64,000 nucleotides of DNA from Struthio camelus (taxonomy: Eukaryota > Chordata > Aves > Struthioniformes > Struthionidae): assembly GCF_040807025.1 (NCBI RefSeq), contig NC_090982.1:89405463-89469462 (forward strand), in the 5' to 3' direction. Position numbers and translations under genes: made by a program. Every line of letters begins with the position of its first letter. Within the stretch, counting starts at the first letter, position 1. The notes under the pieces are model-generated. The model had not been told where the DNA came from and made no database searches. It worked only from the letters and a program-made list of their open reading frames with translations. Shown in pieces: positions 1-64,000 of this stretch.

Positions 1-51
1 ATTATCCCTCTAGAGAAGTTTACTGTGTTGGTTATTCGGAGGAAGTATAAC

Positions 52-101
52 CTCTTTTTTTTTTTTTTTTTTTTCTTCCCCTCCACCCCCCCCTATTGCA
101 G
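52..101 (+). promoter_or_regulatory. 3' splice site: polypyrimidine tract and AG acceptor
   Basis: A run of 20 T (55-74) is followed by a C/T-rich stretch and the sequence TATTGCAG ending at 101. This is a textbook vertebrate acceptor, with a long polypyrimidine tract, no intervening AG in the last 25 bases, and CAG at the junction. It places the start of the following exon at 102 and explains why the open frame has no nearby ATG: the frame enters from an upstream exon outside the window. Confidence 0.85.
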
Positions 102-566
102 GAGCACTTGATTTTCACTGTTTGTCTGCACTATGAGTATCCGGGAATAGAAGAAACAATGGATGAAAGGAAGGAAGTTAATGTTGGGAAGCCCCTTATT
201 GCTAAATTAGGCCTTCATCATGGATTCAAAAATAATAGCTGTCTTCAGACCTGTTGCGTAGCCAATAACCCTTTTCATAAACAAGTGGAATCAAGTCCAG
301 TGACAACTAAATACTACTTACCTAGTCACCACAGACCAAATTCCTGTCCGGGGGTTTATCATCCGAACACTGTTTGTTCAGACAGCATGAGACAACCAGA
401 GGCATGTTCTTGCAACGGGACTTCAAGCATGTTAACTTCAAGACACAAAGTACAGAATTACTCATCCCCTGTGGAAAGGAGTAACATACCGATAGAGACA
501 ACTGATGACACCGTTGAACTAGAATTCCTTCTTTCTGACAGCCTCAGATTCTCTAAACAGCAATAG
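102..566 (+). CDS. Terminal coding exon of an unrecognised gene (C-terminal 154 residues)
   Basis: An uninterrupted frame enters at the splice acceptor in phase 0 (first codon GAG at 102) and ends at TAG 564-566, giving 154 codons. The translation begins EHLIFTVCLHYEYPG and ends ELEFLLSDSLRFSKQQ. It is polar, with many Ser, Thr, Asn, His and Cys residues and several scattered Cys (for example the CLQTCC and CSCNG segments). I see no transmembrane helix, zinc-finger spacing or other family signature. The Ser/Asn-rich middle looks disordered, while the acidic-hydrophobic ELEFLLSDSL tail could be a short interaction helix (inference). Balanced codon use, the strong acceptor and AATAAA signals downstream support a real exon. 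The gene's 5' part lies left of the window and I do not recognise the family. Confidence 0.75.
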   Translation, partial: EHLIFTVCLHYEYPGIEETMDERKEVNVGKPLIAKLGLHHGFKNNSCLQTCCVANNPFHKQVESSPVTTKYYLPSHHRPNSCPGVYHPNTVCSDSMRQPEACSCNGTSSMLTSRHKVQNYSSPVERSNIPIETTDDTVELEFLLSDSLRFSKQQ

Positions 567-3500
567 CTGTAATGTGTGCGGAATGGATCAGTTTCATTCT
601 TGAACTGGTGAACAGCCACGCTTTATCTATCTTCTAGAGTTTGGGGTCTTTGTGACAAAGGGATTAGAGTGTCTAGAGATGGTACTGAGGTTGAGGGTGT
701 GATGTAGGTTGGTCTGTTTTACTCTCAGGGAAAACTTCTCAGATCCAAAGAGACAAAACTAGACTGATAGATTTAGGAATAAAAAAGCATGACTTACATA
801 TTTTCTCCTACCATTTGAAGTTTGATGCAGGTAAAAACCTGAACCCCTCCGAGTTCCCCATTCCATGAACTGGGAGGCAAACAGCTGAAGCACAGAGAGG
901 CAAGCATGCATCCCTGGGAGGAAGCTGCCTGTCTCTGTTAGGGAGAGAATGCACATTACCCTGGTGCTAGTGTCAGAGTCTCTCCTGAGAGGGTAAAGCC
1001 TTGGATCTTCACCGCTGCTTCTCCTACAGTACCTATTGGCATTATAAGATTTACTGTAAACCTATGTTTCCTGAAACCTGTGTTTTCAGTTGACAGAGGA
1101 ATTGCTCATCCTACACAAAAACAAAATGACCGTGTGTTAGTAGTCAGAGGGAAAACATTGACACAAGTAAGCAGGAAAAGGAATTTCCATGTTCTGTATG
1201 CTTTAACTTGATTTTTAAAAATCTGTTAGCCACAAAATGATAAATACACATTTCTCTTCTGCCTTTCAGTTTCAGTTGTTTGATATCCAGGTATTTTCAT
1301 ACATACTGCATTAAAATAAGATTTTCTGTATTAGTGTATGTTATAATTGCCTCCTGTTGAGCATATAAGATAATACCTAATGTAAATTACCTGAGCAGAG
1401 AAGGAGTTTTTCCAGAAGTGAAGATTTGGTGAGCGTTTTAATATTCCAGTGTAAAAAATCATGTCTCTTGCAATCCTCAGTTTCCTTTCCTCCTCATGCA
1501 TGTATGACGATCAGTCATCGACACTCTGCTCCCTTGGAGGTAGCTAATAATCAGCTTCTGTTGCATTCTGCTTTCTCCTCTCTGGTCAGATGTCCAATAT
1601 TTGGTAGAAGCTGACAGATGGATGAAGAGCAGTGCAGGGAAAACAAAACATGTGAGGTGGAAAGAGGAACTGGGACAATAAACTGGCACTATCACTTTTC
1701 AAGGGCATTAGATTGCAAATTATCAGAAGGAACAAAGTCACAGATTCATCCTGTGGTGGATTGCTCTCATGAAAATCTTTCTTCTGTGTCACATATTTTA
1801 AGATATTTATTGATCTGATTTATGGAAAGGTGGTCTTCTGTTCAGGATGAACGATAAATTGAAATGTGAGATGCGATTAAATACAGGGTTCGTGCTTGTT
1901 AAAAGTGCCTCTCTGTCCATAACAAGTGAAGTGATGTGTGGTCAATCTCACAGTAAGACATGCTGAAGACTAAAGCTATTTGGGCAAGATGAATGAAAAC
2001 TTTGAGGTTCGTCCATCTTAAGTGCAGGGATGATGTTTCTGGGCATCAGCCCTTGCTTTTTTGTGGTGATGTAAAAAGAAAAAAAAAATCCTACTCAGTT
2101 CCTTTCCAGGCCAAATTAATGCATATTCTTTCAAATGAAAATGTTGAAGGAAGAGCAGGAAGAGTCTTTTACCCACAACTGTGAAAAACCAAGGTAATTA
2201 TTCCAGCACACACAAATGGATAAATGCTAAAACTGCTTTAAATGCAGTCTGCAGAAGGTGAAGGGCACTTGCTTCCTTTCACTGCCTGCAATTACTGTAT
2301 ATCATATTGCAGCTTCTTCTACCTATGTGCATTGGCTCTGGAGCTCAAAAGTGGAGTTCATCTCTCCTTGGACTAGATGTCAAAAGTAAGCTAGTCTTCT
2401 AGGACCTCCAGGCTCTAGGACCCAGAATTTCACTATTCAATGCGGAGGCACAGGCACCTTCAGCAGGTAATTGATCCCGTGCTGAGAGATAAATGAACTG
2501 CTTGCATGCGATGCTTCATTACTTGGTTGACCAAAGAGAGCGTACGGAGCTAGCTTGGGCTAGCTGCTTGACTTTGGAGATGGCTAAGATTAGATGCGAT
2601 GAAGGAGTCCATCTGAGGTGACTCGCTTCTAATAGGTACTTGTCTAGGGAAAGGAAGCTGTCAAAATTTTTTGATCTGTTTTCAGGAAAGGGCAGTTCTT
2701 GCTTTCAAACTGCTTTGCATATTCAGATTGAATAATTCCATACAAAAAACACGCATTAACTTGTTAAATGTTTGGGTTTGCTTCAAAATAATGAAAAATC
2801 TGTTATTTACATATGTGTATTTGGTAATTGGTTTGAGAACATTTGGAGATGTTTTATTTGGTCTTTAAAAGTCTTGGTGCTTGGAAAGGATAAATATTAG
2901 TAGTGTGTGAGGTAACTACTGTTCAAGGGAGTTGTATGGGCAGCAGCCTCGCATGCCCTGATAATACTCATAAGCAGCATTGCTTAGATTAAAACTTATT
3001 TTTCCCTTAAATTGTTTACCCTTCCTTGAAATAATTTTTGACATTTGGAAAAATCATTGTAGTGCTTTACATTAAATAGGTAGCAAAAAATAGTAATAAA
3101 AAAGGAGTAAGAGAATATTTGATTCTCATTGATACGATTGAGAAACCAAACTCTTCAGCTGAGCATGCTGCCTTCTGGTAGGATCTAGTCTTATACAGCC
3201 TTATGGCATTTTGGCTGGACACCTAGGGAGGTGCTATTTGTGGTCATAACAAGTCTAAACCAGCCTGGAGTATTAGCAGAATTGTTGACTAGATCTGTGG
3301 ATCTTCAAGTTTGTCTGTGCTGAGAGATGGATGTTCCTTGCTAGCAGGTATACATGGATATTAATGTATTTATTTCTATAATGACAGACATGATTGAAGT
3401 GATCTGCAAATGAGCTTGATTTTCTAATTTTATTCTTTGGAGGGTATTAGTGAGATACTTTTTAATGCATGAGATGTACCTATGCATTAATTATCCTGGG

Positions 3501-3700
3501 TAATTGACTTATAAATCAAAATTATAGCTGGAGAAATGATCTAGTACTGTAATTAGCTGACACTTTGTCAACAGTTTTCTAATTTGTACGGAGACTTATT
3601 CCTTTTCTTACTGTTGAAATAAATTATGGTCCGCAAAAAGATATGTCTGTGCATATGTACTTGCTGTATTTTTGTGTTCCTCCTAGTTTAAAAAAAAAAA
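567..3700 (+). other. Probable 3' UTR and downstream flank of the left-edge gene
   Basis: No coding signal follows the stop at 566. The DNA is AT-rich and has canonical AATAAA hexamers at 778-783, 1677-1682, 3095-3100 and 3618-3623, so alternative polyadenylation sites are possible and the UTR could end anywhere from about 0.8 kb to over 3.6 kb. An 18-base A run at 3690-3707 follows the last of these; it is genomic, not evidence of a processed transcript. Short open frames here are below 70 codons and look random. Confidence 0.5.
778..783 (+). terminator. First canonical polyadenylation signal (AATAAA)
   Basis: AATAAA lies 212 bases after the stop codon of the terminal exon. It is the nearest canonical signal and would give a short 3' UTR. 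Later hexamers at 1677, 3095 and 3618 are alternatives. Which of them is used cannot be told from sequence alone. Confidence 0.4.
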
Positions 3701-6700
3701 AAAAAAAGGATTAAAACAATGCTTATAGTAAGAGTAAAGTTCCCTTTCCTTAAGAAAAAAGAAGGGGAGATCTGAACCGTGAGCTTCAGCTGAAGGTAAA
3801 CACATCTGTACTCTGGACCTGTACATACTTTTCAAACTGAACTCTCAATGGTGGAGGATAGTTTTTACAAATTTATTTGTCTTCTAACTTCTGATATCCC
3901 AATTTTCTTGCTGGTTAAGCCTAAGTGATATTTCTCCATTGTCTCACAAACGTGTCCAAACTGGTTTCAATAATATGTTGTCGGGTTGCTTGAGAAATGT
4001 TGATCGAGAAAATGTAATTATTAAACCTTAAAAGGTGTCTGAAGAAAGGCAAGGGGAATCGCTGACTCTTATTTGCATGCTTATCTGCAGGTATACTTCA
4101 TGAGACAGGAAGGGTTTCCAGGAGCAGTGACGGTACGTGTGTGTGTAACTGTCTCCTGGCAGGAGTTAATACTAACTGTGGGCAGTCAGCCAGGGCGTTA
4201 TGGAGAACAGCTAGTCAATGTTCTGGGAATTTTCCACTGCTAGAGGGGCCTAGCGTATGTTGATTAGTTTCCAAGTTTTAGTACGTGGTCTGAAACATGA
4301 ATTTAAAACCATCTTTATTGACCTGCATAGGAACTGGTTGATCTTTGAGGACATACACCTAAAATGCTTGAAACGTAACTATGTTTGAATATGGCAAAGA
4401 GAAGACGACTGAATTAATACCGTGCTGCTGGAGGGATGGTCCCATGCCTTCCACTGTGCGGGCTGTAGGGCTCACCTGGCCCAGGTGTGAACCAGCTGAG
4501 CTCTGAATTGGCTCACTTGAGGGGTCACATGAGTTAAGATCAGTATGATGGAGGATGGGACCACTGGATGGGGTGAGGAGGAAAGGTGGGAGCAGGGCCA
4601 CCCCTGGGCATGAGCAGGAAGCTGTTAGATTGGCTCAGTGACTTTTAGAACTGAATCCTTAGGAGTGAAAGACGGTCACCTATAGGTGCTTCTGAAAGCA
4701 TTGCCCACGGTGCTCCTGAGATCGCTCCTTCCCCTTCTCCAGTGCTAAGCACTTAGTCACTGCGAATGTCTGTCACGTTAACGAGCTGCTTGGGGCAGTG
4801 ATTTCTTTTGCTCCTTAGGGCCCAGCATGGTTGAAATCCAGGGAGAATGTGCTGAAGTCATTAAGATTTAAGCTGCAGGCACTTCTGATGACGTTGTTTA
4901 TGAGTTTGCCCTCAGCCTCAGCTGGAGTGCTGAAAAGAGGTAGGGCATTTTAAGCAATAGGCCTTTTGAGTTATAGAGACCTAGGATTCATGCTGACTGA
5001 GTTTGAGATGCACTAAGTTCCTCAGCAAACTATAATCCGTGAGATCTGATGTCAGTAAGTGGCAGCAGGGGCCTTGCTCATGCTCCGATGTCTGTCTGCC
5101 TTCTCTCCTTCTCAGGGAAGGATCACAGCGACAGGGTGCAGCTACTCTCCAGCCGAGCACACCAGGAGAGCGGAAAGGAGCACAAGATCCCCTGTAAAAT
5201 ACGGGAGACAATCCTGCCCGGGACTGCACGCTGCGTCTAGAGTCAGAGTCAGTTCTGCTAGACCCTCACCAGAATTGTTTTACCCGTTTTTAGGTTTGGA
5301 GCTAGTTACTGGCAGAACTCCCACCCATGCCGGTAGGATCTGTGGGGGAGAGCTTTGTGGCTCCGACCCCAGGTAGAAAGGGAATGCGCATGGGAAGGCG
5401 TTTTCTTAGTGCGTCGTTGCCTTTGGGACCTGCTTTAACTGTTCTGGTCGTTGGTGTTAGGGTGAAATGTTTTGACTCTTTAGGACAAGTTCCAAGAGGC
5501 ATCCGTTTCCTTTGGCCCATACCCAGCAAAGCACTTTAAAAGTTAAGCATGCATAAATTAAGCCAACGTTTAAATCCTAGTGAAGTCAGTGGGATTAAAA
5601 TACATGACTAAACTTAGGCATTTGTTCAAGCTCTCTGTCTGGCTTGGGATGCCCTTTCTGAACAGAGGCCTTGGGGTTTTCTTCTGAACTGAAATGTGGT
5701 TGTGTGTGGATAATGTTTATTTTTGACTTGAAATATCTGCTAGACTGAGTTAATTTGTTGGCTGCTTTACTCATAGCTTTAGATTTTTGTGTGATTTATT
5801 TGTGCATGTGATTTATTTTTGGAAGTCGCATAGATTTGGAAGAAATGCTTCAAGCTCAGGCTTCTCTGGCAAAAGAAGCGTTCCTGCACCTCAGGAAGGC
5901 CGTTGCCCTCCTTTCATTCTTCCTCCTCACTCTGCAGTAAATCAGGATAATGTAAATGCAAGAAGCTAGTCTTAATGCAGCATTAAAATTCTGAGACTGT
6001 TCCCTTTTTTTTTTTTCTTGGCAAGAGATAGGAACAGGGGAGTATGAGAGGCATATAAAGAAAGACCTTTCCAAAATTAATGGCTTGGGATTCATTTGGC
6101 CTTTGGTTTGGCCTTTTAAACTTCATGTCCTTGGCCTTTGCTCACTGTGCTGGCCGTGCCCTTCTCTGATCCACAGAAGAAGGTGCGAGGAGTTCACAGT
6201 GCGCCAACTGCCACTGGCTTTGGGTAGGCATCCTCTTGTCATCTCTGTGTAGAGGCAAACTACCAAAGGAAATCCATGCGGTTAAAAACAGTGCAACACC
6301 TCCTGTTGTGCTATGTGAGCCTCTTTCTCTGTCATTGCACTTCATTTTCTGTTTTCTCCACTTGTGGATAAGTTCCATAGGGCAGAAGATGTCTCGCTGA
6401 AAATGCATCAACACTGTAGAATTAAAATGTAGTTGGTAGGTTTAGTAGGGAGAATTCGTACAGTCCTGCATAAATCTACCCCAGCGTGCTTTTAATCGTT
6501 TGTCACATGCTAGGAGAATGTCAGAACAGTTGTTATGTTGTGGATCCGTGAAATGGCCAAAATATTTAATTGGAATTCAAGTCCACCCTGGTTACAAGTA
6601 TTGACTGAAGTGATTCTCTGACCTTGTCTTTGGTACAACTGAGATCTGGAACCGTCTTGTGTTAGAGATTGTTAGCTGGTTTTCCCTGGATTCTTCCATC

Positions 6701-9700
6701 TAACACCAGAGCTCATGGAAAACAGTTAGTTTCATACCTGATGTTGAGATTGTGGGAAGAAAGTAGCCGAATACGATGGGTTAAGTTTTATCCTTATTTT
6801 AGCTCGCTTAGAGCATTGACCTAATGGATTTTGTAATGTTTTCTTTGGACCGTGTGAAACACTGTTAGTTCTCTCAAAATGCAACTAGTTTAACAGCAGG
6901 AGGTATTTGGACAGTCCTGGATCAGAGGGAATCAGGCCATCTTTTCAACCACTGGATCCCTTTCCTGCTGCACTCGAGTATTATCCTGGAGCAAAGCACT
7001 GTTACCGTTGAATTGGAGAAATATCTAGATCTTCCACAGAAATGGTACCAGTGCATGTACCTTCTATATTTACATAAAGCTCTGCAGGTCACCATATCAG
7101 GAAAACAACCTTTTATTGTGAGAGTCCTTAGACTGTCCCAGAAGACCATCTGTGCTATGTAACTCTGCACTAAGTAATCACGAAGAGGTTTCAAGGCAGA
7201 TTTTGCTGTCTCTGTAGATGTTGCTTTTGTTCGTGCATTAACTGCTCTTGCACGTTCCCTGTCAGCTACTGGATAGCTTTGGCAGTTCTCTCATACGTTA
7301 AGCCTCAGGTCTACGTTCATCTTGACATGTATTACAGTCTACTGTAAGTATAACGCATTTCAGTATTAGCCTCTCCCTGCACAGAATTTTAGTTCAGAGT
7401 AAGAACTAAACTCGCTACTACTCCACCCATTTTTTCAGATATAACATTTTGAGATCCAATGTGTTTGCTATGAATTGCTGATAGGTTTAGAAAAAGAGGT
7501 GTAAGAGGAAAGGGCTGGGGTTTTTTTGTTTTGGGTTTTTTTTTTTAATTCATCATTTTAATTTAGCAATTGCAGTAGTTTAGGAATGGAGTTAGAACAC
7601 CTCCATGTTATGGAAATTTTCCAATTCTTTAATTCCTAAGGTATCACTGTTGAAATTTAGTCATACCAGGCTTATTTTAAAGGCTAAAAAAAAAAACCCC
7701 GCTATCTGCCATCACTTTTGTTGCCACGCGTAGTGAGCACGAGAGACCACAATTCATGTGGAGTAGTGTTACCACAGCAACCAGCCTCCGCACATACTTT
7801 TGTCACTCAGAAGCGTTACAGCGAATGCAGGAGGAAATGACTAGGACTTCCTCGTCTGTTTTTTAGGTAGAAAGCGTTTTAGTCATCTTGCTAGCACCTC
7901 TGCTTTCATTTCTCAAAGTCAATTGAAATTAGTCTGAAAAGTCATCAACCTGGTATGCAGATGATCTCACTACCCAGCGCCACCTGAGCTCCAACAGCCC
8001 CAAGATACATTTCCTAGGCTCTCTTATGACTTAACCCGGTGGTTAGGATCCATCCCACCTCTCTAAAGGTTAGGCAGCCGTACTTTCTTGTCATCCTGTC
8101 ATGCCACCCTATAGGAGGATACAGTTCACTCCACCTACCCTGGGTAAGTGATGTAGGACAGCAAAAATTACCTTTTGGAGGTAGGGCACCTCTCTCTCTG
8201 ATTATGATCAGGCCGCCTAGCGTGCTAGATAAGCCTATTTGCCCCACTTCTACAGAGCAAAAACTGGTCCAATAATAACCCCTGAGCGTGCTGTTATTCT
8301 GTGCTGTAGATGTGTAGTGATACGTGTATCATGGAAGTATGGATGACACTTAAACTGTTTTCAGATCTGATGGTAAAATTCCTTCCAGCTTCAGCGCAGA
8401 AGAACTTGGGTCATAAAGGCATGTAACAGCAGGTAACGCGTGAAAGAGCAGCCTGCAAGGTCCAGCTGGTTTTGATGCAATATCTTACAGAATTCCTGGG
8501 TTCTGCGCGGCTCTGCCGCAGCTGAGTTGTGTTTATGGTTCCCACAGGAGAAATTCATAGGTGAAGTTTGTGCTCTGAAATTTTCTGACAAAACTTTCTT
8601 TAACAGTGTATAATAATCAACACAATCGTTATTACTTCCTGTTATGTAAAAATTATAGTGCTGTATCTGTTATTCACACAGCTTCTTTTTGCTCACACAG
8701 TCATAGCTCAGGCAGAGCTATGACTAATTTTGGAAAGCTAGGCTTGGTTTACACAAAGAGCAGTAGCAGAGTACACATGCAGCTGAGAAATACAAGCGTT
8801 CTGATTCGCTTTGCTGGTGTGAGCGTGGATCTGTGCTTAAGAATTCACTGGTATGGCCATGCCAAGGTAGCTGTGGTAAAGCTTTTCCTTCTTTTCCTCT
8901 CCTTAGGAAGGAAAGATGTCCTGGACTCTGACTTAGTAGCCAGACAGATTGGCACAAGGGCACAGGAAGTATTCTCCCCTTCCTTTCTATCCATTTCCTC
9001 CTCCTTAAAAAAGTAGAGGCCACAAAGAACTTGCAGTTTGTTCCGTTTTATGGATTTTTAAACCACTTTGTCATTGCTAGTGCCTTTTATACAAATCATT
9101 AAATGAGTAACCTTGCCTGCAGAGTTTTACAAATTAAGGGCCAAGTAACAGTCTCCAGTGAAGTACATCAGGGTTTTTAATGACTTCATGGACATTTGTT
9201 AAAGGAATAGCTCTTTTAAGTATTCGGTTTGTGTGGGTCGTTACATGATGTTGACTTAAATGAATTTCACTTGCAGGAAGTGCATGACTGTATTTAAAGC
9301 GCATGTTCAAATAAAGTATAAGAGGCTGGTTTCTCCATTGTGAAAATTAGCTCAAAATGAGTGGGAACCTCTGAAAAACAAGATCATCTTAGATATTAGA
9401 TTATATTTAATTACTGCAATATATCTGTGCCTCCATATCTGATGTAAGCTAGATGGAGCACGTCATCCATACCTTGACAAAGGTCCTCCCACTTGGGTTC
9501 TCCTGCAGTAGAAGAGAACCTCATATGTGACTGGTGAACCACCTGCTAGTCTCAAACATGCTTTGGATATTTTGTATTGGAAACTGCTGGCTTACTGACA
9601 TCAAAAATCACTAATGAGGAAAAGATCTTGTTTTGACAATTTGCTGCTGTGATTTTAAGCAAAAGAAAAATTTTGTAAATGTTAAAATATTTTATCTCTG

Positions 9701-12700
9701 CAATCTTTAAATGCAAAGTTTGGTTATTGCCTCTCTTCTCCCCTCCTCCCTGAGTCTCCCTTCTACCATATGTCCTTTTATTTTTGTGCTGATGTGGGGT
9801 CAACAAAAGCTTTCGCTGGACTCTGTAACTTGCAAAATGAGAGAAAAATATTAGAGGCTGGCTTAGTGTGGGAGTAGGTGGGTAATGAAATAGCGTCAGT
9901 GTAATGCTAGATCGGCTGTCTTTTAAGTCACAGCAAAAATGTTTGCACTTCATCCTACCTTGTATCTGAACCTTTAGCTGGACAAAACTTCTCATTATAA
10001 CTATTTTACAGGTGGATGAGGACAGGCATGGAGTGGTTAAGTGATGTCCTATTTCACTTTCCAACTAGTAATTTACAAACTAGTAAACCATTTTCATGTT
10101 TAAACATGAAATTATAATCATTATATTTTATCACGGGAGTGAACTGAAAATGGATTCATTTTCTTCAAGTTAATATGAAATGCGATCCCAAATTGGTCTG
10201 GAGGTATTTATCCATGGTCCCTTAGTCAGTAACACGGTTACACTAATCTCCCTCAGTTGGGAAGGGGGAAAGGGGGAGAGATCATATAGTAACCGTACTC
10301 CTAAATTAATGGCAGATATTTTAATCTGGGGAGAATGCTCATGCTTCTGTGTGTATGAAGCAATAAATTTGTATATGTACGAATGAGGGATGCTGATAAG
10401 AGGATGCTGAGATAATGCCCAGTTCCCCCTGAAGAGATGCCCTTCTGATTTAGTTCTGGAAGGATGGATGAGACTGTCTCTCCCTGCCTCTAAAAGCAGA
10501 GTGAAATGGGGAAGACGAATTCTCTTGCTCCCCAAGCTCCTGTGCTCCTCTTGCCTCTGTTTCTCCCAGTGTCCACCATGCAGAGTGGAAAGGTCTCTGC
10601 CAGTTCCTCCCAGGAGGAAATGGACAGTTTTCTCAGCTCTGAAAGATGCTCTCAAGATGAACAGTGGGCAGGAAAACCAGAAAGCAGTGATGGAAGAGAG
10701 GAAACTCACCTTCCTTTTCACACCTCTGACTCTCCCCTGCTGTCTGCTTGAAGTCTTCTGCTCATCCCAGGATTCTCCTCAGTTCACTTCCTATCTTCTT
10801 TATGCCTTTCTTAACTTTTCTCCTTTCTTTTCCCTTCTGTTGAATGCCAGTCGTACCCATGACACCTGCCTCACAGGACCAACTGAAGATCGGTCCAGTA
10901 GTCTTTAAGAACTGCTTTGAGATTGTCAGAAAGTACCAAGTGTTTTTGCAGTAAGAACTGTTACATCCTTGGAAGGAAGTAGAGAGTAACCATGAAATTT
11001 TGACTTGCTGATTCTCAAAGGCTTGTGGGTTTTACTTTATGCCTGTCTTAGTGATAAAAAAGAACCTGCTGCAGAGTTTGTTTTAATACTGCAGCTGCAA
11101 AGAAGATATTTTGCTTGAAAAACCTATTAGATTATCAGCTGTGCTTTTAATGGAAATAATGGGGTCATTTTCATCAGGAAATAGATGTGCTTCATGCCAA
11201 GCTCTTTACCTGTCCTAGCAGGTGGAGAACCACAGCTGTTTGCACACTGCATTGTAATCACAGAAATAGTTTTCTGCTTAGTAGTGGCGTGGGTTTTGTG
11301 GTACGTAAGTTGGGGTAGGGCTCTTGCTATGCACTACAGTGGCAGACCCCCTGCTCGCTCCTGTCATACTGCCTTCACTGCCATAGTCCTTGTCATAACA
11401 TGGTGGCCCCTGATGTGCTAAAACACACTTTCCTGTGGTGGGACATATGGGAGCAAAGCAGTTGCTAGCTGCGCTTCTGAAGCGGTAGCACCGGTCTTTA
11501 GTGTGGGTGTAGCATGACTTAGTAACGTAAGACCTCCACCATACCCTAAAAGGGTTGTTATTAGAAATGAGCCGCCACTGCGTTGTACTTGCATGGTACA
11601 ACTTGGCGTTAGCTACAGCGCACGTTGTTTTGTTGTGATTGCCGCCATGTTGACAGTGTTTCTGACACTTAAGGGAAGATGGCATTGTCCTTACTCCAGT
11701 ATACCTAGGAAACGTGAATCAGAATTTCTTGTCGTATATCCACCCTGTATCCTGATGTACTCTGTCAGCCCAAAGAGCTTTAAAATAATCACGTTCATCT
11801 AAGATCTTACAATGGAAATGCAGATGTTGCAGAAGGAGTGAAAGATTTTTGACAATAAAAAAGTTTCTTTTTGTGGGCTCTTGAAAAACAGGCCACAGAC
11901 CAGTGCCGCTCGGGTCGAGAACTGCTGTGTTGGGACCAGTGTTTCCACCTCAAACCTGTGCGTGGTCCAGCTGTTGATGCCAGCCTGGTGCCTCTTGTTG
12001 CCTTCCTGCAGCCCGCGGCACAGGGCGTGCATGCGCGCAGTAACCCTGTGTTATAGTCGCAGGAGGCCGGGCCCCCTGTGCCCAACCACAGAGAGGTTGG
12101 TTCTGTCCTCTCTGCGCAGTATCACCTGCATAGCAGAGTGCATCGATGCGTCTGCAATCGGGTGCTCTCTTCAAAGCGGGATCTGGGCCACCTTCAACAC
12201 GTGCTGTTAGTGCACCGGCCGCTCCTGCTGCTGGGAGCGCTGCTTGCGACTGCTTTTGTCAGTGACGCTGTCTAGAAAAAAGATGCTTAGAAACTTCTCT
12301 GATGCAAGCAGTCTCTGTATGGTTGTGCTATGCCACCCCTCCTGGGGAGAATTGTTCTTAAACAAAGGCAAGGTAAAGAGAGCAGCGTGGGCATTCCTCT
12401 CTTTGGGAACGAGAGATGCTCTAGTGAGTGTAGCATTGGCTTTGCCAAACAGCTGGAAGAGAGGAAGGGCTGCCAGTGTGCTCCCCTGAAAGGTTTTCAG
12501 GCGTGGGAACCTAACCAAAAAAAAAAAAAAGGGTTGAATTAGAAAGCTTGTCCTGGCAGAGCAATACCAAAGCCACAGGAAACCTGTGTTGAACTGGTGA
12601 GTTGAAAAGAAATCCTGCCTCGCTTTCTAAATATTTTTAAATGCACTTTCCTTATTGGCTTGAACTGCTCAGAAGGAGTCAAAAATACTGAATGATGTTA

Positions 12701-15214
12701 CAGATAGTGACACTGCGGGTCTTGCTCGGGAGGTTGGGCGTACGTACGTCTTGGAAGAGAAGGACTAGGGTCGTATTCCTGCTGCCGAAAGTGTGTGAGC
12801 GGCAGAATAACAAGGGTCAAAGTCACTGCAGATGTTGATTTATTACAGAATGGTGCTGATACTGCTTCTAGCCCTTGGAAGCACATGAATTTTCACTGAA
12901 AAGCCAAATAATTGGGTAATGTGCCACCCCAAGTATTTGGTAAAATTAGACTTGAGGCTCTGACAGGCAGCTGCCAGAGATTAGTCAGAGAGAAGACACA
13001 TGATGCGTGCAGTGTAGGTACCCTTCAGTTTGTTCTTTTCAGGGATATATCATACTAGGAGATGCTTAAAATTGTATTTCAAGCTCCACAGGGGTAATTG
13101 CCAGATAACAAGACTTGATCCATGATCACAGGTGCTGGAGTCAAGAATGTGATATTTGATTACGCAGGCAGGATGCTTTGACTGTACATACCATTATGAT
13201 GCTCTTGTAATCACGCCTGCAATGAATAAGTTGCTTAATATCTCTCATTTCTCAGGACACCTCCCTTACCGTTCAGAAATGAAGAGATCATTTCTTCTTT
13301 CCAAGGGATCTCTGTTAAACTAAATTCATCCAGTGTTTTTGTTCCCTGTGCGGTCCAAGCGTTGGCAGTCCCTTTGCATTCTTGATGGATGATAAGGGAA
13401 GTAGCTAGATTTTTTTTCTCTCTGCAGATTTTCTTAAAGTAATAGAGCAATATCTTTTCTTTGGCTTTTATTTTCTGAGGAGTGCTGCTTGTCCCGGGGA
13501 GTCGGATAAGACAATGGGGCAGCCCAACAGACAACAGTTCGATAAATGTCAGTGAAACCCATGTTAAAACTAACTATTTGGTATTGTCTAAGGTACAGAA
13601 AAGAGCGAAAAATCTGTTTCTGTAGTCTGTTAGAAATGACGGCATCTCCCAGTTGGGAGAAAACCTGGCGGGGAAATCAGAGCAGCGCCAGCTGCTGCCC
13701 TTGACCTCTCTGTTGCTGCCTTCCCCTGTAAGGTGCTCCGAGCTTCGGTAGGCCGAGATCAGCACGCCACAGCCAGCTCTCCGTACTCCTCCTGTGCTTT
13801 TCCTGAGGAGGCCTTCAGGATGGTAGAGAAACAGGTACTTAATACAATTTCCCACTGTAAGTGCTGTCATTCAGTGAAGGACCTCAGAGGCAAAAACTGC
13901 AAGTGCTACTAACTCGCACGCTTGCTGGAAGCTACCTTTCGCCATGCAAATGCAAATGCAGTGGGAGAAAAATGCCTGCAGAAGTGCATAAGTAATAGAG
14001 AAATGTAAGTGAATAATAATAAGTAATTAAGTCATGAACTCTTTCACCCAATGAGCCAAAGTGATAAATTAAGCTTCCTGATACCACCTCAAGCAGTAAA
14101 TTCTAAGGATGCTTTTTGAAGATCTCTGTACAATGTTAATAAGTTTAATTTAAAAATCATAGAAATATTTTTGCATTATAACTCTTAGGTACTACATAGT
14201 GTGTTGCTTCTAAAAATATGAAGTTTATGTGCATGTGTATATGATTTTCATTGTTTTAAACAGGCCTTAATACAATGCAGTGTTTTCTCTTAATGAAAGC
14301 ATTAAAGGCGTAGTGGGAATAGAGTATTAGAAATATATGGTGAACAACAGAGTTTTCATCTTCCTTTCCGTCATGACCTGTTTTTGCATTGATACCAACT
14401 TACATAATCCACATCTATGCACTTGAGTCTGTCGCTACTGCCTGTGCGTTGGCTGATTTGGCAACAGCCAACACAGCTCCTTTTGAGAAGCTTTAGGTGA
14501 CACCGGGACATCTTTAGGTGATCTGGTTATCCATGGAGTATCCAAATTCTTGTTGACGTTATTTCCCCAGCTATAACTCTTTGAATCCTGCGCGCTGGGC
14601 TCCCGTTGCAGGGACTGCTTCCAATGCCTGCTTGAGAGCTTGCACGCCATCCTCCGTTTCTAGTGTGCGTGCGAGCGTTTGGGGGCGCAGCCCCTTGTTC
14701 TGAGGCTGGTCTGGAGACAGAGAGTTGCATCTACCCTGTTCTGCAACTACTGAAGAGTTACATAACTTCTCAGTCTGTTTAGTTTTTAATGTTAGTATTG
14801 AACTCTGCCACTTAATTTCACAGTGAATGGCAGTAAGCATGATTTAGTAGATTACTTTTTGCACAAGGCTTGGCTGTATAAGCCTTGGCCGGGGAAGTTC
14901 GTTATGCCTCCCGTCTTCCGTCACTCCTGTTAACACTATATGAAGGAGGCACGTGACCGAAGCAGGTATTTTCCCTAAACCTTGGCTGTTCGGTGCATAG
15001 AGAAGGTTATAGCGCACGTGCACCTTATTCTTTAACATCCTCTCTCAACTGAAACGCTGCTTTACATAAAGATAATCAGATGTCTGTTGCTTTGGATTTG
15101 GTCATACTCAGCTCAGATCTTTAACACTACAGAATCTACAGCGAGTTCAGCTATCGAATTTGTCTGGATCCATAGGTTTCCCTTCATTAGTGCTCCTCCA
15201 AGCTTGGCCTCTAC

Positions 15215-15414
15215 CTTTAGACTGATGTTTCACAACTGGATCTCTTAGTTTTTTGGCTTCCACGTGACTTCGCAACCATATTGAGAGGTCAGTCATTCTC
15301 CGAGTTGCAAAAAGATAATTTCTGAGGAACGCAAATACTACTTGGCATGCAGCAGTTTTTATATCAGGCCTATAATCTTTTAGGTTGGTGCTTATTGTGA
15401 TGTACAAAATGTAA
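15215..15414 (-). other. Weak candidate internal exon
   Basis: On the minus strand an open frame covering 15,437-15,147 contains a 200-base block bounded by a TTCAG acceptor-like site (exon would begin at 15,414) and an AAAG/GTAGAG donor-like site (exon would end at 15,215). The translation includes the protein-like stretch AFLRNYLFATRRMTDLSIWL, with mixed aromatic, basic and aliphatic residues, unlike the Ser/Pro-rich random frames nearby. The polypyrimidine tract before the acceptor is poor, and no partner exon was identified. It could equally be chance or an old pseudogene fragment. Confidence 0.15.
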
Positions 15415-16202
15415 CTGAAGCAATGATGAACTTCCATAATAGCAGATTGTAAATCAAATGTTTAACAGAACATCCAATTTTTATTTGCCATCTTGAAAGA
15501 TTTCTCATGTGAGAAAGCTATTGCCATTAAAAAACTCCCCTAAACCATGCCCGTGGATCTGTCAGATCCAGACTGTATCGCCGAGGTTGAGACTGGTCAC
15601 CATGCTGGTTCCAAAGTCATTTATAATGAAGACAAGAGCTAGTACAAAAGCATTTAACAAAAAGCTTTTCCATCCAAAAAGATGTTTCTGCCTACAGCTA
15701 TGTTCTGCAACAAATATGCTGTTTGTGATGAAAAACTTGTCACAGCAATTTAAACCCAAAAGCAAATTTCTGGAGGGGAGAGAGTAGCTCAGAGTCCACA
15801 GCTAGCATCCCAACAGGCAGGCTGAAATGAAGGAAAGCATCAGAAAGGACACGGAGAAGGCCGTGCCCCCCCTGTCGCCCTTGGGTCGGAGAGCAGGGGC
15901 ACCGAAAACGGCCAGTATGAGGCAGATCATGCTGCTACAACCAATCTGCAAAGAAACTAACCTGAACGTTATCTTTTTCCTTTTTGCCTGGTGTGCTTTA
16001 TTTAAATCAACATTTAAAATGACTTGTTTTATACTGTGTCTGGGAACATGTAATCTAGCAGTCCACCGTTCTTACCAGTACTTGCCATCAAAACAAGATT
16101 TTACAAACTGCCATTGCTTTTGATGTCAGTGAAGTGCTAATTATTTCTGTGCCTAATTGCAAATTAAAGTGCAAATAGATGGTATGAGTACCATGCACAC
16201 AT

Positions 16203-16218
16203 GGTATACATGTATACC
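16203..16218. repeat. Perfect 16-bp palindrome
   Basis: GGTATACATGTATACC equals its own reverse complement and is followed after one base by a further GGTATACG half-site. It could be a protein-binding dyad or a relic of a (GTATAC) microsatellite. No adjacent gene gives it context. Confidence 0.5.
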
Positions 16219-16384
16219 TGGTATACGTAGCAAAGGCAGCTGCATGCTAGCTTAAGATGCCACTCTCCATCCACTGTGTGGCAGAACTATGCTAGAAGGT
16301 TCTGACCTGCAAATTTGGGGTTTCTCTCTCTGGAAAAATATGATATTTTATTAGCCGGGCAGTGCTGCTGTGTTAGCTCTGTGC

Positions 16385-16770
16385 AGTCGGACGCGCTCTA
16401 GTGGGTGAAGGAAGCTGTCCCGTCCCTGCGGCGGGGCTGCACCCGCGTTCGGCAGCTCCCGTCACCTGTGGAGGGCTGCCAGGCATCTCGGCACCCTGCT
16501 CTGTGGAGGGTACAAGGCTGGATGTTGCTGCTGTTGAAGATGAGGATGCAATGCGGAGGACGGAGTGACTGGCAGGAGCGGGGAGTGAACAGAAAAGGCC
16601 AAAAAAGAAAAGAGGTGAAAGCGAAGTGCGCTGCTTGCAGGCACGCCACTGGAAGCACGGGACAAGCCGGTTGGGGAAGGGTGAGGGCGGCGGGCCAGCG
16701 CGCCTGGTCTCAGGCGAGGCACAGCTGAAGAGCGGGGAACGTCGCTGTCGCCGTTCGTGACACCAGCTCG
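16385..16770. promoter_or_regulatory. Small CpG-rich patch
   Basis: Base composition switches abruptly from AT-rich to GC-rich with frequent CpG (for example the GTCGGACGCG, CCCTGCGGCGGGG and GGGCGGCGGGCCAGCGCG stretches). Both strands are open for 86-107 codons here simply because of the composition. It could be a weak CpG island, enhancer or first exon of a non-coding RNA. No TATA box, splice donor or coding signal was convincing. Confidence 0.3.
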
Positions 16771-17892
16771 CGCGGTCTGACAGCAGAGGCTGATCTGACG
16801 ACTTCCGAGGAGTCTCAGGGCTGCTGGGAAATCGTCCTGTTCCTGGGGAAAAGTCAGAGGGCGTGCGGGCGTACCGTTGGGGTGTCCTGGCCCTTTGTGG
16901 ATGGCAGGCGAGTAGCTGCCTGGGATGGACAGTTAGTGGTCTCCTGAGAGCTGCAAGCTCTCTTTCCCTTTTGGCAGTGGAAGGTGCAAGAATTAAGTAA
17001 CTACCAAAAGGTGGCTGAGCTCCTAGGTTAATGAGCTCCTAGGTTAATGAGCTTCTACAGAAGCTGCATTTTGGAATCGCTTTTGCTCACTGAAAGCAAT
17101 GTGACAGAACATCATTTATAGGTACAGTTACATTACAGAAAAATAAACCTCAACAAATATAGCCACTCAAATTACAGTAAAGAAACAACTAAATATGAAG
17201 CACTGAAATCAAAAACAAATATCACATTCAGTTATGTAGGCTCTGTGCTGTACTGGAATGAAACAATTTTATCAGGTACATCACTAATTCAGCCAAAACT
17301 TACACAAACCCTCATCCTTCCAAAAAAAAGATCTGAGGAGGCGGCTGCTTATTTGATCACAAACAACTTTGCAAGAAAATCAAACCTATAGTTTGAAATG
17401 CCTGTATGTTTTAATGCTGAAAGTAAGTCCTTATTTAATGTTCCAAAACGTGAACGTCATATGGTGCCTGGATTTGGGAGGGTTTTTTTTCCCCCCCGAT
17501 CAACCCCTTCCCCCTGCCCTGGCTCCCCAAAATACAGATTCACTGAAACCAAATCCATACAAAGAAGGCTCAGCTTTAATAAAATTCCCAATTCAAAAGT
17601 TTTTGGAAGGAAAATAAGGCCCAGAACTATCAGAGCATCCTTTTTATTTCTTTTTTTTCTTTGCAACTGGAATTTGTCAGGGTTTTGGAGCCCAAATAAC
17701 ACTTTCAGCAGGGATTGGCTCCCAGGGGCTCCACTCAGCTCAAAGATCTATTGAAAATCCTATGTTAAATGCCAAAATATGAACTTAGATACTTCTGAAT
17801 TTAGTGGGTAAAGCAGTTAAACCAGTCACAGAAGGCTCTTGCATCCATTTATAAAGCCCAGAACTGCAAGACAACAGATTAGCAGCATCCTC
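16771..17892. other. Non-coding flank of the CR1 fragment
   Basis: No gene is apparent. The stretch contains the short tandem duplication at 17,016-17,053 and then AT-rich sequence up to the CR1 insertion. Open frames at 17,369-17,754 overlap on both strands and include homopolymeric T and C runs; they look random. Confidence 0.5.
17016..17053. repeat. Short direct tandem repeat (16-bp unit, about 2.4 copies)
   Basis: TGAGCTCCTAGGTTAA occurs at 17,016-17,031 and again at 17,032-17,047, followed by a partial third copy beginning TGAGCT. The two full copies are identical, so this is a recent slippage or duplication event. Confidence 0.8.
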
Positions 17893-18674
17893 CATTGGAG
17901 AGGAACCTCCTGAAATTCAACAAAGGCAAGTGCAGGATCCTGCACCTAGGCAGGAATAACCCCACGCACCAGTACGGGCTGGGGGCTGCCCTGCTGGAGA
18001 GCAGCTCTGCAGAGAAGGACCTGGGAGTCCTGGTGGACAACAAGTTGACCATGATCCAGCAGTGTGCCCTTGTGGCCAAGAAGGCCAATGGTCTCCTGGG
18101 CTGCATTAGGCAGAGTGTTGCCAGCAGGTCGAGGGAGGTGATCCTCCCCATCTCCTCAGCCCTGGGGAGGCCTCACCTGGAGTCCTGTGTCCAGTTCTGG
18201 GCTCCCCAGGACAAGAGAGACATGGCGCTACTGGAGAGAGACCAGCGGACGAGGGGACTGGAGCATCTCTCCTGTGAAGAAAGGCTGAGGGAGCTGGGCC
18301 TGTTCAGCCTGGAGAAGAGAAGACTGAAAGGCGATCTGATCAATGTGTGTAAGTATCTGAAGGGGGAGTGTCAAGAGGATGAGGCCAGTCTCTTCTCCGT
18401 GGTGCCCAGCGACAGGACAAGAGGCAATGGGCAGAAACTGAACCACAGGAAGGTCCGTCTGAACCTGAGAAAAAACTTCTTCACTGTGAGGGTGAGTGAG
18501 CACTGGAGCAGGTTGCCCAGAGAGGCGGTGGAGTCTCCTTCCCTGGAGATGTTCACAACCCGCCTGGATGTGATCCTGGGCAATATGCTCTAGAGGACCC
18601 TGCTTGAGCAGGGAGGTTGGACTAAATGATCTCCAGAGGTCCCTTCCAACCTAAACCTTTCTGTGATTCTGTAA
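17893..18674 (+). mobile_element. 5'-truncated CR1 LINE (3' end of ORF2 plus 3' UTR)
   Basis: The sequence matches the 3' part of avian CR1 non-LTR retrotransposons. The plus frame 17,895-18,593 encodes the C-terminal end of the CR1 polymerase, with hallmark phrases such as [58 protein letters not shown] and [16 protein letters not shown]. It stops at TAG 18,591-18,593. The short 3' UTR has the typical GGTTGGACTAAATGATCTCC and CCCTTCCAACC segments and ends in the TTCTGTGATTCTGT tail. The upstream endonuclease and catalytic reverse-transcriptase domains are absent (5' truncation, usual for CR1). A small in-frame loss is visible just before RGLEHLS, where family members normally carry about five more residues. 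The frame is otherwise unbroken. It is not an autonomous element and not a host gene. Confidence 0.95.
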
Positions 18675-19495
18675 TGTGTAGTCCTACCACTGGCTTTCTG
18701 CACATGCTGAGCAGTATAGGATCTGCGCCGTCTATCACAGTGGTGTTAGAAGAGAGGCTAAAAATGCTCTTGGGGACCAAAGGGAATTGAATTTATTTTC
18801 AGAACATTTTGCTGGTCTAGCTTATTACATGGTTTCTGCCATCAGTAGTGTTAGGCAAGAGCACAACCATAAGTGCCGTTTTGATATCAGTCTACTCAGA
18901 AGGGAGATGCAGTCACTCCTGTGATGTGGCCAACACATGTGTTTTCTCGAAGGCGCTGGTGTGCACTATGGCACGGTTTTCCTGCTATAAGTTGGGCCTT
19001 GCTGCTCCCTTGTCCTTATGTAGTGCGGCTTTCCGAACATGGCTTTGACTGGCGCCCGGCCATGTGCAGCCGGCATGGTCCAGCTGAACGCTGGGTCCCA
19101 GTCACGCGAGTCCAGGCGCTGAATCGCCAGGCTGGAGAGAGGCTGATGCTTTCCTGGACCAGTGGAGCAAGATCGAATCCAGCCAGTGCAGAGGGAAGAC
19201 CGGCGAATGTGCTTTGTGTGAGGCAGCACGGGCACAGTGCACCGGGCAGTGGAAAGAAAAGTGTTTTTTTTAAAGATGATTCATTATTTATCTATCTACA
19301 GCTCGAAGTCAGATGGGTCCCTGGGTTTGGCTTGCAGTTTCGCTGCATACGTGTTCACCGCAGAGTTCAAACAATGCCAGCCTCCCCGGACTGTGGTTTT
19401 GTGTTTACTTGTTTAATCGATGCAAAGGTGTTGGGGGGGGGGGGGTTTGCCAGTTTTTTACCACCCGAGCGACAGACAGTGCCTGCCTGGAAGCT
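18675..19495. other. Non-coding DNA between CR1 and a CpG-rich patch
   Basis: A frame open over 18,921-19,808 (295 codons) runs from here into the CpG-rich patch. Its composition follows the DNA, it overlaps open frames in other phases, and it has no recognisable domain, so I do not call it. A 13-base G run lies at 19,433-19,445. Confidence 0.5.
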
Positions 19496-19499
19496 GACA

Positions 19500-19800
19500 A
19501 CTTCAAGCCGCAGGCTACAAGTTCGGTGTCCCCCCGTCACGCACGTGACGGAGATCCTCTTCTCCGGCGTGGCGCGGAGCCGGCTTGCGGCTGGTGAGGG
19601 AGCTGCTGGCGAGCCGGAGGCCCGAGTTCCCCGTCTGTCGCGCGGGGTTCACCCGGGCCACAGCGCGCTCCTCGCCGGTCCCAGGCCCGGCTGCCGTTCA
19701 GCTGGGACGGGGTGTAGCCAACCTGCAGAGCTTTTCGGTTTCAGCGGGGGGAGCGAACCCCTCCGCTCGGGAGCGATCCTTGCATCCGCTTCCCTTTTCT
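19500..19800. promoter_or_regulatory. Small CpG-rich island with an E-box
   Basis: Dense CpG (for example GGCGTGGCGCGGAGCCGG and GTCGCGCGGGG) stands out from AT-rich flanks. At 19,536-19,549 the near-palindrome GTCACGCACGTGAC contains a CACGTG E-box (19,542-19,547) in the CACGTGAC context preferred by USF/TFE-type bHLH factors (known motif). It could be a small promoter or enhancer. No transcript direction can be assigned. Confidence 0.35.
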
Positions 19801-22800
19801 CCTTATAATGCCGCTGGGAGGGGGATGAGCTGCATGGCAGCCCCAGCGGGCTGGGATGCCGCTGCCCCTCGCTGTCTCCCATCTCCTCCTTTTACAAAAG
19901 AGGCAACTGGAACTTGTCGTCCCTGCTGCTGGCAATCTAATAACTCTTTTTTTATAAACTCTGATAACCAAACACTTTTCTTGTGAAGACTGTACATTCC
20001 CCAAACTGGAAAAGCTCTGTCTGATGTCAAACAACAAACATTTTTGTTTCTTAACAGAATACGATGGAAAAAAAGGATAAAAACAAGCTTTATTTTCTAA
20101 AGTTTCCCATGAAAAACCCCTGCCCTTCCTCAAATAACCCTATTCAAAGTTATTTTCCTTTTAGAATCATTAGTTACAATAGTTTTTTAATGCTGTCATC
20201 TTGGTGCTAGTCAATTGTTGTAACGAACATATAATAATAGCTATCTTGAGAATGGTGTTAGTAATATTTGTACATATACAAATGATACTGAGTCATCAGT
20301 GACAGCTACTTCTGAAATTAGCAGATGGTGGCCCTAGAAGAAAACATGTTTTCGTGCTTTACCCCTCAATTTATTCCCAGACTGAATAAAGATAACTAGG
20401 TAGTAGCATCTGTTGATGTAATATTTCCTGTTAAACTCCATCTGCCTGTTGCATCTGAAACTGTGGTGTACGTATAAGGGTGCAAAAGGTATAATTAGAA
20501 TTTTGATGTAACACAAACTGGTGTTGGTTTCAACATGTAAGATGGACGGCTTTTTTTGTACAGCTTTTAGAAGAGAGGGCATAAAAAGAGTAGTGATACA
20601 CTACACAGAGATATGGTGCTGATTGCTAATTTTGGCACTTTGGTTATTGCTTGCACGCATGCAGCGCAAAATGTAATTTTTTGCCTTATCTGAAGCCAAG
20701 GCAGTTCTTGCACACTAGGCCTTGTAGTTATTTGTGTTGTTCCCTTGGAAGGGGGTCGGGAAAGGCTTGCAGAAGGGGTGAATCCAGCTCCTCTGCCTGC
20801 AAAGGCTACGTTACGGCATTGACACTGGTCTCGTGGGTATGACAGACTAAGCAGGGTTTAGAGCAGCTTTTTGCTGTTTACCTTTCTTTTGTTATGGCAA
20901 CTGAAACACTTGCTAATTAAATAATTATTACCTAGCTTTAATAGACAAAGTGTTAAAAAACACATTGTGAGGTTGTTATTTTCTCTTCCCAAATTATAAG
21001 GGAACCTAAACTTGATTTTTGCCTTTTAAATGAGCTAACTTTTCAAAGGTTGGCCATCAGGCACGGTTGCACCCTGGACACTGGGGCAAAAACCCTCCTC
21101 GAGGGGCTGCCAGGGCGAAGGTCCGCGTGCTCGGCTCCCGGCCTGTCGCGCTGGCCTCGGCAAGGTCCGTCACTCCTGTGCCGTGAACTGAAGGCAATGT
21201 GCTGGGTTCGGCGCCGGCGAGGGGGCCTTGGGAGCCCTCCCTCTGCTCCTCCGTCTGCCTCTGCCTCTGGGCTGGCTTTTAATGCCTGAGGTTCAGATCG
21301 CGAATCCCCGACTTTTTCAGTCTTGTTCTGGGTTTCTAAGTGTTGCTATAACTGGAGTTATAACCCAGGCGCCAGTTTTATTGTCAGAAGTTTGTTCCTT
21401 CCTTTCTTGCATCCCTCACGCAGGTTGGAAGGGAGGGAGGATGTCAGCAACGTGCCAAGCCGTGGCTACTGTTTAAGGAACAGTTTTAACAGAAAAAAAA
21501 AGGGGAGGGGAACTGTTTCAATAGAACCAAGATACTTTGCTTTTATACTGTTCCTGGCATAATGCCTTTGCTTTGAGACTATCTTAAATACATTTCTTCA
21601 TTAATAAGGAAAGAGATTTAAATAACCCAGAAAAAAAACAGTATTTTTCAGTTCGCCACCAAGTCGCACGGATGTGTTGTTCTCTGAGCTCCAGTTCTAG
21701 AGAAATAACAGCCATTCCCTTCACGTTGTTAATTCTCATCTCGCCTATACCATATTCTTCTTTGGATTTCATCAGCATCTAGTCTGAGTGGATTCATTTT
21801 TGGAGCCTTTGAGGGAAAGAGGTGTGGTACTAATAAAAAAGCCACGTTCAAATCCCTTCTTACATAAAAGATTTTTTTTTACAAACAGAACCTGAAATTT
21901 CACATTGTCCCTGGGTGTATATGGCTATATGTGAATATCTGCAAACAAAGACAAAGGGGTCATAATGACCCCCATAACTTTCTTTCACGTGCTTTTAACG
22001 TGTTAGTAAGATCCTGTCTCCCAGAGCATGTTTTGTGCCCTCCCAGAGACTCCTGACTAAGGTAGCTGGGATGCAGCCACCCCGTTCTGAAAGCGAAGCT
22101 GATTGAATTGCGTGAACTTGGCCAGCATGTGCCAGCTGGGCTCAGGACCAGAGTCTGGCCCTGGCCTGGCCCTGCTTGGTTAACCAGTGTGGTTTGTTGT
22201 CCATGAGTCTAACTGTTGTTTCTATAGCTTCTGTTGGTGCCGAACACTACGGGTAAGGTCACTAATGGGGAAACGTAGCAGAGTAGCTGAAAAGGAATAA
22301 ACGCTACTCTCTGTCATGAAGGAAACCTAAAGTGGTATTTTTGGTGGTGAGTAGTTCAGCCCTGGAGGAGGGTTTTTAGGCCGAAGGCTCTAATGTGTGT
22401 GCAGGTTTTGTTGAGCAGGTTGAGTTTGTTGTGGTTGCAGACAGCTTCGTCGAGGCTCAGCAACAGGAACTCTGTTTCTCATGTTCCTCCAAGACTATGC
22501 AGCCCCCTCCCATGTGCACACAGGCACACACAGGTTAACAGATGGTTAATGCCAGTAAAACTTTAATTTTTTTCTTTAATTATTTTGTTCCATTGCTAAA
22601 ATTCGTTTGATGCAAAGTCTGATACTCTACCAAAGGTTAAACCTGAGCAGTTGGCTGAATCAGCCACCAGATGTCAACGTTCTTCTGCAGAGACACACTT
22701 CTGCATTGGGCTGCATTTCGGTCTGTCCTGGCCTTCTTTGGTTAACTGAGCTGCTAATCTTCTTTTCCTAGCAGGCATTTGGGTAACAACGTGGATTTTT

Positions 22801-25800
22801 AGTACTGAACTATTAAGGTTATGCTATGTGAGAAGTGTTTTTGAGAACTTCAGTTCCACTCAAAAGTAGTGAAAAAAAGATTTTTCTGTGGAACCAGAAC
22901 CTCAGAGAGTCTCCTTAGGATTGCTGCCCAGGGGTGACAACATTCCTCACCTGCCCCAGGCCGCACCTGCCACCTCAGGACGTGCTGGCAGGGGGACGGG
23001 ACACGACCCTAAGGGATGACAGTGGTGCAGTGAGGTCCAGGCTGGAAAGAAACCGCAGATGCTAAGCCCCATGGTGTAGGCAGGCACTGGGAAGGGAGCA
23101 GCAGCTGCGTGGGAGAGTAGTTTCTGAGGGGGAGAAGGGACAAAGAGGCAAGATACTCCACATCTGAAACAGTGGATTATCCCCCGCGGACAATATGTGC
23201 ACGTCCTGGAGGAGCCAATGCTCACGATGTGCTCGCAATCTCCCCGAGCAGGCTGACATTAAACACAATCTAATCAGGGCCGCAGCAGGTGCAGAGAGAT
23301 TCAGGCATTGTCACCACTGACAGCAACGGATGTCTTGCCAGGGAATAACTGTTTGCCATCATGTGGCATGGGAAAACACATGTGTTTTATTGGGAGGTAA
23401 CTGGGCCAGAGCAGCTGGGGGTGGGGACATGCTGCTGACCCACCTCGCCATCCTACAGGGACCACTCCATCACCTGGGGACCCCTTCCAGCAAGATAACT
23501 ATCCTATATTTGTTCCTTTTGTGAGAGACAAACCAAAAGACGCTCACCACCTGCCCTTTTGTACAAAAGAAGCGAAAGCCACCAGAGACTGTCTCAAAGA
23601 AGGCTGATAAAACTGTAAACATGCGCTGCCCCTGGACATTGAAACCCTCTGGGCTGAGTCTGTGCTTAGGCTGGATGATCCCCTAGTTCATCCCCTCCCT
23701 CTTCTGTAGGACCTGATCCTTCTGCCTCCTTTTACGTCAAACAGGAGAGGGGTATTTCCAGTGCTGGGCACATCGAATTAGCCACTTTGCATGCTACATG
23801 GTGATGCGTTATGCAAGCAGAAATGCCTCCCTACCCTCTCAGAAATGACTACTGGATGTATTCTTAAATATTTTTGGTGTTTAGGTTGTTGGGTGTTTTT
23901 AAGACTTTAGTAACACTTTAGAACACTCGAAGGTTGCACAAGACAGGGAAGCAGGTGATTCTGATGCGGAGCAATTCCCTCCCCGTCACCATGCGAATAT
24001 ATGCAAAGTTATCTAGGGCAGAGTGTGCAGCCGCAGGTAATGCCAAAGCCCAGTAATGAATTAAGCTATCTGGTAAGGACCGCAGATGTTACCCGAACGA
24101 GAGGAGTTTTGGAACAGACACTTGGATTCTCACGTTGATGGTAGAGGAAGGCCAACCGTCTATTAATGCCATTGGTTTCCTTTTGTTTAAGTCTGCAAAC
24201 ATGCTACCTTTTGTAACTTTCTTCTGGACGATGGCTTCAGACGCTTCATTTTCCTCAGAAGATTTTATGCTGATATTTATAAACTTGCCTTGTTTTCATT
24301 TGTAGTTAGCCATTTAACTCCTAAATGGACTTCTAAAACCCTCTGCAGGGCTGTGTTTGGGGGGCAGGTCTGTTCCCTGGCCTATCTTCTGGTTCTAGCA
24401 AATTCCTCAGAGAAGGTTTAAGAACTTGCCGTGGGTACGTACATAAGGATTAGTGAATCTATGGTTTTAGATTTGTCTGTCCTTCATACTTGTATACGTA
24501 TGTATACACATGAGGAATATACATCTGTGCCCTTAATGCTGGGTCCTCAAGTGCTGCTGTCAGAGCGTGAGGAAGGCAGAGGCAAAGGGCTGTTTTCCTC
24601 CTCATTGCCCACATTTGAGGGTGCAGGGTGAGACCAGCTGGCTCCCAAGTGGTGCGGGGTTGTCGGATCAGCAGCTGCATGCCATGGGAATAACTGCATT
24701 CTGGGACATTGGAAGCCCTTTGGACATGTGAAAGCTGATCATCGCATATGCTCAGCAGCATGGCTGAGCTGGCAGAGCCAGGCGGTGGGCTTCTCCCTCC
24801 AGCGGAGCCTGGGAGCACTGTTTTGTGTTCCTACGAGACGTTCAGCGGGGCAGGGCTCCAGCGCGCACCGTGCTGGCAGGCTTGGGCTCCCCAGGAAATG
24901 CAGAAGCAGCCCCATTTCTTTCACAGCGGTATTGGGGGTCTTTGCTGGAGGTCACTCAAATTCTGTGGCCATTCCAGGTCTCACCCCACATGTCAGCACA
25001 CTCAGTGCTGCACAGGAGTCTTGCCCTTGCCATGGCGCCGGGGAGACTCCTGTTTTTCCTGCACTGGTACAAACATAGAGGAGAAGCAGAGAGGTCCCCT
25101 GTCTCCCAGTAGTCTGACAATTGGGGCTGTCTTTGGGCCCTGGAAAACTCGAGGTTGGACTCCTGCTGCTGGAGGAAACCAAGTCTTGTCTGTCCTCTTG
25201 CCTAGGGAAGCTCCTCTAGAAAAAGGAAGCAATACCATGCAGCACCACATATTGACTTGATTCACTGGAGAAAAAAGCATGCATGAAAAATACCCTCCAG
25301 AGGCTGACAATGGGAGTCCTGAAGGAACAGTGGTCCCTTGACACCAGGCACGTGGTACCTGAAGACCCTTCTGCATATGCTGAGTGTCTTGCTGATGAGT
25401 TTTAGGCAGATGTTTGCTGACTGCAGGCACTCCTTGTTCATCATGCTGGTTATTTCGATCCTGTGTGGAGACATAGCTTCCTCTGGGCATTGGGCACCTG
25501 AAAGCTGGGGACATCTCAGCTGCTTCAGTGATACAAAGTGTCCCCAGATGGTGCTCTGCTTGTTTTTCTCTTCTTCACCTTTTGTGTGGCTTTTTCTGAC
25601 TGCTTAGGAAGCTGGGACGCCATCAGAGATCTGGTTTTCAGTGCTGTATGTGAATAAGATCATTCTCAAAACCAGAAGAACATCCTCCCCGCTTACTTTC
25701 CTAGTGTTTGTTTTGTTTTGATTCTCCACAGCTGACATATGTCCCCCAAGGACTTTTGAACAAAGCAGGAGATCTTTGTCAGATTATTTTGGTGCCTGAT

Positions 25801-27980
25801 TGCACAGATGATTTGAGACTTCATACCAAAATGCCAGCACCAGGCCCCTCTTTTGTGGCAGCAGGTCAGGCTGACCCCAGTACATCCGCAGCTCCTCTAA
25901 AGGGGGCTGCCCAGGGCGCTGGCATCGCCTGAGGGAGCAGCAAGGAAAGCTGACCTTGTTTGTGCCCAGCCTGCCCTTCCACGGGATGGCAGTGCTTGCA
26001 CAGGTATGGACTTAACGGTCCTGCTCTTGGGCAGGATGAACATCAGCTCTGCACAGAGACAGTGCATCCAGTGGCTGAGGTCAGAAAGGTACCAACTGCT
26101 CTCAAAATCAGTTTGAAAATAATGGTGGTGGGCTGGCCAGGCGCTAGCACCTCTTCCACAGCCCGGTCTGTGGAAGCCTCTTCCTGCCTGTCTCCTGGTG
26201 CAGGCAACAGGGCCTTGCTAGAGCTCCCTGTGCAGACAAGCTCTTCAGGGCATGTTTTTCCAAACTTGCTTTGTGCACTTGGTTTCTCAAGTATAGCTGG
26301 TTTTGTGGTAGCAGTGTGCATCAGAGCCCCCCATTTCCCACCACAGGGACAGCTCTTGGTGACAGGATGCAGCAGCAGCCCCGCAGCTGGGGCTCACTGT
26401 CTCTCTGCTCCATGGCTCAAAACCTGGGCATGACAGATATAATGTCCCTGTTGTCCTTGTCCTTGTCCTCCTCCACAAGCTGTGCTGGATGTTCCCCATA
26501 AAGCAATTCAGGAACCAGCCTAGGGACATCTGTGTGTCCTAGAGGAAAGGGGAGGTAACTTTTTGTGATGATTTTTATTCATTTCAATAAAATCCCTCAT
26601 AGCTCCTAATGCTGCAAAGACATTCCTGACTGGGCTGTTATCTTCTGGTAGTTGGTGGTTTAGAATTCTCAATTTTGGCAGTATTCAGGTCTTCTTAATT
26701 TTGAAATTTTTTTCCTTAAGAGACATTATCCAAGGAAGAAATCATACAGTACTATTAAATCTGCACACCTCAGCTTTCTATGCTTTGCTGTTTGGGTATG
26801 GAAACTGGACATAGCATCACTCCGGGGGGGGCTTCATAACCAGGAAGTTATGCTTATTAACACTCTAAATGATATATAACACAAGCATCTGTGAATTATG
26901 TTTGGTGAAGAGCTCACCATTAATTAAATGGCAATTGTATAGACAGATTTTTAAATTTTTTATTGTACCCTCACAATATTGATAATTTTACAGGACAAAA
27001 GCAGATGTTAATCAACTTCTCAGGCCTACATTCATTCTTGACTTATTCCCCAAACAAACAACCTTTAGCACAGTAGCCAGCTCAGCTGTCAAGTGTGAAT
27101 GTCATTAAATACTGTTGCATGGAAGAATCACAGAAGAGGTAGCAATATTTGAAATCTTAAAGAAATGGAAATGGTGATGATGGCACCTGTTTTTCCCAAG
27201 GAGAGACCATTTTCCATCTTTGTAGCACAGGAGGTGAATGAAATGGAGCTCTCAACAGTCAATACAGCAACAAACTGAGGACTTTAGATGTCTCCTAACC
27301 TTCTGTAAAAATCATATTTTCTTAAAATGATCACTAGAGAAAAATGATGTGTGTAATAGGAAAGCTTGTAAGGGGTTTTGCAGCGTGGATTTTGGTGTGT
27401 GCGGGGTTTGGTTAACTGTTTAACATAAATATGAACTTGCCAATATTTTGAATATTCTAGATTGAATCCAGGGTTCTAAATCAATATATACCAAATGTAA
27501 TACTCAGCTGCAAACTACATATATGTTTTTCCCCAATCTTATCAAAATGTTTGATCAAAGCCATTGCTACCTTCTACTTGACTGGCTTTGGGATGTAATA
27601 GGAAGTGTCATTTATTGTAGGAGTTCTCATATTTTTTCCGTTATATTGATTGCGTACGTAGATACTAGCTGATAAGCACAATTAAAACCTCCTTTACATA
27701 TACTTTAGGAGAGAATGCCCATACATTTATCACAGCATAGTTATGTTTGTTGTTGTCAACCTGTGAGCAGCTTGTGTAGTGGCACCCCTGGGAACAGATG
27801 CCTTCAGGGAACTGGATCTGTGACCAACCCTGTCTCTTCTCTTTCTCTTTAGTTAGAATTTTTGACTGGGAAAAAAAGGAGGGGGGGTGAGTGTTGGCAA
27901 AATCTACAGGAAAATATTTTTCTTATTTATTCTTTCATTTTTGCCCTGCCTGGCTCCATCAAAATTAAGGACTGGAGCGT
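19801..27980. other. Long non-coding stretch, no supported gene
   Basis: About 8.2 kb without a convincing exon. Parts near 21.05-21.29 kb and 24.6-26.5 kb are somewhat GC-richer and show overlapping open frames on both strands (for example 24,748-25,260 plus and 25,002-25,514 minus, 170 codons each), which argues for composition effects rather than genes. An AATAAA occurs at 26,586-26,591 without an associated coding exon. Confidence 0.55.
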
Positions 27981-28049
27981 TCACTGTCGCTCCGGCCCCG
28001 AGTCGGTTGCGGGCCCCCGCGGGGCCATGGCCCGAGGGGCGCCCAGCTG

Positions 28050-28700
28050 CGCCAGCCACCGCCGCCTCGCGCCGCCTCGCGTCGCCTCGCGCCGCCTCAC
28101 GCCATCTCACCTTGCCTCCTGCCGCCTCCCGCCGCCCTGCCGCACCAGCCTTGCTTCGCCTCGCCTCGCCTCATGTCGCCTCGCAGCATGGCGCCTCGCC
28201 TGCCTCCCCTCGCCGTGAGTCACCTCACTGCGTGTCACGTCGCCTCACGCCGCCTCGCCTCCCCTCACCTCGCCTTGCCTTGCCGCACATCACCTCGCCT
28301 CTCGTCGCCTTGCTGCGTGTTGCCTCACTGTGCGTCGCCTCGCTGTGCGTCGCCTCGCTGTGCGTCGCCTCACCTGCCTCACTGCATGTCGCCTCACTGA
28401 GCATCCCCTCGCTGCATGTTGCCTCACCTGCCTCGCCTCTCGTCGCCTTGCTGCGCATCGCCTCGCTGGCCTCGCATCGCCTCGCCTCTCATCGCTTCGC
28501 CATGCGTTGCCTCGCTGCACATCGCCTCGCCTGCCTCGCCTCTCGTCGCCTCGCTGTGTGTCACCTCGCCTGCCTCGCCTCTCGTCGCCTCGCTGTGTGT
28601 CACCTCGCCTGCCTCGCCTCTCGTCGCCTTGCTGCGCATCGCCGAGCCAAGCCTTGCCTCGCCCCACGTTGCCTCACCTCACCACGCGTGGCCTCACCAT
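28050..28700. repeat. Degenerate CTCGC/GCCTC-rich tandem array
   Basis: The stretch is built from variants of CTCGCCTC, GTCGCCTCGCTG and CCGCCTCGC in tandem, with basic periods of about 5 to 15 bp. At about 28,525-28,641 a 39-bp unit is repeated three times in register (starts at 28,525, 28,564 and 28,603), beginning CCTCGCCTGCC and containing CTCTCGTCGCC. The plus strand is free of stops in more than one phase, producing frames of up to 321 codons rich in Ala, Ser, Arg, Leu and Pro; these reflect the repeat. CpG-containing words are frequent and many variants are TG/CA versions of the same word. Confidence 0.85.
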
Positions 28701-29170
28701 GGCCGGCGGCCTCGCCAGCGCCCCCGCTCCGAGGCGGCGTGGGGCCGCGGTCGAGGGCGCCAAGGCAAGGAGCGCCACCCTGCGCGCCCGCCCGAGCCCC
28801 ACGCCCGCGAGCGCAGCGCGCCTCGGCGCCGGGCAGAGGAGCTGGGTGAGGCCGGATCCCACCCCTCCTCTCCTGTTCGAGGACGGTTATTCCCTACGTT
28901 ATCCGGCCACCCCTCTTCTCGGTCTGAAACCTCACAGGGTCTGGATGCCTACTCCTGCCCTCAGAAGGCTTTTCCCGCTCCCGCACCCTGATGGACGCGG
29001 CCGCCAGGAAGCTTTGTCAGCAGCGGGGCTCGCTGCGCTCTCCTCAGGATCAGCCCTCCCCGCCGCCGCAGCCGGCGGCCCTGCTGCCGCCTCGCAGCTG
29101 AGCCCCGCGGATGCCGAGACACAGCCGCGCGAGCGCGGCAGCCAGGTGGGCCGGCGGTTCCCCGGTCCCC
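28690..29170. promoter_or_regulatory. CpG island next to the CTCGC array
   Basis: Very high GC and CpG density continues past the array (for example GGCGGCGTGGGGCCGCGG, GCGCAGCGCGCCTCGGCG and GCGCGAGCGCGGCAGCC). Donor-like GGGTGAGG (GT at 28,846) and CCAGGTGGGC (near 29,145) sites occur on the plus strand, compatible with a first exon of a coding or non-coding transcript. No matching coding exon was found downstream. Confidence 0.45.
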
Positions 29171-29753
29171 GTCTGCTTAGGATTTTGTTCAGTAGAGCTC
29201 TCCACAGCAGCAGCAAAGGAAGGCCTCGAGTACAGAAAATAGTGTTATTACACAAGCTGCATGGAATTTCTATAATCCTGACTCATCTTGTATAACCTTT
29301 GGAGGTGATGAGTCAGATGTCCTTCCTCCAGCAGGAGACGCCAAGAACCAGCAGAGAACTTTTGAGACTGCTGGAAAGATCCGCAGGCTGTGCCGGCTGC
29401 AAATCAGCAAGCCTCCTTTATTTTCATTTTGGCTTCAACTGTACAAACAACGCAACGGAGAGCCCAAAATCAGCAACCGCAGACAGGCAAGGCTGCTAGA
29501 GGTACCTTCCTCTGTGAGGACAGCGGGTTTCCGGAGGTAAACACAATAGAAAGATAGCAGGAAAAGTCACTCCTGTTGGAAACAACGCTGCACCTAATTC
29601 AGCTTCTTCCAGCTCTAAAGGTTTCCTGACTGGCTACCGTGGGCTTTCTTTTCACACTTAATTCTTCTGATGACTTGCTCAGAGCCCAGCTCTGGATGTT
29701 GGGGATTTTATTTTATCCTTATTTCATTTTGTGTTTATTCCGTTTTACCGGAA

Positions 29754-29813
29754 TAGCTCATTTCTGTCCACAAGACCGAGACACAGAGGGGTCAGCGCAC
29801 CTGGACTTGCTGC
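29754..29813 (+). repeat. Dispersed 60-bp repeat, copy 1
   Basis: Begins TAGCTCATTTCTGTCC and ends CTGGACTTGCTGC. It matches 31,689-31,748 in the same orientation at 58 of 60 positions; both differences are A here against G in copy 2. The flanking sequences do not match, so the duplicated block is short and sharply bounded. The family is not recognised. Confidence 0.85.
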
Positions 29814-31688
29814 CATTTTACCGGGCAGGCTCTGGAAGGCAGAAGTAAAAACACTCCTGCTGCTGCTGTCTAACACCTCCTTGAACTTGCCTCCAGAGGC
29901 TGTGCACATATTGCTTTAGGTGACACTAGACACCTGCGTAGCGCCAAGCTTGACTGCCAGTTGTCACCTTTCAGGTACCCCGTTCTCCGGTTGTTTCTGC
30001 GCCAGATTGCCAGCTGGCCTTCTGGGCAGTAACGGGAACCCTGCAGAAAGGGGTGTACAACACACGGTAAATTCTACGTTGAACGTCACGAGCTCATTGG
30101 CGTCATGAGCTATGTGGTGTTCCAAGACGCAATAAAGAAAGAAACATTCTTCTAACATCTGTCACAGATCTTCCCAAAAGACAGATGCGCCTGTACCAGT
30201 ATGCCTGTTCTCAGTCCCCTGGTTGGGTTATGTAGTCTAGTGTCTTCTTTCACTTCTAACGTCAGGAGAAAGACGTACCAGGAGGACAGAGTCATGTACA
30301 ATGAGTTCCTGTTCCTGCGGTGAACCTATGGCTGAGAGCAGCAGATGTTCCCTCAAATCAGCAGGCGCTGGGGAACAGCAGGGGTCTTCAGCTGGAGAAG
30401 CTGTGTGGCGTGTCACTAAGAGCAGGCAAACGCCGCCGGGCCAGGTGGCCAGTGCCTAACTGGTTTATTTGCTGCTGAGCTGGAAATGACAAGTGTATTC
30501 CCCCTTTCTCAGTGCTGTGTCTTATCAAGAGCGCTGGGGGTTCACACAGGGGACGAGACCTCACCTGCTCTGCGTTGAAAAGTGAAAGAAATACTCGTGG
30601 GCACCAACGTACACATGCCCAGAGTTTGCAAGAAAGCATGACAGGGAGGAGGGAAAAAAAGAATTCGAAGTTACAGCTTCAGCCCCCTATTTGTGTACCT
30701 GCCTCCAGCTAGAGAAGGCTCAACAAAAAGGGGAAAATCAGCTGCGCGCTGCACAATCTGTCCATGCTGTTCCTTGCATAATCCCACGGCTTCAAAACCA
30801 CTCCCTAGCTCTAAGTTTGCTAAGTCCCTTCACTGCTGCAGATTTGTGAGAAGCAGCTTCTTAGAAAGAAAAAATTAAAAAAGAAAAAAGAGAAATAGCT
30901 GTGATAAAAACAACTCTCCACAAAGCTGAAGGGTTGGGGTCTGTTTGGTTTCATTTCTAGGATTCATTTTACTTTTCTCTTTGGCTCTTCTGCTCAGCAG
31001 TTGCTTTTCCTGCTCCACCTCAAAGCAAGCGCTGATCACCTTACTGCAAGAAGCAGCCTTTCAGCAGGCCCCACGCACCAGCTCGGTACTACTTCGTGCG
31101 TTATCACAGGTCTGAGTTTTGCTAAATTAGCTTTAAGCTATTGAGTGGGATTAACCATTTCGATTTTGCACCTAGTGCGTTGCAGGGGACTTGCTAGAGC
31201 TGGTACCTTCAGTGAGGGCCGGGATCTCACGCAGTTATTGAGGTTTCCATGAAATGCTCTGCAGGAACAGGGAGGGTTCAGCCCTGCTCTCCCGCTCCCA
31301 CCTGGTATCCGAATTACTACTATGTGGTTCCAATTAAGTGTAGGTTTTTTGCACCTGCTTTTAGTGAGAAAGAGACAAACTCCCTTTTTCCTGCCTGACT
31401 GCTCATTAACTGCTGTTCCTCGATTTTTTTCCCTTCAAAACGCAGAGGTGGTAGCTGCAGCTGTCCCCCTGCACCATGGCCTGCCCTGGGCCCAGTGCCC
31501 AGCAATGCTCAGCAGCCACAAGCACCGGGGACGTTGTGCCTCTAAGCTGTCCTGGTTTTGGTACCGTTTTCCACCCAGGATGTCACTGCACCTTTTCAGC
31601 TGTGAGTGGCAAGTAAACTGTGCAGGTAAAGGGCCAGTGCACCCTGAGGGGAGTGCAGTGGTGACAGCCGCAGCCATGGTTAGTGACC

Positions 31689-31748
31689 TAGCTCATTTCT
31701 GTCCGCAAGACCGAGACACGGAGGGGTCAGCGCACCTGGACTTGCTGC
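31689..31748 (+). repeat. Dispersed 60-bp repeat, copy 2
   Basis: Same block as 29,754-29,813, with G in place of A at two sites. Both copies can be read as AHFCPQDRDTEGSAHLDLL in one plus frame, and both A/G differences leave that reading unchanged. No exon boundaries in common were found, so coding function is not claimed. Confidence 0.85.
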
Positions 31749-34700
31749 ACCTTCCCAGACCCATGGGAAAGGGGCCAGGCCATATTCCTCCGAACTAGCC
31801 TCCAGCACAGCTGACATCTAGGCGAGTAGAGAGCAGCGTGGGTGGCCCAAAGCCCTGTCCTTCACCTACTTGTGGCAGGGCAGCAGCAGGGGGGTCACTG
31901 ACAGCATCTGCCTCTGCTCATGCAGGCAAGCCGTGGCTCAGAAACGGCAACAGAGACCAAGCCTTGCAGCACCCTTGTGGGTAGAGAGACAGTGTATGTG
32001 TAAGTAGTCATATCTGTGGGCAATTTATTGTTACGTACTTGCTTCACTGCTTGAAGTGATGTAATGGGTAGTTAGTAGGATATATGCTTGACTGCACAAA
32101 GATTTTCTAGTCTGAGAAAATTGTATCAGGTATTTTTTAAAACAAAATATATGCATTGTAAAAATACTTTTTCTCCTTCTTGTCCTGATTATAGGATTCT
32201 AGCCCGAGAGAACAGACATTCAGCAGTTGGAAGGCTGCTCCTATAGGGAGCACCTAGCAAGGCAGTGCCATGCAGAGGACGGTCTGATGGTGAGTGAACC
32301 AGAGGATACAGTACCTGACACCTAACGGACGTTACAGTAAAGAAATCATCCCATAACCTTGTGCAAGGTTCAGCTCCAGCCTTTTCCTCCCATTACTGTG
32401 TAAATGCAGGTGAACATGCAGCATTCAAATAGCTGTTGATAGCACCATCTGCAAAAGGCTAATGGCTCATTCATTAAGCAGTGGGAGCCACAGTCTAATC
32501 AGATATTGTATGATGAATAATTCAGAAATAATTCTCGTATCTTTGAATAAATATCAAGAGAAGGAAGGAAAAAACCCCATACATATGGCATATTAAGGGA
32601 ACAAAACAGGCATTTTTCAATGTCCTAGGCTGATGAGCTTCGTTATACTGGATGTTAATCATGCAGGTGGCTAATGCCTGCAGAGAAAGCTGAGTGAGAG
32701 GTTTCTAGCCCAGCATTTGGAAGGTGTTAGTAAGCAGAAAAGACCATAGCTCATAAGTAGGTCCATTAGCTCCGCATTTTGTAATCTGTACGTAGCCCTG
32801 CTGTGCAATTTGCTGTTGACACAGGCAGAGGGCTGAATTTGTGAAGTGATGGCTAGGGACTGGTCCCGGTCTGGCCTTCTGTAGTGCTCTTCTGGGTTGC
32901 TGGGCAAGTCACTTTGATCAGCGTGTGCTGTCCCTCACCCAGCTCCTTTCCACACACACGCACCTGCACCCCTTTCGTTGGAGTTAAGCAGTGCTTTAAT
33001 CTAACCTAATTGTTCTGCTGGAGTGCATGGTGTGGCACGTCAGCAATGCTGATTGGCAAGCTAATTTTTCAGTGGGGCCTCTGTGCGGCTGATACAGATG
33101 TTATAAACAATTCCAGTTGTTTGAGAGTGTTTTAGTACAAAACAAGAACAGTCTGCAGGTGTGGACAAAGCGTGGCTGATGCAAACCAGCGTGGCAGCAA
33201 AGGAAAGTCCTTCATGATGTGCTCAAGTAAGGGAGCCACAGAGTGGTGTGAGAGGAGCTGGAGCAAGGGTTGCTTCCAGCAGGGTCTGTGCCTCCCCTTT
33301 TCCTGTCTCAATCTTGTGTTCTTCAGAAGTAGTATTCCAGCACAGAATAAATGTCTTTCCAAGTTTTGACAAAGACTGTAAAGTTCATTTGTAAAGTTCT
33401 ATTATTCATTATAAAATTCTGTTCTAAAAATAGCACATTCTGGGCTGGAAACCTGACTGTCCCCAGATCACTGTTGGTCAGAGCTCTATGTCTAGCACTG
33501 ACGTAACCCATATGGATTTTTTTGACTGCATTAAAACCTCAGTAGCAGATAATGAGCCAGAGTCGTGCTTAAAAACTCACTGTAAAGATACTGATGCTGC
33601 CAAGTGTGATATCCAGCCATCCAGGCAGCACTACTGGAAAGGTGCTGTGTGGATCTGGAGGTGTGGGTGTCCTGTATTAGGTACCTTCCCAATGATGAAT
33701 ACCTGTCTTATTTTCTCTACTTCCTTTCTGAGGACTCAGCACTTTTCAGATACCCAATTTCTTCTTTTTCCTCTTTTTCAAGCAAAAGAGCATTCCCCCT
33801 GTATAGATACTACTGGGGCTTAAATTCCTCCATAAACATGCCCTCTTATCTATATATGCAGTGACCATGCAGTACTAAGGAATGAAAAAGGATGCCATTG
33901 CAACCCTTCCCATCATGTTGTAGACACAGACATGGTTCAGCTGGATGCTCCTGACAGGATGAGATCCACACTTCTGCCAAGAATTGCAGGTATGGCTGAA
34001 CTGAGGTCTGGATCAAGGCATGTATGGGCTCCAGAAACCATCTCTGCTGCTCAGCTTTTTGTCATTTGCATGCTGTAGAGCCTGATGTGGGCCTGCCCTC
34101 ACCACAGGAGGACACAGATCCTCTGGTTTGGTCTCTGGAAGAGCTGCAAGGCTCTTCCCCCCTAACTGCCATGGGTGCCCTGCGGCTGAGGAGTCCTTCC
34201 GGAGCCCAGGGCTGCAGCGAGGTCAGCGGCTCACACAGCTTGTGTCTGCGTCCCTGCCTGCAGTCCTTGGCTACGGTGGCAGCGGGCACGCAGGATGCCT
34301 TATGCATGCAGCCCTCTGTGGAGGCCTTTCAACTGTGGCTAGGCCAGGAAAGCCCGGCCAGGGCACGGCAACTTCAGTTTCAGCCTGGGTGAATTTTGCC
34401 AAGAAGTCTGCAATGGAGATCTGCTAAAATAGCTCAGCTAGTCTGTCTGTCACCAGGGTGAACGCAAACCTCACTTCTATAAATAGTGCATCAGGAAAAG
34501 CGAACGAAGGACGTGCTCAGAAAACCATAGCAATTTCATACTGCTGGTAGAATGACTTAAGGGGCCTTCTCACATCTGCTCTGGGTGATTCCCTAGACAG
34601 AGGCTATTTTCCTGTCCATGGCATGGCTCTCCCAGGGAGACGTCCCTAGTACAGGCGTGAGTTACACCATTGCAGTCTCCTCGGCTGTTTTTGCTAGTTG

Positions 34701-37700
34701 ATGTTTAGGGCCTTACAGACTGGTTTGTAGCTGCAGAAATAAAGGAGATACAGAAAGAGATGAGAGCTGAGAAGTGTTTCTGTGGCAGAGTCCACTTCAG
34801 TTACAGTGAACGCACAGGAAGAGCAGGTTGCACACAGCGGCAGCAGCACTGGGAATCCTGGGCCCACCCTGGCAGGGCAGCCGGCCGCAGCGCTGCCAGC
34901 TCCCTTCGGCCAAGGACTGCCTCGCTGCGTGCCAGCCGAGGCCTCCCGGCCAGCCCCGTTCCCATCCAGGCCAGTCCCCCTCTCTGCCTCGGCTCCAGCC
35001 CCTCCTGAAGCCTTGCGGATGAAGGCTGCCGCTGTTTTCAGCCTGTCCCCTGAGTAACGTGGTTTAACTGCCTTTGTACGCGGGCGAAAAGCAGGCTGCC
35101 TTTCACAGCTGTCACTTACCAGGTCTGTGACTGCTGATAGTTCAAAGACCCATTTCAGAGATGCTGTGACCTCTTTAGCATGGCATTATGCTAATATCTC
35201 TCAGTATGCTTTTGAAAAGCAGAGTATTGTCTATAAATCCTTTACTTATGGAACCATTTTAAGGCCACACTCTTTGCTAAGCAAGTGTGATGTCTTTGAA
35301 TAATGGCTAGTTTGCTCAGCCTTGTTAACAACCAGAAAAAAAGAATTATTAAGCCCTGTCAAATCCTCCGGGCTTTGTGTTATATCTGAATTCAACATCT
35401 CTTCTATAGACAATTAAAAATCTTCTGTGTCTCTTATTGTGCAAGACTTTATCTTATTCTGTTGTTTTCCAGGACTTAACATCCTGAGAATTATTAGGAT
35501 TTCTCACTCTTCATACTATTTTTGGCATTGTACATTTTCACTTTGTAGCTAGTGATTTTTCTTTCTGCAAATGAGTGATAAGGGTTAATGACTTCTACAT
35601 AGTCATTAGCTTTTGTCCTGTGTTTTCTTTAAACTTTGGGGAGATTGCCTGTTGCGGACGTTTTGTTCCATAGCTATGGGCAGTGTTTGCTGGAGGGCAG
35701 AAGTACAGGTTATGCAGCGGTTATGGAATGACTTGAAGGTGGTCCACCTGTGTAGAGTGCCCTAATATTTCTATCCTCACATTCTCCCCTGCCCTGAGAC
35801 TGTGTCCACTTCTTTTAGTTTGTGTCTACTTACTGTGCTTTCTTCCTTTCCTCCTCCTCCTCCTGTTTCTTTGAAAGACAGAGGATTCTCCAAACCAGTT
35901 GTAATGCAGGGAGAAGGCCAAGACAAACGTAGTTAATGTACAATGTAGTTAAGAAGGGGTTTCAATATATTTCTCACTTTCTGACCATAATTCTCATTCA
36001 GTATCATTTTCAAATACAAATATATTTCAAATATATTTATAGGTTATATTTTCCCTGTGCAGGTTTCACCACCGTTTGTTGTGGTCTGCACTTACATTTA
36101 AACTATGTGCAAAACTTCTGAGCCAGGTGCTAGTTTGGTCAGTAACTGCCCTTATTAGAAGCAATAGAGATAAGTTGGGTGCAAATATGCTTAAGTCCTG
36201 TAAGCCTGCTAGCTGCTCAGTATACACCCCGACCTGTGAAGGCAGCAAGAGGGACCCTTGAGAGAGGTAACTGCCGAAGGGGGGGAAGTGTCCCTCTCAG
36301 ACAGGGGAGACAAGAGGACCTCCCCCAGCTGTGCGTTCCCCTGTTCTGCCTGCTTTTGTGCCTTTCCACTCTGAGTCAGCGGTGACTAACAGCTGCTGGT
36401 CCTGAAAATAGCTGATGGCTTTTCAGTAACCAGGAGAAAGTCATGAACAGTCATACTTGGTAGTTTTCATAGCGTGACCAGACCCTAGACAAAATCTGCT
36501 GGGCTTGAAGAGATCAGCAATGAATCCAGTGATTTATCATCTCTAAAGGAAAAATGGCTCTACTTTTCATGTTGTAACGTAGGTATTACCACAAAATTAG
36601 CAGGTAGTTGGACAATTTGCAGGTTAAATATCATCTTGCTTCCTAAATCAAGCAGCTATTCATACATTTACATAAGTGTGATATTTGTTAATCCCTAATG
36701 AGTGGGATAAAAGCCATTTGACTACCCACCAGTTTAAAACCAAATTGTAAACCGTATCTATTAAATAGTAAGACCTCTCTGATAAGACCATAGCTTACGC
36801 TTCAAGGCTTAGGAGACAGAATACATTTGTACACATTCTGCGCATTTTCTATTACCATATTTTTGCGAGTACTGAAAATTCCCTGCTCTTTTTCTGAGAT
36901 AATTCAAATGGGCCCCAAGCTCAATTGCTTTTGCAGTATATTCTTGGCAAGGATTACCAAATTATGCTTCAAAGGTCCCGTAGAATTGGCGTATATTTGA
37001 ATAATTTTTGTTTAAAAATGAAAGTTTAAAAACCAAGTAATTAGTCTTCTGTTTATTTATTTATATATTGGAAGACCAATCTCACTGTATTTTGTATTTG
37101 TTCTGCTTAAACAGATTTGGCTGATGTACTTTTCTGTTTCCAATTCTGTCAAAGGTCAGCAACTGTGCATCTTATTCTAATAGGTGCAAAAGGGATAGGG
37201 TATTGTAGCCATGGAAAACAGTTCCTTACACGATTAGCTTCTCTAAAACGCTGTCTTCACTGAGGTTCCCGATCCTACCCAAATTCTCCCCAGTTCAGCT
37301 CCACATGCTGACTCTGCTAGGGTGACCCCAGGCACCTTGCAGCAGATGTTGTGCCACAGATGCTGCAATTGTTCCATGGGCAGCTTGTAACACTGGCGCA
37401 GGGAGCCTGCAAAGTCCTCACCTTGGCACTGGAAGCAGAGCTACTTTTTCTGGCTTTTCCTTGGTTGAAATGATACAAACAACTCAGATGTCCATTAACC
37501 AAAAAAAAAAAAAATTGAATGTTGGAAAGGTGTGGGGCCAGCGTTAAGCAATGGGACCTCATTTATATCTACATATAAGGTGTCTAAACCACTTTCTGGA
37601 TCTAGGCCCAACAAAGGGCTTAGTTTAGCTGCCTAAATCTGCATAGCATCCTTGAAAATGTTGCTAAGCCTCCTTCTGAAAAATGAAAGGTAGATCCTGG

Positions 37701-39675
37701 GCAGGCATCATCTGTTCTCTGCAGTGCACATGACTTATAATGGATTTAACTTGCAGCAGGGGAGGGAGACTAAAGGCATACGGAAAAATGCCTCACAGTC
37801 CTAACAGGGAGCCTGAATTCCTGAGGCACGGATGTCTGTGAAGACACCCGAGGCGACAGGCTGCAGATGGAGTAGAAGAGCACACGGCTCATGCCTGCAC
37901 ACCTCAGGAGGGTGTGTTAGCCAGCAGGCGATAGCGGGCTCTCACCCGCTCCTGAGAACACGGCCCCATGGAGCAGTGCAATATTCCTTGGGCCACAGAC
38001 GGGCAGTCACTCACGGTGTCCAGACTACACTAACACTTGTTACATTACTGATATGAAGCATTCAGTGGCGTGGACCCAAAACCCACGCCTCGCTTGCACT
38101 GGGAGGTGCTGGGGTCATGGTTTCTTTCTCTCCTTGCTCCATTTGACACAGCAATACAAGCACAAAAGCAAAGCACACCTGCCAGAGTATCTTTCCTGTC
38201 TAGTATGTTCTAGGAGCTAGGAAATGCAAGTTTGAATATTGCAAGGGAGCAAACCTGACTCCCCTGAATCCTGGGAATACCCCTAGCTACGGAGTATTTG
38301 GGAGAATGACTTCTAACGATGCTTTGTGTGTGTGCAGCTGCTGCTGTTGCCATGCTGCAAGGATGCCAGCTGGAGTGGTGGTCCCTTCAGCTCAGCTACA
38401 GGCCAGCGCTGCTTCTGAACAGTGCCAAAGCTCAGGAGTGAGACAGGAATTAATACAACCCCCTAGGGTTAGCTGATGGTTGTGTAGGAGTTCAGAGAAT
38501 TACAGATTAGATTCAGGCATCTAGAGTGAGAATTAGGTGATATTTAACTCCTGTGTCCTCCTGCGGGGCTAGTCTTGGCTGTAAATCAGAGCCCTGGAGT
38601 CTACAAGGTGGCCAGGTGCCAAAATGCTAAAGCACTTTGATAAACACGTTGCATGAAAAATTTTTAGGTTTCAGGGTGCTCTTGTGCTATCTTAAGCTAT
38701 CTTAAAAGAAGTTATTCACAATAGAAGTATTATAGAAAAAGAACTGCAGGCTTCCACTGTGCTCTTGTGGATAGCATGATACAAGAAATTTTCAGGTGAA
38801 AATCTAAAAAAGCAACTGAATTTGACAGATACTATTAAGTATTTGCCAGAAGTTGTAGAGTTATTGCTCAGAAAAGAAATTTAGGATTGCAAATACAGAA
38901 TATATGTTTTATCCTTTTTGCTTAAACTAAGGATGTTTCACCAGCCAGGAGGGAAATGTTATTTTATTGAGTAACAGAACAAACAAAAATGGGAGAGCAC
39001 AAAAAGGATATCACTTATTCTGAAAGCAAAGAAATTAAATGTAAATTGGCTTCATTTTTAATTGTGTAAATGCACTTGCAAAACCATTTTTGGCCCTAGC
39101 ATATTTTTGATTTGTAAAAGCTATGTTTTCAGTTGTTTCTATTTGATGCAACTAAAACTGATTTCAATACAGAAAGTAGGAAGAATACACCAGGCTTTGG
39201 AGATCTGGATTGCGAGAGTCTTAAAATCTTTTTAAAAATAAATCATTAAGAAGTTATTATTGCGCACAAATACAGCATTTACTGCACCATCAAAGGGAGA
39301 ATGTCTTGAACTGGAGCACTCCTTCCTGCAGGCCGCTGAGAATAGCAGGCTTCGTTGGTCTTTTTTCAGGAAAAAGGAAAGGTTAAAAATTGACAGTTCC
39401 TGGGAGAATTAAATTTATAGTATGTGACCTAATAGCAAAGTGCACTTCATCAGTGCAGATGACAAAACATTCCCTGTCTCAGTGCTGTCCTGGAGTCTAA
39501 CCGGCATACGCTCGAGGTTTCATTAGTCGCTGTAGGGGCTCTCCATAGCAGGGACAACAGGGTCAGAGCTGGTTCCCAGCCCCTGCGAAGAAGCCGATGG
39601 AGAAAACAGAGTAATCTCGAAAAATAAGAATTCCTTCTACCACTGGTTCTAAGGATGATATGCCACGGTAGTGGC

Positions 39676-41310
39676 ATCTGGGGGGGCAGGACCCCGGGGG
39701 GGGGCAGGATCCCTGAGGGGAGGGCAGGATCTGGGGGGGCATGACCCCGGGGGGGGGCAGGATCCCTGAGGGGAGGGCAGGATCTGGGGGGGGCAGGACC
39801 CCGGGGGGGGCAGGATCCCTGAGGGGAGGGCAGGATCTGGGGGGGGCAGGACCCCGGGGGGGGGCAGGATCCCTGAGGGGAGGGCAGGATCTGGGGGGGG
39901 GGCAGGACCCCGGGGGGGGGCAGGATCCCTGAGGGGAGGGCAGGATCTGGGGGGGGCAGGACCCCGGGGGGGGGCAGGATCCCTGAGGGGAGGGCAGGAT
40001 CTGGGGGGGCAGGACCCCGGGGGGGGGGCAGGATCCCTGAGGGGAGGGCAGGATCTGGGGGGGCAGGACCCCGGGGGGGGCAGGATCCCTGAGGGGAGGG
40101 CAGGATCTGGGGGGGGCAGGACCCCGGGGGGGGCAGGATCCCTGAGGGGAGGGCAGGATCTGGGGGGGCAGGACCCCGGGGGGGGCAGGATCTGGGGGGG
40201 GCAGGACCCCGGGGGGGGGCAGGATCCCTGAGGGGAGGGCAGGATCTGGGGGGGCAGGACCCGGGGGGGGGCAGGATCCCTGAGGGGAGGGCAGGGTCTG
40301 GGGGGGGCAGGACCCCGGGGGGGGCAGGATCTGGGGGGGGCAGGACCCCGGGGGAGGGGCAGGATCCCTGAGGGGAGGGCAGGATCTGGGGGGGCAGGAC
40401 CCCGGGGGGGGGGCAGGATCCCTGAGGGGAGGGCAGGATCTGGGGGGGCAGGACCCGGGGGGGGCAGGATCCCTGAGGGGAGGGCAGGATCTGGGGGGGG
40501 CAGGACCCCGGGGGGGGCAGGATCTGGGGGGGGCAGGACCCCGGGGGGGGCAGGATCCCTGAGGGGAGGGCAGGATCTGGGGGGGGCAGAACCCCGGGGG
40601 GGGGGCAGGATCCCTGAGGGGAGGGCAGGATCTGGGGGGGGCAGGACCCGGTGGGGGGGGCAGGATCCCTGAGGGGAGGGCAGGACCCGGGGGGGCAGGA
40701 CCCCGGGGGGGGGCAGGATCCCTGAGGGGAGGGCAGGACCCGGGGGGGCAGGACCCCGGGGGGGGCAGGATCCCTGAGGGGGGGGCAGGATCTGGGGGGG
40801 GCAGGACCCCGGGGGGGGCAGGATCCCTGAGGGGAGGGCAGGATCCGGGGGGGCAGGACCCCGGGGGGGGGGGCAGGATCCCTGAGGGGAGGGCAGGATC
40901 TGGGGGGGGCAGGACCCCGGGGGGGGGGGCAGGATCCCTGAGGGGAGGGCAGGATCTGGGGGGGCAGGACCCCGGGGGGGGGGGGCAGGATCCCTGAGGG
41001 GAGGGCAGGGTCTGGGGGGGGCAGGACCCGGCGGGGGGGCAGGATCCCTGAGAGGAGGGCAGGATCTGGGGGGGCAGGACCCGGGGGGGGGGCAGGATCC
41101 CTGAGGGGAGGGCAGGATCTGGGGGGGGCAGGACCCCGGGGGGGGCAGGATCCCTGAGGGGAGGGCAGGATCTGGGGGGGGCAGGACCCCGGGGGGGGCA
41201 GGATCCCTGAGGGGAGGGCAGGATCTGGGGGGGGCAGGACCCGGGGGGGGCAGGATCCCTGAGGGGAGGGCAGGGTCTGGGGGGGCAGGACCCCGGGGGG
41301 GGAGGCAGGA
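39676..41310 (+). repeat. G-rich minisatellite, about 28 copies of a 52-56 bp unit
   Basis: Each unit reads CAGGATCCCTGAGGGGAGGG, then CAGGATCTGG with a G run, then GCAGGACCCC followed by 7-10 G. Unit length varies because the G runs vary, and some units are partial (for example near 40,183, 40,320 and 40,510). Each unit has three to four G runs of 3-10 bases, so the plus strand is a dense series of potential G-quadruplexes and the minus strand a C-rich i-motif candidate. The left edge is abrupt at 39,676 against AT-rich DNA. The right end degrades into G-rich sequence of the CpG island. The minus-strand frames of 735 and 807 codons running through it encode Pro/Ser/Gly-rich repeats and are composition artefacts. 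Confidence 0.95.
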
Positions 41311-42136
41311 CCTCGGTGTGGGGGGCCGGAGCCCGGGGGGGGCAGGACCCCGGGGGGGGGGCGGAGACGGGGTGGAGGAGACAGGACCCCGGCGGGGGGG
41401 GCCGAAGCCGGGGGGGCAGGACCCCGCGGGGGGGGCGGAGACGGGGGGGGCAGGCAGGACCCCGGTGGGGGGGCCGGAGCCGGGGGGGCGGGGGGGGCCG
41501 GAGACCGGGGGGGGCAGGACCCCGCGGGGGGGGCCGGAGCCGGGGGGGGCCGCCAGGAGCCGCGCTGCCGGGGCCCCGGGGCGGGGGGGGGCCGGTCGGG
41601 CGGCAGGGGGCGGCGGGCGGGGGGCTGCCGCGCTCGAGCCCCCGCGGCCGCTCTTCCCCGGGCGGCCGGGCGCAGGAGGCCGCGACCCCCGCCCTGCCCG
41701 GCGTCCGTGCCAGCCCGAGGCGCCCCCTCCCCTCCGCCTCGCTCATCGCGCTCTCTGCCGTTATGTTCAACCATCTTGCACCCAGGCCCCTCCGCAGGCC
41801 GCCGAGGCAGCGCAGACCGCGGCCGGGCCCGCCCGACGCCCGGCGGAGGCGGCCGCAGCAGGTGTGTTTGCATGGGGGGGCGCCGTCTGCATGCCCTGGG
41901 GGCCAGCCCGCCCCCCGCCCCGCCCGGCCCGGCCCGGCCCCCCAGCCCGGCGGCCGGGCCCCGCCGAGCCCCCGCCGCCGCCCCTCGGCCTCCCCCCGCC
42001 GCCGCGCAGGGCCCGGGCGGCCGCGGCCCCTTCCCGCGGAGCGCGGCGGGGGGGGGGGGGGGCGGAGGGCGCCGGGCCCCGGCGGGGGCGGCGGTGCGGG
42101 CGCAGGGGGTGCCGGCTCTCAGCCGCGGCCCTCACG
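41311..42136. promoter_or_regulatory. Strong CpG island, probable promoter
   Basis: More than 800 bases of very high GC with dense CpG and many GC-box-like GGGCGG/CCGCCC words (for example CCCCGCCCCGCCC near 41,915), plus a 15-base G run at 42,048-42,062. A YY1-like CCATCTTG lies at 41,772-41,779. The less G-skewed core (about 41,700-41,870) includes candidate minus-strand start codons, listed separately. On the plus strand a CAG/GTGTGT donor-like site has its GT at 41,862-41,863. The island probably drives transcription in one or both directions, but orientation and target gene are not resolved. Confidence 0.6.
41744..41774 (-). other. Candidate minus-strand translation starts inside the CpG island
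   Basis: Two minus-strand ATGs lie 28 bases apart in different frames. The first, at 41,774-41,772, sits in GCAAGATGGTTG. This matches the SAASATGG core of the TISU (YY1-linked short-5'UTR) element but not its CGGC end, and reads MVEHNGRERDERGGG. The second, at 41,746-41,744, reads MSEAEGRGRLGLAR with a purine at -3. Either could begin a short first coding exon of a gene running leftward. No donor site or downstream exon was found that would confirm this, and both frames dissolve into the C-rich array. Confidence 0.2.
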
Positions 42137-42534
42137 GCGGCCGGGGTGCGGGAGCGTGGGCTCCGGGGCAGCTGGGGTGCCCGAGCATGGGCTCCAGGGG
42201 TGGCCAGGGTGTCGGAGCATGGGCTCCAGGGCAGCTGGGGTGCCCAAGCGTGGGCTCCGGGGGTGGCCAGGGTGTCCGAGCATGGGCTCAGGGGCGGCGG
42301 GGGTGTCCGAGCGTGGGCTCCAGGGCAGCTGGGGTGCCCAAGCGTGGGCTCCGGGGCAGCCGGGGTGTCCAAGCGTGGGCTACACGGACAGCCGGGTTGC
42401 TCAAGCGTCACCTCCGGGATGGCCACGGAGCCATACCCTGAGCATTGGCTCCTAGGGCGACCAGAGAGCCTAACCGTGGCCTCCTGGAGCAGCCATGCTG
42501 TACAAGCATGGGCTTCTGGGGTGGTCGCAGCGAT
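42137..42534 (+). repeat. Diverged minisatellite with units of about 32 bp
   Basis: About a dozen units of 31-36 bp alternate two types: one with GCAGCTGGGGTGCCCAAGCG and one with GTGGCCAGGGTGTCCGAGCA, each followed by TGGGCTCC and a GGG run. Divergence increases rightward (42,380-42,534), and the last unit carries GCGATGCGCCATGCTGGGG, which resembles the GCGATGGGCCGTGCTGGGG of the adjoining 65-bp array. Three plus-strand frames remain open across it (up to 457 codons when joined to the CpG island); these are composition effects. Confidence 0.85.
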
Positions 42535-43782
42535 GCGCCATGCTGGGGCCGGCGTGCCTGAGCCCGAGCCCGGGAGCGGGCTCCTGGGTCCCCGGCGATG
42601 GGCCGTGCTGGGGCCGGCGTGCCTGAGCCCGAGCCCGAGAGCGGGCTCCTGGGTCCCCGGCGATGGGCCGTGCTGGGGCCGGCGTGCCTGAGCCCGAGCC
42701 CGGGAGCGGGCTCCTGGGTCCCCGGCGATGGGCCGTGCTGGGGCCGGCGTGCCTGAGCCCGAGCCCGAGAGCGGGCTCCTGGGTCCCCGGTGATGGGCCG
42801 TGCTGGGGCCGGCGTGCCTGAGCCCGAGCCCGAGAGCGGGCTACTGGGTCCCTAGTGATGGGCCGTGCTGGGGCCAGCGTGCCTGAGCCCGAGCCCGAGA
42901 GCGGGCTCCTGGGTCCCCGGTGATGGGCCGTGCTGGGGCCGGCGTGCCTGAGCCTGAGCCCGAGAGCGGGCTGCTGGGTCCCTAGTGATGGGCCGTGCTG
43001 GGGCCGGCGTGCCTGAGCCCGAGCCCGGGAGCGGGCTCCTGGGTCCCCAGTGATGGGCCGTGCTGGGGCCAGCGTGCCTGAGCCCGAGCCCGAGAGCGGG
43101 CTCCTGGGTCCCTAGTGATGGGCCGTGCTGGGGCCGGCGTGCCTGAGCCCGAGCCCGAGAGCGGGCTCCTGGGTCCCCGGCGATGGGCCGTGCTGGGGCC
43201 GGCGTGCCTGAGCCCGAGCCCGAGAGCAGGCTCCTGGGTCCCCGGTGATGGGCCGTGCTGGGGCCGGTGTGCCTGAGCCCGAGCCCGAGAGCGGGCTCCT
43301 GGGTCCCCAGTGATGGGCCGTGCTGGGGCCGGCGTGCCTGAGCCCGAGCCCGAGAGCGGGCTCCTGGGTCGCTAGTGATGGGCCGTGCTGGGGCCGGCGT
43401 GCCTGAGCCCGAGCCCGAGAGCGGGCTCCTGGGTCCCTAGTGATGGGCCGTGCTGGGGCCGGCGTGCCTGAGCCCGAGCCCGAGAGCGGGCTCCTGGGTC
43501 CCCGGCGATGGGCCGTGCTGGGGCCGGCGTGCCTGAGCCCGAGCCCGAGAGCGGGCTCCTGGGTCCCCAGTGATGGGCCGTGCTGGGGCCGGCGTGCCTG
43601 AGCCCGAGCCCGAGAGCGGGCTCCTGGGTCCCCGGCGATGGGCCGTGCTGGGGCCGGCGTGCCTGAGCCCGAACCCGGGAGCGGGCTCCTGGGTCCCCAG
43701 TGATGGGCCGTGCTGGGGCCGGCGTGCCTGAGCCCGAGCCCGGGAGCGGGCTCCTGGGTCCCCGGCGATGGGCCGTGCTGGG

Positions 43783-46630
43783 GCCAGCGTGCCTGAGCCC
43801 GAGCCCGAGAGCGGGCTCCTGGGTCCCCGGCGATGGGCCGTGCTGGGGCCGGCGTGCCTGAGCCCGAGCCCGAGAGCGGGCTCCTGGGTCCCCGGCGATG
43901 GGCCGTGCTGGGGCCGGCGTGCCTGAGCCCGAGCCCGAGAGCGGGCTACTGGGTCCCTAGTGATGGGCCGTGCTGGGGCCGGCGTGCCTGAGCCCGAGCC
44001 CGAGAGCGGGCTCCTGGGTCCCCAGTGATGGGCCGTGCTGGGGCCGGCGTGCCTGAGCCCGAGAGCGGGCTGCTGGGTCCCTAGTGATGGGCCGTGCTGG
44101 GGCCGGCGTGCCTGAGCCCGAGCCCGAGAGCGGGCTCCTGGGTCCCCAGTGATGGGCCGTGCTGGGGCCAGCGTGCCTGAGCCCGAGCCCGAGAGCGGGC
44201 TCCTGGGTCCCTAGTGATGGGCCGTGCTGGGGCCGGCGTGCCTGAGCCCGAGAGCGGGCTGCTGGGTCCCTAGTGATGGGCCGTGCTGGGGCCGGCGTGC
44301 CTGAGCCCGAGCCCGAGAGCGGGCTCCTGGGTCCCCGGCGATGGGCCGTGCTGGGGCCGGCGTGCCTGAGCCCGAGCCCGGGAGCGGGCTCCTGGGTCCC
44401 CGGTGATGGGCCGTGCTGGGGCCGGCGTGCCTGAGCCCGAGCCCGAGAGCGGGCTCCTGGGTCCCCGGTGATGGGCCGTGCTGGGGCCGGCGTGCCTGAG
44501 CCCGAGCCCGAGAGCGGGCTCCTGGGTCCCTAGTGATGGGCCGTGCTGGGGCCGGCGTGCCTGAGCCCGAGCCCGAGAGCGGGCTCCTGGGTCCCCGGCG
44601 ATGGGCCGTGCTGGGGCCGGCGTGCCTGAGCCCGAGCCCGAGAGCGGGCTCCTGGGTCCCCGGTGATGGGCCGTGCTGGGGCCGGCGTGCCTGAGCCCGA
44701 GCCCGAGAGCGGGCTCCTGGGTCCCTAGTGATGGGCCGTGCTGGGGCCGGCGTGCCTGAGCCCGAGCCCGAGAGCGGGCTCCTGGGTCCCCGGCGATGGG
44801 CCGTGCTGGGGCCGGCGTGCCTGAGCCCGAGCCCGAGAGCGGGCTCCTGGGTCCCCAGTGATGGGCCGTGCTGGGGCCGGCGTGCCTGAGCCCGAGCCCG
44901 GGAGCGGGCTCCTGGGTCCCTAGTGATGGGCCGTGCTGGGGCCGGCGTGCCTGAGCCCGAGCCCGAGAGCGGGCTCCTGGGTCCCTAGTGATGGGCCGTG
45001 CTGGGGCCGGCGTGCCTGAGCCCGAGCCCGAGAGCGGGCTCCTGGGTCCCCAGTGATGGGCCGTGCTGGGGCCGGCGTGCCTGAGCCCGAGCCCAAGAGC
45101 GGGCTCCTGGGTCCCCAGTGATGGGCCGTGCTGGGGCCGGCGTGCCTGAGCCCGAACCCGGGAGCGGGCTCCTGGGTCCCCAGTGATGGGCCGTGCTGGG
45201 GCCGGCGTGCCTGAGCCCGAGCCCGGGAGCGGGCTCCTGGGTCCCTAGTGATGGGCTGTGCTGGGGCCGGCGTGCCTGAGCCCGAGCCCGAGAGCGGGCT
45301 CCTGGGTCCCCAGCGATGGGCCGTGCTGGGGCCGGCGTGCCTGAGCCCGAGCCCGAGAGTGGGCTCCTGGGTCCCCGGCGATGGGCCGTGCTGGGGCCAG
45401 CGTGCCTGAGCCCGAGCCCGAGAGCGGGCTCCTGGGTCCCCGGCGATGGGCCGTGCTGGGGCCGGCGTGCCTGAGCCCGAGCCCGAGAGCGGGCTCCTGG
45501 GTCCCCGGCGATGGGCCGTGCTGGGGCCGGCGTGCCTGAGCCCGAGCCCGAGAGCGGGCTCCTGGGTCGCTAGTGATGGGCCGTGCTGGGGCCGGCGTGC
45601 CTGAGCCCGAGCCCGAGAGCGGGCTCCTGGGTCCCTAGTGATGGGCCGTGCTGGGGCCGGCGTGCCTGAGCCCGAGCCCGAGAGCGGGCTCCTGGGTCCC
45701 CGGCAATGGGCCGTGCTGGGGCCGGCGTGCCTGAGCCCGAGCCCGGGAGCGGGCTCCTGGGTCCCCGGTGATGGGCCGTGCTGCGGCCAGCGTGCCTGAG
45801 CCCGAGCCCGAGAGCGGGCTCCTGGGTCCCCGGCGATGGGCCGTGCTGGGGCCGGCGTGCCTGAGCCCGAGCCCGAGAGCGGGCTCCTGGGTCCCCGGCG
45901 ATGGGCCGTGCTGGGGCCGGCGTGCCTGAGCCCGAGCCCGGGAGCGGGCTCCTGGGTCCCCGGCGATGGGCTGTGCTGGGGCCGGCGTGCCTGAGCCCGA
46001 GCCCGAGAGCGGGCTCCTGGGTCGCTAGTGATGGGCCGTGCTGGGGCCGGCGTGCCTGAGCCCGAGCCCGGGAGCGGGCTCCTGGGTCCCCGGTGATGGG
46101 CCGTGCTGGGGCCGGCGTGCCTGAGCCCGAGCCCGAGAGCGGGCTCCTGGGTCCCCGGCGATGGGCCGTGCTGGGGCCGGCGTGCCTGAGCCCGAGCCCG
46201 GGAGCGGGCTCCTGGGTCCCCGGTGATGGGCCGTGCTGGGGCCGGCGTGCCTGAGCCCGAGCCCGAGAGCGGGCTCCTGGGTCCCCGGTGATGGGCCGTG
46301 CTGGGGCCGGCGTGCCTGAGCCCGAGCCCGAGAGCGGGCTCCTGGGTCCCCGGCGATGGGCCGTGCTGGGGCCGGCGTGCCTGAGCCCGAGCCCGAGAGC
46401 GGGCTCCTGGGTCCCCGGCGATGGGCCGTGCTGGGGCCGGCGTGCCTGAGCCCGAGCCCGGGAGCGGGCTCCTGGGTCCCCGGCGATGGGCCGTGCTGGG
46501 GCCGGCGTGCCTGAGCCCGAGCCCGAGAGCGGGCTCCTGGGTCCCCGGCGATGGGCCGTGCTGGGGCCGGCGTGCCTGAGCCCGAGCCCGAGAGCGGGCT
46601 CCTGGGTCCCCGGCGATGGGCCGTGCTGGG
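43783..46630 (+). repeat. Higher-order block A (about 2.8 kb, about 44 monomers)
   Basis: This block shares a long ordered series of rare variants with block B (46,631 onward). They are GCCAGCG, the GGGCTACTGGG unit, a 59-bp GGGCTGCTGGG unit, GCCCAAGAGC, GCCCGAACCCGGG, GGGCTGTGCTGG, CCCAGCGATGG, GAGAGTGGGC, GTCGCTAGTG, CCCGGCAATGG and GTGCTGCGGCC. The offset is 2,848 at the start, 2,789 after an extra 59-bp unit present only in A (near 44,240), and 2,795 after an extra hexamer in B. The order and spacing show a tandem duplication of the whole block. Confidence 0.85.
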
Positions 46631-49380
46631 GCCAGCGTGCCTGAGCCCGAGCCCGAGAGCGGGCTCCTGGGTCCCCGGCGATGGGCCGTGCTGGGGCCGG
46701 CGTGCCTGAGCCCGAGCCCGAGAGCGGGCTCCTGGGTCCCCGGCGATGGGCCGTGCTGGGGCCGGCGTGCCTGAGCCCGAGCCCGAGAGCGGGCTACTGG
46801 GTCCCTAGTGATGGGCCGTGCTGGGGCCGGCGTGCCTGAGCCCGAGCCCGAGAGCGGGCTCCTGGGTCCCCAGTGATGGGCCGTGCTGGGGCCGGCGTGC
46901 CTGAGCCCGAGAGCGGGCTGCTGGGTCCCTAGTGATGGGCCGTGCTGGGGCCGGCGTGCCTGAGCCCGAGCCCGAGAGCGGGCTCCTGGGTCCCCAGTGA
47001 TGGGCCGTGCTGGGGCCAGCGTGCCTGAGCCCGAGCCCGAGAGCGGGCTCCTGGGTCGCTAGTGATGGGCCGTGCTGGGGCCGGCGTGCCTGAGCCCGAG
47101 CCCGAGAGCGGGCTCCTGGGTCCCCGGCGATGGGCCGTGCTGGGGCCGGCGTGCCTGAGCCCGAGCCCGGGAGCGGGCTCCTGGGTCCCCGGTGATGGGC
47201 CGTGCTGGGGCCGGCGTGCCTGAGCCCGAGCCCGAGAGCGGGCTCCTGGGTCCCCGGTGATGGGCCGTGCTGGGGCCGGCGTGCCTGAGCCCGAGCCCGA
47301 GAGCGGGCTCCTGGGTCCCTAGTGATGGGCCGTGCTGGGGCCGGCGTGCCTGAGCCCGAGCCCGAGAGCGGGCTCCTGGGTCCCCGGCGATGGGCCGTGC
47401 TGGGGCCGGCGTGCCTGAGCCCGAGCCCGAGAGCGGGCTCCTGGGTCCCCGGTGATGGGCCGTGCTGGGGCCGGCGTGCCTGAGCCCGAGCCCGAGAGCG
47501 GGCTCCTGGGTCCCTAGTGATGGGCCGTGCTGGGGCCGGCGTGCCTGAGCCCGAGCCCGAGAGCGGGCTCCTGGGTCCCCGGCGATGGGCCGTGCTGGGG
47601 CCGGCGTGCCTGAGCCCGAGCCCGAGAGCGGGCTCCTGGGTCCCCAGTGATGGGCCGTGCTGGGGCCGGCGTGCCTGAGCCCGAGCCCGGGAGCGGGCTC
47701 CTGGGTCCCTAGTGATGGGCCGTGCTGGGGCCGGCGTGCCTGAGCCCGAGCCCGAGAGCGGGCTCCTGGGTCCCTAGTGATGGGCCGTGCTGGGGCCGGC
47801 GTGCCTGAGCCCGAGCCCGAGAGCGGGCTCCTGGGTCCCCAGTGATGGGCCGTGCTGGGGCCGGCGTGCCTGAGCCCGAGCCCAAGAGCGGGCTCCTGGG
47901 TCCCCAGTGATGGGCCGTGCTGGGGCCGGCGTGCCTGAGCCCGAACCCGGGAGCGGGCTCCTGGGTCCCCAGTGATGGGCCGTGCTGGGGCCGGCGTGCC
48001 TGAGCCCGAGCCCGGGAGCGGGCTCCTGGGTCCCTAGTGATGGGCTGTGCTGGGGCCGGCGTGCCTGAGCCCGAGCCCGAGAGCGGGCTCCTGGGTCCCC
48101 AGCGATGGGCCGTGCTGGGGCCGGCGTGCCTGAGCCCGAGCCCGAGAGTGGGCTCCTGGGTCCCCGGCGATGGGCCGTGCTGGGGCCAGCGTGCCTGAGC
48201 CCGAGCCCGAGAGCGGGCTCCTGGGTCCCCGGCGATGGGCCGTGCTGGGGCCGGCGTGCCTGAGCCCGAGCCCGAGAGCGGGCTCCTGGGTCCCCGGCGA
48301 TGGGCCGTGCTGGGGCCGGCGTGCCTGAGCCCGAGCCCGAGAGCGGGCTCCTGGGTCGCTAGTGATGGGCCGTGCTGGGGCCGGCGTGCCTGAGCCCGAG
48401 CCCGAGCCCGAGAGCGGGCTCCTGGGTCCCTAGTGATGGGCCGTGCTGGGGCCGGCGTGCCTGAGCCCGAGCCCGAGAGCGGGCTCCTGGGTCCCCGGCA
48501 ATGGGCCGTGCTGGGGCCGGCGTGCCTGAGCCCGAGCCCGGGAGCGGGCTCCTGGGTCCCCGGTGATGGGCCGTGCTGCGGCCAGCGTGCCTGAGCCCGA
48601 GCCCGAGAGCGGGCTCCTGGGTCCCCGGCGATGGGCCGTGCTGGGGCCGGCGTGCCTGAGCCCGAGCCCGAGAGCGGGCTCCTGGGTCCCCGGCGATGGG
48701 CCGTGCTGGGGCCGGCGTGCCTGAGCCCGAGCCCGGGAGCGGGCTCCTGGGTCCCCGGCGATGGGCTGTGCTGGGGCCGGCGTGCCTGAGCCCGAGCCCG
48801 AGAGCGGGCTCCTGGGTCGCTAGTGATGGGCCGTGCTGGGGCCGGCGTGCCTGAGCCCGAGCCCGGGAGCGGGCTCCTGGGTCCCCGGTGATGGGCCGTG
48901 CTGGGGCCGGCGTGCCTGAGCCCGAGCCCGAGAGCGGGCTCCTGGGTCCCCGGCGATGGGCCGTGCTGGGGCCGGCGTGCCTGAGCCCGAGCCCGGGAGC
49001 GGGCTCCTGGGTCCCCGGTGATGGGCCGTGCTGGGGCCGGCGTGCCTGAGCCCGAGCCCGAGAGCGGGCTCCTGGGTCCCCGGTGATGGGCCGTGCTGGG
49101 GCCGGCGTGCCTGAGCCCGAGCCCGAGAGCGGGCTCCTGGGTCCCCGGCGATGGGCCGTGCTGGGGCCGGCGTGCCTGAGCCCGAGCCCGAGAGCGGGCT
49201 CCTGGGTCCCCGGCGATGGGCCGTGCTGGGGCCGGCGTGCCTGAGCCCGAGCCCGGGAGCGGGCTCCTGGGTCCCCGGCGATGGGCCGTGCTGGGGCCGG
49301 CGTGCCTGAGCCCGAGCCCGAGAGCGGGCTCCTGGGTCCCCGGCGATGGGCCGTGCTGGGGCCGGCGTGCCTGAGCCCGA
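46631..49380 (+). repeat. Higher-order block B (duplicate of block A)
   Basis: Carries the same marker order as block A, with GCCCAAGAGC at 47,880 (45,091 in A) and GTGCTGCGGCC at about 48,573 (45,778 in A). It lacks one of A's 59-bp units, has a 71-bp unit near 48,403, and has GTCGCTAG where A has GTCCCTAG near 47,056. Similarity can be followed to about 49,380, where B has a three-hexamer unit absent from A. Confidence 0.85.
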
Positions 49381-52069
49381 GCCCGAGCCCGAGAGCGGGC
49401 TCCTGGGTCCCCGGTGATGGGCCGTGCTGGGGCCGGCGTGCCTGAGCCCGAGCCCGAGAGCGGGCTCCTGGGTCCCCGGTGATGGGCCGTGCTGGGGCCG
49501 GCGTGCCTGAGCCCGAGCCCGAGAGCGGGCTCCTGGGTCCCCGGTGATGGGCCGTGCTGGGGCCGGCGTGCCTGAGCCCGAGCCCGGGAGCGGGCTCCTG
49601 GGTCCCCGGTGATGGGCCGTGCTGGGGCCGGCGTGCCTGAGCCCGAGCCCGAGAGCGGGCTCCTGGGTCGCTAGTGATGGGCCGTGCTGAGGCCGGCGTG
49701 CCTGAGCCCGAGCCCGGGAGCGGGCTCCTGGGTCCCCGGCGATGGGCCGTGCTGGGGCCGGCGTGCCTGAGCCCGAGCCCGAGAGCGGGCTCCTGGGTCC
49801 CCGGCGATGGGCCGTGCTGGGGCCGGCGTGCCTGAGCCCGAGCCCGGGAGCGGGCTCCTGGGTCCCCGGTGATGGGCCGTGCTGGGGCCGGCGTGCCTGA
49901 GCCCGAGCCCGAGAGCGGGCTCCTGGGTCGCTAGTGATGGGCCGTGCTGGGGCCGGCGTGCCTGAGCCCGAGCCCGAGAGCGGGCTCCTGGGTCCCCGGT
50001 GATGGGCCGTGCTGGGGCCAGCGTGCCTGAGCCCGAGAGTGGGCTCCTGGGTCCCCGGCGATGGGCCGTGCTGGGGCCGGCGTGCCTGAGCCTGAGCCCG
50101 AGAGCGGGCTCCTGGGTCCCCGGCGATGGGCCGTGCTGGGGCCGGCGTGCCTGAGCCCAAGCCCAGGAGCGGGCTCCTGGGTCCCCGGCGATGGGCCGTG
50201 CTGGGGCCGGCGTGCCTGAGCCCAAGCCCAGGAGCGGGCTCCTGGGTCCCCGGCGATGGGCCGTGCTGGGGCCGGCGTGCCTGAGCCCGAGCCCGAGAGC
50301 GGGCTCCTGGGTCCCCGGCGATGGGCCGTGCTGGGGCCGGCGTGCCTGAGCCCGAGCCCGAGAGCAGGCTCCTGGGTCCCCGGCGATGGGCCGTGCTGGG
50401 GCCGGCGTGCCTGAGCCCGAGCCCGAGAGCGGGCTCCTGGGTCGCTAGTGATGGGCCGTGCTGGGGCCGGCGTGCCTGAGCCCGAGCCCGGGAGCGGGCT
50501 CCTGGGTCCCTAGTGATGGGCCGTGCTGGGGCCGGCGTGCCTGAGCCCGAGCCCGAGAGCGGGCTCCTGGGTCCCCGGCGATGGGCCGTGCTGGGGCCGG
50601 CGTGCCTGAGCCCGAGCCCGAGAGCGGGCTCCTGGGTCCCCGGCAATGGGCCGTGCTGGGGCCGGCGTGCCTGAGCCCGAGCCCGGGAGCGGGCTCCTGG
50701 GTCCCCGGTGATGGGCCGTGCTGCGGCCAGCGTGCCTGAGCCCGAGCCCGAGAGCGGGCTCCTGGGTCCCCGGCGATGGGCCGTGCTGGGGCCGGCGTGC
50801 CTGAGCCCGAGCCCGAGAGCGGGCTCCTGGGTCCCCGGCGATGGGCCGTGCTGGGGCCGGCGTGCCTGAGCCCGAGCCCGAGAGTGGGCTCCTGGGTCCC
50901 CAGTGATGGGCCGTGCTGGGGCCGGCGTGCCTGAGCCCGAGCCCGGGAGCGGGCTCCTGGGTCCCTAGTGATGGGCCGTGCTGGGGCCGGCGTGCCTGAG
51001 CCCGAGCCCGAGAGCGGGCTCCTGGGTCCCTAGTGATGGGCCGTGCTGGGGCCGGCGTGCCTGAGCCCGAGCCCGAGAGCGGGCTCCTGGGTCCCCGGCG
51101 ATGGGCCGTGCTGGGGCCGGCGTGCCTGAGCCCGAGCCCGAGAGCGGGCTCCTGGGTCCCCGGTGATGGGCCGTGCTGGGGCCGGCGTGCCTGAGCCCGA
51201 GCCCGAGAGCGGGCTCCTGGGTCCCCGGTGATGGGCTGTGCTGGGGCCGGCGTGCCTGAGCCCGAGCCCGGGAGCGGGCTCCTGGGTCCCCGGCGATGGG
51301 CCGTGCTGGGGCCGGCGTGCCTGAGCCCGAGCCCGGGAGCGGGCTCCTGGGTCCCCGGCGATGGGCCGTGCTGGGGCCGGCGTGCCCGAGCCCGAGCCCG
51401 AGAGCGGGCTCCTGGGTCCCCAGTGATGGGCCGTGCTGGGGCCGGCGTGCCTGAGCCCGAGCCCGAGAGCGGGCTCCTGGGTCCCCGGTGATGGGCCGTG
51501 CTGGGGCCGGCGTGCCCGAGCCCGAGCCCGAGAGCGGGCTCCTGGGTCCCCGGTGATGGGCCGTGCTGGGGCCGGCGTGCCTGAGCCCGAGCCCGAGAGC
51601 GGGCTCCTGGGTCCCCGGTGATGGGCTGTGCTGGGGCCGGCGTGCCTGAGCCCGAGCCCGGGAGCGGGCTCCTGGGTCCCCGGCGATGGGCCGTGCTGGG
51701 GCCGGCGTGCCTGAGCCCGAGCCCGAGAGCGGGCTCCTGGGTCCCCGGCGATGGGCCGTGCTGGGGCCGGCGTGCCTGAGCCCGAGCCCGGGAGCGGGCT
51801 CCTGGGTCCCCGGTGATGGGCCGTGCTGGGGCCGGCGTGCCTGAGCCCGAGCCCGAGAGCGGGCTCCTGGGTCCCCGGCGATGGGCCGTGCTGGGGCCGG
51901 CGTGCCTGAGCCCGAGCCCGGGAGCGGGCTCCTGGGTCCCCGGCGATGGGCCGTGCTGGGGCCGGCGTGCCTGAGCCCGAGCCCGAGAGCGGGCTCCTGG
52001 GTCCCTAGTGATGGGCCGTGCTGGGGCCGGCGTGCCTGAGCCCGAGCCCGAGAGCGGGCTCCTGGGTCC

Positions 52070-53883
52070 CTAGTGATGGGCCGTGCTGGGGCCGGCGTGC
52101 CTGAGCCCGAGAGTGGGCTCCTGGGTCCCCGGCGATGGGCCGTGCTGGGGCCGGCGTGCCTGAGCCTGAGCCCGAGAGCAGGCTCCTGGGTCCCCGGCGA
52201 TGGGCCGTGCTGGGGCCGGCGTGCCTGAGCCCAAGCCCAGGAGCGGGCTCCTGGGTCCCCGGCGATGGGCCGTGCTGGGGCCGGCGTGCCTGAGCCCGAG
52301 CCCAGGAGCGGGCTCCTGGGTCCCCGGCGATGGGCCGTGCTGGGGCCGGCGTGCCTGAGCCCGAGCCCGAGAGCGGGCTCCTGGGTCCCCGGCGATGGGC
52401 CGTGCTGGGGCCGGCGTGCCTGAGCCCGAGCCCGAGAGCGGGCTCCTGGGTCCCCGGCGATGGGCCGTGCTGGGGCCGGCGTGCCTGAGCCCGAGCCCGG
52501 GAGCGGGCTCCTGGGTCCCCGGTGATGGGCTGTGCTGGGGCCGGCGTGCCTGAGCCCGAGCCCGAGAGCGGGCTCCTGGGTCCCCGGCGATGGGCCGTGC
52601 TGGGGCCAGCGTGCCTGAGCCCAAGCCCGAGAGCGGGCTCTTGGGGTCCTAGTGATGGGCCGTGCTGGGGCCGGCGTGCCTGAGCCCGAGCCCGAGAGCG
52701 GGCTCCTGGGTCCCCGGCGATGGGCAGTGCTGGGGCCGGCGTGCCTGAGCCCGAGCCCGAGAGCGGGCTCCTGGGTCCCCGGCGATGGGCCGTGCTGGGG
52801 CCGGCGTGCCTGAGCCCGAGCCCGAGAGCGGGCTCCTGGGTCCCCGGTGATGGGCCGTGCTGGGGCCGGCGTGCCTGAGCCCGAGCCCGGGAGCGGGCTC
52901 CTGGGTCCCCGGCGATGGGCCGTGCTGGGGCCGGCGTGCCTGAGCCCGAGCCCGAGAGCGGGCTCCTGGGTCCCCGGCGATGGGCCGTGCTGGGGCCGGC
53001 GTGCCTGAGCCCGAGCCCGAGAGTGGGCTCCTGGGTCCCCAGTGATGGGCCGTGCTGGGGCCGGCGTGCCTGAGCCCGAGCCCGGGAGCGGGCTCCTGGG
53101 TCGCTAGTGATGGGCCGTGCTGGGGCCGGCGTGCCTGAGCCCAAGCCCGGGAGCGGGCTCCTGGGTCCCCGGTGATGGGCCGTGCTGGGGCCGGCGTGCC
53201 TGAGCCCGAGCCCGGGAGCGGGCTCCTGGGTCCCCGGTGATGGGCCGTGCTGGGGCCGGCGTGCCTGAGCCCGAGCCCGAGAGCGGGCTCCTGGGTCCCT
53301 AGTGATGGGCCGTGCTGGGGCCGGCGTGCCTGAGCCCGAGCCCGAGAGCGGGCTCCTGGGTCCCCGGCGATGGGCCGTGCTGGGGCCGGCGTGCCTGAGC
53401 CCGAGCCCGAGAGCGGGCTCCTGGGTCCCCGGTGATGGGCCGTGCTGGGGCCGGCGTGCCTGAGCCCGAGCCCGAGAGCGGGCTCCTGGGTCCCCGGTGA
53501 TGGGCCGTGCTGGGGCCGGCGTGCCTGAGCCCGAGCCCGAGAGCGGGCTCCTGGGTCCCCGGTGATGGGCTGTGCTGGGGCCGGCGTGCCTGAGCCCGAG
53601 CCCGGGAGCGGGCTCCTGGGTCCCCGGCGATGGGCCGTGCTGGGGCCGGCGTGCCTGAGCCCGAGCCCGGGAGCGGGCTCCTGGGTCCCCGGCGATGGGC
53701 CGTGCTGGGGCCGGCGTGCCCGAGCCCGAGCCCGAGAGCGGGCTCCTGGGTCCCCAGTGATGGGCCGTGCTGGGGCCGGCGTGCCCGAGCCCGAGCCCGA
53801 GAGCGGGCTCCTGGGTCCCCGGTGATGGGCCGTGCTGGGGCCGGCGTGCCCGAGCCCGAGCCCGAGAGCGGGCTCCTGGGTCC
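52070..53883 (+). repeat. Higher-order block C1 (1,814 bp, 28 monomers)
   Basis: Directly followed by its near-identical copy C2. Rare markers recur at exactly 1,814 bp: GAGTGGGC in a 59-bp unit (52,111 and 53,925), TTGGGGTCCT (52,641 and 54,455), TGGGCAGTGC (52,721 and 54,535) and the GATGGGCTGTGCTGG unit (53,562 and 55,376). 1,814 equals 28 units of 65 minus one 6-bp hexamer. Confidence 0.92.
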
Positions 53884-55697
53884 CTAGTGATGGGCCGTGC
53901 TGGGGCCGGCGTGCCTGAGCCCGAGAGTGGGCTCCTGGGTCCCCGGCGATGGGCCGTGCTGGGGCCGGCGTGCCTGAGCCTGAGCCCGAGAGCAGGCTCC
54001 TGGGTCCCCGGCGATGGGCCGTGCTGGGGCCGGCGTGCCTGAGCCCAAGCCCAGGAGCGGGCTCCTGGGTCCCCGGCGATGGGCCGTGCTGGGGCCGGCG
54101 TGCCTGAGCCCGAGCCCAGGAGCGGGCTCCTGGGTCCCCGGCGATGGGCCGTGCTGGGGCCGGCGTGCCTGAGCCCGAGCCCGAGAGCGGGCTCCTGGGT
54201 CCCCGGCGATGGGCCGTGCTGGGGCCGGCGTGCCTGAGCCCGAGCCCGAGAGCGGGCTCCTGGGTCCCCGGCGATGGGCCGTGCTGGGGCCGGCGTGCCT
54301 GAGCCCGAGCCCGGGAGCGGGCTCCTGGGTCCCCGGTGATGGGCCGTGCTGGGGCCGGCGTGCCTGAGCCCGAGCCCGAGAGCGGGCTCCTGGGTCCCCG
54401 GCGATGGGCCGTGCTGGGGCCAGCGTGCCTGAGCCCAAGCCCGAGAGCGGGCTCTTGGGGTCCTAGTGATGGGCCGTGCTGGGGCCGGCGTGCCTGAGCC
54501 CGAGCCCGAGAGCGGGCTCCTGGGTCCCCGGCGATGGGCAGTGCTGGGGCCGGCGTGCCTGAGCCCGAGCCCGAGAGCGGGCTCCTGGGTCCCCGGCGAT
54601 GGGCCGTGCTGGGGCCGGCGTGCCTGAGCCCGAGCCCGAGAGCGGGCTCCTGGGTCCCCGGTGATGGGCCGTGCTGGGGCCGGCGTGCCTGAGCCCGAGC
54701 CCGGGAGCGGGCTCCTGGGTCCCCGGCGATGGGCCGTGCTGGGGCCGGCGTGCCTGAGCCCGAGCCCGAGAGCGGGCTCCTGGGTCCCCGGCGATGGGCC
54801 GTGCTGGGGCCGGCGTGCCTGAGCCCGAGCCCGAGAGTGGGCTCCTGGGTCCCCAGTGATGGGCCGTGCTGGGGCCGGCGTGCCTGAGCCCGAGCCCGGG
54901 AGCGGGCTCCTGGGTCGCTAGTGATGGGCCGTGCTGGGGCCGGCGTGCCTGAGCCCAAGCCCGGGAGCGGGCTCCTGGGTCCCCGGTGATGGGCCGTGCT
55001 GGGGCCGGCGTGCCTGAGCCCGAGCCCGGGAGCGGGCTCCTGGGTCCCCGGTGATGGGCCGTGCTGGGGCCGGCGTGCCTGAGCCCGAGCCCGAGAGCGG
55101 GCTCCTGGGTCCCTAGTGATGGGCCGTGCTGGGGCCGGCGTGCCTGAGCCCGAGCCCGAGAGCGGGCTCCTGGGTCCCCGGCGATGGGCCGTGCTGGGGC
55201 CGGCGTGCCTGAGCCCGAGCCCGAGAGCGGGCTCCTGGGTCCCCGGTGATGGGCCGTGCTGGGGCCGGCGTGCCTGAGCCCGAGCCCGAGAGCGGGCTCC
55301 TGGGTCCCCGGTGATGGGCCGTGCTGGGGCCGGCGTGCCTGAGCCCGAGCCCGAGAGCGGGCTCCTGGGTCCCCGGTGATGGGCTGTGCTGGGGCCGGCG
55401 TGCCTGAGCCCGAGCCCGGGAGCGGGCTCCTGGGTCCCCGGCGATGGGCCGTGCTGGGGCCGGCGTGCCTGAGCCCGAGCCCGGGAGCGGGCTCCTGGGT
55501 CCCCGGCGATGGGCCGTGCTGGGGCCGGCGTGCCCGAGCCCGAGCCCGAGAGCGGGCTCCTGGGTCCCCAGTGATGGGCCGTGCTGGGGCCGGCGTGCCC
55601 GAGCCCGAGCCCGAGAGCGGGCTCCTGGGTCCCCGGTGATGGGCCGTGCTGGGGCCGGCGTGCCCGAGCCCGAGCCCGAGAGCGGGCTCCTGGGTCC
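53884..55697 (+). repeat. Higher-order block C2 (duplicate of C1)
   Basis: Same 28-monomer order as C1 with very few differences (for example GGGCTGTGCTGG near 52,529 in C1 is GGGCCGTGCTGG near 54,343 here). The correspondence ends at about 55,697, where the CCTAGTG of C1 is CCGGTG. Such low divergence indicates a recent unequal exchange. Related but differently spaced markers occur again near 56,324 and earlier near 50,037. Confidence 0.92.
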
Positions 55698-58600
55698 CCG
55701 GTGATGGGCCGTGCTGGGGCCGGCGTGCCTGAGCCCGAGCCCGAGAGCGGGCTCCTGGGTCCCCGGTGATGGGCCGTGCTGGGGCCGGCGTGCCTGAGCC
55801 CGAGCCCGGGAGCGGGCTCCTGGGTCCCCGGCGATGGGCCGTGCTGGGGCCGGCGTGCCTGATCCCGAGCCCGAGAGCGGGCTCCTGGGTCCCCGGCGAT
55901 GGGCCGTGCTGGGGCCGGCGTGCCTGAGCCCGAGCCCGGGAGCGGGCTCCTGGGTCCCCGGTGATGGGCCGTGCTGGGGCCGGCGTGCCTGAGCCCGAGC
56001 CCGAGAGCGGGCTCCTGGGTCCCCGGTGATGGGCCGTGCTGGGGCCGGCGTGCCTGAGCCCGAGCCCGAGAGCGGGCTCCTGGGTCCCCGGTGATGGGCC
56101 ATGCTGGGGCCGGCGTGCCTGAGCCCGAGCCCGGGAGCGGGCTCCTGGGTCCCCGGTGATGGGCCGTGCTGGGGCCGGCGTGCCTGAGCCCGAGCCCGAG
56201 AGCGGGCTCCTGGGTCCCTAGTGATGGGCCGTGCTGGGGCCGGCGTGCCTGAGCCCGAGCCCGAGAGCGGGCTCCTGGGTCCCTAGTGATGGGCCGTGCT
56301 GGGGCCGGCGTGCCTGAGCCCGAGAGTGGGCTCCTGGGTCCCCGGCGATGGGCCGTGCTGGGGCCGGTGTGCCTGAGCCTGAGCCCGAGAGCAGGCTCCT
56401 GGGTCCCCGGCGATGGGCCGTGCTGGGGCCGGCGTGCCTGAGCCCAAGCCCAGGAGCGGGCTCCTGGGTCCCCGGCGATGGGCCGTGCTGGGGCCGGCGT
56501 GCCTGAGCCCGAGCCCAGGAGCGGGCTCCTGGGTCCCCGGCGATGGGCCGTGCTGGGGCCGGCGTGCCTGAGCCCGAGCCCGAGAGCGGGCTCCTGGGTC
56601 CCCGGCGATGGGCCGTGCTGGGGCCGGCGTGCCTGAGCCCGAGCCCGAGAGCGGGCTCCTGGGTCCCCGGCGATGGGCCGTGCTGGGGCCGGCGTGCCTG
56701 AGCCCGAGCCCGAGAGCGGGCTCCTGGGTCCCCAGTGATGGGCCGTGCTGGGGCCGGCGTGCCTGAGCCCGAGCTCGAGAGCGGGCTCCTGGGTCCCCGG
56801 TGATGGGCCGTGCTGGGGCCGGCGTGCCTGAGCCCGAGCCCGGGAGCGGGCTCCAGGGTCGCTAGTGATGGGCCGTGCTGGGGCCGGCGTGCCTGAGCCC
56901 AAGCCCGGGAGCGGGCTCCTGGGTCCCCGGTGATGGGCCGTGCTGGGGCCGGCGTGCCTGAGCCCGAGCCCGAGAGCGGGCTCCTGGGTCCCTAGTGATG
57001 GGCCGTGCTGGGGCCGGCGTGCCTGAGCCCGAGCCCGAGAGCGGGCTCCTGGGTCCCCGGCGATGGGCCGTGCTGGGGCCGGCGTGCCTGAGCCCGAGCC
57101 CGGGAGCGGGCTCCTGGGTCCCCAGTGATGGGCTGTGCTGGGGCCGGCGTGCCTGAGCCCGAGCCCGAGAGCGGGCTCCTGGGTCCCTAGTGATGGGCCG
57201 TGCTGGGGCCGGCGTGCCTGAGCCCGAACCCGGGAGCGGGCTCCTGGGTCCCCGGTGATGGGCCGTGCTGGGGCCGGCGTGCCTGAGCCCGAGCCCGAGA
57301 GCGGGCTCCTGGGTCCCCGGCGATGGGCCGTGCTGGGGCCGGCGTGCCTGAGCCCGAGCCCGAGAGCGGGCTCCTGGGTCCCCGGCGATGGGCCGTGCTG
57401 GGGCCGGCGTGCCTGAGCCCGAGCCCGAGAGCGGGCTCCTGGGTCCCCGGCGATGGGCCGTGCTGGGGCCGGCGTGCCTGAGCCCGAGCCCGAGAGCGGG
57501 CTCCTGGGTCCCCGGCGATGGGCCGTGCTGGGGCCGGCGTGCCTGAGCCCGAGCCCGAGAGCGGGCTCCTGGGTCCCCGGTGATGGGCCGTGCTGGGGCC
57601 GGCGTGCCTGAGCCCGAGCCCGAGAGCGGGCTCCTGGGTCCCCGGCGATGGGCCGTGCTGGGGCCGGCGTGCCTGAGCCCGAGCCCGGGAGCGGGCTCCT
57701 GGGTCCCCAGTGATGGGCCGTGCTGGGGCCGGCGTGCCTGAGCCCGAGCCCGAGAGCGGGCTCCTGGGTCCCCGGTGATGGGCCGTGCTGGGGCCGGCGT
57801 GCCTGAGCCCGAGCCCTAGAGTGGGCTCCTGGGTCCCTAGTGATGGGCCGTGCTGGGGCCGGCGTGCCTGAGCCCGAGCCCGAGAGCGGGCTCCTGGGTC
57901 CCCGGCGATGGGCCGTGCTGGGGCCGGCGTGCCTGAGCCCGAGCCCGAGAGCGGGCTCCTGGGTCCCCAGCGATGGGCCGTGCTGGGGCCGGCGTGCCTG
58001 AGCCCGAGCCCGAGAGCGGGCTCCTGGGTCCCCGGCGATGGGCCGTGCTGGGGCCAGCGTGCCTGAGCCCGAGAGCGGGCTCCTGGGTCCCCGGTGATGG
58101 GCTGTGCTGGGGCCGGCGTGCCTGAGCCCGAGCCCGGGAGCGGGCTCCTGGGTCCCCGGTGATGGGCCGTGCTGGGGCCGGCGTGCCTGAGCCCGAGCCC
58201 GAGAGCGGGCTCCTGGGTCCCTAGTGATGGGCCGTGCTGGGGCCGGCGTGCCTGAGCCCGAGCCCGGGAGCGGGCTCCTGGGTCCCCAGTGATGGGCTGT
58301 GCTGGGGCCGGCGTGCCTGAGCCCGAGCCCGAGAGCGGGCTCCTGGGTCCCCGGCGATGGGCCGTGCTGGGGCCGGCGTGCCTGAGCCCGAGCCCGGGAG
58401 CGGGCTCCTGGGTCCCCAGTGATGGGCTGTGCTGGGGCCGGCGTGCCTGAGCCCGAGCCCGAGAGCGGGCTCCTGGGTCCCTAGTGATGGGCCGTGCTGG
58501 GGCCGGCGTGCCTGAGCCCGAGCCCGAGAGCGGGCTCCTGGGTCCCCGGTGATGGGCCGTGCTGGGGCCGGCGTGCCTGAGCCCGAGCCCGAGAGCGGGC

Positions 58601-61600
58601 TCCTGGGTCCCTAGTGATGGGCCGTGCTGGGGCCGGCGTGCCTGAGCCCGAGCCCGGGAGCGGGCTCCTGGGTCCCCGGTGATGGGCTGTGCTGGGGCCG
58701 GCGTGCCTGAGCCTGAGCCCGGGAGCGGGCTCCTGGGTCCCCGGCGATGGGCTGTGCTGGGGCCGGCGTGCCTGAGCCCGAGCCCGAGAGCGGGCTCCTG
58801 GGTCCCCGGCGATGGGCCGTGCTGGGGCCGGCGTGCCTGAGCCCGAGCCCGAGAGCGGGCTCCTGGGTCCCTAGTGATGGGCCGTGCTGGGGCCGGCGTG
58901 CCTGAGCCCGAGCCCGGGAGCGGGCTCCTGGGTCCCCGGTGATGGGCCGTGCTGGGGCCGGCGTGCCTGAGCCCGAGCCCGAGAGCGGGCTCCTGGGTCC
59001 CCGGCGATGGGCCGTGCTGGGGCCGGCGTGCCTGAGCCCGAGCCCGAGAGCGGGCTCTTGGGGTCCCCGGTGATGGGCCGTGCTGGGGCCGGCGTGCCTG
59101 AGCCCGAGCCCGAGAGCGGGCTCCTGGGTCCCCGGCGATGGGCCGTGCTGGGGCCGGCGTGCCTGAGCCCGAGCCCGAGAGCGGGCTCCTGGGTCCCCGG
59201 CGATGGGCCGTGCTGGGGCCGGCGTGCCTGAGCCCGAGCCCGAGAGCGGGCTCTTGGGGTCCTAGTGATGGGCCGTGCTGGGGCCGGCGTGCCTGAGCCC
59301 GAACCCGGGAGCGGGCTCCTGGGTCCCCGGCGATGGGCCGTGCTGGGGCCGGCGTGCCTGAGCCCGAGCCCGGGAGCGGGCTCCTGGGTCCCCGGCGATG
59401 GGCCGTGCTGGGGCCGGCGTGCCTGAGCCCGAGCCCGGGAGCGGCCTCCTGGGTCCCCGGCGATGGGCCGTGCTGGGGCCGGCGTGCCTGAGCCCGAGCC
59501 CGGGAGCGGGCTCCTGGGTCCCCGGCGATGGGCCGTGCTGGGGCCGGCGTGCCTGAGCCCGAGCCCGAGAGCGGGCTCCTGGGTCCCTAGTGATGGGCCG
59601 TGCTGGGGCCGGCGTGCCTGAGCCCGAGCCCGAGAGCGGGCTCCTGGGTCCCCGGCGATGGGCCGTGCTGGGGCCGGCGTGCCTGAGCTCGCGCCCGGGA
59701 GCGGGCTCCTGGGTCCCCGGCGATGGGCCGTGCTGGGGCCGGCGTGCCTGAGCTCGCGCCCGGGAGCGGGCTCCTGGGTCCCCGGCGATGGGCCGTGCTG
59801 GGGCCGGTGTGCCTGAGCCCGAGCCCGGGAGCGGGCTCCTGGGTCCCCGGTGATGGGCCGTGCTGGGGCCGGTGTGCCTGAGCCCGAGCCCGGGAGCGGG
59901 CTCCTGGGTCCCCGGCGATGGGCCGTGCTGGGGCCGGCGTGCCTGAGCTCGCGCCCGGGAGCGGGCTCCTGGGTCCCCGGCGATGGGCCGTGCTGGGGCC
60001 GGCGTGCCTGAGCCTGAGCCCGAGAGCGGGCTCCTGGGGCCCCGGTGATGGGCCGTGCTGGGGCCGGCGTGCCTGAGCCCGAGCCCGAGAGCGGGCTCCT
60101 GGGTCCCCGGTGATGGGCCGTGCTGGGGCCGGCGTGCCTGAGCCCGAGCCCGAGAGCGGGCTCCTGGGTCCCCGGCGATGGGCCGTGCTGGGGCCGGCGT
60201 GCCTGAGCCCGAGCCCGAGAGCGGGCTCCTGGGTCCCCGGCGATGGGCCGTGCTGGGGCCGGCGTGCCTGAGCCCGAGCCCGAGAGCGGGCTCCTGGGTC
60301 CCCGGCGATGGGCCGTGCTGGGGCCGGCGTGCCTGAGCCCGAGCCCGAGAGCGGGCTACTGGGTCCCTAGTGATGGGCCGTGCTGGGGCCGGCGTGCCTG
60401 AGCCCGAGCCCGAGAGCGGGCTCCTGGGTCCCCGGTGATGGGCCGTGCTGGGGCCGGCGTGCCTGAGCCCGAGCCCGAGAGCGGGCTCCTGGGTCCCTAG
60501 TGATGGGCCGTGCTGGGGCCGGCGTGCCTGAGCCCGAGCCCGAGAGCGGGCTCCTGAGTCCCTAGTGATGGGCCGTGCTGGGGCCGGCGTGCCTGAGCCC
60601 GAGCCCGAGAGCGGGCTCCTGGGTCCCCAGTGATGGGCCGTGCTGGGGCCGGCGTGCCTGAGCCCCAACCCGGGAGCGGGCTCCTGGGTCCCCGGTGATG
60701 GGCCGTGCTGGGGCCGGCGTGCCTGAGCCCGAGCCCGAGAGCGGGCTCCTGGGTCCCCGGCGATGGGCCGTGCTGGGGCCGGCGTGCCTGAGCCCGAGCC
60801 CGAGAGCGGGCTCCTGGGTCCCCGGTGATGGGCCGTGCTGGGGCCGGCGTGCCTGAGCCCGAGCCCGAGAGCGGGCTCCTGGGTCCCCGGCGATGGGCCG
60901 TGCTGGGGCCGGCGTGCCTGAGCCCGAGCCCGAGAGCGGGCTCCTGGGTCCCCGGTGATGGGCCGTGCTGGGGCCGGCGTGCCTGAGCCCGAGCCCGAGA
61001 GTGGGCTCCTGGGTCCCCGGTGATGGGCCGTGCTGGGGCCGGCGTGCCTGAGCCCGAGCCCGAGAGCGGGCTGCTGGGTCCCCGGTGATGGGCCGTGCTG
61101 GGGCCGGCGTGCCTGAGCCCGAGCCCGGGAGCGGGCTCGTGGGTCCCTGGTGATGGGCCGTGCTGGGGCCGGCGTGCCTGAGCCCGAGCCCGAGAGCGGG
61201 CTCCTGGGTCCCCGGCGATGGGCCGTGCTGGGGCCGGCGTGCCTGAGCCCGAGCCCGAGAGCGGGCTCCTGGGTCCCTAGTGATGGGCCGTGCTGGGGCC
61301 GGCGTGCCTGAGCCCGAGCCCGAGAGCGGGCTCCTGGGTCCCCGGTGATGGGCCGTGCTGGGGCCGGCGTGCCTGAGCCCGAGCCCGGGAGCGGGCTCCT
61401 GGGTCCCTAGTGATGGGCCGTGCTGGGGCCGGCGTGCCTGAGCCCAAGCCCGAGAGCGGGCTGCTGGGTCCCCAGTGATGGGCCGTGCTGGGGCCGGCGT
61501 GCCTGAGCCCGAGCCCGAGAGCGGGCTCCTGGGTCCCTAGTGATGGGCCGTGCTGGGGCCGGCGTGCCTGAGCCCGAGCCCGAGAGTGGGCTCCTGGGTC

Positions 61601-63240
61601 CCCGGCGATGGGCCGTGCTGGGGCCGGCGTGCCTGAGCCCGAGCCCGAGAGCGGGCTCCTGGGTCCCCGGTGGTGGGCCGTGCTGGGGCCGGCGTGCCTG
61701 AGCCCGAGCCCGAGCCCGAGAGTGGGCTGCTGGGTCCCTAGTGATGGGCCGTGCTGGGGCCGGCGTGCCTGAGCCCGAGCCCGAGAGCGGGCTGCTGGGT
61801 CCCCGGTGATGGGCCGTGCTGGGGCCGGCGTGCCTGAGCCCGAGCCCGAGAGCGGGCTCCTGGGTCCCTAGTGATGGGCCGTGCTGGGGCCAGCGTGCCT
61901 GAGCCCGAGCCCGAGAGCGGGCTCCTGGGTCCCTAGTGATGGGCCGTGCTGGGGCCGGCGTGCCTGAGCCCGAGCCCGAGAGCGGGCTCCTGGGTCCCTA
62001 GTGATGGGCCGTGCTGGGGCCGGCGTGCCTGAGCCCGAGCCCGAGAGCGGGCTCCTGGGTCCCCGGTGATGGGCCGTGCTGGGGCCGGCGTGCCTGAGCC
62101 CGAGCCCGAGAGCGGGCTCCTGGGTCCCCGGCGATGGGCCGTGCTGGGGCTGGCGTGCCTGAGCCCGAGAGCGGGCTCCTGGGTCCCTAGTGATGGGCCG
62201 TGCTGGGGCCGGCGTGCCTGAGCCCGAGCCCGAGAGCGGGCTCCTGGGTCCCCGGCGATGGGCCGTGCTGGGGCCGGCGTGCCTGAGCCCGAGCCCGAGA
62301 GCGGGCTCCTGGGTCCCCGGTGATGGGCCGTGCTGGGGCCGGCGTGCCTGAGCCCGAGCCCGAGAGCGGGCTCCTGGGTCCCCGGTGATGGGCCGTGCTG
62401 GGGCCGGCGTGCCTGAGCCCGAGCCCGAGAGCGGGCTCCTGGGTCCCCGGCGATGGGCCGTGCTGGGGCCGGCGTGCCTGAGCCCGAGCCCGAGAGCGGG
62501 CTCCTGGGTCCCCGGCGATGGGCCGTGCTGGGGCCGGCATGCCTGAGCCCGAGCCCGAGAGTGGGCTCCTGGGTCCCCGGTGATGGGCCGTGCTGGGGCC
62601 GGCGTGCCTGAGCCCGAGCCCGAGAGCGGGCTCCTGGGTCCCTAGTGATGGGCCGTGCTGGGGCCGGCGTGCCTGAGCCCGAGCCCGAGAGCAGGCTCCT
62701 GGGTCCCCGGTGATGGGCCGTGCTGGGGCCAGCGTGCCTGAGCCCGAGCCCGAGAGTGGGCTCCTGGGTCCCCAGTGATGGGCCGTGCTGGGGCCGGCGT
62801 GCCTGAGCCCGAGCCCGAGAGCGGGCTCCTGGGTCCCCGGTGATGGGCCGTGCTGGGGCCGGCGTGCCTGAGCCCGAGCCCGAGAGCGGGCTCCTGGGTC
62901 CCCGGCGATGGGCCGTGCTGGGGCCGGCGTGCCTGAGCCCGAGCCCGAGAGCGGGCTCCTGGGTCCCTAGTGATGGGCCGTGCTGGGGCCGGCGTGCCTG
63001 AGCCCGAGCCCGAGAGCGGGCTCCTGGGTCCCCGGCGATGGGCCGTGCTGGGGCCGGCGTGCCTGAGCCCGAGCCCGAGAGCGGGCTCCTGGGTCCCTAG
63101 TGATGGGCCGTGCTGGGGCCGGCGTGCCTGAGCCCGAGCCCGAGAGCGGGCTCCTGGGTCCCCGGTGATGGGCCGTGCTGGGGCCGGCGTGCCTGAGCCC
63201 GAGCCCGAGAGCGGGCTCCTGGGTCCCCGGCGATGGGCCG

Positions 63241-63740
63241 TGCTGGGGCCGGCGTGCCTGAGCCCGAGAGCGGGCTCCTGGGTCCCTAGTGATGGGCCGT
63301 GCTGGGGCCGGCGTGCCTGAGCCCGAGCCCGAGAGCGGGCTCCTGGGTCCCCGGCGATGGGCCGTGCTGGGGCCGGCGTGCCTGAGCCCGAGCCCGAGAG
63401 CGGGCTCCTGGGTCCCTAGTGATGGGCCGTGCTGGGGCCGGCGTGCCTGAGCCCGAGCCCGAGAGCGGGCTCCTGGGTCCCCGGCGATGGGCCGTGCTGG
63501 GGCCGGCGTGCCTGAGCCCGAGAGCGGGCTCCTGGGTCCCTAGTGATGGGCCGTGCTGGGGCCGGCGTGCCTGAGCCCGAGCCCGAGAGCGGGCTCCTGG
63601 GTCCCCGGCGATGGGCCGTGCTGGGGCCGGCGTGCCTGAGCCCGAGCCCGAGAGCGGGCTCCTGGGTCCCTAGTGATGGGCCGTGCTGGGGCCGGCGTGC
63701 CTGAGCCCGAGCCCGAGAGCGGGCTCCTGGGTCCCCGGTG
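63241..63740 (+). repeat. 254-bp tetramer repeat within the satellite
   Basis: A four-monomer group (one 59-bp and three 65-bp units) is repeated in tandem, with the short unit at 63,261 and again at 63,515. It is part of a zone (about 62,900-63,700) where CCTAGTG and CCGGCG units alternate strictly, giving a 130-bp dimer period. Confidence 0.8.
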
Positions 63741-64000
63741 ATGGGCCGTGCTGGGGCCGGCGTGCCTGAGCCCGAGCCCGAGAGCGGGCTCCTGGGTCCC
63801 CGGTGATGGGCCGTGCTGGGGCCGGCGTGCCTGAGCCCGAGCCCGAGAGCGGGCTCCTGGGTCCCCGGTGATGGGCCGTGCTGGGGCCGGCGTGCCTGAG
63901 CCCGAGCCCGGGAGCGGGCTCCTGGGTCCCCGGCGATGGGCCGTGCTGGGGCCGGCGTGCCTGAGCCCGAGCCCGAGAGTGGGCTCCTGGGTCCCTGGTG

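Follow-up and report, generated by a model that had tools for sequence, protein, structure and literature searches.

A single-locus 65-bp minisatellite near the ends of the putative ostrich Z and W chromosomes

The window, by which we mean the whole 64,000-nucleotide stretch of Struthio camelus DNA analysed here (C41:89405463-89469462), contains a long GC-rich tandem array that reaches its right edge. Ten further 10-kb pieces on the right (L001-L010) were read as well, for a neighbourhood of 164 kb in total. The features at and beside the array are as follows.

39676..41550, plus strand: second G-rich minisatellite, 53-bp period, about 32 copies (TRF, alignments); its copies on the putative Z and W differ
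41550..42135, unstranded: CpG island left of the array, with GC 0.85 and 0.78 and CpG o/e 0.80 and 0.68 in two 500-base rows
42136..42531, plus strand: older, degenerate 31-bp minisatellite enclosing the 65-bp array (TRF-detectable part 42136-42408)
42532..64000, plus strand: window part of the GC-rich 65-bp minisatellite array, 331 copies (TRF)
about L001:6671-6710: sequence of the older 31-bp type just right of the array (edge match)

For the window part of the array, TRF reports a period of 65, 331.0 copies, 95% matches, and 0% indels (score 38322), in agreement with the original prediction of more than 21 kb and about 330 copies continuing at the window edge. The right end of the array is at L001:6675 (C41:89476137), which is 6,675 bases outside the window. 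As a whole, it measures 28,144 bp by TRF and comprises 433.9 copies (≈434) with 78% GC and a CpG o/e of 0.70; the 1-kb rows from 42001 on range from 0.77 to 0.80 GC. Intervals between unit anchors (n = 433) are 65 bp in 415 cases, 59 bp in 13, 71 bp in 3, and 66 bp in 2. The description of the array as head-to-tail and uninterrupted also holds, since all copies share one orientation, the 4-kb rows from 40000 on contain no N bases, and no inverted copies of a 19-base core are present in the array region at up to three errors. A minisatellite is defined in the available text of one source as a tandem repeat with a unit of 9-100 bp and variant repeats (PMC2599865), and the 65-bp unit of this array, with 108 types among 433 units on the putative Z, falls within that definition.

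Beyond the right end of the array lies a CpG island (≈L001:6680-8180, densest at ≈6980-7760), followed by DNA of mostly 36-46% GC (≈40%) with some GC-rich stretches. An open exon of 821 aa is located 18 kb further on, at L003:4901-7366. This exon is putatively that of ZNF532, and we assign the island as its promoter; the array lies upstream of the island so assigned. Two weaker relatives of the exon, on C12 and C30 (47% and 52% identity over parts), are presumably ZNF592 and ZNF687, and a solved-structure search with the zinc-finger exon returned only four C2H2 proteins, none giving a gene name. The other minisatellites of at least 1 kb in the 164 kb are the 53-bp repeat at 39676-41550, a CCACCCAGCAAACCC-type tandem repeat of period 31 at L007:6350-7712 (≈1.4 kb), and an 80-bp minisatellite at L010:4206-7491 (76% GC, 41 copies, 97%), ≈88 kb beyond the main array. 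Elsewhere in the window, a GCCTC-rich short tandem repeat with a CpG o/e of ≈1.0-1.1 (28059-28695) stands isolated in DNA of 39-53% GC, and an open frame at 17883-18590 presumably corresponds to part of a CR1-type retrotransposon reverse transcriptase, which it resembles.

The sequences that border the array on the left and on the right align with each other over 37 columns, with a score of 40 (the best of 500 base-shuffles reached 24), and the 65-bp array therefore sits inside the older 31-bp minisatellite. The 31-bp and 65-bp consensus units themselves bear only a modest resemblance, with a score that was reached by 3 of 1000 base-shuffles. A 65-bp segment would have been amplified inside the older repeat, beside the CpG-island promoter of the putative ZNF532 gene.

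Among the 633 units compared with the commonest 65-mer, 872 of the 1216 differences are CpG transitions, which occur at 16 of the 65 bases. Germline CpG methylation leaves a CpG-transition pattern of this kind. Because such variants dominate, the array probably carried germline methylation at its CpGs over much of its history. A special hairpin was rejected as the driver of the repeat: each consensus unit contains a 7-bp stem, and the folding of single strands shows no clear advantage over shuffled controls (z = -0.64, -0.57, and -1.25). Antisense open frames of up to 1943 aa occur on the minus strand of the array and encode the same peptide in all three phases; they stay open because no antisense stop occurs in the consensus unit, whose length of 65 is not divisible by 3. 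We regard this antisense frame as a trap for gene predictors rather than a gene and reject a coding role for the array. Nothing observed points to a coding, centromeric, or telomeric role.

The distribution of the repeat was followed with a 33-base core of the unit, searched on both strands of the 1.45-Gb assembly (262 contigs). Genome-wide, the exact core occurs 510 times in the forward orientation, with 339 matches in the C41 array and 171 in a second array on C40; at up to three mismatches the 662 forward matches divide into 434 and 228, and both totals (510 and 662) may be lower bounds. The reverse strand yielded no match genome-wide, either exact or at up to three mismatches, which rules out inverted copies as part of the repeat. 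Since the two arrays use up both genome totals, the repeat is confined to one locus at this sensitivity, and a dispersed satellite is ruled out because every core match lies within these two homologous arrays. The many loci or megabase heterochromatin of a chromosome-wide satellite are not found, with 434 + 228 matches accounting for 662 of 662. In this assembly the repeat is a single-locus minisatellite (VNTR). The earlier suggestion of a new satellite overstated the nature of the repeat, because 434 + 228 of the 662 matches lie at one locus on C41 and C40. CNM/PO41 repeats are 41-42 bp avian sequences found on many microchromosomes; the array resembles them in being a GC-rich bird tandem repeat but differs in its 65-bp period and in its restriction to a single macrochromosomal locus, which bears out the distinction drawn in the original prediction.

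A DM-domain search of the assembly gave five matches, three of which cluster at C41:9.28-9.38 Mb and two of which are on C8, with none on C40. Three clustered DM genes on a bird Z presumably represent the DMRT1 region. Because C41 has three clustered matches and C40 has none, we read C41 as the Z and C40 as the W of a large-PAR ratite, an assignment based on the DM-domain matches, chromosome lengths, and gene biology. With lengths of 70,392,303 bp for C40 and 89,930,962 bp for C41, a W of 70 Mb paired with a Z of 90 Mb is consistent with a ratite that has a large PAR; for the emu, the PAR is given as 59.3 Mb, or 73% of Z, in the available part of one study (PMC6735826). From the length of C41, the array ends ≈455 kb from the contig end, and its counterpart on C40 extends from about 69,987,062 to 70,001,830 (≈14.8 kb), ≈390 kb from the end of that contig. 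The last 5 kb of C40 contain 251 TTAGGG motifs with a TTTACTCTTTCCCTCTC-type repeat ahead of them, and C41 terminates inside a TTTACTCTTTCCCTCTC-type repeat of the same kind. This repeat, seen at the ends of L019 and L020, is a subtelomeric satellite, and the assembly of C41 breaks off within it.

The unique flanks of the two arrays are 98.6-99.8% identical. On the right, identity is 99.57% over 3,225 bp, with 5 mismatches and 4 gap openings, and on the left, beyond the 53-bp minisatellite, it is 99.83% over 1,209 bp. The left CpG island (41550-42135) has 8 mismatches and 6 gap columns in 586 aligned bases, including a stretch (41597-41896) with 1 mismatch in 300, and the next gene's coding exon, compared over 253 residues, is identical on C40 and C41 at 253 of 253 positions. 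The 31-bp strip at 42136-42390 has 9 mismatches in 162 aligned bases and 93 gap columns. In the strip just left of the array (42391-42531), we counted 9 Z-W mismatches in 139 aligned bases, as against 5 in 3225 on the right flank, a local divergence far above that of the other flanking sequence. Apart from the repeat strip, the sequence similarity is at the allele level on both assigned sex chromosomes, and by this measure the locus is pseudoautosomal. From their near-identical unique flanks, the C41 and C40 arrays therefore appear to be pseudoautosomal alleles of ≈28.1 and ≈14.8 kb. With 434 copies on C41 and 228 on C40 between matching unique flanks, they differ in length as a VNTR does, in a comparison of one Z/W pair from one assembly.

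Cutting at a common anchor gave 433 units on Z and 227 on W. These represent 108 types on Z and 62 on W, of which 42 are common to both (128 distinct types in the two alleles), and units of shared types make up 351 of 433 on Z and 199 of 227 on W. Within the Z array, units 63-104 duplicate units 19-61: 40 of the 42 unit pairs are identical, at a score of 108.4, where the best of 15 shuffles reached 10.9. Eight local Z-W blocks of units score above the best of 30 shuffles (11.8), and seven of the eight fit one order on both chromosomes. A global alignment in which one order was forced scores 47.7, compared with -43.9 to -36.0 in 12 shuffles, and aligns 123 units in 19 blocks, 85 of them identical. 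The aligned blocks span Z units 4-264 and W units 6-215, leaving 168 Z units and 11 W units at the right end unaligned. With 123 of 265 left-part Z units aligned, the left part is only partly collinear; some unit order is thus common to both alleles on the left, and none at the end facing the promoter. This pattern is a hint, and only that, of turnover polarised toward the promoter-side end. A short higher-order repeat was rejected, as type identity at lags 1-12 is near the shuffle level on both chromosomes (Z, 0.053-0.091, shuffle mean 0.069; W, 0.044-0.094, shuffle mean 0.066), in a test on a preliminary cutting into 446 (Z) and 230 (W) pieces that included some false cuts. In this test, only greater lags (44 and 28, for example) were conspicuous on Z.

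Overall, the array is very probably a minisatellite (VNTR) of a large-PAR bird, confined to one subtelomeric, pseudoautosomal locus and driven by recombination; its description follows from the anatomy and the allele comparison, whereas we infer the meiotic cause. Such an array would change by the duplication and loss of blocks of tens of units, and these length changes would arise from meiotic recombination or its repair, within a terminal PAR that probably sees many crossovers. Its setting favours recombination. Going by the available parts of the respective sources, recombination in the ostrich PAR peaks at the distal end (PMC10343094), recombination in birds is raised at transcription start sites and CpG islands, in genomes described as lacking PRDM9 (PMC10781513), and most human minisatellites lie at recombinationally active chromosome ends, with the active ends of some falling at recombination hotspots (PMC2599865). 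For paleognath PARs as a whole, rather than their tips, GC3 data point to lower rates than in similar autosomes in the accessible part of one study (PMC6735826). Most likely, the array is a by-product of local meiotic recombination and repair. A more specific proposal, which we consider rather doubtful, is that the array may record promoter-directed meiotic recombination in a bird PAR, with turnover polarised toward the end at the ZNF532 CpG-island promoter and without PRDM9. By analogy with human minisatellites, in which turnover is polarised toward flanking hotspots, the polarity here would be toward a promoter in a lineage without PRDM9.

A functional element, whether a dense block of CpGs acting to tune or insulate the promoter of ZNF532 or a repeat that is transcribed or intronic, could account for the position of the array between two CpG islands, with one end within ≈0.3 kb of the promoter island, and for its CpG o/e of 0.70. 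We consider this unlikely, however, given that one allele is about twice as long as the other and unit order differs between them, that the CpG-decay variants suggest methylation instead of a protected island, and that the unit without antisense stops explains the 1943-aa frame. It is less probable still that the array is one block of a chromosomal satellite family, from pericentromeric or Z/W heterochromatin. The array is indeed long (28 kb), uninterrupted, and in one direction, and the emu satellites DnoSat16 and DnoSat21 each show one W signal and one inferred Z signal in the available part of their description (PMC11036779), but no copies were found elsewhere in the genome at up to three mismatches in 33 bases, the array is far too small for a heterochromatin block, and it stands among CpG islands and a coding exon. 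Its place ≈455 kb from the contig end between these neighbours likewise speaks against a pericentromeric block and agrees with the alternative of a subtelomeric one, both raised in the original prediction; a macrosatellite does not suit a unit of only 65 bp, whereas an expanded VNTR next to the CpG island does fit. The least probable of these explanations, and a very improbable one, is that mis-joined reads lengthened a VNTR that is real but short. The near-identical Z blocks spaced 44 units apart could resemble false duplication, and the Z array length and this duplication could carry assembly error, as 28 kb may exceed single reads; set against this are the unique flanks on both sides, the many unit types private to Z, and the separate 228-unit array on C40. 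Since the array is present on two chromosomes in partly shared unit order, it is unlikely to be a product of misassembly.

In ratites, the large and recombining sex chromosomes pose an unsolved problem, and a terminal-PAR marker on both Z and W with 128 unit types would allow Z-W exchange to be tracked in families. The question of bird minisatellite growth at promoter hotspots can likewise be put to the test here. In the literature covered, which took in few subscription journals, no account of the locus turned up, nor any of ZNF532 with a bird tandem repeat. The array is of a known kind, a minisatellite, in a new place, the terminal PAR of Z and W beside a gene promoter. Hypervariable telomeric minisatellites of human PAR1 were reportedly described by Cooke et al. 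in 1985, and the array, by description, shares with these a tandem structure, a pseudoautosomal position near the telomere, and sex-chromosome alleles that differ in length; unlike them, it belongs to a ZW bird, has a 65-bp unit, and lies ≈390-455 kb from the contig ends. It also appears longer than the typical alleles of human MS32, CEB1, and D1S80, to which we liken it in structure. These loci, as presented in the available text, similarly have a unit of 9-100 bp, variant units, and a terminal location (PMC2599865), D1S80 being subtelomeric (PMC3356730). Among emu satellites, DnoSat16 and DnoSat21 are like the array in their single W and single inferred Z signals, and the repeat might already be one of the two; because 20 of the 24 emu families exceed 100 bp and three are under 40 bp in the part of that account available, at most one can have a 65-bp unit (PMC11036779). 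By analogy, the array is best read as a probable bird ZW counterpart of the human PAR and subtelomeric minisatellites.
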